Shown here piece after piece: positions 1 through 64,000 of a DNA stretch of 64,000 nt. Made by a program: the position numbers and the translations under genes. A model generated the notes under the pieces. It had not been told where the DNA came from. It searched no databases and saw only the letters and a list, made by a program, of their open reading frames with translations. The stretch spans positions 19,322,001 through 19,386,000 of the forward strand of contig NC_090291.1 of NCBI RefSeq assembly GCF_037392515.1, written 5' to 3'. The stretch is from Haliotis asinina (taxonomy: Eukaryota > Mollusca > Gastropoda > Lepetellida > Haliotidae). Positions within the stretch are counted from its first letter, which is position 1; the number at the start of each line of letters is the position of its first letter.

Positions 1-296
1 GTACTCGGGTACAAGCGACGACACCCAAACAAGGAAGACTAGTACAAGCAAACACAATCTTGTAACTTGAGAGGTTACATATACGTGTGTAATTATAATT
101 GGAAAAGCCCTGTTAGGTCACCCCCTGTTGCAATAAGTTGTGGTAGTGATGTCATTTATGATATAGGACCATTGTGATAAGCCCTCTCGAGTTAGCGTTG
201 GGAGAGTCGATTCCCTGACTTGAGGTAGAAGTGAACGTTATCAATATTTACCAGTGAACTCTCTGTGTAACGATTATCGACTGTACTGATATGTGG

Positions 297-440
297 AAGT
301 GAGTAAGTTCAATTTATGCCACTTTTAGCAATATTCAATCAATATCACTGCGGAAAAGGACTTTACACATAGTACCCGTGTGGGGAATAGAACCCCGGAC
401 TTTGGTGTGAACCCCTTAATCACCTGGACACCCTGCCGCC
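297..440 (-). repeat. tRNA-derived SINE (family S1), reverse orientation
   Basis: First of about sixteen copies. In forward orientation the family starts with a tRNA-like head (box A-like TAGTGGTTAAAGCGTTCGC, box B-like GGGTTCGATTCCCCACATGG). It continues through GTACAATGTGTGAAGCCCA and ends in GGAATATTGCTAAAAGCGGC followed by GTAAAACTAAACTCACTCAC. This copy runs from a degraded tail to a readable head complement with moderate divergence. A tRNA-derived SINE with an RNA polymerase III promoter is the best fit. It is not a functional tRNA because no cloverleaf closes. Confidence 0.8.
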
Positions 441-1108
441 AATCAGAGAAGCAACTTGATCAATAAACACTATGGAGCAATAACTGATCCAGTTTTGTTA
501 TAAATTGCTAAACAAACAAAAATCATATGTAGAATCAGTTTATATGCAATATATTTTGTTTACACAGGTTACGAATTCAAAGCAATGTAATTGAACTCTT
601 GTCATCATGGATAATTATATTTATCGTTACACTGGCATTTTTAAACGACAATTCAACGAGGTTAACGAAATTATAGTAAATAAAGCTTGCATGCTATTAG
701 AATTTATTGATACTATACTCGGTATTCAGAATGAAAAACAAAAAATTGTTAGTCCTTTTTTGAAAAAGGTTTGACTCTGAACAGTTGCCAGGAATATATT
801 TTTTTGTATTGCAAAGGCGTAACGAGATAACGCGGAACGTCATCGAGTCCACAAGCATTACATTAGCATATTCACTCGTCAACACCATCTTATGAGCCGG
901 TAAGGCCTATGTTGAGTCAACAACGGTTATTACTAGTGGTCGGCCTTTTCAGTCGCCCTTGCCAGCCGTTCGACCAATGTATCGCCTCCTACCCATCATA
1001 GGCTTTTGTGGGGTTGTTTGACTTGGGTGTGACAACCTAAAGTAATGGCTACCCTGCATTCATAGTATTCTCAAATGTTTACCAACTCCACGAAATGAAT
1101 AGTGCAGA

Positions 1109-1114
1109 TATATA
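1109..1114 (+). promoter_or_regulatory. TATA box of SPH-A
   Basis: TATATA lies 44 bases before the ATG of the SPH-A signal-peptide exon, a spacing that fits a short 5' leader. Inferred from position only. Confidence 0.45.
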
Positions 1115-1157
1115 CCGTATTTTGACAGATATTCCGCCCTGGTAAGCGAGAAAGAAG

Positions 1158-4100
1158 ATGGCGGCTATCAAACTGCTAACACTTGCCTTGGCCGTACAAG
1201 CCGTAAGGTCCGATTTTACAGGTGAGATTGGAACAATTTTCAATTTTAATATATGCGGAAAATATATTTAAATCACAACGCGATTCTTTTCTGCTGTTGA
1301 TAATGTTTTTCCGGACTGTAAGATTCTATGTGAGTATGGAAGGTGGTGATTCGCCGTCCAAACTGTTCGAGAAACCATTACGGAATATCGTATCATTCTT
1401 TAAATATTTATGTTTTAATATTTATGAATATCCTAGTGTTAATAGTTGACAAGCTGAAAACAGTTGGTTAAAAACAGTTTGCTTAGGATTAAGTTCTCGT
1501 CTCTTTCGGTATTTTAAAAAAACAACAACCTTGACTAATGACACGCTCTCTATACATTGTAACGGACATATTGGATAACAAAAAGTGTTTGTCCAGTTAG
1601 ACTGTTATAATGTCCAATTACGTTGTTAATTAGGTTAGGGATAGTGTGTAACAGATAACATAATGACAACCTTTGTACTGAACAAGGAAATTACTTCAAA
1701 TATATATCTTGGGTGTATTTAACTCGGTTTGACAATGTTATCTTTTAGATATTTTTTGAGAGTGTCGTAGTAGGGATAAATAAGTATCTTATTTGTTTAC
1801 CAAAACGTTCCCAAATCATGAAATGCTCCACTGCAAAAATATATTTTTCCGATGTAAAATGTGGTTACACAATGATGACCCTTCCCATATATCCGAAACA
1901 CAGGGGCGGTTGGGTAGTCTAGTGTTTACAGCGTTCACTCGTCTCGCCGAAGATCCTGGTTCGATTCCCCTCATGGATACAACATGTGAAGCCCATTTCT
2001 GAAGGAATATTGATGATAGCGGCGTAAAACCATTGTCACTCCGAAATACATCTGTTATCTTACTTTGTCTGTATGCTCAAATCCATCATATGTTCAGTTT
2101 GGAACGTATGCAATGCGTTATACGATCGTCAAACATGTCTGAGAGGTGTCACACGCAAACCTTTCCCAATACCACGTCCGATACCCTCCACCGTCATCAA
2201 CTTGGTCCTTGACTTGACTCACTGAATTTGCACATTACGCATCACGTTTGGAAAGTTGCCCTTGCAGAACAAGGAGCTGTATTGACTTGAAAATATACGC
2301 ATTCTGGTACAGTTATCAAGTTGATTTTTTATTAAAAACGTGATTCTGAGTAAGTATTTATGAAGTAATGGAAGCATGACGATGCCCTGACTTACTTTTT
2401 CATAAAAACGAAACAAGGAAGATGCTATGTAAACAACTCTTTGTTAGTGTTTTGAAAAGCATGATGGACAACGCACCAGACAATGTCACCCCATCCCTCC
2501 TCTTGTATTGAGCAAGTGTATGAAGCTTCTCGCTTCAGTTAGCAACAGGCTTTTAAGTTAAAACGTGATATTTGTGAGTCAGACCCACCTAGTAAGCACA
2601 CAGTGCTGTGAATGACAACATGACGCTTAAGAAAGCACCTCGCTATGTGGACATGATCGACGTATATGCAGGCAAATGTAGATTTAGACGAACGTCGTTC
2701 TACAAAAACGTAGTCATGAAAATATTTTGACGGCAATGGCAAGGTTCTTCTGTCAAGATACATTCAGATGGAAGATTTTAGCTATTACGACATCATTTTA
2801 GAAGTGTTTATCGTACTCATCAATGAAAACACAAAAATTTCTTTGGGGGGTCGGCAATAAAATTTATAGGTCGGTCTGAAAATGGGAAACGGAATATAAA
2901 CATGATGTCCTTGCCTCGATATATTTACGGCACAAATGCTACAATATACCATGGTTTATGAGCAAATGAGTCTTAGAGAAATGTTTAAAGTCTTTCACCA
3001 GCTCTTCACATGCAATGGACAGAATTTCTTTTGAAGTCCTAAATAAACGGAAAACGTGTCTTGGTTATCTACTTTCGTTGAATGGTCATGTGAAATGGTG
3101 GTGTGGTTTAATATTTTTGTTTTCTGGGCTATATCAAGAACATTTGTATGTGACGTATTATTGTAAAAGGGGCTGTGATAATAGTAATGTAAATTTTTGT
3201 GCCATTTCTTTTAATCCAACGCGATCTGCTCTCAGGTGTTACATTATTACCCCGACGGCATTGTCCTTGCTAAGCGCTAAGCGAGAACGTATAGGTCCGT
3301 ACATCCGCCTCTCGGGTACCCATTTTAAACAGTTGGGAGGGTTGATTGCAACGTGGACCAAGTTCCTTGTCCAGGAACACAACACAGGATGAGACCCACG
3401 TCACAAATTGTCGGTGCCTCCACCGGGATTCTATGACCTGGGTTACTGTGTGCACAGCATTCAAATAATGTGATGTTTTATCCACCCTGGCAATCAAAAC
3501 ACTCACTGTTTGGGTCAGTGAGTCGGTCAGTTGAGTTTGGTTTAAAGACTGGATTCAAGAATACTTTACCAGAACTACGGTATGCCCCCGTACTTCGGTC
3601 CTGGCGATAAGAGAGAGGTACAATGTCAGTACCAGGGGGTCATTGGAACTTTACCGTAGTTCCTCCAGCAGCCACAGGGCGATGATCTTCGTTCAATAGG
3701 TTTATTAAGACTGTGTTGCTGGTCAGCCCAAACTATGGTCACCCAGTAAGACTTCAGCCACAAAGCTCCGGTCGTAATCCAAATGCTGGTGCTTTTTAAG
3801 ATAATTTCTCAGACGATTCCATCTGACAAACACCAAGAGTGGGAGCGCACTAGGCTCCCGACTTTAGGCTTTGCTACCGCTTATAGCTGGGTCCCGACGC
3901 CCTTCTCCCTTTTCCCATTGGTCACCAACCTGTAACCCTGACTATCCCCCCCCCCCCCCCCCCCCCCACACACACACCTTTATCACCTGTTATTATTTAT
4001 ATTAATTATAGATGATTGTAACAATAATCATCATTTCGTGTCTATAATATTAGGATCTACACCAAGACCTCACTAAATGTCACTATAGAAAGTAATTCCC

Positions 4101-7100
4101 CAATTTGTATCATAAGATAATCAGATATATCACCTGTAACATATGATATTAATCATGGTAAGAATCTCTTAATAATAGTAGTCCCCTTGTCACGAGAATT
4201 TCCCAAAGCATGATGCGCTGCTCGAAGCGCCCACACAGTTTGTGTATTGCTATTACCTCTGACAATCCGGGCTGCCTGTTTGGAGCTGGAAGGTTATAGT
4301 CACATGGATATCGGGATTGATTTATTTGCTGTGTCATCAATATTTCAGTGTGTACGGTTCTCTATCGTGATGGCGTTTGTTACGAAGGAGGCTGTCCCAG
4401 GGGAACTGTCAGGCAGGCTGATACGTTTTTCAGCTTCGTAGCTTGCAGGACCGGCTTTGCATGTTGTACTGGAACACGTGAGTAATGGACTTTGGTGAAC
4501 TGTCATCACCGACAGTTACCGTGTTGTTAAAAATACGATGCTTGTGAGATAACACTGAGCATGCGTCACCCCTCTTCGTAACCTGCAAGACCAGAATATC
4601 CGGGTTCGAACTGATGTTCAGCGATCCATGCTTATTCGAGGAGTAACGATGATTGGTTGGTCAGGCTCGCTGACAGGATTGACACATGTCATCTGTTCCC
4701 AATTTTCCAGGTGGATGCTCATGCTGTTGATCACTGGATTGTCTGATTCAGACTCCATTATTTACACATCGCAGTCACATAGCTGGAATATTGCTCAGTA
4801 GTGCGTTAAACAAAAACACCCGTAACTCTGCAAAAAACAATGTGCATAAGCCCTTTAAGTACATGAACAGAATCAGAATTGTGATTCATTTTATATACCT
4901 AACTTATCTGAAGATATGACCTGTGAAGGTCCGGGGTAGATGCTTGCCATAAAAGGCGACTGTGCTTGTCGTAAGAGGCGACTAACGGGATCGGGTGGTC
5001 AGGTTCGCTGACTTGGTTGACACATATCATCGGTTCCCAACTGCGCAGATCGATACTCATGTTGTTGATCACTGGATTGTCTGGTCCAGACTCGATTATT
5101 TACAGACCGCCGCCATATAACTGGAATATTGCTGAGTTTGGCGTAAAACTCAACTCACTCACTCACTATGCAGATACACGTAAGATATCAACCGAACTAC
5201 ATACCCATTCAGTCGGGTCAATTCGTTACGCGACATGTTTGCTCTGTTGCGCTTAGATCCTATCCCAAAAGTTACTATATTTTGAGAGTGATATTGAAGA
5301 AATACAGGCATTGCATGAACAAGACCGTGACTTGTAGTGATAGGTGTCTTATTCTATAATGGCATTATCTTCACGGGCTATAGGATGATTCACAATCGGC
5401 AAATATGTATACGCGAAGTCAGTTTCAATAACAACAATAGCTTTTTCTAAGTCTATTTCTCACATTCTTCATTGTTCTTACGCATTTACATACATTACAA
5501 ACATTATATGATAACATATAGTGGTTTATTCGGGACTTTAAAAACAGTTCGCTATATCCCTTCGTTTCGTTATATCCGTGTTCGTTATAAAAGTATTCTG
5601 CTGTAGTAGCAAAAACCATTTATTATAGATTATTGCGAAAGAGCTTCACGATGGACCTGTAGGTTTTTTTGGTTTGTTTGTTTTTGTTTTGTTTTGTTTT
5701 TTTGTGGGTTTTTTTGTTTTGTTTTTTTGTTTTTTGTTTTATATTTTATTCATTTCAGTGAGGCAGATACATTTTCGTGTGAGATATGGATGTACATGAG
5801 ACTTGTAACAGTAACAACACCATATAATACCATATTCAGACAAGCAATATTCATTTCAGAGAGGAGGCTACACAACTGCAATTACCGTTATGCGAGAGTA
5901 TGGATGTACATGGATACTGTCACCATACTGGCCTAATATATTTCTGTTTCATAATGGCAGTGTATACTTATTCAAATAGAATGCATTCAAGACATGAAAA
6001 GTAGTTCGTAACACACCCAGAATGAAAACGAACATTCAGGCTACATAACATTTAGGTAGTCATGTAGTGTAATATGGGTACAACCAACATGACATTAGCA
6101 TGACAGGGACACTGGGTAATAAGTTACGTCAGAGAATAGCACCACTTACATATCGAAGATACATGTGGCGGGTAATTATACTGCACCTCTAGAAACAAAT
6201 AGGCGTGCCGTTGGTTAACGCCACGCCGGAGATCCGGGTTCGATTTGCACATGATTGCTATGTATGAAACCCATTTCAAGTTTGTCCCCCGACGCGAAAT
6301 TGCTGAAATATACTTACTTTCTTTATAGCGCTGGCTAGTTGTGCAAACGAGGACAACTGTGGTGTATGGGGACCTACTGCTCGATTAGCTTTTTCTAGAG
6401 ACAACCAACCAAAGCAAGCTCCCTGGCAGGCATCACTTCGACGCATGAGAGGACCCAATCTCCCCAAAACTCTGGGTAACTCACTTCATGGCGCTGGCGG
6501 AGTTCTATTTCAAAAGAATTGGGTTCTCACGGACTGTGCAGCACTTATGAGGTATGCATACACTGTCGTAGAAACACATGTGTTACAAAGTGGAGAACTC
6601 GTAAAGATTCAGATTAAAATTGGTCTTCAGAGGCCCATGCTTGTCGGAAGAGTAACGGGACTGGTTGGTCACACTCGCTGACATGACTGACACATGCTTT
6701 CGTTTCCCAGTTCAATAGATCGATGAAGATGCTGATGATAGCTGGATTGTCTGGCCCAGACTTCATCTTTTTCATATGGAATATTTCTGAGTGCGGTGTT
6801 TAACAAGCATATTTGCAAGACCCGTGCGAAACATCCAGAAGTGCATCTTTGTAATATCTGTGTATTTGGAGTTGCTAAAGATTTAACTACTGTGCTTAGC
6901 GAGAACTTCTCGATTATCTGCCGAAATAGAATCCAGCTGATGTAACATACGAAACAGAGGTAAAAACACATCAGTTGATCCCTGTGTTATTGATGGCAAA
7001 GTCATGTCCAATTCAACATGTTCCAATTCACTCTCTCAATATTAATAAATACAGAGAGGAAGAAACCATAATAATTGTACCAAAGTGTTCAATAGGCGTC

Positions 7101-9824
7101 TTTATAAATATCCAACCTGTTCAGGTGTAAATCTACCTCTGTTTCCAGTGTAGGAAGACGTGATGTCGACGAAACATATCAAGATAGAATGGTTGTTGTT
7201 TTGGGTGAATACAACATTTCTTCTCCCGAGATTTACAATGGCGTTCAGCAGGAACAGGTCCGTCAAGTGAAGAACGTGTATTTTCATCCTGCCTACAAAT
7301 ACAACGTAACGTCAACATTTGGAGACCTTTTGATTGACTACAGCAACACGAACAACCAGGACTCCTTTCAAGGTGCTTCTGCTGCAAATGTTCTTTAAAC
7401 GTATTAACATTTAGAAATATCGCTTAGTGGGGTCATATTGGGAGATATTTGTAGTTTATATTCATCGTGATACGGAATTGATTTTTTCAAGAATCGTGTT
7501 GTTTTGATTTCGAAAGAGGGTAAAATGGTGTACAATTTTACTGACCTCTTTTGTTTTCGGAAATTAATTCACAAAGACGTGTTGGTCTTGTACTTCCGTG
7601 AAAAGAGTAAAGTTAACTATCAATGTCCTCGACTAACTCATGACTCATTTGGTTTTTGACGACATGGTTTCTTATTGGTCACATTTGTACTGATATTCTA
7701 TCTGTACAATTCGTATCTCGTCGTCATATTCATCTATTTTTACTGTTTCTTCTACTAGTATTTTGACCTTATTTGTAATGTTCTATTTGCACTATTTATC
7801 TGTGTTCTCTAATGAATTATTAGTTCTGTTTTTGTAACGTTCTATTTGCACTATTTATCTGTGTTCTCTAATGAATTATTAGTTCTGTTTTTGTAACGTT
7901 CTATTTGCACTATTTATCTGTGTTCTCTAATGAATTATTAGTTCTGTTTTTGTAACGTTCTATTTGCACTATTTATCTGTGTTCTCTAATGAATTATTAG
8001 TTCTGTTTTTGTAACGTTCTATTTGCACTATTTATCTGTGTTCTCTAATGAATTATTAGTTCTGTTTTTGTAACGTTCTATTTGCACTATTTATCTGTGT
8101 TCTCTAATGAATTATTAGTTCTGTTTTTGTAACGTTCTATTTGCACTATTTATCTGTGTTCTCTAATGAATTATTAGTTCTGTTTTTGTAACGTTCTATT
8201 TGCACTATTTATCTGTGTTCTCTAATGAATTATTAGTTCTGTTTTTGTAACGTTCTATTTGCACTATTTATCTGTATTTACACTTTAGTTATATGTATGG
8301 TTTACAGTAATGTTATGTTTAAGCTATTGTTCTATGTTCACTGTGTATCTATATTTACTATGAGTGAGTGAGTTAATATTTAACGTCACATCGGCAATAT
8401 CTCAGCCATATCGTGCCGAGAACCATAAATATTATACATAATAGTGAATCGTAAAAATGTCAACGAAGGACACTAAAACAACTAGATTATTACAGATAGA
8501 TTTTTAAAACCAGTAATTAATTCTAAAACAGTTTAATAGTAGAGGACGATACATATAAAACGCGGGTTATAGATCGATATTTACTAAGACTTATTTGTAC
8601 TGTTTATAGTAATTCTATTTGTACTACTTCCGCTGTTGTTGTACTTGCAGCAAACTCCTTCTGTATGATCGAGTTAACTGATTCCGTTACGTACAATGAT
8701 TGGGTGAGGCCAATATGTCTGCCGAGTTCAGATGTGTGCACCCAGAGTGAATCCTGCAGAGTTACCGGATGGGGAATAACGGAAGATGAAAGTGAGTCAC
8801 AATGCCAAACAACAATAGCAATAACAACAACAATACTAATAACCAAATGTCACGCTTTGCATTCCTAGTACACTGTCGTCAGGCTCACCATTGTTCTCGG
8901 TGCCCTTTGTTTGGTACCTCCTGATCTCTTGGCGCAGATTTTTACCGGGAGCACAGCCCTTCTGACACTCTTGGTAATGCATAAGGCTGCAGTCATGGAA
9001 GTCTTCATATTTTTCGGAATGTTCTTGGTGGGTCCGGCTGGACAGCGTTTCCAAGGAGAAGGATCACCCAAACCCTCACTTTTGCTTACTACTTTTTATC
9101 TGTCAAACATAATCGCAACACACTTTCAAAATCTACACAAATTACATATTTTGTTCATTTGTCTAATGTCAGGACTGAAGGACCTTCTTCAAGTCGCTTA
9201 CCTAAACTCGTTCAGCAAAGCTGCATGTGAAGCTATTGTCTACTACACCACAGCATCCAACGCATCATTCCCAAGCAACACCAAGTGTGCCCAAAATATA
9301 GCTACGACCTACTCTTGTGTGGTAAGAAAGATTCATTACCAAAGTCAGTTAGTCGTCATCTTTACTACTGACGTGTCTCTTTCTCGAGGTATTTTATAAT
9401 TCCCCCAAACGTATTTAATGCCCTTTAACGTAACGCATATTTTGCACAAAAGGGGCGAAATCTATTCCCTCCTCATAGAGGCGATGGGGTAGAGTAAGGT
9501 TAAAGCGTCCGCTTTTCACGCTGAAGAGCCAGGTTTGATTCCCCATTTGGGTACAATGTGTGAAGCCAATATTTGGTGTCCCCCGCCGTGAATATTGCTA
9601 AATGCATCGTAAAAACAAACACATTTATGACCGACACCTATATTCTCCTGTTCCAGGGTGACTACGGGGGACCATTTGCCTGTGATGACCCCACAAACAA
9701 TTACAGAACCACCCTGCAAGGTTTGATGACCACTCGTATCCCGTGTGAGAGCAGCACCATTCTCGTATCGGATGTTCCTAAAGTTATAAACTGGGTTTGG
9801 GACACATGCACCGCAGCCCAGTAA
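1158..9824 (+). CDS. SPH-A: secreted, catalytically dead trypsin-like serine protease homolog
   Basis: Six exons: 1158-1221, 6329-6551, 7149-7372, 8651-8791, 9173-9321, 9657-9824. Phases agree throughout and give 322 residues. Exon 1 is a signal peptide (MAAIKLLTLALAVQAVRS). Exon 2 starts the protease-like domain after a two-Cys stretch; the activation site reads TAR-LAFS instead of R-IVGG, followed by APWQASL. The catalytic-His motif WVLTAAHC is WVLTDCAA, so His is replaced. The Asp strand survives as GDLLID. Exon 4 carries the core motif CRVTGWGIT. In exon 6 the catalytic-Ser motif GDSGGP is GDYGGP, so Ser is Tyr. Such homologs act outside the cell as cofactors, binders or decoys; which applies here is unknown. 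Unlike its neighbours it has no clip-like module. Intron 1 is 5.1 kb and full of repeats. An ATTAAA at about 10112 is a possible poly(A) signal. Confidence 0.86.
1903..2030 (+). repeat. SINE S1 in SPH-A intron 1
   Basis: Head begins GGGGCGGTTGGGTAG and the tail ends GCGGCGTAAAAC. The middle is shortened, with GAAGGAATATTG following GCCCATTTCT directly. Confidence 0.8.
2031..4589. other. SPH-A intron 1, left part, no exon seen
   Basis: AT-rich intron sequence. It contains a short inverted pair (3572-3582 and 3652-3662, GAACTACGGTA and its complement) within an unclassified, probably repetitive block around 3270-3920. A C-homopolymer running into (CA)n lies at about 3946-3976. Long frames such as 3015-3392 show no domain. 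Confidence 0.4.
4590..4815 (+). repeat. 260-bp interspersed repeat (family R2), degraded
   Basis: The family reads GTGAAGGTCCGGGGTAGA, a GTCGTAAGAGGCGACTAACG block, GGTCAGGCTCGCTGACTTGG, TTGACACATGTCATCGGTTC, a GATCGATGCTCATG block, CACTGGATTGTCTGGTCCAG, ATATAGCTGGAATATTGCTG, then the GGCGTAAAACT..CTCACTCACT tail. This copy lacks the first part and is clearly diverged. Confidence 0.75.
4920..5168 (+). repeat. R2 repeat, near full length
   Basis: Runs from GACCTGTGAAGGTCCGGGG to the (ACTC)n tail. One of the better preserved copies in the window. Confidence 0.85.
5660..5745 (+). repeat. T/G-rich low-complexity tract
   Basis: Runs of T broken by G (TTTTG-like units). The Phe-rich frame reading through it is an artefact. 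Confidence 0.8.
6203..6310 (+). repeat. SINE S1, truncated, next to SPH-A exon 2
   Basis: The tRNA-like head is damaged (GTGCCGTTGGTTAACGCC) but GATCCGGGTTCGATT and the tail GAAATTGCTGAAATA are readable. It ends 18 bases before the first base of exon 2, so the sequence used to recognise the splice acceptor lies at its edge. Confidence 0.7.
6637..6802 (+). repeat. R2 repeat, partial
   Basis: Starts in CATGCTTGTCGGAAGAG shortly after SPH-A exon 2 and ends at GGAATATTTCTGAGTGCGG. Both ends are missing. Confidence 0.75.
7775..8275 (+). repeat. 59-bp minisatellite, about 8.5 copies
   Basis: The unit contains GTAACGTTCTATTTGCACTA and TTATCTGTGTTCTCTAATG, starting at 7775, 7834, 7893 and every 59 bases to 8247. 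Inner copies look identical, so the array is young or kept uniform. It lies in SPH-A intron 3. Confidence 0.95.
8357..8430 (-). repeat. R2 tail fragment, reverse
   Basis: Only the tail end remains: GAGTGAGTGAGTTAATATTT, then a TAACGTCACATCGGCAATAT block. Confidence 0.6.
9478..9616 (+). repeat. SINE S1 next to SPH-A last exon
   Basis: Head GCGATGGGGTAGAGTAAGG and box B-like GGTTTGATTCCCCATTTGG are readable, as is the tail GAATATTGCTAAATGCATCG. It ends about 40 bases before the splice acceptor of exon 6. Confidence 0.8.
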
Positions 9825-11010
9825 ACACCCGGAGGACATCCTTCACCTCCAGCATCTTCAAAGTCTTTCAGCGGAATTGAGGACGGATTGTCATTGTAAT
9901 CAACGACGAACGATGTTTCAACACTGAACCTTTACGGATAAATTCGTTTATTTAATTTGATCTGTTTCTTATGCATTGGGCAACCGTTTCAGAAGCTTAA
10001 AACACACTCGAGATAACTGAACTATTAGGATGGGCCATGACCTAATCCGATGCAGCCAGAATGTACCATTCCTTTCAAAGCAGACTGAAATTCTTTTTCT
10101 GCACATTTGTGTATTAAAGCTTTGACGTTTATAAGTGAATGTGAGTCAACTGTCTTCAATTCCATTTGTGTGTGTGACAGAGAACGGTCACACCTTGCGG
10201 AAAGTTTCCAATCAAAGGGCCCCCTTGAACATAATTCCAAAGTATTGATTCCAAAATCAAATATTTTTTCTTGGGTTAATCAGAAAGTATCATGAAATGA
10301 TTTTAGGATTTAACTGGGGATCGAAATGTAGCATATACATGTATGTGTACTATTATCTGTATATTCATAGCGGTATTAGCCGTTTTTTCTGTTAAAAACG
10401 TCTTTCTATATGTCTAGTTGGGCCTCCTTGTTATTATACGGTGTAAAGATCGAATTAGCCAAAATAGTATGTGGATGTTTTCGAAATCACCCTTTTTATG
10501 ACTGCCATTTTAATTTCAAGGGAACGTTAGAGGTAAAACTCCATTCATAGATCCATTCATATCACGCCACATTCCATTTACACCCTCGCACACTCGATGA
10601 CCAGGAGAGTAGAGATCAGCACCAGTTCATAGTAAAACCTTTGTAAATGTCCGTTTCTCGACCAGACATAACCTAATATGTGCCTGTTTATAACTTTAAT
10701 GAGTCCATTTCTATGGCGCCAGTTCCAAACAAAATGTGGAGGCTCAGAGCGCAATAAATATGCTGCAATATGAACTCTGTCAGTGGGACACAACACAGAA
10801 GGCAGTAGATTTTAGGCAGAAGACATCAGGTTTGACCGATGAGACTTGAAAAACGAGTTTGTTCCATAGATCTGCAGCGTTATTATTAACAAATCATTTC
10901 AGGTTTGTTTTGGAATATGGAAGAGATGCTGGTCTGTATCTCGAAGGACTCAGGATGGGTTACATATTGGTGTGAGTTCGATAATTTATTATAGGTCAGA
11001 TAAATGGTAG

Positions 11011-11180
11011 CAAAGGGAGTGAGTGAGTGAGTTTAGTTTTACGCCGCACTCAGCAATATTCCAGTCTATACCAAAGGCTTGAACTAAACTCGTGCTTGTA
11101 CAGGAAGTCACTTTACAGTCTGGAGTGAGTTAGTGAGTTCAGTTTTATGTCGCTTTCAGCAATGTTGAAAGCCATTGTAG
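11011..11180 (-). repeat. Two R2 tail fragments, reverse
   Basis: Two successive pieces start GAGTGAGTGAGTTTAGTTTT (about 11015) and GAGTGAGTTAGTGAGTTCAG (about 11123). Each fades after the CAGCAATATTCCAG block. Confidence 0.65.
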
Positions 11181-11340
11181 GGCTACTCAGTCAATCCCAA
11201 TCACTGGCTTCAGAGTATCAATTAGCTTCTCATGATCAATATATACTGTCTGGCAGAAGCAGAGAGGGATATGACAGACAACCGTATTTACACAGACAGA
11301 GAATGGGATTCGGCAGTGCGTACTTGCGGATACAAACAGG

Positions 11341-11754
11341 CTGAAGAAGCGTCAACAACAGGAAATAGACTGAAACAGTGTATATTGCGCAGACTGAAGA
11401 AGCGCCAACAACAGGAAATAGACTGAAACAGTGTATATTGCGCAGACTGAAGAGGCGCCAACAACAGGAAATAGACTGAAACAGTGTATATTGCGCAGAC
11501 TGAAGAGGCGCCAACAACAGGAAATAGACTGAAACAGTGTATATTGCGCAGACTGAAGAGGCGCCAACAACAGGAAATAGACTGAAACAGTGTATATTGC
11601 GCAGACTGAAGAGGCGCCAACAACAGGAAATAGACTGAAACAGTGTATATTGCGCAGACTGAAGAGGCGCCAACAACAGGAAATAGACTGAAACAGTGTA
11701 TATTGCGCAGACTGAAGAGGCGCCAACAACAGGAAATAGACTGAAACAGTGTAT
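11341..11754 (+). repeat. 53-bp minisatellite, about 8 copies
   Basis: The unit contains CTGAAGAGGCGCCAACAACA and GGAAATAGACTGAAACAGTG, starting at 11341, 11394, 11447 and every 53 bases. Because 53 is not a multiple of three and the unit lacks reverse-strand stops, all three minus frames stay open here. Those frames are artefacts. Confidence 0.95.
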
Positions 11755-12174
11755 GGTGCAGTGTCTACTATGTAGGGTGCAAACCAAGATAGAGTAGCAA
11801 GGTGTACTTGTGTGTCGATATTGTCTGAATAGAGTGTACTCGTGTCGAGATAGACTGTACCTGCAGATTTCGATTTAGCCACTGGTTCAGAGATACGCTT
11901 CCCTTTAACTAAGCGCTCATTTAACCATATTCGTTTATGATCGATTCAATACACTCAGCTTCGTTCTCTAACGATAACATCACTCCCAAGTTGAACCAAA
12001 ACAAATCATTGGTTCAAATCATTTAAGAATCATGCAACCACCGTTTTCATGACCAGTCCGTAAAGCATAAATAAATCACAAAGACACATACAGCTACCTC
12101 AGCCCACTTGCCAAATAATCCATTTCAATGAACAGAAATACAAACACCCCATAACGTGTATTCCAAGCCAAAGC

Positions 12175-12180
12175 TTTATT
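12175..12180 (-). terminator. Poly(A) signal of SPH-C
   Basis: AATAAA on the minus strand, about 125 bases past the SPH-C stop codon. Confidence 0.6.
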
Positions 12181-12304
12181 TATGACAATTGATCAAATAT
12201 TAGATTTGATTCACAGGTAAAGTTTCAGCAAAACATTTAACAAAACGGTAATACAAAGTCGAGTTGAGCATATCCATATGTGTGCTGGGGACTTGCAGAT
12301 GTTA

Positions 12305-15300
12305 CTAGGGTGTTGCAAATACGTTGCTGATCAGGTCGCTGCCGATTTTTCCAATATCAACGATGACATTGGCGCCAGGCCTGGCTCCGAGGCATGTACC
12401 CTCCTGTATGATCCCCTTCAGGACCCAGCGGTTCTCCTCATCCTGACACATGACCATACCCCCTTCATCCCCCTGCAACAGCCGTAATGATAGCAATAAT
12501 CAATGAACATTGTAAACCAAAAGTCACTGTGTTCTGTAATCTGATTGGTTGAAAAACATGATCATGTGACGTAAAGTTAGAATGACGTCACAAATGAGCA
12601 CCTCCAGATGCTACCATGGGAACCAGCTGAAACGGCCAGCTGATGACACTTCACTGCTGTACCCCTACTCGATGTAAACGAGTGCAGACAGTAAAATCCC
12701 TTTGGTGTACTTTTTTGTTTACAATGTCGATAAACATCATGTGTTGGCCAGTTTCCGGGTGTTGTTGAGTATTTGAAGCACGAGAATATTTCATTTGATG
12801 CATTCCCGTCCTTCAAATACTCAATAACACCCGGAAATTGGCCAACACATGATGTTTATCTCCTAATTCTACCACGACTTCAGTAAATTATGGATAGTAA
12901 CTGACTAATTAAAGTCGTTCAGAAGTAGATAATCACCTTGCAGGTCTATGATTTTCCGTGCGTAATTTTGCAATATTTCCGTATGCCCACCAACATGGCG
13001 GACACCAAACAAACTACCGATATATCGATAGATTAGGGCGACTTTGCTGTCGTAAATTACACATATGTCCATAAAAATGGATTCAGCGATGATGGGTTCG
13101 TGTCATTACTTGCGGAAATCACAGAAATGGGTGTTAATGTATACATATGTCTACATTATGTCAAAATAGACTGCAATGGCCTGTAATTCATTCGGTTTTT
13201 AATTCAGTTTAGAGCTATAATAATTTCGTTATACTGCATGTACCTCTAATGTCGAAAGGCAGGTTTAACTCCTAATTCCACCGTCGATTAATTATCACGA
13301 GTGAACGAAAAGGAGGTTTTTGACTTACCACAAGAGAAAAAATAACCTGTAACTACATGCCTGTTATCCATTACACGCTTTTCAATTAAAAAAACCTGAG
13401 GATTTAAAACAAAACAATTCTGACCCTACAATCTAAAATTGACCGAAGTGTATTTGTTTCTTTGCATTCTTTTCTAAAACTGGATTATCAGCTCCTTACG
13501 TCACATGCGTCGACATTATCAGAATACACGTTGGTACAGAAGGTGCCTGGAGGCTGCTCCGAATTGTTAAGGAGGATGTTGTTGAACGCTGCACAAACTG
13601 TGGGATCCATCACTGTTACGCGCCCCGCACCGATCTCACCTGGGAAAAGACATAAAGCGTGATATTATCCATTATCCAGTGTAAGTAACGAACTTCCAAA
13701 TCATGGAAACAGTTCATGTTAGTGTCCTTTGGCGGAGGTTAATGGTAGAGAAGGTTTAGTTTGATGTCACTTTCCGACGCATTCCATCAATATTTGAACA
13801 TCTTCCTGATTTAAGGTTTTTGGTCCCAAAACTTCTGGACAATACCAAAACATTGAATAACATTATATGTCTCGAACAAAAAGCCATAAGCTGGAATATT
13901 CTTGAGTGCGGCGTAAAACTATACTGTGACATCCCGCTTGGACTATTGTAACTGTTTGCTGTATGGTGTGGCAAAACAAGTCCTCTACAGGTTACAGATG
14001 ACACAAAATTCAGAATCACGATTGAATTGTCAAATCAACAGGACTAATCACCTCCCTCCTGCCCTCCAAACTCTCAACTGGCTTCCAATTCGCTTCAGGG
14101 TCGACTACGAATTCCTGCTCCTTGTTTACAAGTGCCTAAACGGTCTAGCGTCAAAATACCTCTCAGATCTCCTGACACCATATCACCCACATGTCACTAG
14201 ATCACTCGGCTCAAGAGAAATACCACAAACCAGAACTAAGTCATATGGTGACAGATCTTTCTTTAGAGCAGAACCCATCCTCTGGAACAATTTACCATCC
14301 AGCCTTCGTTCCGAAATAGAATTTAAAAGTAGAGTTCAAAAGTGGTGTCAAGACGCACCTATTCACCTCTGCACATCGATAAAGTGGACTCAGATATCAG
14401 AGCAATTGCACTGATTAAAAGCCTTTCATAAATGTACTTATGTATGTATGTATGTATGTGTGTGTGCGTGCGTGCGTGCGTACATGCATGGATGGATGGA
14501 TAGATGGATGGATGGATGCGTGGATGGATGCATGCATGTATTTATGTATTCACTTTCGGAAAACAATCAGTATATCTTATCTAAAGTGAAACCCTGAGAG
14601 CAACTGCCCAAATTGATTGAGTCCGGCTTCACACATCGTAACATGTGCAGACGCGAACAAACAAAGAAGGAATGCATACTTCAAATCGCGAGGGTTTGAA
14701 TAATGAGATATATAAAACTGATCTCAAAATAGTTCTGTTTGATAGTCAGCACACACAGAGCTCAGAGGCAAATACCATTTGCAGATCCAGCCATGAAACA
14801 CTGGTTCCCATTGATCACTGTTCTTTCATCTGGCAGACAAGCAGGAAGCACGTTGATACTGTAGTCTCCGACCTCTTCTTCAAGTGTAGCCACGGCAAGA
14901 TCCAGGCTCCCTGAACATCAATTGGACATATCATAACAGCAAATAACATCTTCCTCCTATGCCTCCTCCTCCTCCTCATCTCCAGAGACATTTATATTTA
15001 GAGTCGATCCCACTCTGTAAAACCAGACTGGTAAAACTGACTTCCGGAGGAAGCATTTCCGTTATTGTCGAAGATGAAGATGGAACGGTCATTCAAAGAC
15101 ATATTCACGCCAGAATTCATATCGGTAATAAGTAGATTGCAGTTTCGATTGATGATTGACCTAATGACGTTGATAAATGACATGTAAAAGCTTCATATAA
15201 TACCTGGACAGACATTATTGTCAATGGAAATTGAATATTTATTCTTGGATATTGCTGGATCGGATTTACAGATGGTTCAACTCCGATATTGTACAAGAGG

Positions 15301-17762
15301 TGTAAATAGCAGACATTGCTACATGATGCTTAGTCACTGAACTAATAGACTTGGTTTTAAGCAATCAATGGTTTATCACTTACCAGCGTCGAAAGAGCTG
15401 ATATCTGAGGACACCCTTTTCAATGTCCCTGGGGGGAATACTTCTTCTGACTCAAGGCCTGTGATGTTGCAAATTCCGACAGCAGCATAGAGTTGATAGT
15501 CTTGGCCAGCTCTGTGAGCAAAGAGTCATGGTATTGTGTGGACGTGCTATATTGCTTTGTATAGGTGCCAGCTAACCAATATTGCACTGTTTGGTGTTTG
15601 ACAAATGCGTGGTAGCCACATTCTACAAGGTTACGTGTTGCCTTCATCGGTATCAACTCGCTTTTGACGATTTACAACCTCTGGGGGCGATGGGGACCCT
15701 GCTGAAGACCCCCTGTGGGTTCCTCACATTGGTACAACTTGTGAAGGTCATTTGTGATGTCCCCATGTCTCGATACTGCTGGAATATTGTGAACATCCCT
15801 CAACAATGAAGGTTCCAGGTATGTTTAAATGTTTCACACCCTTTTTGTGTGTGTTTGTCAAGTATTCGGTATCGTAATGACATTGATTGTTCATCTGTAT
15901 ATAATCCTACAACATAGCATTGCTCCAAACCGACTGCTGGCCAGTTTCGAATATGTTTGACTGTCTCGTTCTGCGTCTTTGCTATACGACATTAATAGGT
16001 AAACCTTGAAATGAAAGACGTTTAGACCTAATAACGAAACTTATCCTACATGGTAAATGTTAAAAAAATGACATTACACTGGTTTGTACAAACGAAACAC
16101 TCCCGCATTCTACAACGATATGACCCTGGACATGTAGCACAAAATGATCTTTGTTTATGCAGCAGGATGGTACACAATGGGAAATGGGAAATGAAAGTGA
16201 ATCACTCTTTTCGTCAATATTACCTTCAATACTTACAATGGCTCCACGAAAGATTTTAATGTGATGAACTTCTGTTTGGAAACGAGGACACCACTGCACA
16301 AGGACTGAAGGCCCTGACCGTCTTGAAGGTCATAGAGTACGTGGACCATCCAAGGCCATGCACACGAGAAATCATTTAGATTGAAAGGATTGGAACTCAT
16401 GATCCTGGGAGTCACAGGTAACGCATCGAATCCACAAACTGCAGACAAACAATAGCAAGAAAATTTTATTTACCGGCATTACAAAATATGAAACATTAGT
16501 GTTAATTGACGGGTAGGTTGGTAGGTAGGTAGAATTGTTTCCACGTGAAAATTCCAGAGCAAAAACGGTTCGAAACGTTACAAATGCATCAGCAACGGTT
16601 TTGTGCTCCATTTTAGTCGCCGTCAAACACGGATCGTTAATGTTCTTTTGTCCGGCAGAGAATATACGGTTACTTGAACTAGTATGTCTATATACAATAT
16701 CCGAAGTGCTAAATTACTGAATAGGAATTGCATACCTTACACAGATGATCATGCATCAACGTGCGGAAAGGAATGTGCAAATGTCATGCATGCGAATAGC
16801 TGGGTCCTGGAATACTTTATGCTAATAATTTGCCAATTTCCATTGAGTTTTATTATTTCTTGAACCCTGACAATAATCTTTTCAACGTTACGAATTTGTT
16901 TTTGCAATAAATCTATTAATTTTTTTTAAAAATGCAAATTTTATATTAAAACAGTAAGTGGTTATTTTTATACTAGTAAGTCTAAACTTTCATGGGAAGT
17001 ATGTAAGGAACTCGGGAGGGACCGATCGATAAGTTTGACATAACAGAAATTCGTCTCAACCGGGTTGGAGACATTGAGGTTCGACTGTAATAGCAAATTC
17101 ATATGTGCAGAACAACACTGAAGGCAGTCACCTCTTGATGGTGGAGTTGATGTTGTTACCGGTGGAGTTGTCGCTGTTGCTTGAGGTGTTGGCGTTGTTA
17201 CTGTCTCACAACAGAACATCCCAGAGTAGCAGTATGGCGCCCCTTGAGCCTCTACTATAGACGGTTCTGGACATTGTGCCTGGCAGGTAGAATTTGGGTA
17301 GAGGGCGGTGCAAATCTCTACAAAAGAAAAGACAATGTACAATGATAGCACTAGCAATTAGGGAAATTGTCATATGTCAGATGTCATCATATCCCAGTTG
17401 CACTGATCGATGTTCATCAGTTACGGGATAGTCATATCCAGACTCCAGGTTTACAGGCGGAATGTTGCCATTGGAGCAATGATACACAAACAGAAACAGA
17501 ATCAAGTGAAACTAGGAATCAAACAACGAAGATAGGTTTCTGGCATTCCTTAACGAAGTAGCACAACGTCGGATACATATGCTCAGAGATCAACAGAAAT
17601 TGGATCATCAGGGAATCAAATTAACCTCGCGAATATTGGTTTCTAGCACTTCTAGAGGACATGGGACAAGGATCATAGGCCAAAGTTCAAAGTTCACTCA
17701 CCTGCGGCTCCAACTCCCCTGTAGAGGATGCACACAGACACTATCACTCGTAGCAGATGCAT
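12305..17762 (-). CDS. SPH-C: clip-like serine protease homolog, catalytically dead
   Basis: Seven exons on the minus strand: 17762-17702, 17317-17132, 16438-16237, 15511-15384, 14910-14776, 13639-13500, 12472-12305. Phases agree and give 339 residues. Residues 1-20 are a signal peptide starting MHLLRVIVSVCILY. Exon 2 is a six-Cys clip-like module (C23, C32, C36, C50, C56, C57) followed by a short Thr/Pro linker. C84 precedes the domain and could tether it. The activation site is VTPR-IMSS, then CAWPWMVHV. The His motif is replaced by KFITLKSF. The Asp strand survives as SLDLAVATL. The Ser motif is DGDEGGM, so Ser is Glu. Only the Asp of the triad remains, so no protease activity is expected. 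It is transcribed divergently from SPH-B, with the same exon plan through the clip-like module. Confidence 0.88.
12729..12860. repeat. Long perfect-like hairpin (foldback element)
   Basis: Arms 12729-12778 and 12811-12860 are inverted copies of 50 bases with two mismatches, separated by 32 bases. It lies in the last intron of SPH-C. Probably a small foldback or MITE-type element; no target duplication was identified. Confidence 0.85.
13893..14430 (+). mobile_element. LINE fragment: end of a non-LTR reverse-transcriptase ORF
   Basis: An open frame at 13926-14414 gives 162 residues with the hallmarks of the last part of a CR1/jockey-like reverse transcriptase protein: SRLDYCNCLLYG, ALQTLNWLPIRFRVDYEFLL, YKCLNGLASKYLSDLL, RTKSYGDRSFFRAEPILWNN and LPSSLR. 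The polymerase core is absent, so the copy is 5'-truncated. An R2-type tail (GGAATATTCTTGAGTGCGGC) directly precedes it at 13893-13922. A tetranucleotide microsatellite follows. The copy sits in SPH-C intron 5, opposite to the gene. Confidence 0.85.
14436..14545 (+). repeat. (GTAT)n / (GATG)n microsatellite
   Basis: Compound tetranucleotide tract following the LINE fragment; it may have grown from the LINE tail. Confidence 0.85.
15684..15795 (+). repeat. SINE S1, degraded
   Basis: Recognisable from GCGATGGGGACC, GTTCCTCACATTGGTACAAC and CGATACTGCTGGAATATTG. Much of the tRNA-like head is missing. Confidence 0.55.
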
Positions 17763-18175
17763 TTTCACCTTGGCAGCAAGCTCCAACAATATACGTTTGA
17801 CAGTTTCACCTTCCAAATATATACCTTGTCAAAATTGACTCATCTGTGGCAGAATCAAAAGGTGACAATACTTGTTAGTCTACGCTTATAGTGATATTCA
17901 TGGACGCATGTCAAATTTTTTTTCTGCACCAGGTTGTGAAAGCCTCTTCCACTGGGAGAAACAAAAGGATGATGGGTGGTACAGCAGATTGTTGCTTCAT
18001 CAGAGTCTGTTTCTGAGATAGTCTAAATCCAGCCTTTGTGTGCAGCTGTAGCTGATGCCAACCTTTCCGTGTCTTTCATAAGTAAAACTGTCCTTTGAAA
18101 ATGTTTCAAATGAATTTACGTGTCGGCAGCGTTATATAAGAAGATGTAACTTTCTTTCAGCCCAAACCGGCGAAG
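17763..18175. promoter_or_regulatory. Bidirectional promoter between SPH-C and SPH-B
   Basis: The two start codons face away from each other across 413 bases. On the minus side a TATATATT box lies at 17817-17823, about 55 bases before the SPH-C ATG. On the plus side TATATAAG at 18133-18140 lies 36 bases before the SPH-B ATG. No interspersed repeat was recognised in the gap. Shared control of the two clip-like homologs is likely but inferred. Confidence 0.6.
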
Positions 18176-24089
<5,914 letters not shown>

Positions 24090-24691
24090 GATCCGACATT
24101 GCTTTGTCAAATCTGTATGTTCAGTTTCAGAGAAACTTGGAAATAAATACTACATTGACAGACACATGATGTTGGTTGTTTTGCAATCCAGTTTATACTG
24201 ACTAAGAAGAAATAGAGATTCTTTGATATAATTACTGAGGTCAAAACGTCTTTGAACACATTGCAGATATTTCTCACACACCACGTAGATATATGATTGA
24301 TGTTAGTGACCTCGACTTCCTTGACACTTTGAAAACTAAACAGCTGAAGGCCTCCGAAAAAAACTGAACAACAAAAAAACATCAAATACTTTTTAAAATT
24401 ATAAATTGTTCTTCACCAGATGGCCACATGCTAGTGTAGAAGCAGTTGTTACATACGATGATGATAACGAGATGTAGTGTTTTGATATGCAGGCAACAGA
24501 ATGGCGATCATGACCTTTAGTAAACATTGATATTATCTCACAAATGCATTAAGCCGACACTCTCCTTAATCCGACATATTTCTTTGAACGCACAAGTGTC
24601 GGATAAACGAGAGCTGACTGTAATGTTACTTAATCTGACATGGCATGACAAAACAGGTTTTCTTTATAGTAAGCAACGTTTACATCATTAT

Positions 24692-24697
24692 TATGTG

Positions 24698-24728
<31 letters not shown>

Positions 24729-24746
24729 TTGTGTGTTTGTTTGTTA
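24692..24746 (+). repeat. (TG)n microsatellite
   Basis: TG repeats with occasional TTTG. Confidence 0.9.
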
Positions 24747-24948
24747 TGTGTTAAATAGAATGAACCAGTGTTAATGGTATAAAGATTTCAACCAGCGATA
24801 TCACATGAACTTTAAACAGAAATAGTTTTAACTAGCATCTACATTTATACTGCATATAATAACACATATCCGGGTTTGAAACTACAAGAGCAGGGGTTGG
24901 GTTGGTTATTTTCGCAAGTGTGTACAGCATTTACATTCAAATTCGGTG

Positions 24949-25110
24949 GCCTGTGAGGGTCAGGGTTAGAGTTGGTCTTCAATAACCCATGTTTGTCGTT
25001 CGAAGCGACTGACAAGTTCGTGTTGTCAGGCTCGCTAGCTTGGTTGACACAATGCATCGTATACCAGTTGCTCGTGCTATTAATCATTGGATTGTCTGGT
25101 CCTTACCGTA
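24949..25110 (+). repeat. R2 repeat, degraded
   Basis: GCCTGTGAGGGTCAGGGTTA, CAATAACCCATGTTTGTCG, GTCAGGCTCGCTAGCTTGG and ATCATTGGATTGTCTGGTCC are readable. The tail is lost. Confidence 0.65.
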
Positions 25111-26084
25111 TAGATGAAATACTGCTCATGCTGCACGCAATTCTGTGCGACGTTCGACTGCGTGTAACTATCAAGGGTTAGACGTACCATTTTAGGTGCT
25201 AGTGACAGGATATTGATAGTAAGCTCTCTCAAAGTGACATATTTTGAACTAGCTAGAATAATATAGATAAAAAAGACATAGAGACAGGCATAGATGAGAA
25301 AATTAACACTTGCTAGGTCATTTTTTTCGGGCTAAGCTTAAACTTCATTGTTTACAGGTATGTTGTACATTTCTCGTTACACATTCAGCTGGGGATTTCA
25401 CGTTTAGTTGCTGGAAAGATAAGTCAAAATTTATGTAGTTTAGTTTCCACTGCGTACCATATCGCTCATTCACTTTTTCGGTGTTTTACATCGATATAAC
25501 GATCATTGATTTCCTGGTAATAAATGGTAGCAATGCTACATGTTTGGATTCTAATAGTGCAATGTCTAAGGCCTCCATACGTTACATTTACGTACTGCTC
25601 AGAATCTTTCCGGATAGCTGCTCATATGGATTCGAAGCTGCTGAAAACCAAATTTGGACATTACAATTGGTCTCTATATCAAACAACAGAGATTAAAAAC
25701 ATTACCTTTAAGTTACTTACCACACAAAGACGAGAACGGCATATCCAAATATCACACGGATTGTCAGCGCTCTTCTCAAGCGGAGCAGGGAAAAGGTAGA
25801 TAGATATATAATATGTATATTACAGGGTATTTGAAAATAAATACATGAAGGTGGACTAAATGACTATCTTTCACCCACAGTGCAGACCGGTTGACACAGT
25901 ATTGATCTTTCTAGGTCCACCTTAAGTCTTCCAGCTTAATACCACGTACATGTTTGAAGTCCCTGTTTGATGTTTCTGTCGAAAACACAACGCTTGACCA
26001 CGGCAACACACTGTGCGTTCACTGACAACATGCCGTGAAGGGAAATGATAACAGAAAGAAACATTTCCGTTAATCAGGAGAGAG

Positions 26085-26094
26085 TATATATAAG
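26085..26094 (+). promoter_or_regulatory. TATA box of peptide gene 1
   Basis: TATATATAAG lies 50 bases before the ATG. The other three peptide genes have TATA-like boxes at 29477-29484, 34823-34830 and 41118-41125, 37-63 bases before their ATGs. Confidence 0.6.
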
Positions 26095-26144
26095 TGACAG
26101 TTTTTAATGAACAGCATACTCGTCTCACAGACTGATCTACAAGG

Positions 26145-27042
26145 ATGTTCCGATCTACCTTAAAGTACATGGTCCTGGCTCTGTGTCTCGGATTGTGCGC
26201 TTGTCAGTTTACCAGACCAAGAAGAATTCGGAGCGGGTTTGCTAGTTACCAGCAATGCACACAGTCGTTCAGTTCTTCGTCCACCGAACAGTTTTGTACA
26301 GCTTACGGTAGGTTAATTCGAATATATTTAGTTGTTTTAACACCACAAGTAAAAGTCTACCTATATAACATCGACCTCATTAATCCATTCTGCACCATGA
26401 AATCTAGTGACTGATGTTATGAGCAGCGAACCATGCTGATCTGTTTGAAGCAATGCTCCTTGAGTCTTGATAAGATAAGTTCCATAAAAAACTTTTACCG
26501 CTCACGCCTTGCCTTTCTGGTCAAAGTCAGTATATAGGAAGAATGGGGTCTACAAGGCGTGAAACAAAGATGATTTCTTCATTTAATGAGAAACAACAAC
26601 CCGGTCATGCTCAACATGTTACTAGCCTAACAGACTAAACTCTCGATATATTACTATAAACATTTCTAGCATAAACACGAGAATGTTCGTGAATGAGTGC
26701 ACTTTCAGGAAAGATTGTTAATCGAACGCTCAAACAGCAGGTTAATAAGAATCTGCACACTGGCAGGAATATTCATGATATATATCCACCGATAGGACTG
26801 TTTAGGAAATACACAATCAGATGGAATTCCCATGCAATATTTACAATTGAAGGACTGATCATGAAAATTTACAAGTGAGTGATATTACATGATATTCACA
26901 TGCCCCTCATCACTTGCCTTAAATGTGTTTTTCTCTTGCAGTGGGCCAGTGTGGTGACATCATCAGGAACCCCCAGTTCCCCCAGGCTCTCAGCTGCGGC
27001 AGCTGCATCTTTGCCTGGATGACACAATGCCGAAGCAGCTGA
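26145..27042 (+). CDS. Secreted six-cysteine peptide 1 of a four-gene array
   Basis: Two exons, 26145-26307 and 26942-27042, joined in phase 1, give 87 residues. I do not recognise the family. Residues 1 to about 20 are a signal peptide (KYMVLALCLGLCACQ). A basic stretch follows (TRPRRIRSGF). Six cysteines remain: C38, C51, C58, C73, C76, C84, with spacing x12, x6, x14, x2, x7. Exon 2 carries the family signature CGDIIRNPQFPQ and CGSCIFAWM, ending CRSS. Three disulfides are likely if secreted. The basic part may be a propeptide cut after Arg, or part of the mature peptide. AATAAA at 27202-27207 gives a short 3' end. Unlike copies 2 and 3 it has no N-glycosylation site between C1 and C2. Defence peptide, pheromone or secretion component are all possible; nothing in the sequence decides. 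Confidence 0.87.
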
Positions 27043-27372
27043 TCATCCTCACATCTCATCCAACATCTTTAAATGATTAATTTAATACTGATCAACCATC
27101 TGTCATTAACACACATCTGTAAGAAATACACAATTGTCAAATCGTATCAAAACGTAAGAAGTTAAACGTAAAATGAGATGTAATTAGTAATGAACAAATG
27201 AAATAAATCATATTTTTACAACTATTTATGTTTATCTCATTGTATTAACTCATCATTTATATTTGTTATGGTGACAAAAAAGAAAACAGTACCACTATTA
27301 CAGTTACTACGTGCACAATCACACACATATATCGAGGGTAGACTGAACTTACCCGATACTTTTCATACATGG

Positions 27373-27538
27373 CAGCGAGGCGGAGTAGCCTAATGGTTTA
27401 AGCGTTCGCTCCTCACGCCGAACACTCGGAGTCGATTCCACACATTACAACGCGTGAAGCCCATTTTCGGTGTCCACTGCCGTGATATTGCTAGAATATT
27501 GCTAAATGCGGCATATAACTAAACTCACTCACTCACTT
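27373..27538 (+). repeat. SINE S1, near complete
   Basis: Head GCAGCGAGGCGGAGTAGCC, tail GCTAAATGCGGCATATAACT, then (ACTC)n. Confidence 0.88.
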
Positions 27539-28275
27539 TAATATGTGGCCCTAGAATACGATGAAAGGGATCCATTTACGCTATAAATATGAAAACGTCG
27601 TTTTATTGTTTATATTCATTCGAAGGGAAAACGACGAAAAACCAGTAATAATCATTTAGTTATCATGCTTCATTTGCATTCTCATTATTATACACTGACC
27701 TAATTTCATGTGTCATCAACGAATATGACGCATTTCAGTTATATTTGACTGAAACATATCATCTATAAACATATTCAGAACGAAGTATTTTGCAAAGCCC
27801 ACGTCTTCACGGTTTACTTCATGCCGTGTATATAAAAGTACAGATTCTTCATGAATTGCATGCATGCGGAATTTAGAGACAGGACAAGGATTCCAGTCAG
27901 AACCGTTATGGTCTCTACTTTCGTAATGAATACAAAAACGGATCAAACTTCTTGTGCGCTGATTTATCGACAGGAACTAGATAGGAAGAGAGACCAATGA
28001 AACAATGACACAAGACGGCATCACTTTGGTAGAGTTAGTAAGAAACATGACCTTTGTATTCAGTCAGAAACTTGCAGTTGGAAAGGTTGCTGTAGATTCT
28101 ATATCCACAATATAGAGCAGTTACTTCTCCACAATTCATTGCTTCACCGAAACCCAAATTCCAAACGGTAATTGGAAAAATACACTTTTTAGCCACATCA
28201 TCAGACACTTAGAACCTCATCTTGGCAGTTCAATATGAAAGTCATCACTTTTACATCTATTCGAAGAAACATCAG

Positions 28276-28420
28276 ATGTGTTACCAATACGAATGTACAG
28301 GTGTGTTACCCATATGAGAAATAAATTGTGTGTTACCCAGCAGAAACAACGGATGTGTTACCCAGAGGAATATACATGTGTGTTACCCTGAAGTAAAAAC
28401 AGATGTGTTACCTAGTAATG
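28276..28420 (+). repeat. Imperfect tandem repeat with GTGTTACC core
   Basis: Six GTGTTACC motifs recur at intervals of roughly 25-30 bases, separated by A-rich spacers. Unit borders are diffuse. Confidence 0.55.
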
Positions 28421-28999
28421 AAACACCAAGAGTCTAAATCGAATTTCAAATATATTTTGCAGCTGCATGTCTAATGGAATTGTTTTATCGCACATACCGT
28501 TTATATGATACTATACACGACAGACTCGATCGTGATTGACAGCAATATTCCAGGAAAGTCAGAGCTGAGGATGCAAAATGCAGCCTGAAGGGTGAAACTG
28601 TGACTTTCTGTGAAAATATTTCGTGTTGGCGGCATAATATTGCAATTGCATAATGAATGCAGCAATACTCACCCCTTCCCTTGAAGTAACTGATAACATG
28701 TACACCTCAAGAATAAATGCTCTGTTAACCGTAGCTACATATGACAGTGGGCTAATTGTTGCTGGTTGCTGGTTGCTGGTTGACTAATATTTACACGGGA
28801 AATGTGCGTCAAAATAGGTACATATCAGAGCAGCCATGTCACGTGGCACTGCGGACAAAGGGAACAATGATTGTTCTGCAAAGAAAATCAATAAAAAAGG
28901 TAAGAAACTTTCAAACTACTTATTATTTTCTGAAGTGAGAAAGGGTTTATGCAAGCAAATACTTTGGTTGACGTGGGTGTGGTTGATCTCTTACTGCAC

Positions 29000-29420
29000 T
29001 ACAGCGTTCTCGACACCATGGAGAGCATCCTTTTATCAACACGTCATACTCCGAGACGTCATCATCGTCGACCTGTAGAACATTGTAGGTGGGTAATGTG
29101 GCCACCCGCAGAGACGGAACTTCCACAATGAGCCTACCCATATCATACAACGGGGCGACCATGGCAAAGCTTTCATCTCCCATTTCCTTCCGCCCATATC
29201 TACACATGTCCCAGAGACCTTGGTGGGGATGTTGCCCCTCCTACAACTACTTTCATCGTCATCAACTACCACTGCGTACAACATAGAGGGCTCAAGCACC
29301 AGAAAGACCATGGTAAACCTTTCATCTTTCATCACCTTCCGTCCAACTTGTATTGCTGAAGGCAAACTAGGGATGCTGTTCACAAACATCTTCATCAACC
29401 ACCGCTGTGAACTTGGTAGC
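29000..29420 (-). other. Diverged direct repeat with coding-like minus frames
   Basis: Two blocks resemble each other (around 29155-29200 and 29305-29345, sharing GACCATGGNAAA and CTTTCATC). On the minus strand they read GRKEMGDESFAMV and GRKVMKDERFTMV, each leading to a VDDD-type motif, in different frames. This may be a decayed duplicated exon or an unknown repeat. No family recognised. Confidence 0.25.
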
Positions 29421-29521
29421 ATTGTGCCAGAACAGAAAGATAAGTTTTACTCCTCCCATTTCCGTCTGGACATCTGTATATATACCTGACCATACCACGT
29501 GTCGATACTGTCCTCAACAGT

Positions 29522-30535
29522 ATGTCTTCAACAGTGCGAGCATGTGTGATTATTCTGGTTTGTGTCGCCCTCTGTGCTGGCCAAGGCCGGAGACCGAGGA
29601 GGTTCAGAATAATCAGATCAGGCTTGATTGCCTCTTCAGACTGTCACCAAGTGTTCAATGCCACCTCCCACGATGGGTTCTGTGCTTCATATGGTACGTA
29701 ACAGTAACACAAATGTTTTATTTGGTGATCTTTATTTCATTTTGGTTCTTTTGTATTGTTACCAATTTATTATACATACATGCATTCGTATATTTATTAA
29801 TTATGCAAAATATTAATGTGAGCACTCAGCAATATTCCAGTTTTATGTCTGGAAATGTCTGAACAAAACAATCAAAAACCCAGTGATCAATATCATGAAC
29901 ATCAATCTACGCAAAAAGGTACAAACTAAAATATTTTTATCAATTACATTTGGTAGTTGACTGGATGTACAAAAATACACGAGCTTCTTATATATTTGTC
30001 AATTGTATTTTTAAATATGAACCTCAACAACAGGTAAAATATATATCATATTTTACAAACTCAACTAAAACGTATGTATGGCATACGTGGAGTATTTCTG
30101 TAACATGTGAAACATGACTGATGTCTGTACGAATACACATAGTTGTGTAGAATAGTACCTGGATATTTTGTATAGGTCCCAGGGTAGAATAGGCCTTCAG
30201 CAACCCATGCTTGCTGTAAGAGGCGATTATGCTTGACTCGCTGACATGGTTGACACATGTCATGGGTTCCCAATTGCTCAGATAGATGCTCATGTTGTCG
30301 ATCACTGGATTGTCTGGTCCAGTCTCTATTATTTACAGACCGGTGCCATATGGCTGGAATATTGCTGAGTGTGGCGTAAAACTAAACTCACTCACTTACT
30401 CATTCACTCCTGGATGTTTTCTTTTGCACAGTTAACGATTGCGGCGACATCATCCGGACCCCTCAGTTCCCCGAGGCCGTCACCTGTGGTGGGTGTATAT
30501 TTTCCTGGATGGCCCTCTGCAACCAGTCCGGATGA
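29522..30535 (+). CDS. Secreted six-cysteine peptide 2 of the array
   Basis: Exons 29522-29693 and 30432-30535, phase 1, give 91 residues. The signal peptide is STVRACVIILVCVALCAG. The strongest basic stretch of the family follows (GRRPRRFRIIRSGL). Cysteines are C41, C54, C61, C76, C79, C87, with the same spacing as copy 1. An N-glycosylation site, NAT, lies between C1 and C2. The second exon has CGDIIRTPQFPE and CGGCIFSWM, ending CNQSG. A TATATATA box lies at 29477-29484 and AATAAA at 30810-30815. The start was chosen because it gives a complete signal peptide 38 bases after the TATA box. The intron (738 bases) carries an R2 repeat that ends just before the acceptor region. Confidence 0.87.
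30167..30405 (+). repeat. R2 repeat in the intron of peptide gene 2
   Basis: From TATAGGTCCCAGGGTAGAAT to the (ACTC)n tail, about 27 bases before the exon 2 acceptor. Confidence 0.85.
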
Positions 30536-30930
30536 GGATGACTCAAGATGCTCAACCCCATAAACGTCTTCAGTTCGTCTTCGCTTCTTGCCCAGCTCAG
30601 TAGCACTCCATAATCGATTGCCTGTTAGCCCCGAGTACATAGACCGATCAACCAACTGTTATGTCATTACGCCATATGTAAGTCTGAAGGGCAAAGCAGT
30701 GATAATGTTGTTATTTCCTTCATGCACACGTACTCACTTTCATATACATATATTCACTTTATGCCCGTTACAGCATGACAAGGCGTAATTCGACGCATTC
30801 TGTTATATAAATAAACACATGTGCCGCCTTCAACTGTTTCATTATTTCGTGTTTGAGTGATTATGGTTTTATTCCGATTTTAGTCACGTGTCAGTAAGAT
30901 CACGACATGAACACCACAAATGGTCTCATT

Positions 30931-31006
30931 ACATACGTGGGGAATCGAACCCGGGTCTTCGGCGTGACGAGCGTACGCATTAACATCCGTGCTACCTTCA
31001 TAATGC
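30931..31006 (-). repeat. SINE S1 head fragment, reverse
   Basis: GTGGGGAATCGAACCCGGGT and CTTCGGCGTGACGAGCG are the complement of the tRNA-like head. The tail is missing. Confidence 0.8.
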
Positions 31007-31386
31007 AGAAGCAAGATACCATTGACTTAACGTTCAAGACTACTGACCTGAATTAATTAATTATTAATAAGTAGTAATTGTACCGTGTAGAGCGACCTTA
31101 TCGCTGTTAAAAGTTTCTTATCTTACCGTGCAAGGATTTGCTGATTTTTGGGAGTTCCAGTTTAATCTAAGTATGATGTATGCCTTGTCAGAACACTTCA
31201 CATTGAGGTAGCTATCTACAACCTGCGCCTCTACACGTGTACCACAATAAAATCTGAAATGCTGAAAAAACTCACTTATGCAATAGATCACTCACTGCAA
31301 CGGAGCGTCGTCATTTTCATTTTATATCAGTCCTTTTCATATGTTTATTTTAGAGTCATTCATAGACTGGATTCCGGTTAAAACAA

Positions 31387-31512
31387 GGGCGGTGGGGGTA
31401 GCTTAGTGGTTAAAGCGTTCGCTCGCCCATCTGAAGACCCGGGTTCCATTCCACATGGGTACAATATGTGAAGCCCATTTCTGACGTCCCCCGCCGGAAT
31501 ATTGCTAACTCA
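31387..31512 (+). repeat. SINE S1
   Basis: GCGGTGGGGGTAGCTTAGTG head well kept, tail cut after GGAATATTGCTAAC. The sequence after it (31555-31615) resembles that after the SINE at 33850. Confidence 0.85.
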
Positions 31513-31927
31513 CACCCTCGCCCCGGGTAAAACAGGTATTCGGCAACCTTTATGTATTTGATCGTAATCTCACTGTTTGTCCTGGTTCCACGACGTCCTC
31601 GTACCTTTCCAGAGGTTACTGAAATAGCAACATTTAGCCACATAAAATAAATATCTTGTTTCTCACTGTTCTGTAAAGAATGGGTAACTAGTTGGGATGT
31701 TACTTACATTTATTCATATTTTTTTCTGATTTTTTATACAATGTTAGTCGAAATCTTGGAATGCCGGAAGTTGAGACGGATTTCGGATGTCTCTCGGCTT
31801 TATGCTCGAGAATTTACCAATGCAATAAAACAGTAGGGTCAGTCCAAATTTTAGGTTCGGATAATGAGAAAAAGGAAATGATTGTATGTGGTCATCTTGC
31901 AAAGGAACACTGATATTTTGTAAAAGT

Positions 31928-32146
31928 GTGAGTGAGTGAGTTTAGTTTTACGCCGCGAAATAAGTAAATATTCGGGTCTGGACCAGACAGTCCAGTGATC
32001 AACTGCATGAGCATCGGTCTACCCAATTGGGAACCGATGAAGTCTCAACCAGGTCAGCGAGCCTGACCGCCCAATCCCGTTAGTCCCATTTTACGACAGG
32101 CGTGGGTTATTGAAGACCAATATTCTAACCCGGACCTTCACGGATG
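31928..32146 (-). repeat. R2 repeat, reverse
   Basis: Starts GTGAGTGAGTGAGTTTAG and ends GGACCTTCACGG. A short internal part around the ATATTCCAGCTATAT block is altered. Confidence 0.85.
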
Positions 32147-32277
32147 ACATTTTGTAAGAAAAATATAAAGCACACCTTTACAATTAAGAGGCAAATCGAA
32201 AACCAAAAGAAGCTATGAAATAATACCAGCGCGCAAAAAAAACGTTTGAAGTGTTGCAAACCCTGTGAAACGTAGAT

Positions 32278-32536
32278 TGAGTGAGTGAGTTTAGTTTTAC
32301 GTCGCACTCAGCTATATGGCGACGGTCTGTAAATAAAGTCTGGACCAGACAATCCAGTGATCAACAACATGAGCATCGATCTGCGCAATTGGAACCGATG
32401 ACATGTGTCAACCAAGTCAGCTAGTCTGACCACCCGATCCCGTTAGTCGCCTCTTACGACAAGCATAGTCACCTTTTATGGTAAGCATGGGTTGCTGAAG
32501 GCCTATTCTACCCCGGGTCCTTCACGGGTCGTGAAA
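32278..32536 (-). repeat. R2 repeat, reverse, full length
   Basis: Complete from GAGTGAGTGAGTTTAGTTTT to CCCCGGGTCCTTCACGGGTC, and one of the best copies for defining the family. Confidence 0.92.
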
Positions 32537-33849
32537 CGTAGAATGCTCTGATTGCAGATGCATTGGTTGCCTAAACATACGCTCTTCGATGACGACAAGC
32601 TGTCCCACGCATTTCATTTATTCCATAATTTCACCACGGGAAACGTGGGTGGTCTAACCCTGGTGAGCAGCTACACACGCAGGCAGGCACGCAGGCACGC
32701 AGGCAGACAGGCAGGCAGGCAGTCACGCACGCACGTCTTCCCTGCACCCAAAGCTCAACTTTATACATTTCAAACTCATTTCAGTTATTTGATACAATCT
32801 TGTAACTTAAGCCGAGACCTAGTTTCCATTTGACTGCACCCCCGCACTTACAAAAGCACTTGATGTTGTTTTCGAGTACGTATGCCCACTACTGCACCGA
32901 AATGCACTTTTAACGACCCCATATGTGCAGTCTCGACATACACTTGCAATGTGCAATAGTGCATAAAACCAGCGGTGCACATGTGACTCATTTCACACAC
33001 AGACACAGCAATATAAATCAAACAAGAAATCTGAGCTACATCAAATGACACCGGTGTGGAAATTATGTATATATAGGATAAGCCACTTTTCAATACTGTT
33101 ATATAACATCCGTAGGGTGAGTGTTACGGAAGATCATACATACAGTAGTTTTGTTTAAACTGCTTTGCCTTTTGAAACAAATATATGTTACTGGTCGCTC
33201 AGATACAACTGAAAGCAGGTGGAGGAGGCAGGGAGTTCGATCCCCCTTGCGCCCTTGCTTTTGAGCTGCATGACAGCTACAAGCTTCATTGATATCATTT
33301 CCGGTTTTTTTGGAAGTTAGCATTAATAACCTGTCGGCCGTAATTCAGATCAACCTCATCAAAACAGACTTTAGTTGTTGGTAGAGAATAATCTGCGCCC
33401 TGTTGTAAATTCTATTTAAGACGCTAGGAACCGGACAGGGCAGGCAAACTATCGACAATCTGTATTGCCCACAAATTTAACTTAACGTGGTCACATTCAA
33501 AGTATTGCGATTGTTGCAAACTCTTACAGGTGCGGTAGGCAGAGCGAAGATAAGCCCACACAAGCTTTTGCAAAGATATTGTTCCACAATGTTTTCTTTG
33601 TGCATTAATCCCACCTTTTGTAAACATGTGTATCTTATCATGTATACCCACTTTTGGGAAAGAGCTAAACAACACTCCTATATTGACCAATATTGAAAAC
33701 ATGGGTACACCTGAAGTTTCTGAAATAAATAAACACAACGTATTTATTTTAGTTAATGTGTGAAAATAGAAGCAGTTGAACGGGTCAGAACACTTTAACG
33801 TAACAATGAATATATAATATGTTGATACTTGTCTCTGTTTATGAGGGAC

Positions 33850-33995
33850 TAGTGGGGTAGCCTAGAGGGTAAAGCGTTCGCTCGTCACGCCTAAGACCCT
33901 GGTTGGATTCCTGACATGGGTACAATGTGGCAAGCCCAATTCAAGTGCCTCTCGCTGTAATGTTGATGGAATATTGCTTAAAGCGGCTAACATTC
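33850..33995 (+). repeat. SINE S1
   Basis: AGTGGGGTAGCCTAGAGGGT head and a GGAATATTGCTTAAAGCGGC tail. Confidence 0.85.
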
Positions 33996-34893
33996 CTTTT
34001 GAGTCAGAAACGGACTGATGAAATGCAAATTTTATCATTGTACAAATTTGCCACATAAATATAAATAGTACACATGTTTATCGTTTACTAATACCCAACA
34101 GCTTTCTGATATTTGAAAATTTTCAGGACTCCATGTAATATTCTCCATCGTATTCTCACTCTTTGTCTTCGTACCACGAAGTCGTACCTCTGCTGTGTCA
34201 CATGCTGTCTTTATTCTTATTACTTAACAATACTATGCTTCACAGATATGTTTCGTAAGAAAACATGTCTATGATATGATTTAAATGAAAATTAAAACAA
34301 AATGACGATTCAAACAAATATACATATATATATATTCTACGTCGGAGCTCACGTCCGAGCGTACCCAATATCCAGTTATGGAAAGGAAAACCAATAATTT
34401 GTTCTTCATCAACGTTTCATGTCTTTGCCTTTGTTTCATCTTCAAATATCAAAGCCTTCAAATTCCCTACGATAAAAATGGGGAAGTAAAAATTTAATGT
34501 CAAATTGACATTCTTCCTTTTGCACAACTTATGCTGAAGTGTCTAGTTTTTCATTCACCATTAAAAATGTTCAGTCGTTTGAGAGCGATCTGATGAGTAA
34601 CTTTTGACACAGACTTTGAAGTGCAATGATAAAATGTCCCTAACTGACAACTACCATGACAGAAACATGCACTCCGTCAATGATATAGCGACCATGGCCA
34701 CTGTTTGGATCGTGATGTCCGGAACGCCTTGCTCACTTTACAGAGTCTGGTCAAACAGCAGGAAGTGTGTGATGTGATCTTCACAGACAGTTTGAACATA
34801 CATTTCCGCCTCAGATACGATGTATATAATGACGATCTGACTAGCAGTTGTCATTAACATCTTTTCTCAGCGTTAAAAAGCAAACACTATACA

Positions 34894-36186
34894 ATGGCAC
34901 GTCATCTGTTTGTGTGTGTGCTCCTACTGGTCTGCATTGCCCTCTGTGCCAGCCAAGGCCGACGACCAAGACCACTTAGAAATCTACGAACTGGATTCGC
35001 CGGCTCGGATGATTGTCAACAGTCTTTCAACGCTACCAAAAACCAGTTTTGCTCTTCTTACGGTAGGAATCGAATACTAAAGCCATTCTGATGATTTCTT
35101 GTACATTGTATCATTTACATAAAGCTGAAAACAGTTTCAAAGTACGGAATTCTTTATTTGAACCTCCGTTATATATATCCGCCATGTTCCGGATTGCCCA
35201 TGCCAACGTCTTGTTAAAATAGCCCTGTATTTAAGGTGTCTGTTTTCACTGAATCATGTCACGATCCCTTATATAGGAAACATCCCATCACGTTGTGTAC
35301 TGTCAAATATTCTTTACTTTACGTGTTTAGTAACAGCGTACGCCTCCAGGGAGCGGTTGGGTAGCTTAGTGGTTAAAGCGTTCACTCGTCACGGCGAACA
35401 CGCGGGTTCAATTCCCCAACACGTGTTCAATGTGTGAAGCCAATTTAGGTGTCCTCTGTCGTGTTTATGCTGCAATATTGCTAAAAGCGGCATAAAGCTT
35501 TACTCACAGTCAGCCTCTGTCTCATAAATGAGTATTAATTTACGCCGCATCCAATAATCATGGCTGGTCATACCAAGAATGGATTTTGAACTTTGACTGA
35601 TTTTGTTCAACTCATGGTAGTTATTTGACGTGACGTTTATGTCGAGCCGGGCCATACATATCATGAAGCTATATTGAATTAATTTGTGACGTCATTCCAT
35701 TGCCTGCTCGTTCCAGTACTGTTCAGGAATGAAGCGATGTGTACCAGTTTCAAATTGAAGACTTCATTTTGCCATTTGGCCATTTTTCCATTCACTTTTG
35801 ATAACAGAAATATTCCCAATGCTTTAAATGTAGTTTAAGTAAATCCTGGTAACTTTCCGATCCTTAAAAATAATGTGCCTCGTACCCTCCGGGACCTCGG
35901 TAATAATAGTTTAAGGAATGGAGATTTACTCGGACATTTCCCTATACATTACCAGGACCCAGGGTACATAATCAAACAGAAAGGAAAAATATATTACCTT
36001 GATGATCGAGGATTGGGCCCATTATGGGACCTATTTTGTATGATGATCACTCAAGTTAATCTTTCATCCACAGTTGACCAGTGTGGGGACATCATCCGCA
36101 ACCCCCAGTTCCCCCAGGCTGTGACCTGCGGGGGCTGCATCTTCACCTGGATGACTCAGTGCGGTCAGCCAGCAGGCAGAGGTTGA
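34894..36186 (+). CDS. Secreted six-cysteine peptide 3 of the array
   Basis: Exons 34894-35062 and 36074-36186, phase 1, give 93 residues. The signal peptide is HLFVCVLLLVCIALCAS. A basic stretch follows (QGRRPRPLRNLRTGF). Cysteines are C41, C53, C60, C75, C78, C86; the first loop is one residue shorter than in copies 1 and 2. It keeps the NAT glycosylation site of copy 2. Exon 2 carries CGDIIRNPQFPQ and CGGCIFTWM and has the longest tail after the last Cys (GQPAGRG). The TATA-like box is at 34823-34830 and AATAAA at 36493-36498. The 3' untranslated part holds a duplicated block of about 140 bases. The 1,011-base intron carries a SINE. Confidence 0.87.
35349..35505 (+). repeat. SINE S1 in the intron of peptide gene 3
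   Basis: Starts GGGAGCGGTTGGGTAGC, 286 bases after the splice donor, and ends in a TTTACTCAC-type tail. Confidence 0.85.
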
Positions 36187-36480
36187 GTCAGATAACAAGC
36201 CACTCCCGAATAACGCTGCATCGTCCCTGGACCACGAAATCGACAAAGAATTTTACAAAGCTTTATATTTTACCCGAACAATGATGACTTAATGAAACCT
36301 CGAAGACCGATTACAAGCCAGATGCTGAAAGAGGCTGAGTCAGATCACAAGCTAATCCTGAAGAACATTGCATCCTCTATGGACCACGAGAACGACAAAT
36401 AATTTCACTAATCTTTATATTTTTACCTCAATATTGATGAGTTAATGAAACTTTCAACTCCGATTTCAAACCAAATGCTG
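36187..36480 (+). repeat. Tandem duplication in the 3' end of peptide gene 3
   Basis: Two diverged copies (about 36181-36320 and 36337-36480) share GAGTCAGAT.ACAAGC, TGGACCACGA, TTTATATTTTACC and GATGCTGAAA. They lie between the stop codon and the poly(A) signal. Confidence 0.7.
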
Positions 36481-37621
36481 AAATGAATGATCAATAAAAT
36501 TATTGAAAGTACAGAAAAACAACTTTTTATTATTCAGTCTTGGATTTCGTGTAAGAATTCGTGCAATTTGGGCTTATCGTTAAGCTCAACTAAACGGAAA
36601 TGGAAACTGGGTAAGATTTAAGGTTGATTGCGTATCTTCATACACCATTCACAATATCAACCGCAAGTATATATACGCCACTCTCGACCATTTATAACCT
36701 GTGAAACTGCGGCGTAAAACAGCAAAAAGATAATGACTTGGTGGTGCTATGCTTGTAGCTGTTCACTTGGTAGCAGCCCCTCGAATAGCTGCAACAATGC
36801 TGGTGCGGCTTAAAGTAACATGTACCCACTTACTCACTTACTCTAGCTCACGGACAAACATTAGTTCATGTACCAGTATAAGTACATTTTATGTTGTCCG
36901 TGTCGTAATAGTGCTGACACATCGCTAAAATTCTTGGTCACATCATTAATAGCCACTCACTAGTGAATGTAAAGGAATGATTTGTGGCACGTCCAGCAAA
37001 AAAATATACACACCCATAAAGTATGGCATGCTATCCTTTGCGGGTTCACACGGAGCAATAAAATGTATAATGTCGGAATTATTGTACTTGACAATATACT
37101 CAGTTTCGTTAAATGAACCCCACTGAGTCCACAGCAGCCATGAAAAGATACCACGACAGGTGGTCTCTGCTGGCGTTTGATTGACATGGCGTCACATGTA
37201 AGACATGCACACACACATGCAGGCGGTCATCAGGCTGTGTTTTTCAGCAAAAGATACGCACCGCTAAAAATTAGAAGGAAGCATCGAAACATAATTTGAA
37301 CTGCTAGTATCATGCTTTATTACATATATATACTTGCATGTCCTTTACAGGATAACTTTGTTGAAGATTCATATTTCAATCGAAATTTACCATGCCTTGC
37401 TATGTATACAGTGTTCAAGCTACATTATCGCAGCTTGTGAACATACAAGTTTCAACCATAATAAATACTGGTTAATGTCATGAGCAACACCCCAAGTCTC
37501 GTGGTACCACCAAGTTAAGTTGGGACGTAATATAGAAGAATAGAAACAAAATGGAAACTTTGCGAGGAGTCCTAGGAGGCAATAAGTGCCTAAATGTATT
37601 GTATGACCCTGAGAGACATAC

Positions 37622-37900
37622 ATGTACGCACACACACAAACACACACACAAACACACACACACATGCATGTATGTATGTATGTATGTATGTATGTATGTA
37701 TGTATGTATGTATGTATGTATGTATGTATGTATGTATGTATGTATGTATGTATGCATGTATGTATGTATGTATGTATGTGTGTGTGTGTATGTATGTATG
37801 TATGTATGTATGTATGTGTGTGTGCGTATGTATGTATGTATGTATGTGTGTGTGTATGTATGTATGTGTGTGTGTGTGTATGTATGTAAGTATGTATGTA
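37622..37900 (+). repeat. (CA)n and (GTAT)n compound microsatellite
   Basis: About 45 bases of CACA units, then roughly 240 bases of GTAT with GTGT interruptions. The long Cys/Val/Tyr/Met repeat frames here are artefacts. Confidence 0.95.
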
Positions 37901-37917
37901 TGTATCTCTATGACTTA

Positions 37918-38063
37918 TTTATTATGTAACCATGCATGCATGTGTCTCTATCACTATTATTTATTATGTAACCATGCATGCATGCATGCATGTGTCTCTA
38001 TCACTATTATTTATTATGTAACCATGCATGCATGTGTCTCTATCACTATTATTTATTATGTAA
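37918..38063 (+). repeat. Short tandem repeat, three to four units
   Basis: Units contain TTTATTATGTAACCATGCAT then GTGTCTCTATCACTATTA. Unit length varies with the number of GCAT steps. Confidence 0.9.
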
Positions 38064-38084
38064 CCAATGAAGATCCACTTGAGA

Positions 38085-38270
38085 ATTGGTCTTCTTCGGC
38101 AACCCATGCTTGTCGTAATAGGCGACTAACGGGATCAGGTGGTTAGTCTTGCTGACATGATTAACACATATCTTCGTATCCCAGCTGTGTAGATCGATCG
38201 TCATGATGTCGATTACTAGATTGTCTGGTCCCAATTCAACTATTCGCAGACATTTGTCACATAGCTGAAC
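38085..38270 (+). repeat. R2 repeat, degraded
   Basis: GGCAACCCATGCTTGTCG, GCGACTAACGGGATCAGG and ATTGTCTGGTCC are readable. The tail is worn. Confidence 0.75.
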
Positions 38271-39070
38271 TAAAGCATCGCGAAACAACCAGCCATCCAA
38301 CCAACTTATATGCTGTTCAGACAAGCCAGCGCAGCTCTCACATGTAGATCCACTTACAACATGATCATATGTTTATACTCGTTCGTGTTTGCTGGATCAA
38401 TAATAACTGCATACAAGGTTTATAATGCATAACGCGACCTCAAGGGCTCTACGATATGTATGTGATGCTTGTATATAGTTCCTCAAATGGCTTAAAGTTC
38501 TTGTCTTCACGGGTCAGTCTTAAAGCTTATAACGAATATATATGTGCATTACACGTGTCACGATACACGATCTCTAAAAACCTCCGCTATTTCCTACTGG
38601 GAACTTGATTCAACGACGAAGTGTCAATAAAATACAATTAAAGAGTATTTATCTGTGTCCTTCCAGATGGTGAAAATATTGACAGTCGTGAAACGCTTTA
38701 GAAATGCTCTAAGAGCTGGTAGAGTTTTTCTCACGAAGATCATGTACCCGTATATGTCACAGGACATTGTCGTCATATCATTTGTCCATAAAATGAAATA
38801 CAAGTAAACGTAAGCCGTTACATGAGCGAGAAATAGCGTCTTACTTAAATAATATATGCCATGTCATGATCAGCTTCCATTCATGAAGTATATTTGAAGG
38901 CAAGTCTTTTGTGTTGAGCTTGAATACCCTTGCATTGAAGTTGGCCACCCTTTCTTGAAGGAGCCTACGTAAATGCATCAGGTTACGCCAGGGTTCGCAC
39001 AAGAGCAAAGTGTGGACAGACTTGAGAAAATCCAGGCTCAAACTGCTACAAGCCGATGGCCACATACAGC

Positions 39071-39073
<3 letters not shown>

Positions 39074-39130
<57 letters not shown>

Positions 39131-39131
39131 T
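39074..39131 (+). repeat. (ATC)n trinucleotide microsatellite
   Basis: About 19 perfect ATC units. It encodes Ile, Asp or Met runs in overlapping frames, none in a gene context. Confidence 0.95.
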
Positions 39132-39239
39132 ATCGAGCACGGAAATGACATCATGGGCGTTACGTCAACTGGTGCATCCTTACATGTAAACCAGTAGGGA
39201 GGTGGAAGGGTCGTGGTGTTATTTTTTGCGTTTTTGTTT

Positions 39240-39450
39240 GTTTTTGATGCCACACTCCGCAATATTCCAGATATTCAGCTTCGGCCTGTGAAAAATTAAG
39301 TCAGACAATCCAGTGATCAACACCATGAGCACTGATCTACGCAATCGGGATGCAATGACGTGTCAACAAGATCAGCCAGCCCGATCACACGATGCCAGTC
39401 GCCCCTTTCGACATGCATGGTTGCTGAAGATGAACTTAAACTCGGGCCGG
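39240..39450 (-). repeat. R2 repeat, reverse, degraded
   Basis: GCCACACTCCGCAATATTCC, CAGACAATCCAGTGATCAAC and ATGAGCACTGATCTACGC mark an old copy. Confidence 0.65.
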
Positions 39451-40171
39451 ATGTATCTTCACAAGACCATGAAATCCACTGACTGCTGTCATGTAAAGGG
39501 GCGATGACCTTCGTTATCACGCCAGACATCTCTTCCAGACTGAACGTCAATACCAGCAGGACAACATCATTCCCAGTTCAATCAGAGGCAATGACATTGT
39601 TGTGCAACCCTGGCATGGGATGGTGTCTTCATACTGAACTACAGACACTTCAGACGATGATCGAGAATAGGAAAATCATCATCGACTTGTCAGCGAGGAA
39701 CGGAATTCCTAAATCTCCTTCGATGAGAGTCTCGTATCACAGCTAATGGAGGTTACACACACTAATTACTGACTGACACCTTCCATTTGTCACACCCTTT
39801 TTCGTTTTCTTACGAAATAATATCCATGTTTTTTATGGTTAAATATGCTAGTGCTGACGATTTATTCTTCCTTTATAATGCTTAATGGACATGTTCAGGG
39901 CCACCTTTCAGAAAGCACTGAGGTGATCGTAAGTCAGAAGGGAAACCCTAGAGCAATGTTAGAGAATGGGAGTTAAGGTTAACCTTTGTAGAGGCTTTGT
40001 ACAAACCCCTGAACAATATTTCAGTAATACAAGTTTGATAGTTGAAATTCGGAAAGGGTAATGTATATACGTTTACCACCTCAGTGAAACTCCGCCACGA
40101 ATACCTGGACAAATTGTCATTCTCAATCTTTAAAACTCCCCATTATTGGTATTGTGCTGACACAGCAACAA

Positions 40172-40215
40172 ACGTAAGTGAGTGAGTGAGTTACAATGTA
40201 ACGTAACACCAGCAA
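40172..40215 (-). repeat. R2/S1 tail fragment, reverse
   Basis: AGTGAGTGAGTGAGTTACAA with a worn AACACCAGCAATAC. Too short to assign to one family. Confidence 0.4.
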
Positions 40216-41181
40216 TACAACAAATTCAACAAATACAACAAGGGCAATTAGTGGGACCGCTATCGTAAGTTTTTGAAATATTAGTTAGAAAATATTTTAC
40301 TCACAGGCTAAAATTCGCTGCACCTGTACTTTCTCAGGTCATTAACACATGTACAAATCAGAACAATTCGTATATATGAAATGTTTACTTGATCATCGCA
40401 CTGTTTCCTGTATGAGATGACGATCACAATATTTACGCGTGGCCACAGAGAACAAAAACAATATACGATTCAACCAATGCAAACTAACCATTACAATGTG
40501 TTACAATGTCCTCTAGCCACATACATTAAGTAAACTAACGGCAAGAGAAACAATAGCATGTCGAAATCACTGATATTAGAAAATGACTTACCACTATTGT
40601 GAAAAAGGAAAGTGAATTTTAATGACAGGTGTATGGGCCAAATAATTCTTACCTTCTTCTGAGTAGCATATATTTACATATACTATAACAGTGTGAATCT
40701 ATGACAAGGACACATACCATGTTCTGCCTAATCAAGCGTCATGCAGACTGCAGATCATTTAATTTCAAAGCCATTTCCGTGTTTACACTGCATGCATGCA
40801 CGGTTCAATTGATTGAACTAATATAAAATAACTAATTGATATATTTATTGATATAAGTTTCACATAATGGCAATATATTGTATCAAATCTCTTCGTGGTT
40901 TTACTCTCCCATAGTTTATGATAGTTGTTGTTTAACAATGATGCATCATCATTTGCCTAAAGATGCGCTTCCCAAACTAAAGGATGGACCAGGAAGATGT
41001 TGCTGCATTAACTGATCGCTGCAATCACGCTGAGTGAATGTTGCAGTGATGCACACCGACAAAGACCCCTGATGGTCCTTAATCCCTATGTGTAAGGCGT
41101 TCCCCGTAAGCTATTCGTATAAATATAAGACATTCTCTTACGCACATTATCGACTTCTCTCGGTGTATTTCTTCTGCAACC

Positions 41182-42461
41182 ATGTTTCGTCCAGTCGCCA
41201 TCATTGTCATTGTGTTGGTCTGCATCATCGAGCTGCAAACTACTGATGGACGTCGGCATTTCAAGATACATAGGAATGGTTTCATGGGTACCAAGGACTG
41301 TGAAGAAGCGTTTGGCTCTGCAGCCAATAATCACAGCGGTGCTGCTAAGGAACAGTTTTGTACCACGTACGGTAAGAACGTATGCTCCATTTCTTTTCTG
41401 TTTTCGTGTGTGTGGGTCCACCCAGATCTGTATGTTTGTCTATTCGTAAGCAGTCACATGTGAATGATGTGTCATAATATTTGAGTGAGACTATCTGTCC
41501 ATCCATTTACAAAATGTGTTATGTTGTGTTGTCTTGTTTTGTGAACTCTATGAATATGTACTGTTTGCAACTATTGCTGTCTTCGTCATTCCTGAACGAA
41601 GTGGTGCAGCTTTGTATCATACATTCATGCTCATGCCTGCACTCTTCACTTAAGTGCGGTGAGGTAGTGCTGTGGTTAAACGTTTCACTCTTCACGCCGA
41701 AGACCGGAGTTCGATTCCCCACATGGGTACAATGTGTGAAGTCCATGTCCTATGTCCCCATATTGATATTTGCTGCAATATTGTTAAAAGCAGCGTATAA
41801 CTTCACTCACACAGGCTTACATGCCTCTGATCAACTCGTATATCCAAGAAGATCTGTGCTAGTCAGCTGATAACTAATCCTCAAACAAATACCCAAGTAT
41901 ATACATAAGGAGTGAGAGTTGCCTAGCTGATAGATAGGCCTGACGCCATGTTTGTTTACACTGTGAAAGTAGTCCCTAAATGTTTGCATGTGACCTCTCA
42001 CATTTGCATCGATATCCGTATATGGCCCTATGGATACCAAAAATATCCGTTGGCTTTATCCTGCCCAGAACACTACTCGTTGCATGATAAATGATCTGTG
42101 GGTTCTCCGGCTTAATGGGTTCTATAGAATGTAGAATTGCGTCCCTTCAACACGACAGGCTCCGTGGATATTGACCCGGAAGGGCAGTCGTCTAGATTGC
42201 ATCATGTGAGACATCCCCCCCACAGCAGCATGCCTTGGTGTAGCTTAAACACTCTTATAATCAGATTCGTCTTTTACCCAGTTCAGCACTCACACGTCGG
42301 ACAATCACTGTATACCACGTACAAGCGCCGTTTGTGTCTCTTTTGTTTCAGTGAACATGTGTGGCGACATAATCAAGACTCCCTTGTTTCCCGAAGCTGT
42401 GAAGTGTGGTGGCTGCATCTTCGCCTGGATGTCACACTGCACCAAGCCTACCAGCGGCTAA
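41182..42461 (+). CDS. Secreted six-cysteine peptide 4 of the array, most diverged
   Basis: Exons 41182-41371 and 42352-42461, phase 1, give 99 residues. The signal peptide is RPVAIIVIVLVCIIELQ. The basic stretch is DGRRHFKIHRNGF, so the R-x-G-F ending seen in the other copies is kept while most Arg residues are gone. Cysteines are C40, C60, C67, C82, C85, C93. The first loop is 19 residues, with a SAANNHSGAA insertion; all other spacings are as in the family. Exon 2 reads CGDIIKTPLFPE and CGGCIFAWM, ending CTKPTSG. A TATAAATA box lies at 41118-41125. No canonical AATAAA is visible close downstream. The intron (980 bases) carries a SINE at almost the same offset as in copy 3. Confidence 0.86.
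41655..41812 (+). repeat. SINE S1 in the intron of peptide gene 4
   Basis: Starts GTGCGGTGAGGTAGTGC, 283 bases after the splice donor, in the same orientation as the SINE in copy 3. Confidence 0.85.
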
Positions 42462-43099
42462 CACGAGTCACGTACAACCTCGTAGGAACGTGACATTCGT
42501 GTCGGCTTACAATTTTAAGATAGCATCTTAACAAATGTTTTTGTACAGAAAAACGTTTGCTCTACTAAATGGTGTGTGTCTACATTATGTTCTGGTGCAA
42601 CCAAAAGGCTGTGGCTGCCAAACAAAACAGTTATTTTTTGTTTCCCTACTCATTTACGTTGTTATTGCTTTTAAGATTTAAGTAAACTCTGACACTCTTC
42701 ATCGTGTTTTATTCAAGCATGTGGTGTATTTGATTTATCATATAGACCAATATGTAATTCATTCCATGTATACCAAAGATAGCATCTTGTCATCTCCAAG
42801 ACAACATCATTTCCACTTCCAGCTGACAAAGAAAGCTTTCAACAGTTTACCAAAGGAGATGTCTCACTACAGTCTACCAAAGAGAATTCCTCTGCATTCT
42901 TCACTTTCTTCACTGATTTCAATTATTTCGGTATATGGATAATAACTTGGAGTATATTAGTAATATCATGATGATGATCATCAACACAATCCTCATCGTC
43001 CACTAATGGATATTGTTTATTTGTTAGTTCGCTGTTCACCACCCCACTCATCAATGTTCCACTTATATCGAGTATGAATAAGATCAATGCCACAAGATT

Positions 43100-43225
43100 A
43101 TCTATCGATACAGTAAATTGTGCCAACCAAGTCAGCGAGACTGACCACCCCACCCCGTTTATCGCCACTTACGACAACCATGGCTGTCTAAACATCAATT
43201 CTAACCCGGCCATACACGGGTTGGA
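43100..43225 (-). repeat. R2 repeat, reverse, part
   Basis: GCCAACCAAGTCAGCGAGAC and CGCCACTTACGACAACCATG are readable. Only the head half is present. Confidence 0.7.
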
Positions 43226-43459
43226 TTGATGGAAACACCGCTGAGTTCTCTCTCTAAATCAACGAGTTGTCGCCTGGTTCAAACCTTCACTCGTCACGCC
43301 GAATTCCTTCTTTCCCTCTATATAATATATAGTGTCGCATTACACATCATTGGTCGAGGTAAAACAGGAGCGAAGATGTCAGTTGATTTATTATTTTTTA
43401 GTTATATAAATGTTAACACAGCAAACAAACAGTTTTAATTTAGATATACATGGACTGTA

Positions 43460-43560
43460 CAGTGAGTGAGTGAGTTTAGTTTTACGCCGCCCTCAGCAAT
43501 ATTCCAGCTATATAGCGACGGTCTGTAAATAATCCAGTCTGGACCAGACAATCTGGACTG
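43460..43560 (-). repeat. R2 repeat, reverse, tail part
   Basis: GTGAGTGAGTGAGTTTAGTT to CAGTCTGGACCAGACAATC. Only the tail half is present. Confidence 0.8.
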
Positions 43561-44324
43561 TACAAACCAATCTGGGCACATGTGTATGACCTTAGATACA
43601 TGAAATATTACGGACTGGAGATTAAAATATTGAAAGCTGAAAAAAAACCTAATCACACGACGGAAACAACGCTGACAAGTATCGTAATTGTCCACAAAAC
43701 CTGTCAAGACATTTGAAATAGTACATCGTCAAAGGAAGGTCTCACCTTAGTTGTTACAAACTGGAATGTAAACGGTCAGGTAAATTCATTCCCATTGAGC
43801 AGGCTGGTGTATCCAAGAATAGTGTACGATTGTTTCCATAGTAAGAAAATTGGCGTCAAATCGAATTTAAAGAGAATAACACTGGAAACTACGCCGACAA
43901 AAGCAGGTTGTGCATATGCATGGTGGTTTAAGTAACGCCAAATAAGTGCTTAAGAATAGAACCTTTGGCTAATATAGAAAATCCTGGAACTGGATTTAGC
44001 AGTTATTAGAACAAACGCGAAGGAAACACTTTAATTCGAAAGGTGAAATGCCTCATGACTGTTTCCCCTTTACTCAAATACTATAGTAGGTAGTGAAAAG
44101 GAAGATATTATGTCTGTAGCCGTAGAGTAAAGCAAAATAATAAATATAGATAATAGAATAAAAATTTAGAAAAATAAATGAAAACGTCAAAGAAGCATAG
44201 GATGTGACGTCATTGCATTGTGACACCAGAGCACAGTAAATGAATAATGTTGTATGTCATTCGACAGCAGTACTATTTGTTTTAAGAACATGAAGAAATA
44301 CGTTCCTGGCCGTTAGTGTTGTCT

Positions 44325-47300
44325 TTATAGGCCTTGAATACGGGTCTCTATCCAGTCCAAATGCATTTGGACCCCCTGGTATACACTAGGGCGAGTGGTG
44401 ACACAATCAGAATCAGGAGTCGCAAGACCCACCAACGTCGCACTGCCGTCACTGTTGTCGCATACCAACATCCAACCATTGGCATCCTAAAACAAGGAAA
44501 CTGTGCAGTTCAGTTATGCCTCGCCTTATTTAATTATGATTATATTGTTCGTGCAAGGATGAAAGATCAAACTATACGATAAAGGCTTATTCCATGTTAT
44601 ATCATAAGTTGGTGGGTAGCTTTCTTTGCGTTTCTTAAAATGATATAAGCAGTAATACTTGCGTACACACTTAATGAAGAATAAGTGACTAAAAGTCATC
44701 AACATAATTATGAAGTACGAAAGGTTAATGGTGTCACTATGGTTACTTACATATATCATGCAACCTTACATTCTTGTTATTTCAATTACTTTTTTTAATT
44801 TTCACAGCGTTTGAATTTTGTTTCGTTATTTCCACAACTTTTTAGAAATTCCTATTATTTCTTCGCTGGTTATAGAAACCCACAATTCGACAAAATGCTC
44901 TAAACAACGAGTAAAATGTTGTTTTTGTAAAGTTGGAAATAACATCATAATCGAGGAAACGATGTGATGTAAATTTATGCAACAATGAGAAATATGGGCG
45001 TTTGTCACTGTTCCAAAAATGGCGGAGCGATTAGCGTTTTCTCGCCTGGCCCTAATAAAGAACGTATTATAAAAGTCTCGATGACGAGTGAATATTTACG
45101 ATCGTTGATGACAACATTGATCCTGTGGAATAAACTGAGATGCTGGTATGTAAGCAGTCTTTGTCACTTTACCAGTCACACAATTTTTATTCAACCGTCG
45201 AATTCAAATTTCCCTAAGCAGCCATTTTAGTTTGAGAACGAAACGGCCTTACTCACTCACTGACGCAATTGCAAGTGGCGGAAAGGACCCAATTGTTACG
45301 CGAATCGCGGTACATCGCTTGTAAGCGATTGGTTGTTTGCAAGGTACCCCGTATGGACAATATACACCTTGGAGTACCAGTGTCTATCCAGACTTACCTG
45401 ACAAGGAGCAAAGTTGTCATTCTCTGAGTCCGTACAGACAGAGTCGTTGTAAATGGTCCTGCTGGGATCCAGGCTGTCGTAGATGGTTTGACATGCTTGG
45501 AATGGTAGGAATGTCACAGATGTTTGTTGTTGAGAAACAGAAATGGCTGATGGAGCCTCTGTAACGTTAGGGGGAATAGAAACGAATAGCATTACACTAG
45601 AACACAGATGCCACCAGTGTGACCAGAGGATAAATTTACATTGACATAACGATGCATTGCATGGCTGCTTGTGAATGGACATAAACTCAACTGATATTTC
45701 AATACTGACAAAAACTATAAAAAAAATTCAAAGCAACAGATTATTATTAGACACAAATTCTTCATGCTTGAATTTGTTTATTTAATTATCCAGATTGGAA
45801 CCTTCCAATGCTGCCACGTTGATATTCTGACCTTTCTGAATGCACCTTTTAAACAAGTAAAACTATTGTGAGTGATTATGGTTTTACGCCGCTTTTAGCA
45901 ATATTCCAACAATATCACGACACCAGAAATTGTCTCACACATGTACACATGTGGAAATCGAAACCGATTCTTCAGTGTGTTGTGCGGACACTTTAACCAT
46001 TAGGCTACCCTACATGACATTTTCTAAAATGCCATCTATAAGTCATTATGAAAAGTTAATAGATAATGCATCAACAATGGTTTAAGAAAGGTAAAAGATT
46101 GTCACGCTCTCTCTGATACACATGGATCAAAGGTCGACAACAAAACGAATGGAGACACTAGAAGAAGTCTTTGGTCAAAATGTAGGATAAATGGTGCCAG
46201 GAACAATGCTGCTATCATAATGGTAACATGATTTGCCCTCAAACACTGAAAATGGATGCTTCAAAGACATGAACTAACACCACCAGCACCATCTCTACAT
46301 ACAGAACTTCATACTACCTTTTCCCCAGCCTGTCAAGCGGCATCTGTCCCCTCTGTTGAAGACGTCGTTGGTGTTCGGGAGACAGGCCGAAGAGGCGCAA
46401 TCATCGGATTTGAAACCGTCAACGAGGCTCAAGATAGCGAGATCCCCTTTCATATCTGAAATCAGGAAGATTCGTGGCATCATGGCATTAAGGACACGGT
46501 ATGTCACGTTAAAAATACTGGATGTAAGTGGTACGTGAAAAATGGCAATACTATGAGGTGTCTGTGTTTTGCCGTACAAGGAATTGTTCTAAAGAGCTTT
46601 TCAATTATCAAGGTACGCGGTTGTCCCAAATGAGACTCACACGTGGCCAGATAATTTAATCAATATACAATACTCACTGACCATTTAAATCTAGACGTCG
46701 GAACGCGGAAACACTACGAATTTTCGAATCGAAGACATAATGAAAAATTGGAATCGGTTATGGAAACTCAAAATGATTATTAGATTTAAAGAATATTCGG
46801 AATAGTATAAGGGTGTTTGTCCACTGAGTGAGGGCTCTAGTAACTAGGCTGTCCAATGGTTCAACATTTTCATCTGCAAATAGCCTGTCAAACCGTTACC
46901 TGTACATTAAATGTCATTAGGCTCATGCGAAGGCGGTCATGGGAAAGACCAAATGTCCGAGGCAAAGAAATAAGGGAAATAACCCCATCGCTTCTTATTA
47001 TTGTGGGTTTTACGTTCGAATACAAGATATTCCTGTTTATTATTTATGGTCTGTCGACATTAAAACCCTCCCCTGTGAGGTTAACCAAAATATTAAGCTT
47101 CAGCTACTTGTACCACTTTCGCGTTTTTCACCCACATAAATTAACTGACATTAACTGGCGTCAATAACATTGTCAACTATCTCACTGTTTTGTGGCCAAG
47201 GATAAAGACAGTACTACTTCATGTCTAACCATGATACCTGATAAATCCGCAGTCTTATCGAACAGTGTCACGTTGGTAATGGTCCTGGTCTGTGTCCCAC

Positions 47301-50300
47301 ATGTCACGCTGCCGGCGACAGCAAGCGACTGCAGTCTTGGCACGTCCAGTGTCCTCTTCAATCTGGTGTTGTTGAACCAAATAATGAAATTGTAAGTCAC
47401 CATAAAACAGGTGGACACAAGATGCATGTTTACTTTGTACAGAAGAGAGGGTTTTAGTGTAAAGGTCCCGAATAAATTGTACATAGAGTTATTATGGCGC
47501 TATTCTGGGAAAGGAAAATACAGGTAGAACATTTAACGCCATATATTGAATATTATCAAGTTTTGTGCAACGTTTACAGTCCCAGTGTCAAAAATGGCTC
47601 CGTCGCAACTGCTTCAATGGGAACATTCATGGATAAAACAAAATAGGGAAATTTATCATGGTAAGACTAACCCTTGAGAGAATGAGTGAGTTAAGTTTTA
47701 CGCCGCATCCCACAACTTTCAAGCTGCGAGAGGCTTTCAAAAGTAGTGAGCCTAACGATATTCTCTATGCCAAATCTTTGTAAAGTTTCCATTTTATTCT
47801 GAAGGGATCATTATCAAAGTCAGATCCAAAGTTTCACTTATGTCAGCAATGTGGGTCACGAGATATCAGTCATCATAACAAATTGGGGTACAATATTTGT
47901 AAAATAATTGCAGAAAATGAAAACGAAGTGTCACTTGGTACCTCGTCACTAATGGTATGTCCTCAAATGATATCATATAAAACATGTTCAGAATGGTATT
48001 TGATGAATTCCAATCATACTCAACAACCAAAGATTTGGATTGCTTGATTCAGAGAGTGACTGTGTTTAAGGACACCCCCATTTTCGTTCTGTCACTTATG
48101 CACAAACAAAATCAGACGGTTATTCTTCCAGAAACTTGTAGAAGATGCGTTGACATGCGTACTGGCAGTTAGCTACCTGCCTATGAGTATCCCAGATGGT
48201 ATTCAGCCTTGCAAAATACTAGAATCAGGATTTTATTGAGAAAGTGTAATTCCAAACGTAACAGATGTTAACCCGATTAGAATTCAAACCTATGAGCAAC
48301 AGTACGATAAGCGATACCGGTACAGGTAAAATATGAAACAAAATCAGTCATGACTACGTATTTAAAATACTTGCTCCAACCAGACCCTCGCTCCAGTCGG
48401 CTATGGTACGTATATTGATTTGTTCAAGTCCTTAATAAGGCATGTGTATCCTAAGAGACAATCCAATGGAATGTGTCGATTCTGTGCCATCGTAACCCAG
48501 TGGATCAATGCTCACAATATGAATACCTGGACTATATGGTCCAGACTCCATTATTTAGACGTTACCGTCATTTATCTGACGTTGGAATGCATCATTTGTT
48601 AATAGTACACACGACAACACAATGAACAAAGGGTAAAATTTTCCTTACCCCTCGGCACATTCTGCTGTTGCAAGGATCTCCGTCATGGACAGCAAGACAC
48701 CCGAACATACGGGTAACGTGGTCGAAACATCCCCATCTACGTTAACGATTTCAAGGCTGACACTCCACGAGCTTCCAAAACAATCTGCCCCGGGCACAGA
48801 ACCTGGATCGTTTACCGACCCACAACCTACAGATTATAATTGAAACAATGATACGCGTTACACAAAGCCAAATGTTGTCTTTTAGACCTGAACAGTAATT
48901 AAGGATAATGATGAATATACAGCTTCTTTTTCTTGTGAAAGGTGATGTTTCGACATAGATTCTGTTAGACAAGAACTTTTCTCGAGACGTTGCCTATCAC
49001 AGAATAAAGGAGTTGTATATCCATGCAATTATCATAATTCTTCAACAGTAATGTTTTAAATGTAAAAAAAACCCATATAGCTGCAGTTCTTGTGGGCATG
49101 ACCTGGCCTAAAAGCAGCAATAAATTGACGATTTTAAAACGATCCCATCCTAATACAAGAAACTGGCCCCTCATGTCCACTTCCTCACCAATTGCCCATC
49201 TGCTTGCCACATTACGTTGAAGTCATCATATTTCAGACCAACATTTAATGAACCAAATGCCAATCCGCTTGCGCATGTCTGTTGCCATATTAAGCATTAG
49301 TCATCATGTTTACGACCGACACATAATATTGGACCACAGCTTTAGCCACTGGATAGATTTATAATTTTACCGCAAAATCATCCAATCAAAACTGCTAGAT
49401 TTCTCAGTCCAGACCGGTGGTTTCGAAAACTGTTGCCTTGGTTAGACGACTGATTCTGGTTTAATGAAGAACCCTTTGAATCTGATAAAAGTAAAGTTAA
49501 ACATGACAAAATGCAAGTCTACTCGTTCTGGTTTCATGACATCTTTGAACGACATTTAGAAGCGATATAAATGGGGACGAGACACTATGGATGTCAACTT
49601 CTTTATTTCGAGAAACACTCCACATTTCGGAGTATATTCTAAATCCCCCATTAGGTAAATGGAAAACTAGGAAGCAGATTGCACGTGAAACAACAGTGAT
49701 ATCACCAGGTGGCTGTGGTCATTTGACGCTGACTGGTCATGATGATAAAGACGAAGTCATGTATTAATGCAAGCCACGTATTAATCGTCATCTTTCATTC
49801 TGTTTGTCCCTGAATCACCAAACTGTAATAGTTGAACACGAAAACGTCTTCAAACGCGTCACCTCTTATTATGAAATAATCGTAACGTTTATTCGGACGG
49901 ACAGGCGACTATTCAGTATAAACTACGAAAACAATGTCATGTCCCTAACCAACTGTTAAAAGCTGTTTCCATTACATGAGCCCGACTTCAGCGCAAACAG
50001 GTCTAAATGAGTCACCATCAACTGGTATACCATGTTTTAGAAGTATACGCATACGGCCCGACCGGTTGCAAAAGCGCGCAAAGTCATGTCAAAATGTCCA
50101 GCTCGTGAAAGCATGCTGAAGTGACTCTCAAATTATTAGATTTATTCAGGATTTGAGACGGTTAATTTTTTTTAGCTATGACTACGACTAGTAAGAACTA
50201 AGCCATGTAAAGACGCACTGGAAACAATAAATCTGTTTTCAGAAGTCCGAAAGTGATACATGGCGGTTTCAAAATTATCTCTAACACTAGCAGATGTATG

Positions 50301-53300
50301 AGATACAATAACATTGTGGAACACTCTCGTGGAAAAGTGATACTGCATGAATTCACCGTGGACAGTGTGAAGACATATCTAACCTCATAGAGTTCCAATT
50401 TCGTGATGGTAATTCGTGAAGAGAGTGAAGACATGGTGTTCACAGTTTAACCACAAGGCCCACTGGAAACGAAAGTCAGTATATCTATGCAGAAAGATTA
50501 TTAGGTATAGCATACACGTTGGTTTGACAACAAATGACTCCCGCTGGCCCGGCTTTCTTACGCGATAGTCACGTGAAGGTGACTACTAGTATAAGGGTAA
50601 CGGTATTTTTCAGGGCATTATCATTTGCAGAAGCCCGAGGTCTTTCATTATGCAAATGATAATGCCCTGAAAAATAGCGTTACCGTTATTATAGCTAAAA
50701 TGAATATAATTTTTAATAAAATAAGAATAGAAATAGCGGCATCGGTTTAGAAGCATTTACTGCCAACAACAAAACGACGGAGGTCACTGACACACATTTT
50801 ACAAATATAGACACGTCATAGAACAACACAGACGACGTCACTATTGAGAGTGACGACATTCGACCTTGACCTTTGCTCATACTACCAGCCACCATTGTTT
50901 TCAGTGATCAACAACGTTAGACTTCAAGTCGATATTTTCGTTGCTGTATGTTGTCATTTATGGTACTATTGTTATGGTTGGCACAGGGAGGGAAGTGCAT
51001 AATGGCACAGGCACATGTGACGAATGTGAGCCAGATACTTGGTAAATAATGGACCCAAGTTCAAACGAGCCGTAGGTGATGAACTTCAACAGCTGAGCTA
51101 CTTATGACGTCACCTAACAAGGGGCTTGATAATGGCCCGTCGTTTAACATTTTGAGGGCATTATCAAGTTACAGTGGACCGCTCATTTCTGATAACGTGC
51201 GGTCGTTTTAATGATAATTCTCTCCATTTTAGCTATAATTTCAGGTAATATTCCTATCGGTGGTCACTAAAGTCCCTTTAGACTGATGCAAGTAGAGTTA
51301 AAATGGATTTGAACTCAAAATAGGTGTATAAATGCAGATCAACGCCATGAATTGTAGAAAAGAATATTTTATTGAACTAATGTATTCTGAGCAACATACG
51401 TCTCCTCGCTACTGGAACAGTTGTTGTTGTTGTTGTTGTTGTTGGAGAGGTAGGTGGAGTGGTTGGAGATGTCGATGGTACCGTAGTTTCTGAAGTATCT
51501 GGACTCGTCGGCGATGTCACAGGTGCTGTTGGTAAGGTAGTCGGTGTTGTTACAGATCCCGCATTTGTTGAAGTAGCAGTTGAAGGTGGCGTTGGTGAAG
51601 GTGCTGATAAGGTAGTCGGAATAGTTGGCAGTGCTGTGTTTGACGGAGTGGGTGGAGATGTCGATGTTACCGAGCTTTGTGAAGTATCTGGACTCGTCGG
51701 CGATGTCACAGGTGCTGTTGGTAAGGTAGCCGGTGTTGTTACAGATCCCGCATTTGTTGAAGTAGCAGATGAAGGTGGCGTTGTCGTAGGTGTTGCTGTA
51801 GTCGATGTTGGTATCGTACTTGACGTAGGCGGTACTAAAGCAAAGACCAAAATAAGCATACCGTGAGTCTGTGAATAGTCATTCGTTTACACAATGGATT
51901 GACAAAGAAATAACAAACGTTATAAAAATGTTGCTAGCTTGGATATGGGCGCAAACTTTATGTCACAAATACATCAACACTACACCTATCATGCAATACC
52001 CTTTCATGTGCTTCATGTCAAATCACCATCAAATATGGGAATATACTTCATTGTGCCTTTTTGTAGTGTATCGTTGACATCAGTATCGCTGCAACAATAA
52101 CTCTTTATTTTCGATATGCTACTATGGTCAGATTTTGACCAATATGTTTACACAATTTTTATAAAACTGTAAAATAATTCAAAATGTCCTAAAAAATGAC
52201 ATGACGTCATTTAGTGGCATTTGTTGATACACATAGGCGGGAAACCTATATTTATGGTCATCAACTTCTGCAATAGGCGTTCCAGAGAATATGGTTAATC
52301 TTTCATCAGGAAGGACAGCAACGTTTAAGAAAAAAGTATCTTACGCAAAAGGCACCCTGGCCTGCGACATAGTCCAGTCTGCGTGCTTTCTCCGAGGCAC
52401 TGCCCAAACTGACATGTCCTTGACCTTGTCCTTACTCCATCACCGCAGGAGGCTGCGCAGGTACTCCACGCCGTCCATGCCGCCCATATTCCACCAGACG
52501 TATCTGTTACAAACATATACGTTATTCCTGTTTCACACATCAATTAGGAATGTGGAATTGTATGATCCCCAGGGGGTTGAGATTGAAAATACTATGTGCC
52601 GTTGTGATGGACATCCAATGATCGAGAGTAGAACAAAGCGCCCTTGAGCAGTCGAACTGGCTAACTGGATATCGGCGCTATACAAATATCTAGTAGTATA
52701 CATAACTGTGTTCTAGGGGTTCTGGCTTGCCTGTTTGTTATTTTACACAGCACATAGTTATATTGCGGTGTATATAATCATGTCTGAACCAAACAAGCAA
52801 GAAACCAGTTGTCAACAACATGAGCATCAATCCACGCTTTGGGATACAAGACAAGTGTCAGCCACGTCAGCGACTCTGATAACCCGCTCCCGTTAGACGC
52901 ATCTTACGACAAACATGGGTTGCAGGAATGTGGTGGAAAATAATAGTTAACACTTACATAAAAAGGCACCAATATTAATAGGACCGAGTTATATTATTCA
53001 AATGACTAGTATTCCATGAGTACGTGGCATATTTTCATGTAAACGAATTATGTTTTGATTATGTTTCCTCCGAATATTTGAAAGAATAAAAAAAGAGATT
53101 TTTCTAAAAAAGAAATTCATTAAGACGGAACTCTATGCGTTTAATAACATAAATACATTCCGTCTGTATCTTTTCTCTGGACCTTTTATTACAGTTGTGT
53201 CTGCTAGCTATGCACAATCTTACCAGATTTACAACAAGACCCTCCACGACAGAACAGGACTGAGTCGGGCACAGGAAAATGTCTTTCAGAGCCAAGACAT

Positions 53301-56300
53301 ATCGTCCGGCATGTTCCTCGATACAGTTGTCTACATACTGCAACAAAATGAAACCAGCTTCAATTTCCTGCCAATAATTTACCATGGACTTGAGTAGGCA
53401 GCCACAGGGTCATTTCAGTTATTTATTTCACCGCGGTCCGTGAACGCCATCCTTATCAGCGAGTACAGTGAGTTTCGTTTCACGCCGTCTATAACCATAC
53501 ATCAACAATATCACTGGCGTCACACATTGTACCCATGTGCGGATTCGAACCCTGGTTTTCAGTGTGTCAAGGCCAATATGTGACTACTTCTTCCAGAATT
53601 GGTTCACGGTTTGAGCATTACATAAATAAAAGCAATGGAATAAATGTATGACGATTGTGCATTTTGTGTAGGTTAGTGGGTGTGGTTTGCGCCGCTTTGA
53701 TTATACTCATCTTTACGTGACAAGAAATCCACAACTGATGCAGGTCTTGGACGTTCACGACGTTGTTGAATTTAACCAGGAAAAAACTGGATATATCACG
53801 AGGAATATAAACCTCGAACGCACTATGTTGCACTTTTTAGTCACGGCGAATAATTGCGACTGAAATATTGGCGATGTGATTCTAAATCTAAACTCACTGA
53901 CTCACAATGGTGCATTCTGTTTTTTATGTGTTGTTTGACGCCACACTCATCAATATTACAGCTTTATGGCAGCGGTCTGTAAGTAATCGACCAGACAATT
54001 CAGTGACTGTCATGATGAGAATAGATCAGTTGGGGTACGATGACATGTGTCTACCATGTCCGTGAGACACTCATTCAGTCGCGTCTTACGACAAGCAAGG
54101 GTTGCTGGTAGTTACGTATTCAGTGTCAAGTCAACTTTGCCAGACTATTACAACATATATTAAACGCAACAATCTGAAAGAAAACAAAACAGCATAAGTA
54201 TTTGATAAAAAAATGTTTGATACTTACATGAGTTTTGTACGAACTGGGGACGAACTTGGCACACACATAGATAGGTTAACGAGAATACCATGAAAACTCG
54301 CCTCACGAACATTTTCAACAAAATCAACACCTCTGTGGATGTAACAAATGCTGTCTCATTATAAAGGTGTAAAGCACAATGCCTTTACGACATTGTAGTC
54401 TTCGTAACATGGAGACACCCATAGCTTGAAGAATCTGAAGGAGTTGTTGGGAGACAATGCCTTTGGTATTCGTACCTCGAGTTATGTGACACGAACTTGC
54501 ATGACATAAACTGTAGAGGGTTTCCTTGTGTTGTGATGTAATCGGGATTTGTCTTCTTTCAAACGCCCATTCATGTTTCATTCTGTACAACATGCAGACT
54601 TTTAAAGAGAAATTGTAAACGGGATAACAATGAGTGGTGGTGGGTCAGAAGGCCCATGTGAGTATCTATATTATTCTTTGTGTTGACGTAAGCATTTACA
54701 TCAGCAACCTTTGGGAGGTTGAGTAAACTAACGGAAAGAGCACATGTCACTGTCCGTACTGAGTGTTTCAAATCGCATCTGTGTGATAGTTAAATCCGGT
54801 GACGAATGATATATAAAGGGAAACGTTCAAAATGTTTCTGTTTTACATGCAGTACCATGAACAGATTGCAGCCATATATTCACGGTTGCTGGTAGTGTTA
54901 GGCATAAATATTTCATCTGTTTACATTATCAGTGACAAAAGTCAGTCCGTGTCATAATGTTCTGACTCGATCATCGTTATGGATGTTTATAGGTAAACTT
55001 AACGACTTCTTTAATTCGCGAAGGCGCTTGTGAAGCAGCCCGATGGAATGTATAAACAACCTTCTGTTTTTAGTGCAGAGGCGTTCACGTCTTTCCTGTC
55101 GTCAACGCATTGGCTTTATTACCTTACTTCTTAGCCAGTTGTGTTATTTATGTAAGTTGTGTTCTTTGTTGCACGTAATACAGACAGTAATACCAAAGTG
55201 AGTGAATGAATCTAGTTTTACGCCGTACTCAGCAATATTCCAGCTATATGGCGGCTTTCTGTAAATGATCGAGCCTACACCAGACAATCCAGTGATCAAC
55301 AGTATAGGCATCGATCTGCGCAATTGGGAACCGATGACATGTGTCAACCAAGTCAGCGAGCCTGACCGCCCGATCATGTTAGGTGCCTCTTACGACAAGC
55401 ATAGTCGCCCTTTGTGGTTCGCATGGACTTGCTGAAGGTCTATTCTTTTTCGGATCTTCACGGGTCTCTAACGAGCAAAAGCGAGTTATATACCAATATA
55501 ATTCAAGAGTTTCATAAAAATGGTATTGCACGGGACATCGTTTATTGTTTTACTTATTGCTCACTCAACATTAGCAAAGTAATATCTCTGAAATGAGCCC
55601 ACAAAACGAGTTCATTACATTGTCATAACTGGGGTCATGCGTATGAATATGATTATGATTGTCAACATTAGGCTATTTAATTTGATTTTTATAAGTATAC
55701 AAGACGATACGAAAAAGGGACCAAATAACTTCACACAGCATATTACTTTTATATTGGTCATGTGACCAATGGCAGCACGCAATGTTCATACACAGATATT
55801 ATTACGCGATTTATTAAACAGTGATATGTTCAACGGATGAGTATTAATAGACTATAGGTTATACAATACATGTATCAGTCTTCTCTGTGTGATCAGTTTA
55901 ACTAAGGTCATGAAAATAGGTAAAACTTTAATAGCTTTTAATCATAGCTTGATAACTACTAATAATTTGTCTTAGATATATCTTACCTCTTGCCGTGGCT
56001 GAGATACATGTATCAGGAAGTCTTACATTAATCGTAACTGAAATTTACCCTAACATATTCCATACTACTCCCTTAGTAGCATTGCTGTAGCAACCACCTG
56101 CTCTGCAATGCAATTTCCAGAGTTCTTTGATGTCACCTATCAATATACTGAAGGGCACCTGTGGACGGCGCTGTGGTTGCTGCTGTTCTTGTAGCTGCAA
56201 TTGATGTATCTGTTGCTATAGCTGAAGTTATTGGCGTTTCTGTTGTACTTGCTGTTGTTGCTGTAGTCACAGTTGTAGTTGTAGTGGTAGCTGTTGTTGT

Positions 56301-57529
56301 GGTAGATATTGAAGATGTTGCTGTATTTGTAGTTGCTGCTGGTGTTGTGTTGCAGTCGTTGGAGCAGACCTGTGTCTCAAATCTGGGTCCGACACATCTG
56401 TTACCAGGGCAAGTACGATATCTGAATCTCTGTCCTGACCCACAGCTCACAGAACAGGCTCCCCACCCAGCCCATGACTCCCATTCCGGGGTAACTGCAG
56501 ACAAAACAAATGCTTCAGACATTTAATATTTTGAACGAGTCATAGATCTATTTATAAAGCATGCTGGATTCTGTTTGAAAGCTTTACCATTGACAAGGCT
56601 TCATAAAACAAAAGGTTTCTGGAATTATCGTTGTATTGATTAAAATAATATATTTATTAGACTCTCGTTCTCCTCCGAAATTACTGTTTGCTTATTACTC
56701 CAGTGACCGAAATATATTTTGGTATTCTGTTTCCATCAACAAAACTTCAACAAATCACCACGCCATAGTGTGTTACGTTACGTTTCGCTATAAACACGTT
56801 TCTTTATCTAGAACCCCTTACAATCGGATTTCCATTATTCATTGATCCGTAAAGGTCCCGGGATAGAAAAGGTCTTCAGCAATCCATGCCTGCCGTAAAA
56901 GGCGACAATGCTTGTCCTAAGAGGCGACTAAAGGGATCGGGTGGTCTGGTTCGCTGACTTGGTTGACACATGTCATCGGTTCCCAATTGCGCAGATCGAT
57001 GCACATGTTGTCGATCACTGGATTGTCTGCTCCAGACTGGATTATTTACAGAAAGCCGCCATATAGCTGGAATATTGCTGAGTGCGGCGTAAAACTAAAC
57101 TCGCTCACTCCAATATTCATTTCAGTGAAAGGTTGCATACGAGCATGAGGATGAACTCACCTTGTAGACAACACACTCCAACAGTACAGAGGCTGACAAT
57201 GGACTGTTCTGATCCTGGGGAACCACATTCAGTTCGACATTTTCCCCCGTACAGTTGGGCACACACTGAAACATTGCACCGAGTGTTGTACATGCTTACC
57301 ACATTTCCGAACAGATTTTGTCAACACTGAATTTCAGTGATCCACAGACATGATGTTCACTGCTACTGTTCCTTTCCTCTCTCAAACACACACACACGTT
57401 CTTAATCTCCATCTCATTCTTACTCTCTTACCCTCATTCTCATTCACTCACATTGTCCTTGACTCCCTCATAATCACCCTCACCAATCTCTCACACTCTC
57501 TTAATCTTTCTCTCTCTCTCTCCCTCTCT

Positions 57530-57561
<32 letters not shown>

Positions 57562-58619
57562 ATTTGCTCACATTCTCTTGATCACTTACTCTCGGTCTCT
57601 CACCCTCACTCTCTTTCACATTCTCTTAATCCCTCTCCCTCTCTCTCTTTCGCACCACGAAAACAAACTTGAGCATAGTCACGACGTTGACAACGTCGTG
57701 CAGTTATGGCCCAAAAGGTGTCGATTACTGAATGTGCCCATAGGAAAAATCCGTAGGCACTGTTCCCTACAGAAAGTAAGAGATGTGGTTCTCGTCTACT
57801 AATGGCTCTCTCTCGTTATGTAGAACACCTTTGTTGATATTATATACACTACAATGAGACTTCAGCTCGATCGATCGTCAATGTCCAAATAATGAAATCT
57901 GGTTAGTTTTCATAATCGATATTGTCCGAGTTGACGTGTATTTCGCGATATGATGTTTGCTCATAATATTTCTTTGCTTTAACTTTGGCTGCAATATAAT
58001 ACTATTTTTGTAGGTGCAAATTTCTTTTGTGTAGGAGTTTAAACATTTTACGATGATTCGGTCATAACAAGCATGTGGGATCACGTTAAGTATACACCGT
58101 GAGTATGAAAAACTTTTATCATAAAATTTTTAGTTGAAATTTCTGATTATATTTAGAATGATTAAAAATAATTTAAAAATATTCATCACATTTTAAGATA
58201 TGATCTTACGAACAAAGAAATATATATACTACATAAGCATTCTACCCGCATGAAGAAATAGCTGTAAACATTAACACATGTCCAGTTATTGCCTTGAAAC
58301 AATAACATCAACAGGTAAGATTTAACGTTGCGAAAAGAAATTTATTTTCAAAGTCCTGTAACTCGCTGTACGTTTCTTCAAGTAAACATATCATATCGTA
58401 TTCAAGTGTCAGGAAATTGTTGAGAGCCAAGCGACAAAATAAATCAGACAAATAAACCAACACCAAAGAGACTTCCACTGGCAGCTTACAGGTGACGAAC
58501 ACAAACATATTTCTACCGTTATTAGAGCAAAAGTACTTACACGTGTGTCGAATATACTGGGCACTTAAGCTGCTCAGCTGCATAACAACCAACAACACCG
58601 TTAAAGTTACTGATGTCAT
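44325..58619 (-). CDS. SPH-D: clip-like / TSP1 / mucin-like mosaic serine protease homolog
   Basis: Ten exons on the minus strand: 58619-58541, 57265-57161, 56494-56159, 52503-52345, 51834-51400, 48826-48649, 47362-47238, 46455-46318, 45558-45398, 44486-44325. Phases agree and give 625 residues. Order: signal peptide (MTSVTLTVLLVVMQLSSLSA); six-Cys clip-like module (C28, C36, C40, C53, C58, C59); TSP1 repeat (WAGWGACSVSCGSGQRFRYR) with a Thr-rich linker to 173; second TSP1 (WTAWSTCAASCGDGVRTRSR) to 226; Ser/Thr/Pro mucin-like linker to 371; protease-like domain from 373. In the last, the His motif is EILATAEC (His to Glu), GDLAIL keeps the Asp, CRLTGWGK is kept, and the Ser motif is CQDANGWM (Ser to Asn, preceding Asp also lost). 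It lacks an R-IVGG site. It should be secreted and heavily O-glycosylated, with TSP1 domains binding matrix or cell-surface sugars. First-exon choice is uncertain because identical signal exons occur at 59802-59724 and 60985-60907. Confidence 0.85.
45869..46013 (-). repeat. SINE S1, reverse
   Basis: TTTTACGCCGCTTTTAGCAA through to AACCATTAGGCTACCCTA. Lies in an SPH-D intron, in the same direction as the gene. Confidence 0.85.
47683..47725 (-). repeat. R2/S1 tail fragment, reverse
   Basis: GAATGAGTGAGTTAAGTTTT then ACGCCGCATCCCACAAC. Confidence 0.45.
48430..48580 (+). repeat. R2 repeat, strongly degraded
   Basis: TGCCATCGTAACCCAGTGG, GGTCCAGACTCCATTATTTA and a faint order of blocks. Lies in an SPH-D intron. 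Confidence 0.4.
49211..50590. other. SPH-D intron between the mucin-like and protease-like parts, no exon seen
   Basis: AT-rich intron sequence. No repeat copy or coding motif recognised. Confidence 0.4.
50597..50683. repeat. Hairpin with 33-base arms
   Basis: Arms 50597-50629 and 50651-50683 are inverted copies with one mismatch and a 21-base loop. They contain GGGCATTATCATTTGCA. Confidence 0.85.
50690..51236. mobile_element. Candidate MITE with 15-base inverted ends
   Basis: TATAGCTAAAATGAA (50690-50704) faces TCCATTTTAGCTATA (51222-51236), one mismatch. Inside, 51125-51138 and 51156-51168 form a smaller hairpin with a GGGCATTATCAAG arm resembling the neighbouring hairpin at 50597. No coding capacity. 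No target duplication was confirmed. Confidence 0.5.
51400..51834 (-). repeat. 189-base internal duplication in the mucin-like exon
   Basis: GGACTCGTCGGCGATGTCAC recurs at 51501 and 51690, so a 63-codon unit is present nearly twice. Protein copies share STNAGSVTTP and LPTAPVTSPTSPDTS. The duplication lies wholly inside one phase-1 exon and keeps the reading frame. Confidence 0.9.
52545..52690 (+). repeat. Possible second-type SINE tail
   Basis: CAAAGCGCCCTTGAGCAGTC and GGATATCGGCGCTATACAAA resemble the common GCGCTATATAAAT-ended SINE tail of marine animals. It lies just outside the second TSP1 exon. Confidence 0.45.
52765..52925 (-). repeat. R2 repeat, reverse, partial
   Basis: CAACAACATGAGCATCAATC, GCCACGTCAGCGACTCTG and ATCTTACGACAAACATGGGT. 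Confidence 0.7.
53195..53393 (+). CDS. Isolated exon resembling the start of a Cys-loop receptor / AChBP ligand domain
   Basis: An acceptor (TTTATTACAG) leads into an open frame that reaches a weak donor (GA|GTAGGC) at 53393. It reads SYAQSYQIYNKTLHDRTG at its start and LDTVVYILQQNETSFNFLPI then IYHGLE at its end. The pattern of a short amphipathic helix, then a beta strand, then an xNEx turn before a final strand resembles the first 60-70 residues of nicotinic-receptor and acetylcholine-binding-protein ectodomains. No partner exon was found on this strand. It lies inside an SPH-D intron on the opposite strand. It may be a stray exon, a pseudogene piece or chance; confidence is low. Confidence 0.3.
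53466..53580 (-). repeat. SINE S1, reverse, partial
   Basis: CACACATTGTACCCATGTGC and GGATTCGAACCCTGG are readable. Confidence 0.8.
53935..54110 (-). repeat. R2 repeat, reverse, degraded
   Basis: TTTGACGCCACACTCATCAA, GGCAGCGGTCTGTAAGTAAT and TTACGACAAGCAAGGGTTGC. Confidence 0.75.
54228..54312 (-). CDS. Alternative signal-peptide exon of SPH-D
   Basis: An ATG at 54312 opens a 28-residue stretch, MFVRRVFMVFSLTYLCVCQV then RPQFVQNS, which is a clear signal peptide, ending at a strong donor (T|GTAAGT) in phase 1. Its phase matches the acceptor of the second TSP1 exon (52503), so splicing would give a shorter secreted form: TSP1, mucin-like linker, protease-like domain. It does not resemble the signal exons at 58619 and beyond. 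It could also belong to an unrelated short gene. A TTTATAAT box lies some 45 bases upstream. Confidence 0.5.
55197..55470 (-). repeat. R2 repeat, reverse, near full length
   Basis: From GTGAGTGAATGAATCTAG to TTTTTCGGATCTTCACGGGT. Confidence 0.9.
56846..57112 (+). repeat. R2 repeat, near full length
   Basis: From CCGTAAAGGTCCCGGGATAG to CTAAACTCGCTCACTCC. It ends about 50 bases from the SPH-D clip-like exon. Confidence 0.9.
57505..57655 (+). repeat. (CT)n low-complexity tract
   Basis: CT-rich stretch with CTCTCT and CACTCTC runs, in the first intron of SPH-D. Confidence 0.9.
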
Positions 58620-58652
58620 TGTCGAGAGTATAGTAATTGTTGACGAACCTCT

Positions 58653-58660
58653 CTTTTATG
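58653..58660 (-). promoter_or_regulatory. TATA-like box of SPH-D, also at +1183 and +2366
   Basis: CATAAAAG on the minus strand, 34 bases before the ATG at 58619. The same box is present before the ATGs at 59802 and 60985, so each copy could start transcription. Confidence 0.45.
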
Positions 58661-59723
58661 CCGTCACAACTGGAGACAGAACGCGGAAATAGTAGAGTAA
58701 TACAATTCGCAACACAGCGCTCGTTACAAGAGACGATTGTTTCAGGCATTCCTCATATTGTTATTACCATAGGTGTTTAGTTCCACTAAACAGAACAATG
58801 TTCCAAGGGATTGGTCTCAAAGATTTACACGTAAATTCAGTATATTTACGGTGAACGATGCGTAATTCCTAGATTAGATTCTTAGATAACAATTACCACT
58901 GAATGGGGCTCATGGTGTGAGGGCATTATCCGAAACTTTTTTAGGTACCGCCGGATTAATGAAAGTAAGAGATGTGGTTCTCGTCTACTAATGGCTCTCT
59001 CTCGTTATGTAGAACACCTTTGTTGATATTATATACACTACAATGAGACTTCAGCTCGATCGATCGTCAATGTCCAAATAATGAAATCTGGTTAGTTTTC
59101 ATAATCGATATTGTCCGAGTTGACGTGTATTTCGCGATATGATGTTTGCTCATAATATTTCTTTGCTTTAACTTTGGCTGCAATATAATACTATTTTTGT
59201 AGGTGCAAATTTCTTTTGTGTAGGAGTTTAAACATTTTACGATGATTCGGTCATAACAAGCATGTGGGATCACGTTAAGTATACACCGTGAGTATGAAAA
59301 ACTTTTATCATAAAATTTTTAGTTGAAATTTCTGATTATATTTAGAATGATTAAAAATAAAATATTCATCACATTTTAAGATATGATCTTACGAACAAAG
59401 AAATATATATACTACATAAGCATTCTACCCGCATGAAGAAATAGCAGTAAACATTAACACATGTCCAGTTATTGCCTTGAAACAATAACATCAACAGGTA
59501 AGATTTAACGTTGCGAAAAGAAATTTATTTTCAAAGTCCTGTAACTCGCTGTACGTTTCTTCAAGTAAACATATCATATCGTATTCAAGTGTCAGGAAAT
59601 TGTTGAGAGCCAAGCGACAAAATAAATCAGACAAATAAACCAACACCAAAGAGACTTCCACTGGCAGCTTACAGGTGACGAACACAAACATATTTCTACC
59701 GTTATTAGAGCAAAAGTACTTAC

Positions 59724-59802
59724 ACGTGTGTCGAATATACTGGGCACTTAAGCTGCTCAGCTGCATAACAACCAACAACACCGTTAAAGTTACTGATGTC
59801 AT
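59724..59802 (-). CDS. Second copy of the SPH-D signal-peptide exon
   Basis: Encodes the same 26 residues as 58619-58541 and ends at the same phase-1 donor. It may serve as an alternative first exon spliced to 57265. Confidence 0.7.
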
Positions 59803-60906
59803 TGTCGAGAGTATAGTAATTGTTGACGAACCTCTCTTTTATGCCGTCACAACTGGAGACAGAACGCGGAAATAGTAGAGTAATACAATTCGCAACACAG
59901 CGCTCGTTACAAGAGACGATTGTTTCAGGCATTCCTCATATTGTTATTACCATAGGTGTTTAGTTCCACTAAACAGAACAATGTTCCAAGGGATTGGTCT
60001 CAAAGATTTACACGTAAATTCAGTATATTTACGGTGAACGATGCGTAATTCCTAGATTAGATTCTTAGATAACAATTACCACTGAATGGGGCTCATGGTG
60101 TGAGGGCATTATCCGAAACTTTTTTAGGTACCGCCGGATTAATGAAAGTAAGAGATGTGGTTCTCGTCTACTAATGGCTCTCTCTCGTTATGTAGAACAC
60201 CTTTGTTGATATTATATACACTACAATGAGACTTCAGCTCGATCGATCGTCAATGTCCAAATAATGAAATCTGGTTAGTTTTCATAATCGATATTGTCCG
60301 AGTTGACGTGTATTTCGCGATATGATGTTTGCTCATAATATTTCTTTGCTTTAACTTTGGCTGCAATATAATACTATTTTTGTAGGTGCAAATTTCTTTT
60401 GTGTAGGAGTTTAAACATTTTACGATGATTCGGTCATAACAAGCATGTGGGATCACGTTAAGTATACACCGTGAGTATGAAAAACTTTTATCATAAAATT
60501 TTTAGTTGAAATTTCTGATTATATTTAGAATGATTAAAAATAAAATATTCATCACATTTTAAGATATGATCTTACGAACAAAGAAATATATATACTACAT
60601 AAGCATTCTACCCGCATGAAGAAATAGCTGTAAACATTAACACATGTCCAGTTATTGCCTTGAAACAATATCATCAACAGGTAAGATTTAACGTTGCGAA
60701 AAGAAATTTATTTTCAAAGTCCTGTAACTCGCTGTACGTTTCTTCAAGTAAACATATCATATCGTATTCAAGTGTCAGGAAATTGTTGAGAGCCAAGCGA
60801 CAAAATAAATCAGACAAATAAACCAACACCAAAGAGACTTCCACTGGCAGCTTACAGGTGACGAACACAAACATATTTCTACCGTTATTAGAGCAAAAGT
60901 ACTTAC

Positions 60907-60985
60907 ACGTGTGTCGAATATACTGGGCACTTAAGCTGCTCAGCTGCATAACAACCAACAACACCGTTAAAGTTACTGATGTCAT
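60907..60985 (-). CDS. Third copy of the SPH-D signal-peptide exon
   Basis: Same 26 residues and donor as the other two copies. This is the most distal possible start of SPH-D. Confidence 0.7.
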
Positions 60986-61382
60986 TGTCGAGAGTATAGT
61001 AATTGTTGACGAACCTCTCTTTTATGCCGTCACAACTGGAGACAGAACGCGGAAATAGTAGAGTAATACAATTCGCAACACAGCGCTCGTTACAAGAGAC
61101 GATTGTTTCAGGCATTCCTCATATTGTTATTACCATAGGTGTTTAGTTCCACTAAACAGAACAATGTTCCAAGGGATTGGTCTCAAAGATTTACACGTAA
61201 ATTCAGTATATTTACGGTGAACGATGCGTAATTCCTAGATTAGATTCTTAGATAACAATTACCACTGAATGGGGCTCATGGTGTGAGGGCATTATCCGAA
61301 CCTTTTTTAGGTACCGCCGGATTAATGAAGCAAAACTATGTGTAATTAGCTAATCTGTTATCGCTGATTAACGTACCGATGA

Positions 61383-62664
61383 TTAAAGGTCACATGCAAC
61401 GTAAAACACAACTTTGCAGATTCTGGTACCTTTCGGTGTGCACTTACCGGAACAAATCATAAAAAATGCCAATTCAACCTATAAAGTTGAAAAAAACGCG
61501 ATGAAAAAAAAGCCCGCGAAATCGGAGTTCAAACGTTTCTCTAAATTCCCCCCAGCGCTGGGGGGAAAACTGGTTTCAACAGCTGTGCTGCGCTGCGCCC
61601 ATAACGCATGCGCAGTGACTAGGTTCGCGGAGCTTGAAACAGTATGCATGCCCAGCGTCTGAGGTCGTGAGCAGTAGTCTAATCTTGGTTGTGTACACAA
61701 ACAAGTAAATAATCTACTCGTTACGTAAAACAACTTGTTGATTGTGGTAAGCAGTCTCTGTCACAGAGAAAGCTCAGTGTCTGGTTTATTCACACCTATA
61801 TGTCTGTCTGCCTGTCTGCTAAAGACAACATGCAATACACAGCTTCAATCATTGACCACGTGCAAATTGAACTTAACACCTATCAGGCTATACGACATAA
61901 AGAAAATAAGTTGATTCATGACACGTGCAACCAAGTCCCGTGTCTGCCACATCATGTAATTAGGCACGTGTGATACACATAACATGTTTTTATGTCTGTG
62001 GGTTGCAAACAAACTGCATCCATTTTTTTTCGGATGACTGGATCTGACGGAAACTTGTGCAAACTCTTGTCAGTTTCAAGTCCTGCTTTGTACTTGGACG
62101 AGATTCCAGCCACCCAGTAGTTTACCATCTCTACTGACATTTTTATTGGATCGAGCGCAAATTCAGAGAACATGTATTTTCTAAACCCAACATCTCTATA
62201 TACATTCTTCATGGATAACGACTTCTTTTCGTGTATATGATTTTGTTTGACAACAGTATATGAATCCATACTGAAACGACGCATCAAGTACACAAAAAGA
62301 AGTTGTTATCCACAAAGATTCTTACTTTCTTGTGACTGGCTATACTTCTAAAATGCCCATCAAACAGATAATCTTTCTGTACACACAATGAACCCTCAGC
62401 ACATCAGCAAATGAAACAGCCAATCGGAAGCCGTCGTTACACTTGAGAGCATATCCACCCGCTATGACCGGGTTCGGTCTCCCGAGGGCTTCGTTTCGGG
62501 GGAAGTAAGCCCAAGTACAAAATACTGCACTTTTGAATCGCGATTGTACGGTTATAATTGTGTTTATTTGTTTTTTTAAGAGCAGCAATGTATATTATAT
62601 GTCATGAATAAGTGATAAATGTGTTTTAATTATGTTTGATTTTTTGGTTGCATGTGACCTTTAA
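61383..62664 (-). mobile_element. Kolobok-like DNA transposon, probably non-autonomous
   Basis: TTAA flanks both ends. The inverted ends are AGGTCACATGCAAC (61387-61400) and GTTGCATGTGACCT (62647-62660), a perfect match. TTAA target sites with such short ends fit the Kolobok superfamily, whose transposases carry THAP zinc fingers. A minus-strand frame at 62293-61952 contains DKSLHKFPSDPVIRKKM, like the FP..P part of a THAP finger, but no intact transposase is present in the 1.28 kb. Strand is set by that fragment. Confidence 0.65.
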
Positions 62665-63389
62665 CGAAGAAGCACCGGATTATTGAATCAACAGGTAATG
62701 AGTTTACATAGGAAACAAGATTGGTTACAGCTAGCTACTGTTCGGATATCGCGGGAATCGGATTGTCGGGGTCCGGACTAACGAGGCCTGACTGTACATG
62801 TTAACGTTGTGGCGTTGTGAAAGATGCGTGTGATTGGTTCTAATTATTTGCACTTTTATTTATCAGCACTTTCTTCACAGCGAAAGCAGTAAATGAAGCA
62901 AGGATAGATTTCTTTTTTCCGAATCTCCCACCTTAACGGAGCTCCTTTTCAGTTTAAAAGGAATTGTTAGTTTTAATATAAGTGTTATTATTATATATTC
63001 AAAGACTATTCTGAAAATATGTGTTGGCATGGCTACAAGGCCTAACGTACAATGTAATCGACTGTTTCTAGTAACTGTGTAGAATGTCCCCTTCTTGTTA
63101 ACACTATTCACTTTGGAATAGTATTTTGTTACATTGTCGTGGCCTACCGATTGAACATTTCAGACGTCCTGTCGCAACGTTCTGTACGGTATTGCTCCCC
63201 TCGGTCTTTTCTGGAATCCTCGAACTTATCTTTCGCCCAAACATTGACCACTGGTACTTCGATATGATAGGGTTCAGAAAATAACTATACGTCGCGACCC
63301 ATATTCAGCTGACATACCGTAATGTTATCGTTAAGCTGTACCATTGTACCAAATAAGACGCACCAAGTGTATGATTATTACAAAACAAC
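62665..63389. other. Non-coding stretch right of the transposon
   Basis: AT-rich with no recognised repeat or exon. Confidence 0.4.
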
Positions 63390-63550
63390 GTCGTAAGAGG
63401 TGGCTCGGCTGACACAGTTCATCGTATTCCAATTGTGTAGATCGAACCCCGTGATGTTGATGACTGAATTTCCTGGTCCAGACAAGATTATTAACAGGCC
63501 TCCATCGTCTAGACGGAATGTTGCTGAGTATGGCATAGAGCTCACTTCAC
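63390..63550 (+). repeat. R2 repeat, degraded
   Basis: GTCGTAAGAGGTGGCTCGGC, ATTGTGTAGATCGAACCCC, CCTGGTCCAGACAAGATTAT and GGAATGTTGCTGAGTATGGC. Confidence 0.75.
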
Positions 63551-63878
63551 ACTCCCTCACAGCAAACAGTATTTTCCCCGATTTTAATACCAAACTGAAA
63601 TGCACCTGAATACATAGGTGCGTATACTCATAGGACATAATGTATGCAGGTATACGTACACAAGGAGAAGATTACACCATGACCAGGTGTAAATGTAAAG
63701 TTACACCAGTGTGCATTTGCACTGTGTACGAATGTATATGATGTCTTGTTAAGGTTCAACAAGGGGGTGATGTAATTAACATATCTGCTGTTGTTCCTTT
63801 CCAATGAGAAGACAATGGTTCAGTAATCCTAAGTGTGGGCTTTTAAGTAGTATCAACGTTCCATAGACATTTGCTGCG

Positions 63879-64000
63879 ATGGGGTAGCCGAGTGGTTAAA
63901 GCGTTCGCTCGTCACGCCGAAGACCCGAGTTCGATTCCCCACATGGCTACAATCTGTTAAGCCAATTTCTGATGTTCCGAGCCGTGACATTGCTGGAATG
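63879..64000 (+). repeat. SINE S1, cut by the window end
   Basis: The best preserved tRNA-like head in the window (GGGTAGCCGAGTGGTTAAAG, GAGTTCGATTCCCCACATGG). The tail runs off the end at GACATTGCTGGAATG. Confidence 0.88.

What the first reader, a model, noticed from the sequence alone, without database searches (positions are those of the whole stretch)
26145..42461. Tandem array of four unrecognised secreted six-cysteine peptide genes
Four same-strand, two-exon genes share a TATA box, a signal peptide, a basic stretch ending R-x-G-F/L, an identical phase-1 intron position and a signature in exon 2 (CGDII, then P.FP, then CG.CIF.WM). Cysteine spacing is x11-19, x6, x14, x2, x7. I know no family with this pattern; attractin-type pheromones, big defensins, myticins and macins differ in spacing. 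Lineage-specific tandem growth of small secreted peptides often marks defence, mating or venom-like roles, but function is open.
Basis: partly seen in the sequence, partly recalled or inferred. Interest (0 to 1): 0.88.

Follow-up and report, generated by a model that had tools for sequence, protein, structure and literature searches.

The report
Abalone cluster of secreted peptide genes
An abalone-type genome carries a cluster of four old, conserved genes for small secreted peptides with six cysteines that match no described family we could find; their build suggests extracellular signalling peptides, but nothing yet shows what they do.

Summary
Four plus-strand, two-exon genes encode secreted peptides of 87, 91, 93 and 99 aa with one phase-1 intron site, six cysteines and a shared exon-2 signature. 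Synonymous change far exceeds amino-acid change in 6 of 6 gene pairs. Searches of the 1.14 Gb genome found the family only here. One relative turned up in about 5.8 billion proteins: Haliotis rufescens LOC124116229, uncharacterised, 75% identical to gene 4. No significant Pfam, NCBIfam or PDB match.

New here: (i) the basic stretch ends in [RK]xx[RK] directly before xG[FL] in 5 of 5 proteins, like a propeptide cut by a convertase; (ii) the remaining domain of 58-69 aa would be neutral to acidic, which weakens a cationic antimicrobial reading; (iii) 4 of 5 proteins end in Gly, a possible amidation donor; (iv) two segments have helical periodicity; (v) the duplicates are old.

Best explanation: processed, disulfide-pinned extracellular signalling peptides, hormone- or pheromone-like. 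Function is inferred. Kinship to attractin or ITP/CHH is not supported by sequence. The structure tool was off, so the fold is untested.

The parts
26145..27042 (+). Gene 1: exon 1 26145-26307, intron 634 bases, exon 2 26942-27042; 87 aa
   Evidence: TATAWA at -60; A[AT]TAAA at 27202
29522..30535 (+). Gene 2: exon 1 29522-29693, intron 738 bases, exon 2 30432-30535; 91 aa; ends in Gly
   Evidence: TATAWA at -45; A[AT]TAAA at 30810
34894..36186 (+). Gene 3: exon 1 34894-35062, intron 1011 bases, exon 2 36074-36186; 93 aa; ends in Gly
   Evidence: TATAWA at -71; A[AT]TAAA at 36493
41182..42461 (+). Gene 4: exon 1 41182-41371, intron 980 bases, exon 2 42352-42461; 99 aa; ends in Gly; probable orthologue of H. 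rufescens LOC124116229
   Evidence: TATAWA at -64; no standard poly(A) hexamer within 700 bases

Best explanation
The array encodes a small family of secreted, processed signalling peptides, hormone-like or water-borne-signal-like. A signal peptidase removes about the first 20 residues. A proprotein convertase then cuts after [RK]xx[RK], just before xG[FL], and so frees the peptide from a short basic propeptide. Three disulfides pin a small, mostly helical domain of 58-69 aa. In g2, g3 and g4 the C-terminal Gly may be turned into an amide. The product acts outside the cell, most likely on a receptor. Shown: gene structure, conservation, six invariant cysteines, the conserved processing motif. 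Inferred: actual cleavage, disulfide formation, helical fold, amidation, receptor action, and the signalling role itself.
For: Six cysteines invariant in 5 of 5 proteins. [RK]xx[RK] directly before xG[FL] in 5 of 5 although the segment varies in length (8-11 residues); random re-ordering of the same residues gives this in 63 of 100,000 trials for five, 157 of 100,000 for the four window proteins (motif named after seeing the rows, and the rows are related). Between g4 and P0001 the predicted mature domain is 57 of 68 identical, the part before it 17 of 31, as expected if the part before is discarded. Predicted mature net charge -4 to 0. C-terminal Gly in 4 of 5 while the tails differ in length and letters. 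Helical hydrophobic periodicity in two of three segments tested: 42 and 12 of 2000 shuffles reach it. Single-product precursors and three disulfides in about 58 residues are the build of Aplysia attractin as described in PMC3484142 (passages). An N-X-S/T site lies between C1 and C2 in g2, g3 and g4, and attractin too carries one N-glycan.
Against: No expression, tissue, receptor or activity is known. P4 is Lys, not Arg, in g4 and P0001, and P1 is Lys in P0001, which is poor for furin (recalled preference). g1 lacks the C-terminal Gly. The C1 segment shows no clear helical periodicity (286 of 2000 shuffles). No sequence likeness to a known peptide hormone or pheromone exceeds shuffles. A short basic propeptide is found in some antimicrobial and shell proteins too (recalled).
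Confidence: 0.42

Rival explanations
1. Host-defence (antimicrobial) peptides: the basic segment stays on and gives a cationic secreted peptide whose disulfide domain binds microbes or membranes.
For: With the basic segment the net charge would be +2 to +5. Small tandem-duplicated cysteine-rich secreted peptides are often defence genes (general knowledge).
Against: The motif before xG[FL] suggests that the basic segment is cut off, which leaves charge -4 to 0. Four old copies under purifying constraint, not a young, quickly diversifying set. No Pfam match.
Confidence: 0.2
2. Structural or matrix proteins of mucus, egg coat or shell, held together by disulfides.
For: Abalone shell proteomes hold many uncharacterised small secreted proteins (PMC6003135, passages). 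The neighbourhood holds other secreted mosaic genes with mucin-like, TSP_1 and trypsin-like parts.
Against: Compact domain with fixed cysteine spacing, no repeats or biased composition. The motif strings CGDII and CIFAWM do not occur in the main text of PMC6003135; its supplements could not be searched.
Confidence: 0.17
3. A far-diverged branch of a known helical three-disulfide hormone or pheromone family (ITP/CHH-type, or attractin).
For: Recalled ITP spacing 15,2,12,3,8 is loosely alike; recalled attractin spacing 8,6,5,6,7 shares the 6 and the last 7.
Against: Scores do not stand out: 32 of 200 (ITP), 129 of 200 (attractin) and 194 of 200 (eclosion hormone) cysteine-fixed shuffles reach them. 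No PF01147 match in 4 of 4 proteins at E<=10. C2-C3 spacing differs from ITP, C3-C4-C5 spacing from attractin. No ITP gene of this genome could be found for comparison.
Confidence: 0.12
4. Venom-like or other prey- or predator-directed peptides.
For: Small, secreted, disulfide-rich, in tandem.
Against: Abalones are grazing snails with no known venom (general knowledge); low-rate conserved copies rather than a hypervariable mature part.
Confidence: 0.04

Closest known systems
Haliotis rufescens LOC124116229, uncharacterized protein (P0001, 101 aa)
   Same: Same family: 75% identical to g4, six cysteines with spacing 20,6,14,2,7, same junction, basic stretch and Gly end; grouped with g4 at 100/99
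Attractin (Aplysia water-borne pheromone)
   Same: Single product behind a signal peptide, about 58 residues, three disulfides, one N-glycan (PMC3484142, passages); g1's predicted domain is 58 aa
   Different: Spacing differs (8,6,5,6,7 recalled); no sequence likeness above shuffles, 129 of 200 reach it; no convertase-cut basic propeptide that I recall
Ion transport peptide / crustacean hyperglycaemic hormone type (PF01147)
   Same: Three disulfides, helical, amidated (recalled); short weak local likeness around C3
   Different: C2-C3 is x6, not x2; 32 of 200 shuffles match the score; no PF01147 match; intron place differs from that recalled for CHH genes
AP7 and other small abalone shell proteins
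   Same: Small, secreted, with cysteines, abalone (PMC6003135, passages)
   Different: AP7 is described with four cysteines for metal binding and a calcium-binding N-terminus; its sequence was not at hand to compare

Membership tests
Attractin-type pheromones | Cysteine spacing 8,6,5,6,7 (recalled) | tested here: not met
   11-20,6,14,2,7 in 5 of 5 proteins
Attractin-type pheromones | Sequence likeness above chance | tested here: not met
Attractin-type pheromones | Release into water and mate attraction | not testable with these tools
   No expression or behaviour data
ITP/CHH (PF01147) | Match to the Pfam profile | tested here: not met
   None at E<=10 in 4 of 4 proteins
ITP/CHH (PF01147) | Spacing 15,2,12,3,8 (recalled) | tested here: not met
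   C2-C3 is x6 and C3-C4 x14 in 5 of 5
ITP/CHH (PF01147) | Helical fold with pairs 1-5, 2-4, 3-6 (recalled) | not testable with these tools
   Structure tool switched off; only hydrophobic periodicity was computed
Processed secreted signalling peptides (general kind) | Signal peptide | tested here: met
   Hydrophobic N-terminus, best 11-residue mean 2.7-3.9 Kyte-Doolittle in 5 of 5; no trained predictor used
Processed secreted signalling peptides (general kind) | Convertase site before the mature peptide | tested here: inconclusive
   [RK]xx[RK] in 5 of 5, but with Lys at P4 or P1 in g4 and P0001; no cleavage data
Processed secreted signalling peptides (general kind) | Receptor and physiological or behavioural effect | not testable with these tools
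   Needs experiment
Cationic antimicrobial peptides | Net positive mature peptide | tested here: inconclusive
   -4 to 0 if cut at the motif, +2 to +5 if not

The most novel reading that the evidence does not exclude
A peptide-ligand family of abalones, not derived from attractin or ITP/CHH: convertase-cut, helical, three-disulfide, partly amidated, kept as at least two old paralogous lineages (g4 and g1-g3), each perhaps a separate signal, for example in spawning or trail communication, with its own receptor.
Probability: 0.27. Interest if true: 0.68.

Novelty: new variant of a known kind. Interest (0 to 1): 0.47.

Why it matters
Peptide signals and secreted effectors of vetigastropod snails are thinly described. 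If these are convertase-processed ligands, they are a small, well-bounded set (four genes, one locus) that can be tested directly by mass and by synthetic peptide in a farmed genus. If they prove to be defence, mucus or shell proteins, they still define a gene family that public annotation leaves unnamed.

Tried and rejected
Kinship to attractin, ITP and eclosion hormone: not above shuffles. PF01147 over the own genome: 23 weak matches; the one flagged over the cut-off with its neighbours (L037) is a tandem-repeat ORF; the others were not read. Locust ITP as a query gave 2 weak matches (E 0.516 and 0.61) whose frames do not look like ITP. So no ITP gene of this genome was at hand.

Further copies: over four protein searches there were 6 matches outside the array, all at E>=0.249, 5 of 6 with stops inside; taken as chance and not read further. 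One-mismatch motif places: 8 of 9 read, none a relative. Weak family matches: US10 to g2 at E 0.13, an NCBIfam exception model to P0001 at E 0.17 (two of the five proteins given), PDB best E 0.39-0.85 to unrelated proteins; all taken as chance. Rfam: no match in 20000-50000. The bacterial promoter scan has no bearing on this genome.

Literature: ten searches. The locus name and the motif strings gave 0 papers; the others gave no paper that I recognised as about this family. This covers open-licence main texts only; supplements could not be read. Passages were seen of PMC6003135, PMC6778792, PMC3484142 and PMC4500399; all other papers were seen as listings only. PMC1929040 is not held.

Protein searches two and three added nothing: (g3, residues 28-88) found no candidate at all, not even P0001, so that search misses relatives; one search found P0001 alone. 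The processing motif has a permutation control; the C-terminal Gly has none, and its weight is a judgement.
Full report
What was checked. The four genes were rebuilt from the sequence. Each has an ATG, a hydrophobic signal-like start, a GT-AG intron of 634, 738, 1011 or 980 bases at one position in phase 1, and a short second exon. The four proteins share 29 invariant columns, the six cysteines among them.

Is it more than chance? Yes. The exact DNA pattern for CGxCIFxWM occurs four times in 1.14 Gb, all here. A profile of the four genes plus P0001 hits the eight exons at E<=1.5e-19 and its next match in the window and 10 kb of each flank is at E 1.6; the genes are in the profile, so this shows separation, not discovery. 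An exon-2 profile has three further weak frames (E 0.018-0.13), read and judged chance. Independent support is the codon pattern: pS 0.73-0.83 against pN 0.23-0.36 in 6 of 6 pairs over the whole length. A second support is H. rufescens LOC124116229, which joins the two parts at the same place; the evidence behind that record was not seen.

How widespread is it? Whole-genome searches with g3, g4, g1 and g2 return 8, 7, 7 and 8 of the 8 array exons and six outside matches at E>=0.249. In about 5.8 billion proteins, three searches found P0001 alone. That search needs shared five-residue words, and one search missed even P0001, so absence elsewhere is weakly tested.

Age. Corrected synonymous distance over the whole length is infinite in 4 of 6 pairs and 2.9 and 4.2 in the other two; exon 2 alone is less extreme, with 0.85 for g1-g3. 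Introns and 500-base flanks do not align, except for one 158-base match between introns 3 and 4 that lies in a dispersed repeat. In the unrooted five-protein tree g4 joins P0001 at 100/99; the order among g1-g3 is unresolved. Most simply, g4 parted from g1-g3 before the species split. The array is old and constrained, not a recent burst.

How it probably works. In 5 of 5 proteins the basic stretch ends in [RK]xx[RK] right before xG[FL], although its length varies. Random re-ordering of the same residues does this in 63 of 100,000 trials for all five, 157 for the four window proteins. The motif was named after seeing the rows, and the rows are related, so the figure is a guide. It looks like a convertase site; P4 or P1 is Lys in g4 and P0001, which is weaker. 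Cut there, the domain is 58-69 aa with net charge -4 to 0; uncut it would be +2 to +5. Between g4 and P0001 the domain is 57 of 68 identical, the part before it 17 of 31. Four of five proteins end in Gly, which could be turned into an amide; g1 ends in Ser. The C2-C3 segment and the C4-C6 segment have helical hydrophobic periodicity (42 and 12 of 2000 shuffles reach it), the C1 segment does not (286 of 2000). I infer a small, helical, disulfide-pinned ligand. A receptor, a tissue and an activity are all missing.

Rivals. A cationic antimicrobial needs the basic segment to stay on. A mucus, egg-coat or shell protein is possible; nothing ties the array to shell. The faint ITP match is kept as a lead only. 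The build as a whole resembles attractin as described in PMC3484142 (passages): single product, about 58 residues, three disulfides, N-glycan. That is likeness of kind, not kinship.

Verdict. A real, apparently undescribed, small gene family of an ordinary kind (secreted cysteine-rich peptides in tandem), with a more specific mechanism than first proposed. Interest is moderate: function, tissue and fold are open, and taxon-restricted families of this type are common (general knowledge).

Noticed in passing
window 44300-48850, - strand: Gene with trypsin-like exons (three pieces joined: PF00089 E 4.3e-9); by eye the His and Ser motifs look lost, so probably an inactive protease. A TSP_1 ORF (56133-56522) and a Thr-rich mucin-like ORF (51377-51859) lie upstream on the same strand; whether they are one gene was not settled.
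   Followed up: partly
window 14800-17760, - strand: Second secreted mosaic gene: cysteine-rich start, mucin-like linker (ORF 16968-17357), then an exon that looks trypsin-like by eye (PF00089 E 0.048, under the cut-off). The peptide array thus lies between two such genes.
   Followed up: partly
window 18170-19700, + strand: Signal-peptide-like start near 18174 and a cysteine-rich exon near 19.6 kb, read by eye; no Pfam match for the exon.
   Followed up: no
window 37664-37905: (ATGT)n array of about 60 copies between genes 3 and 4, next to a 42-base tandem repeat at 37883-38066.
   Followed up: no
window 27382-27445, 31395-31458, 33854-33917, 35358-35421, 41661-41724: Dispersed repeat (GGGTAGCYTAGTGGTTAAAGCGTTCGCTCG...), five copies in the array region, two inside introns 3 and 4; tRNA-derived SINE-like by eye.
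   Followed up: no
window 13926-14414, + strand: ORF that looks like the end of a LINE reverse transcriptase by eye; no Pfam match at E<=0.01.
   Followed up: no
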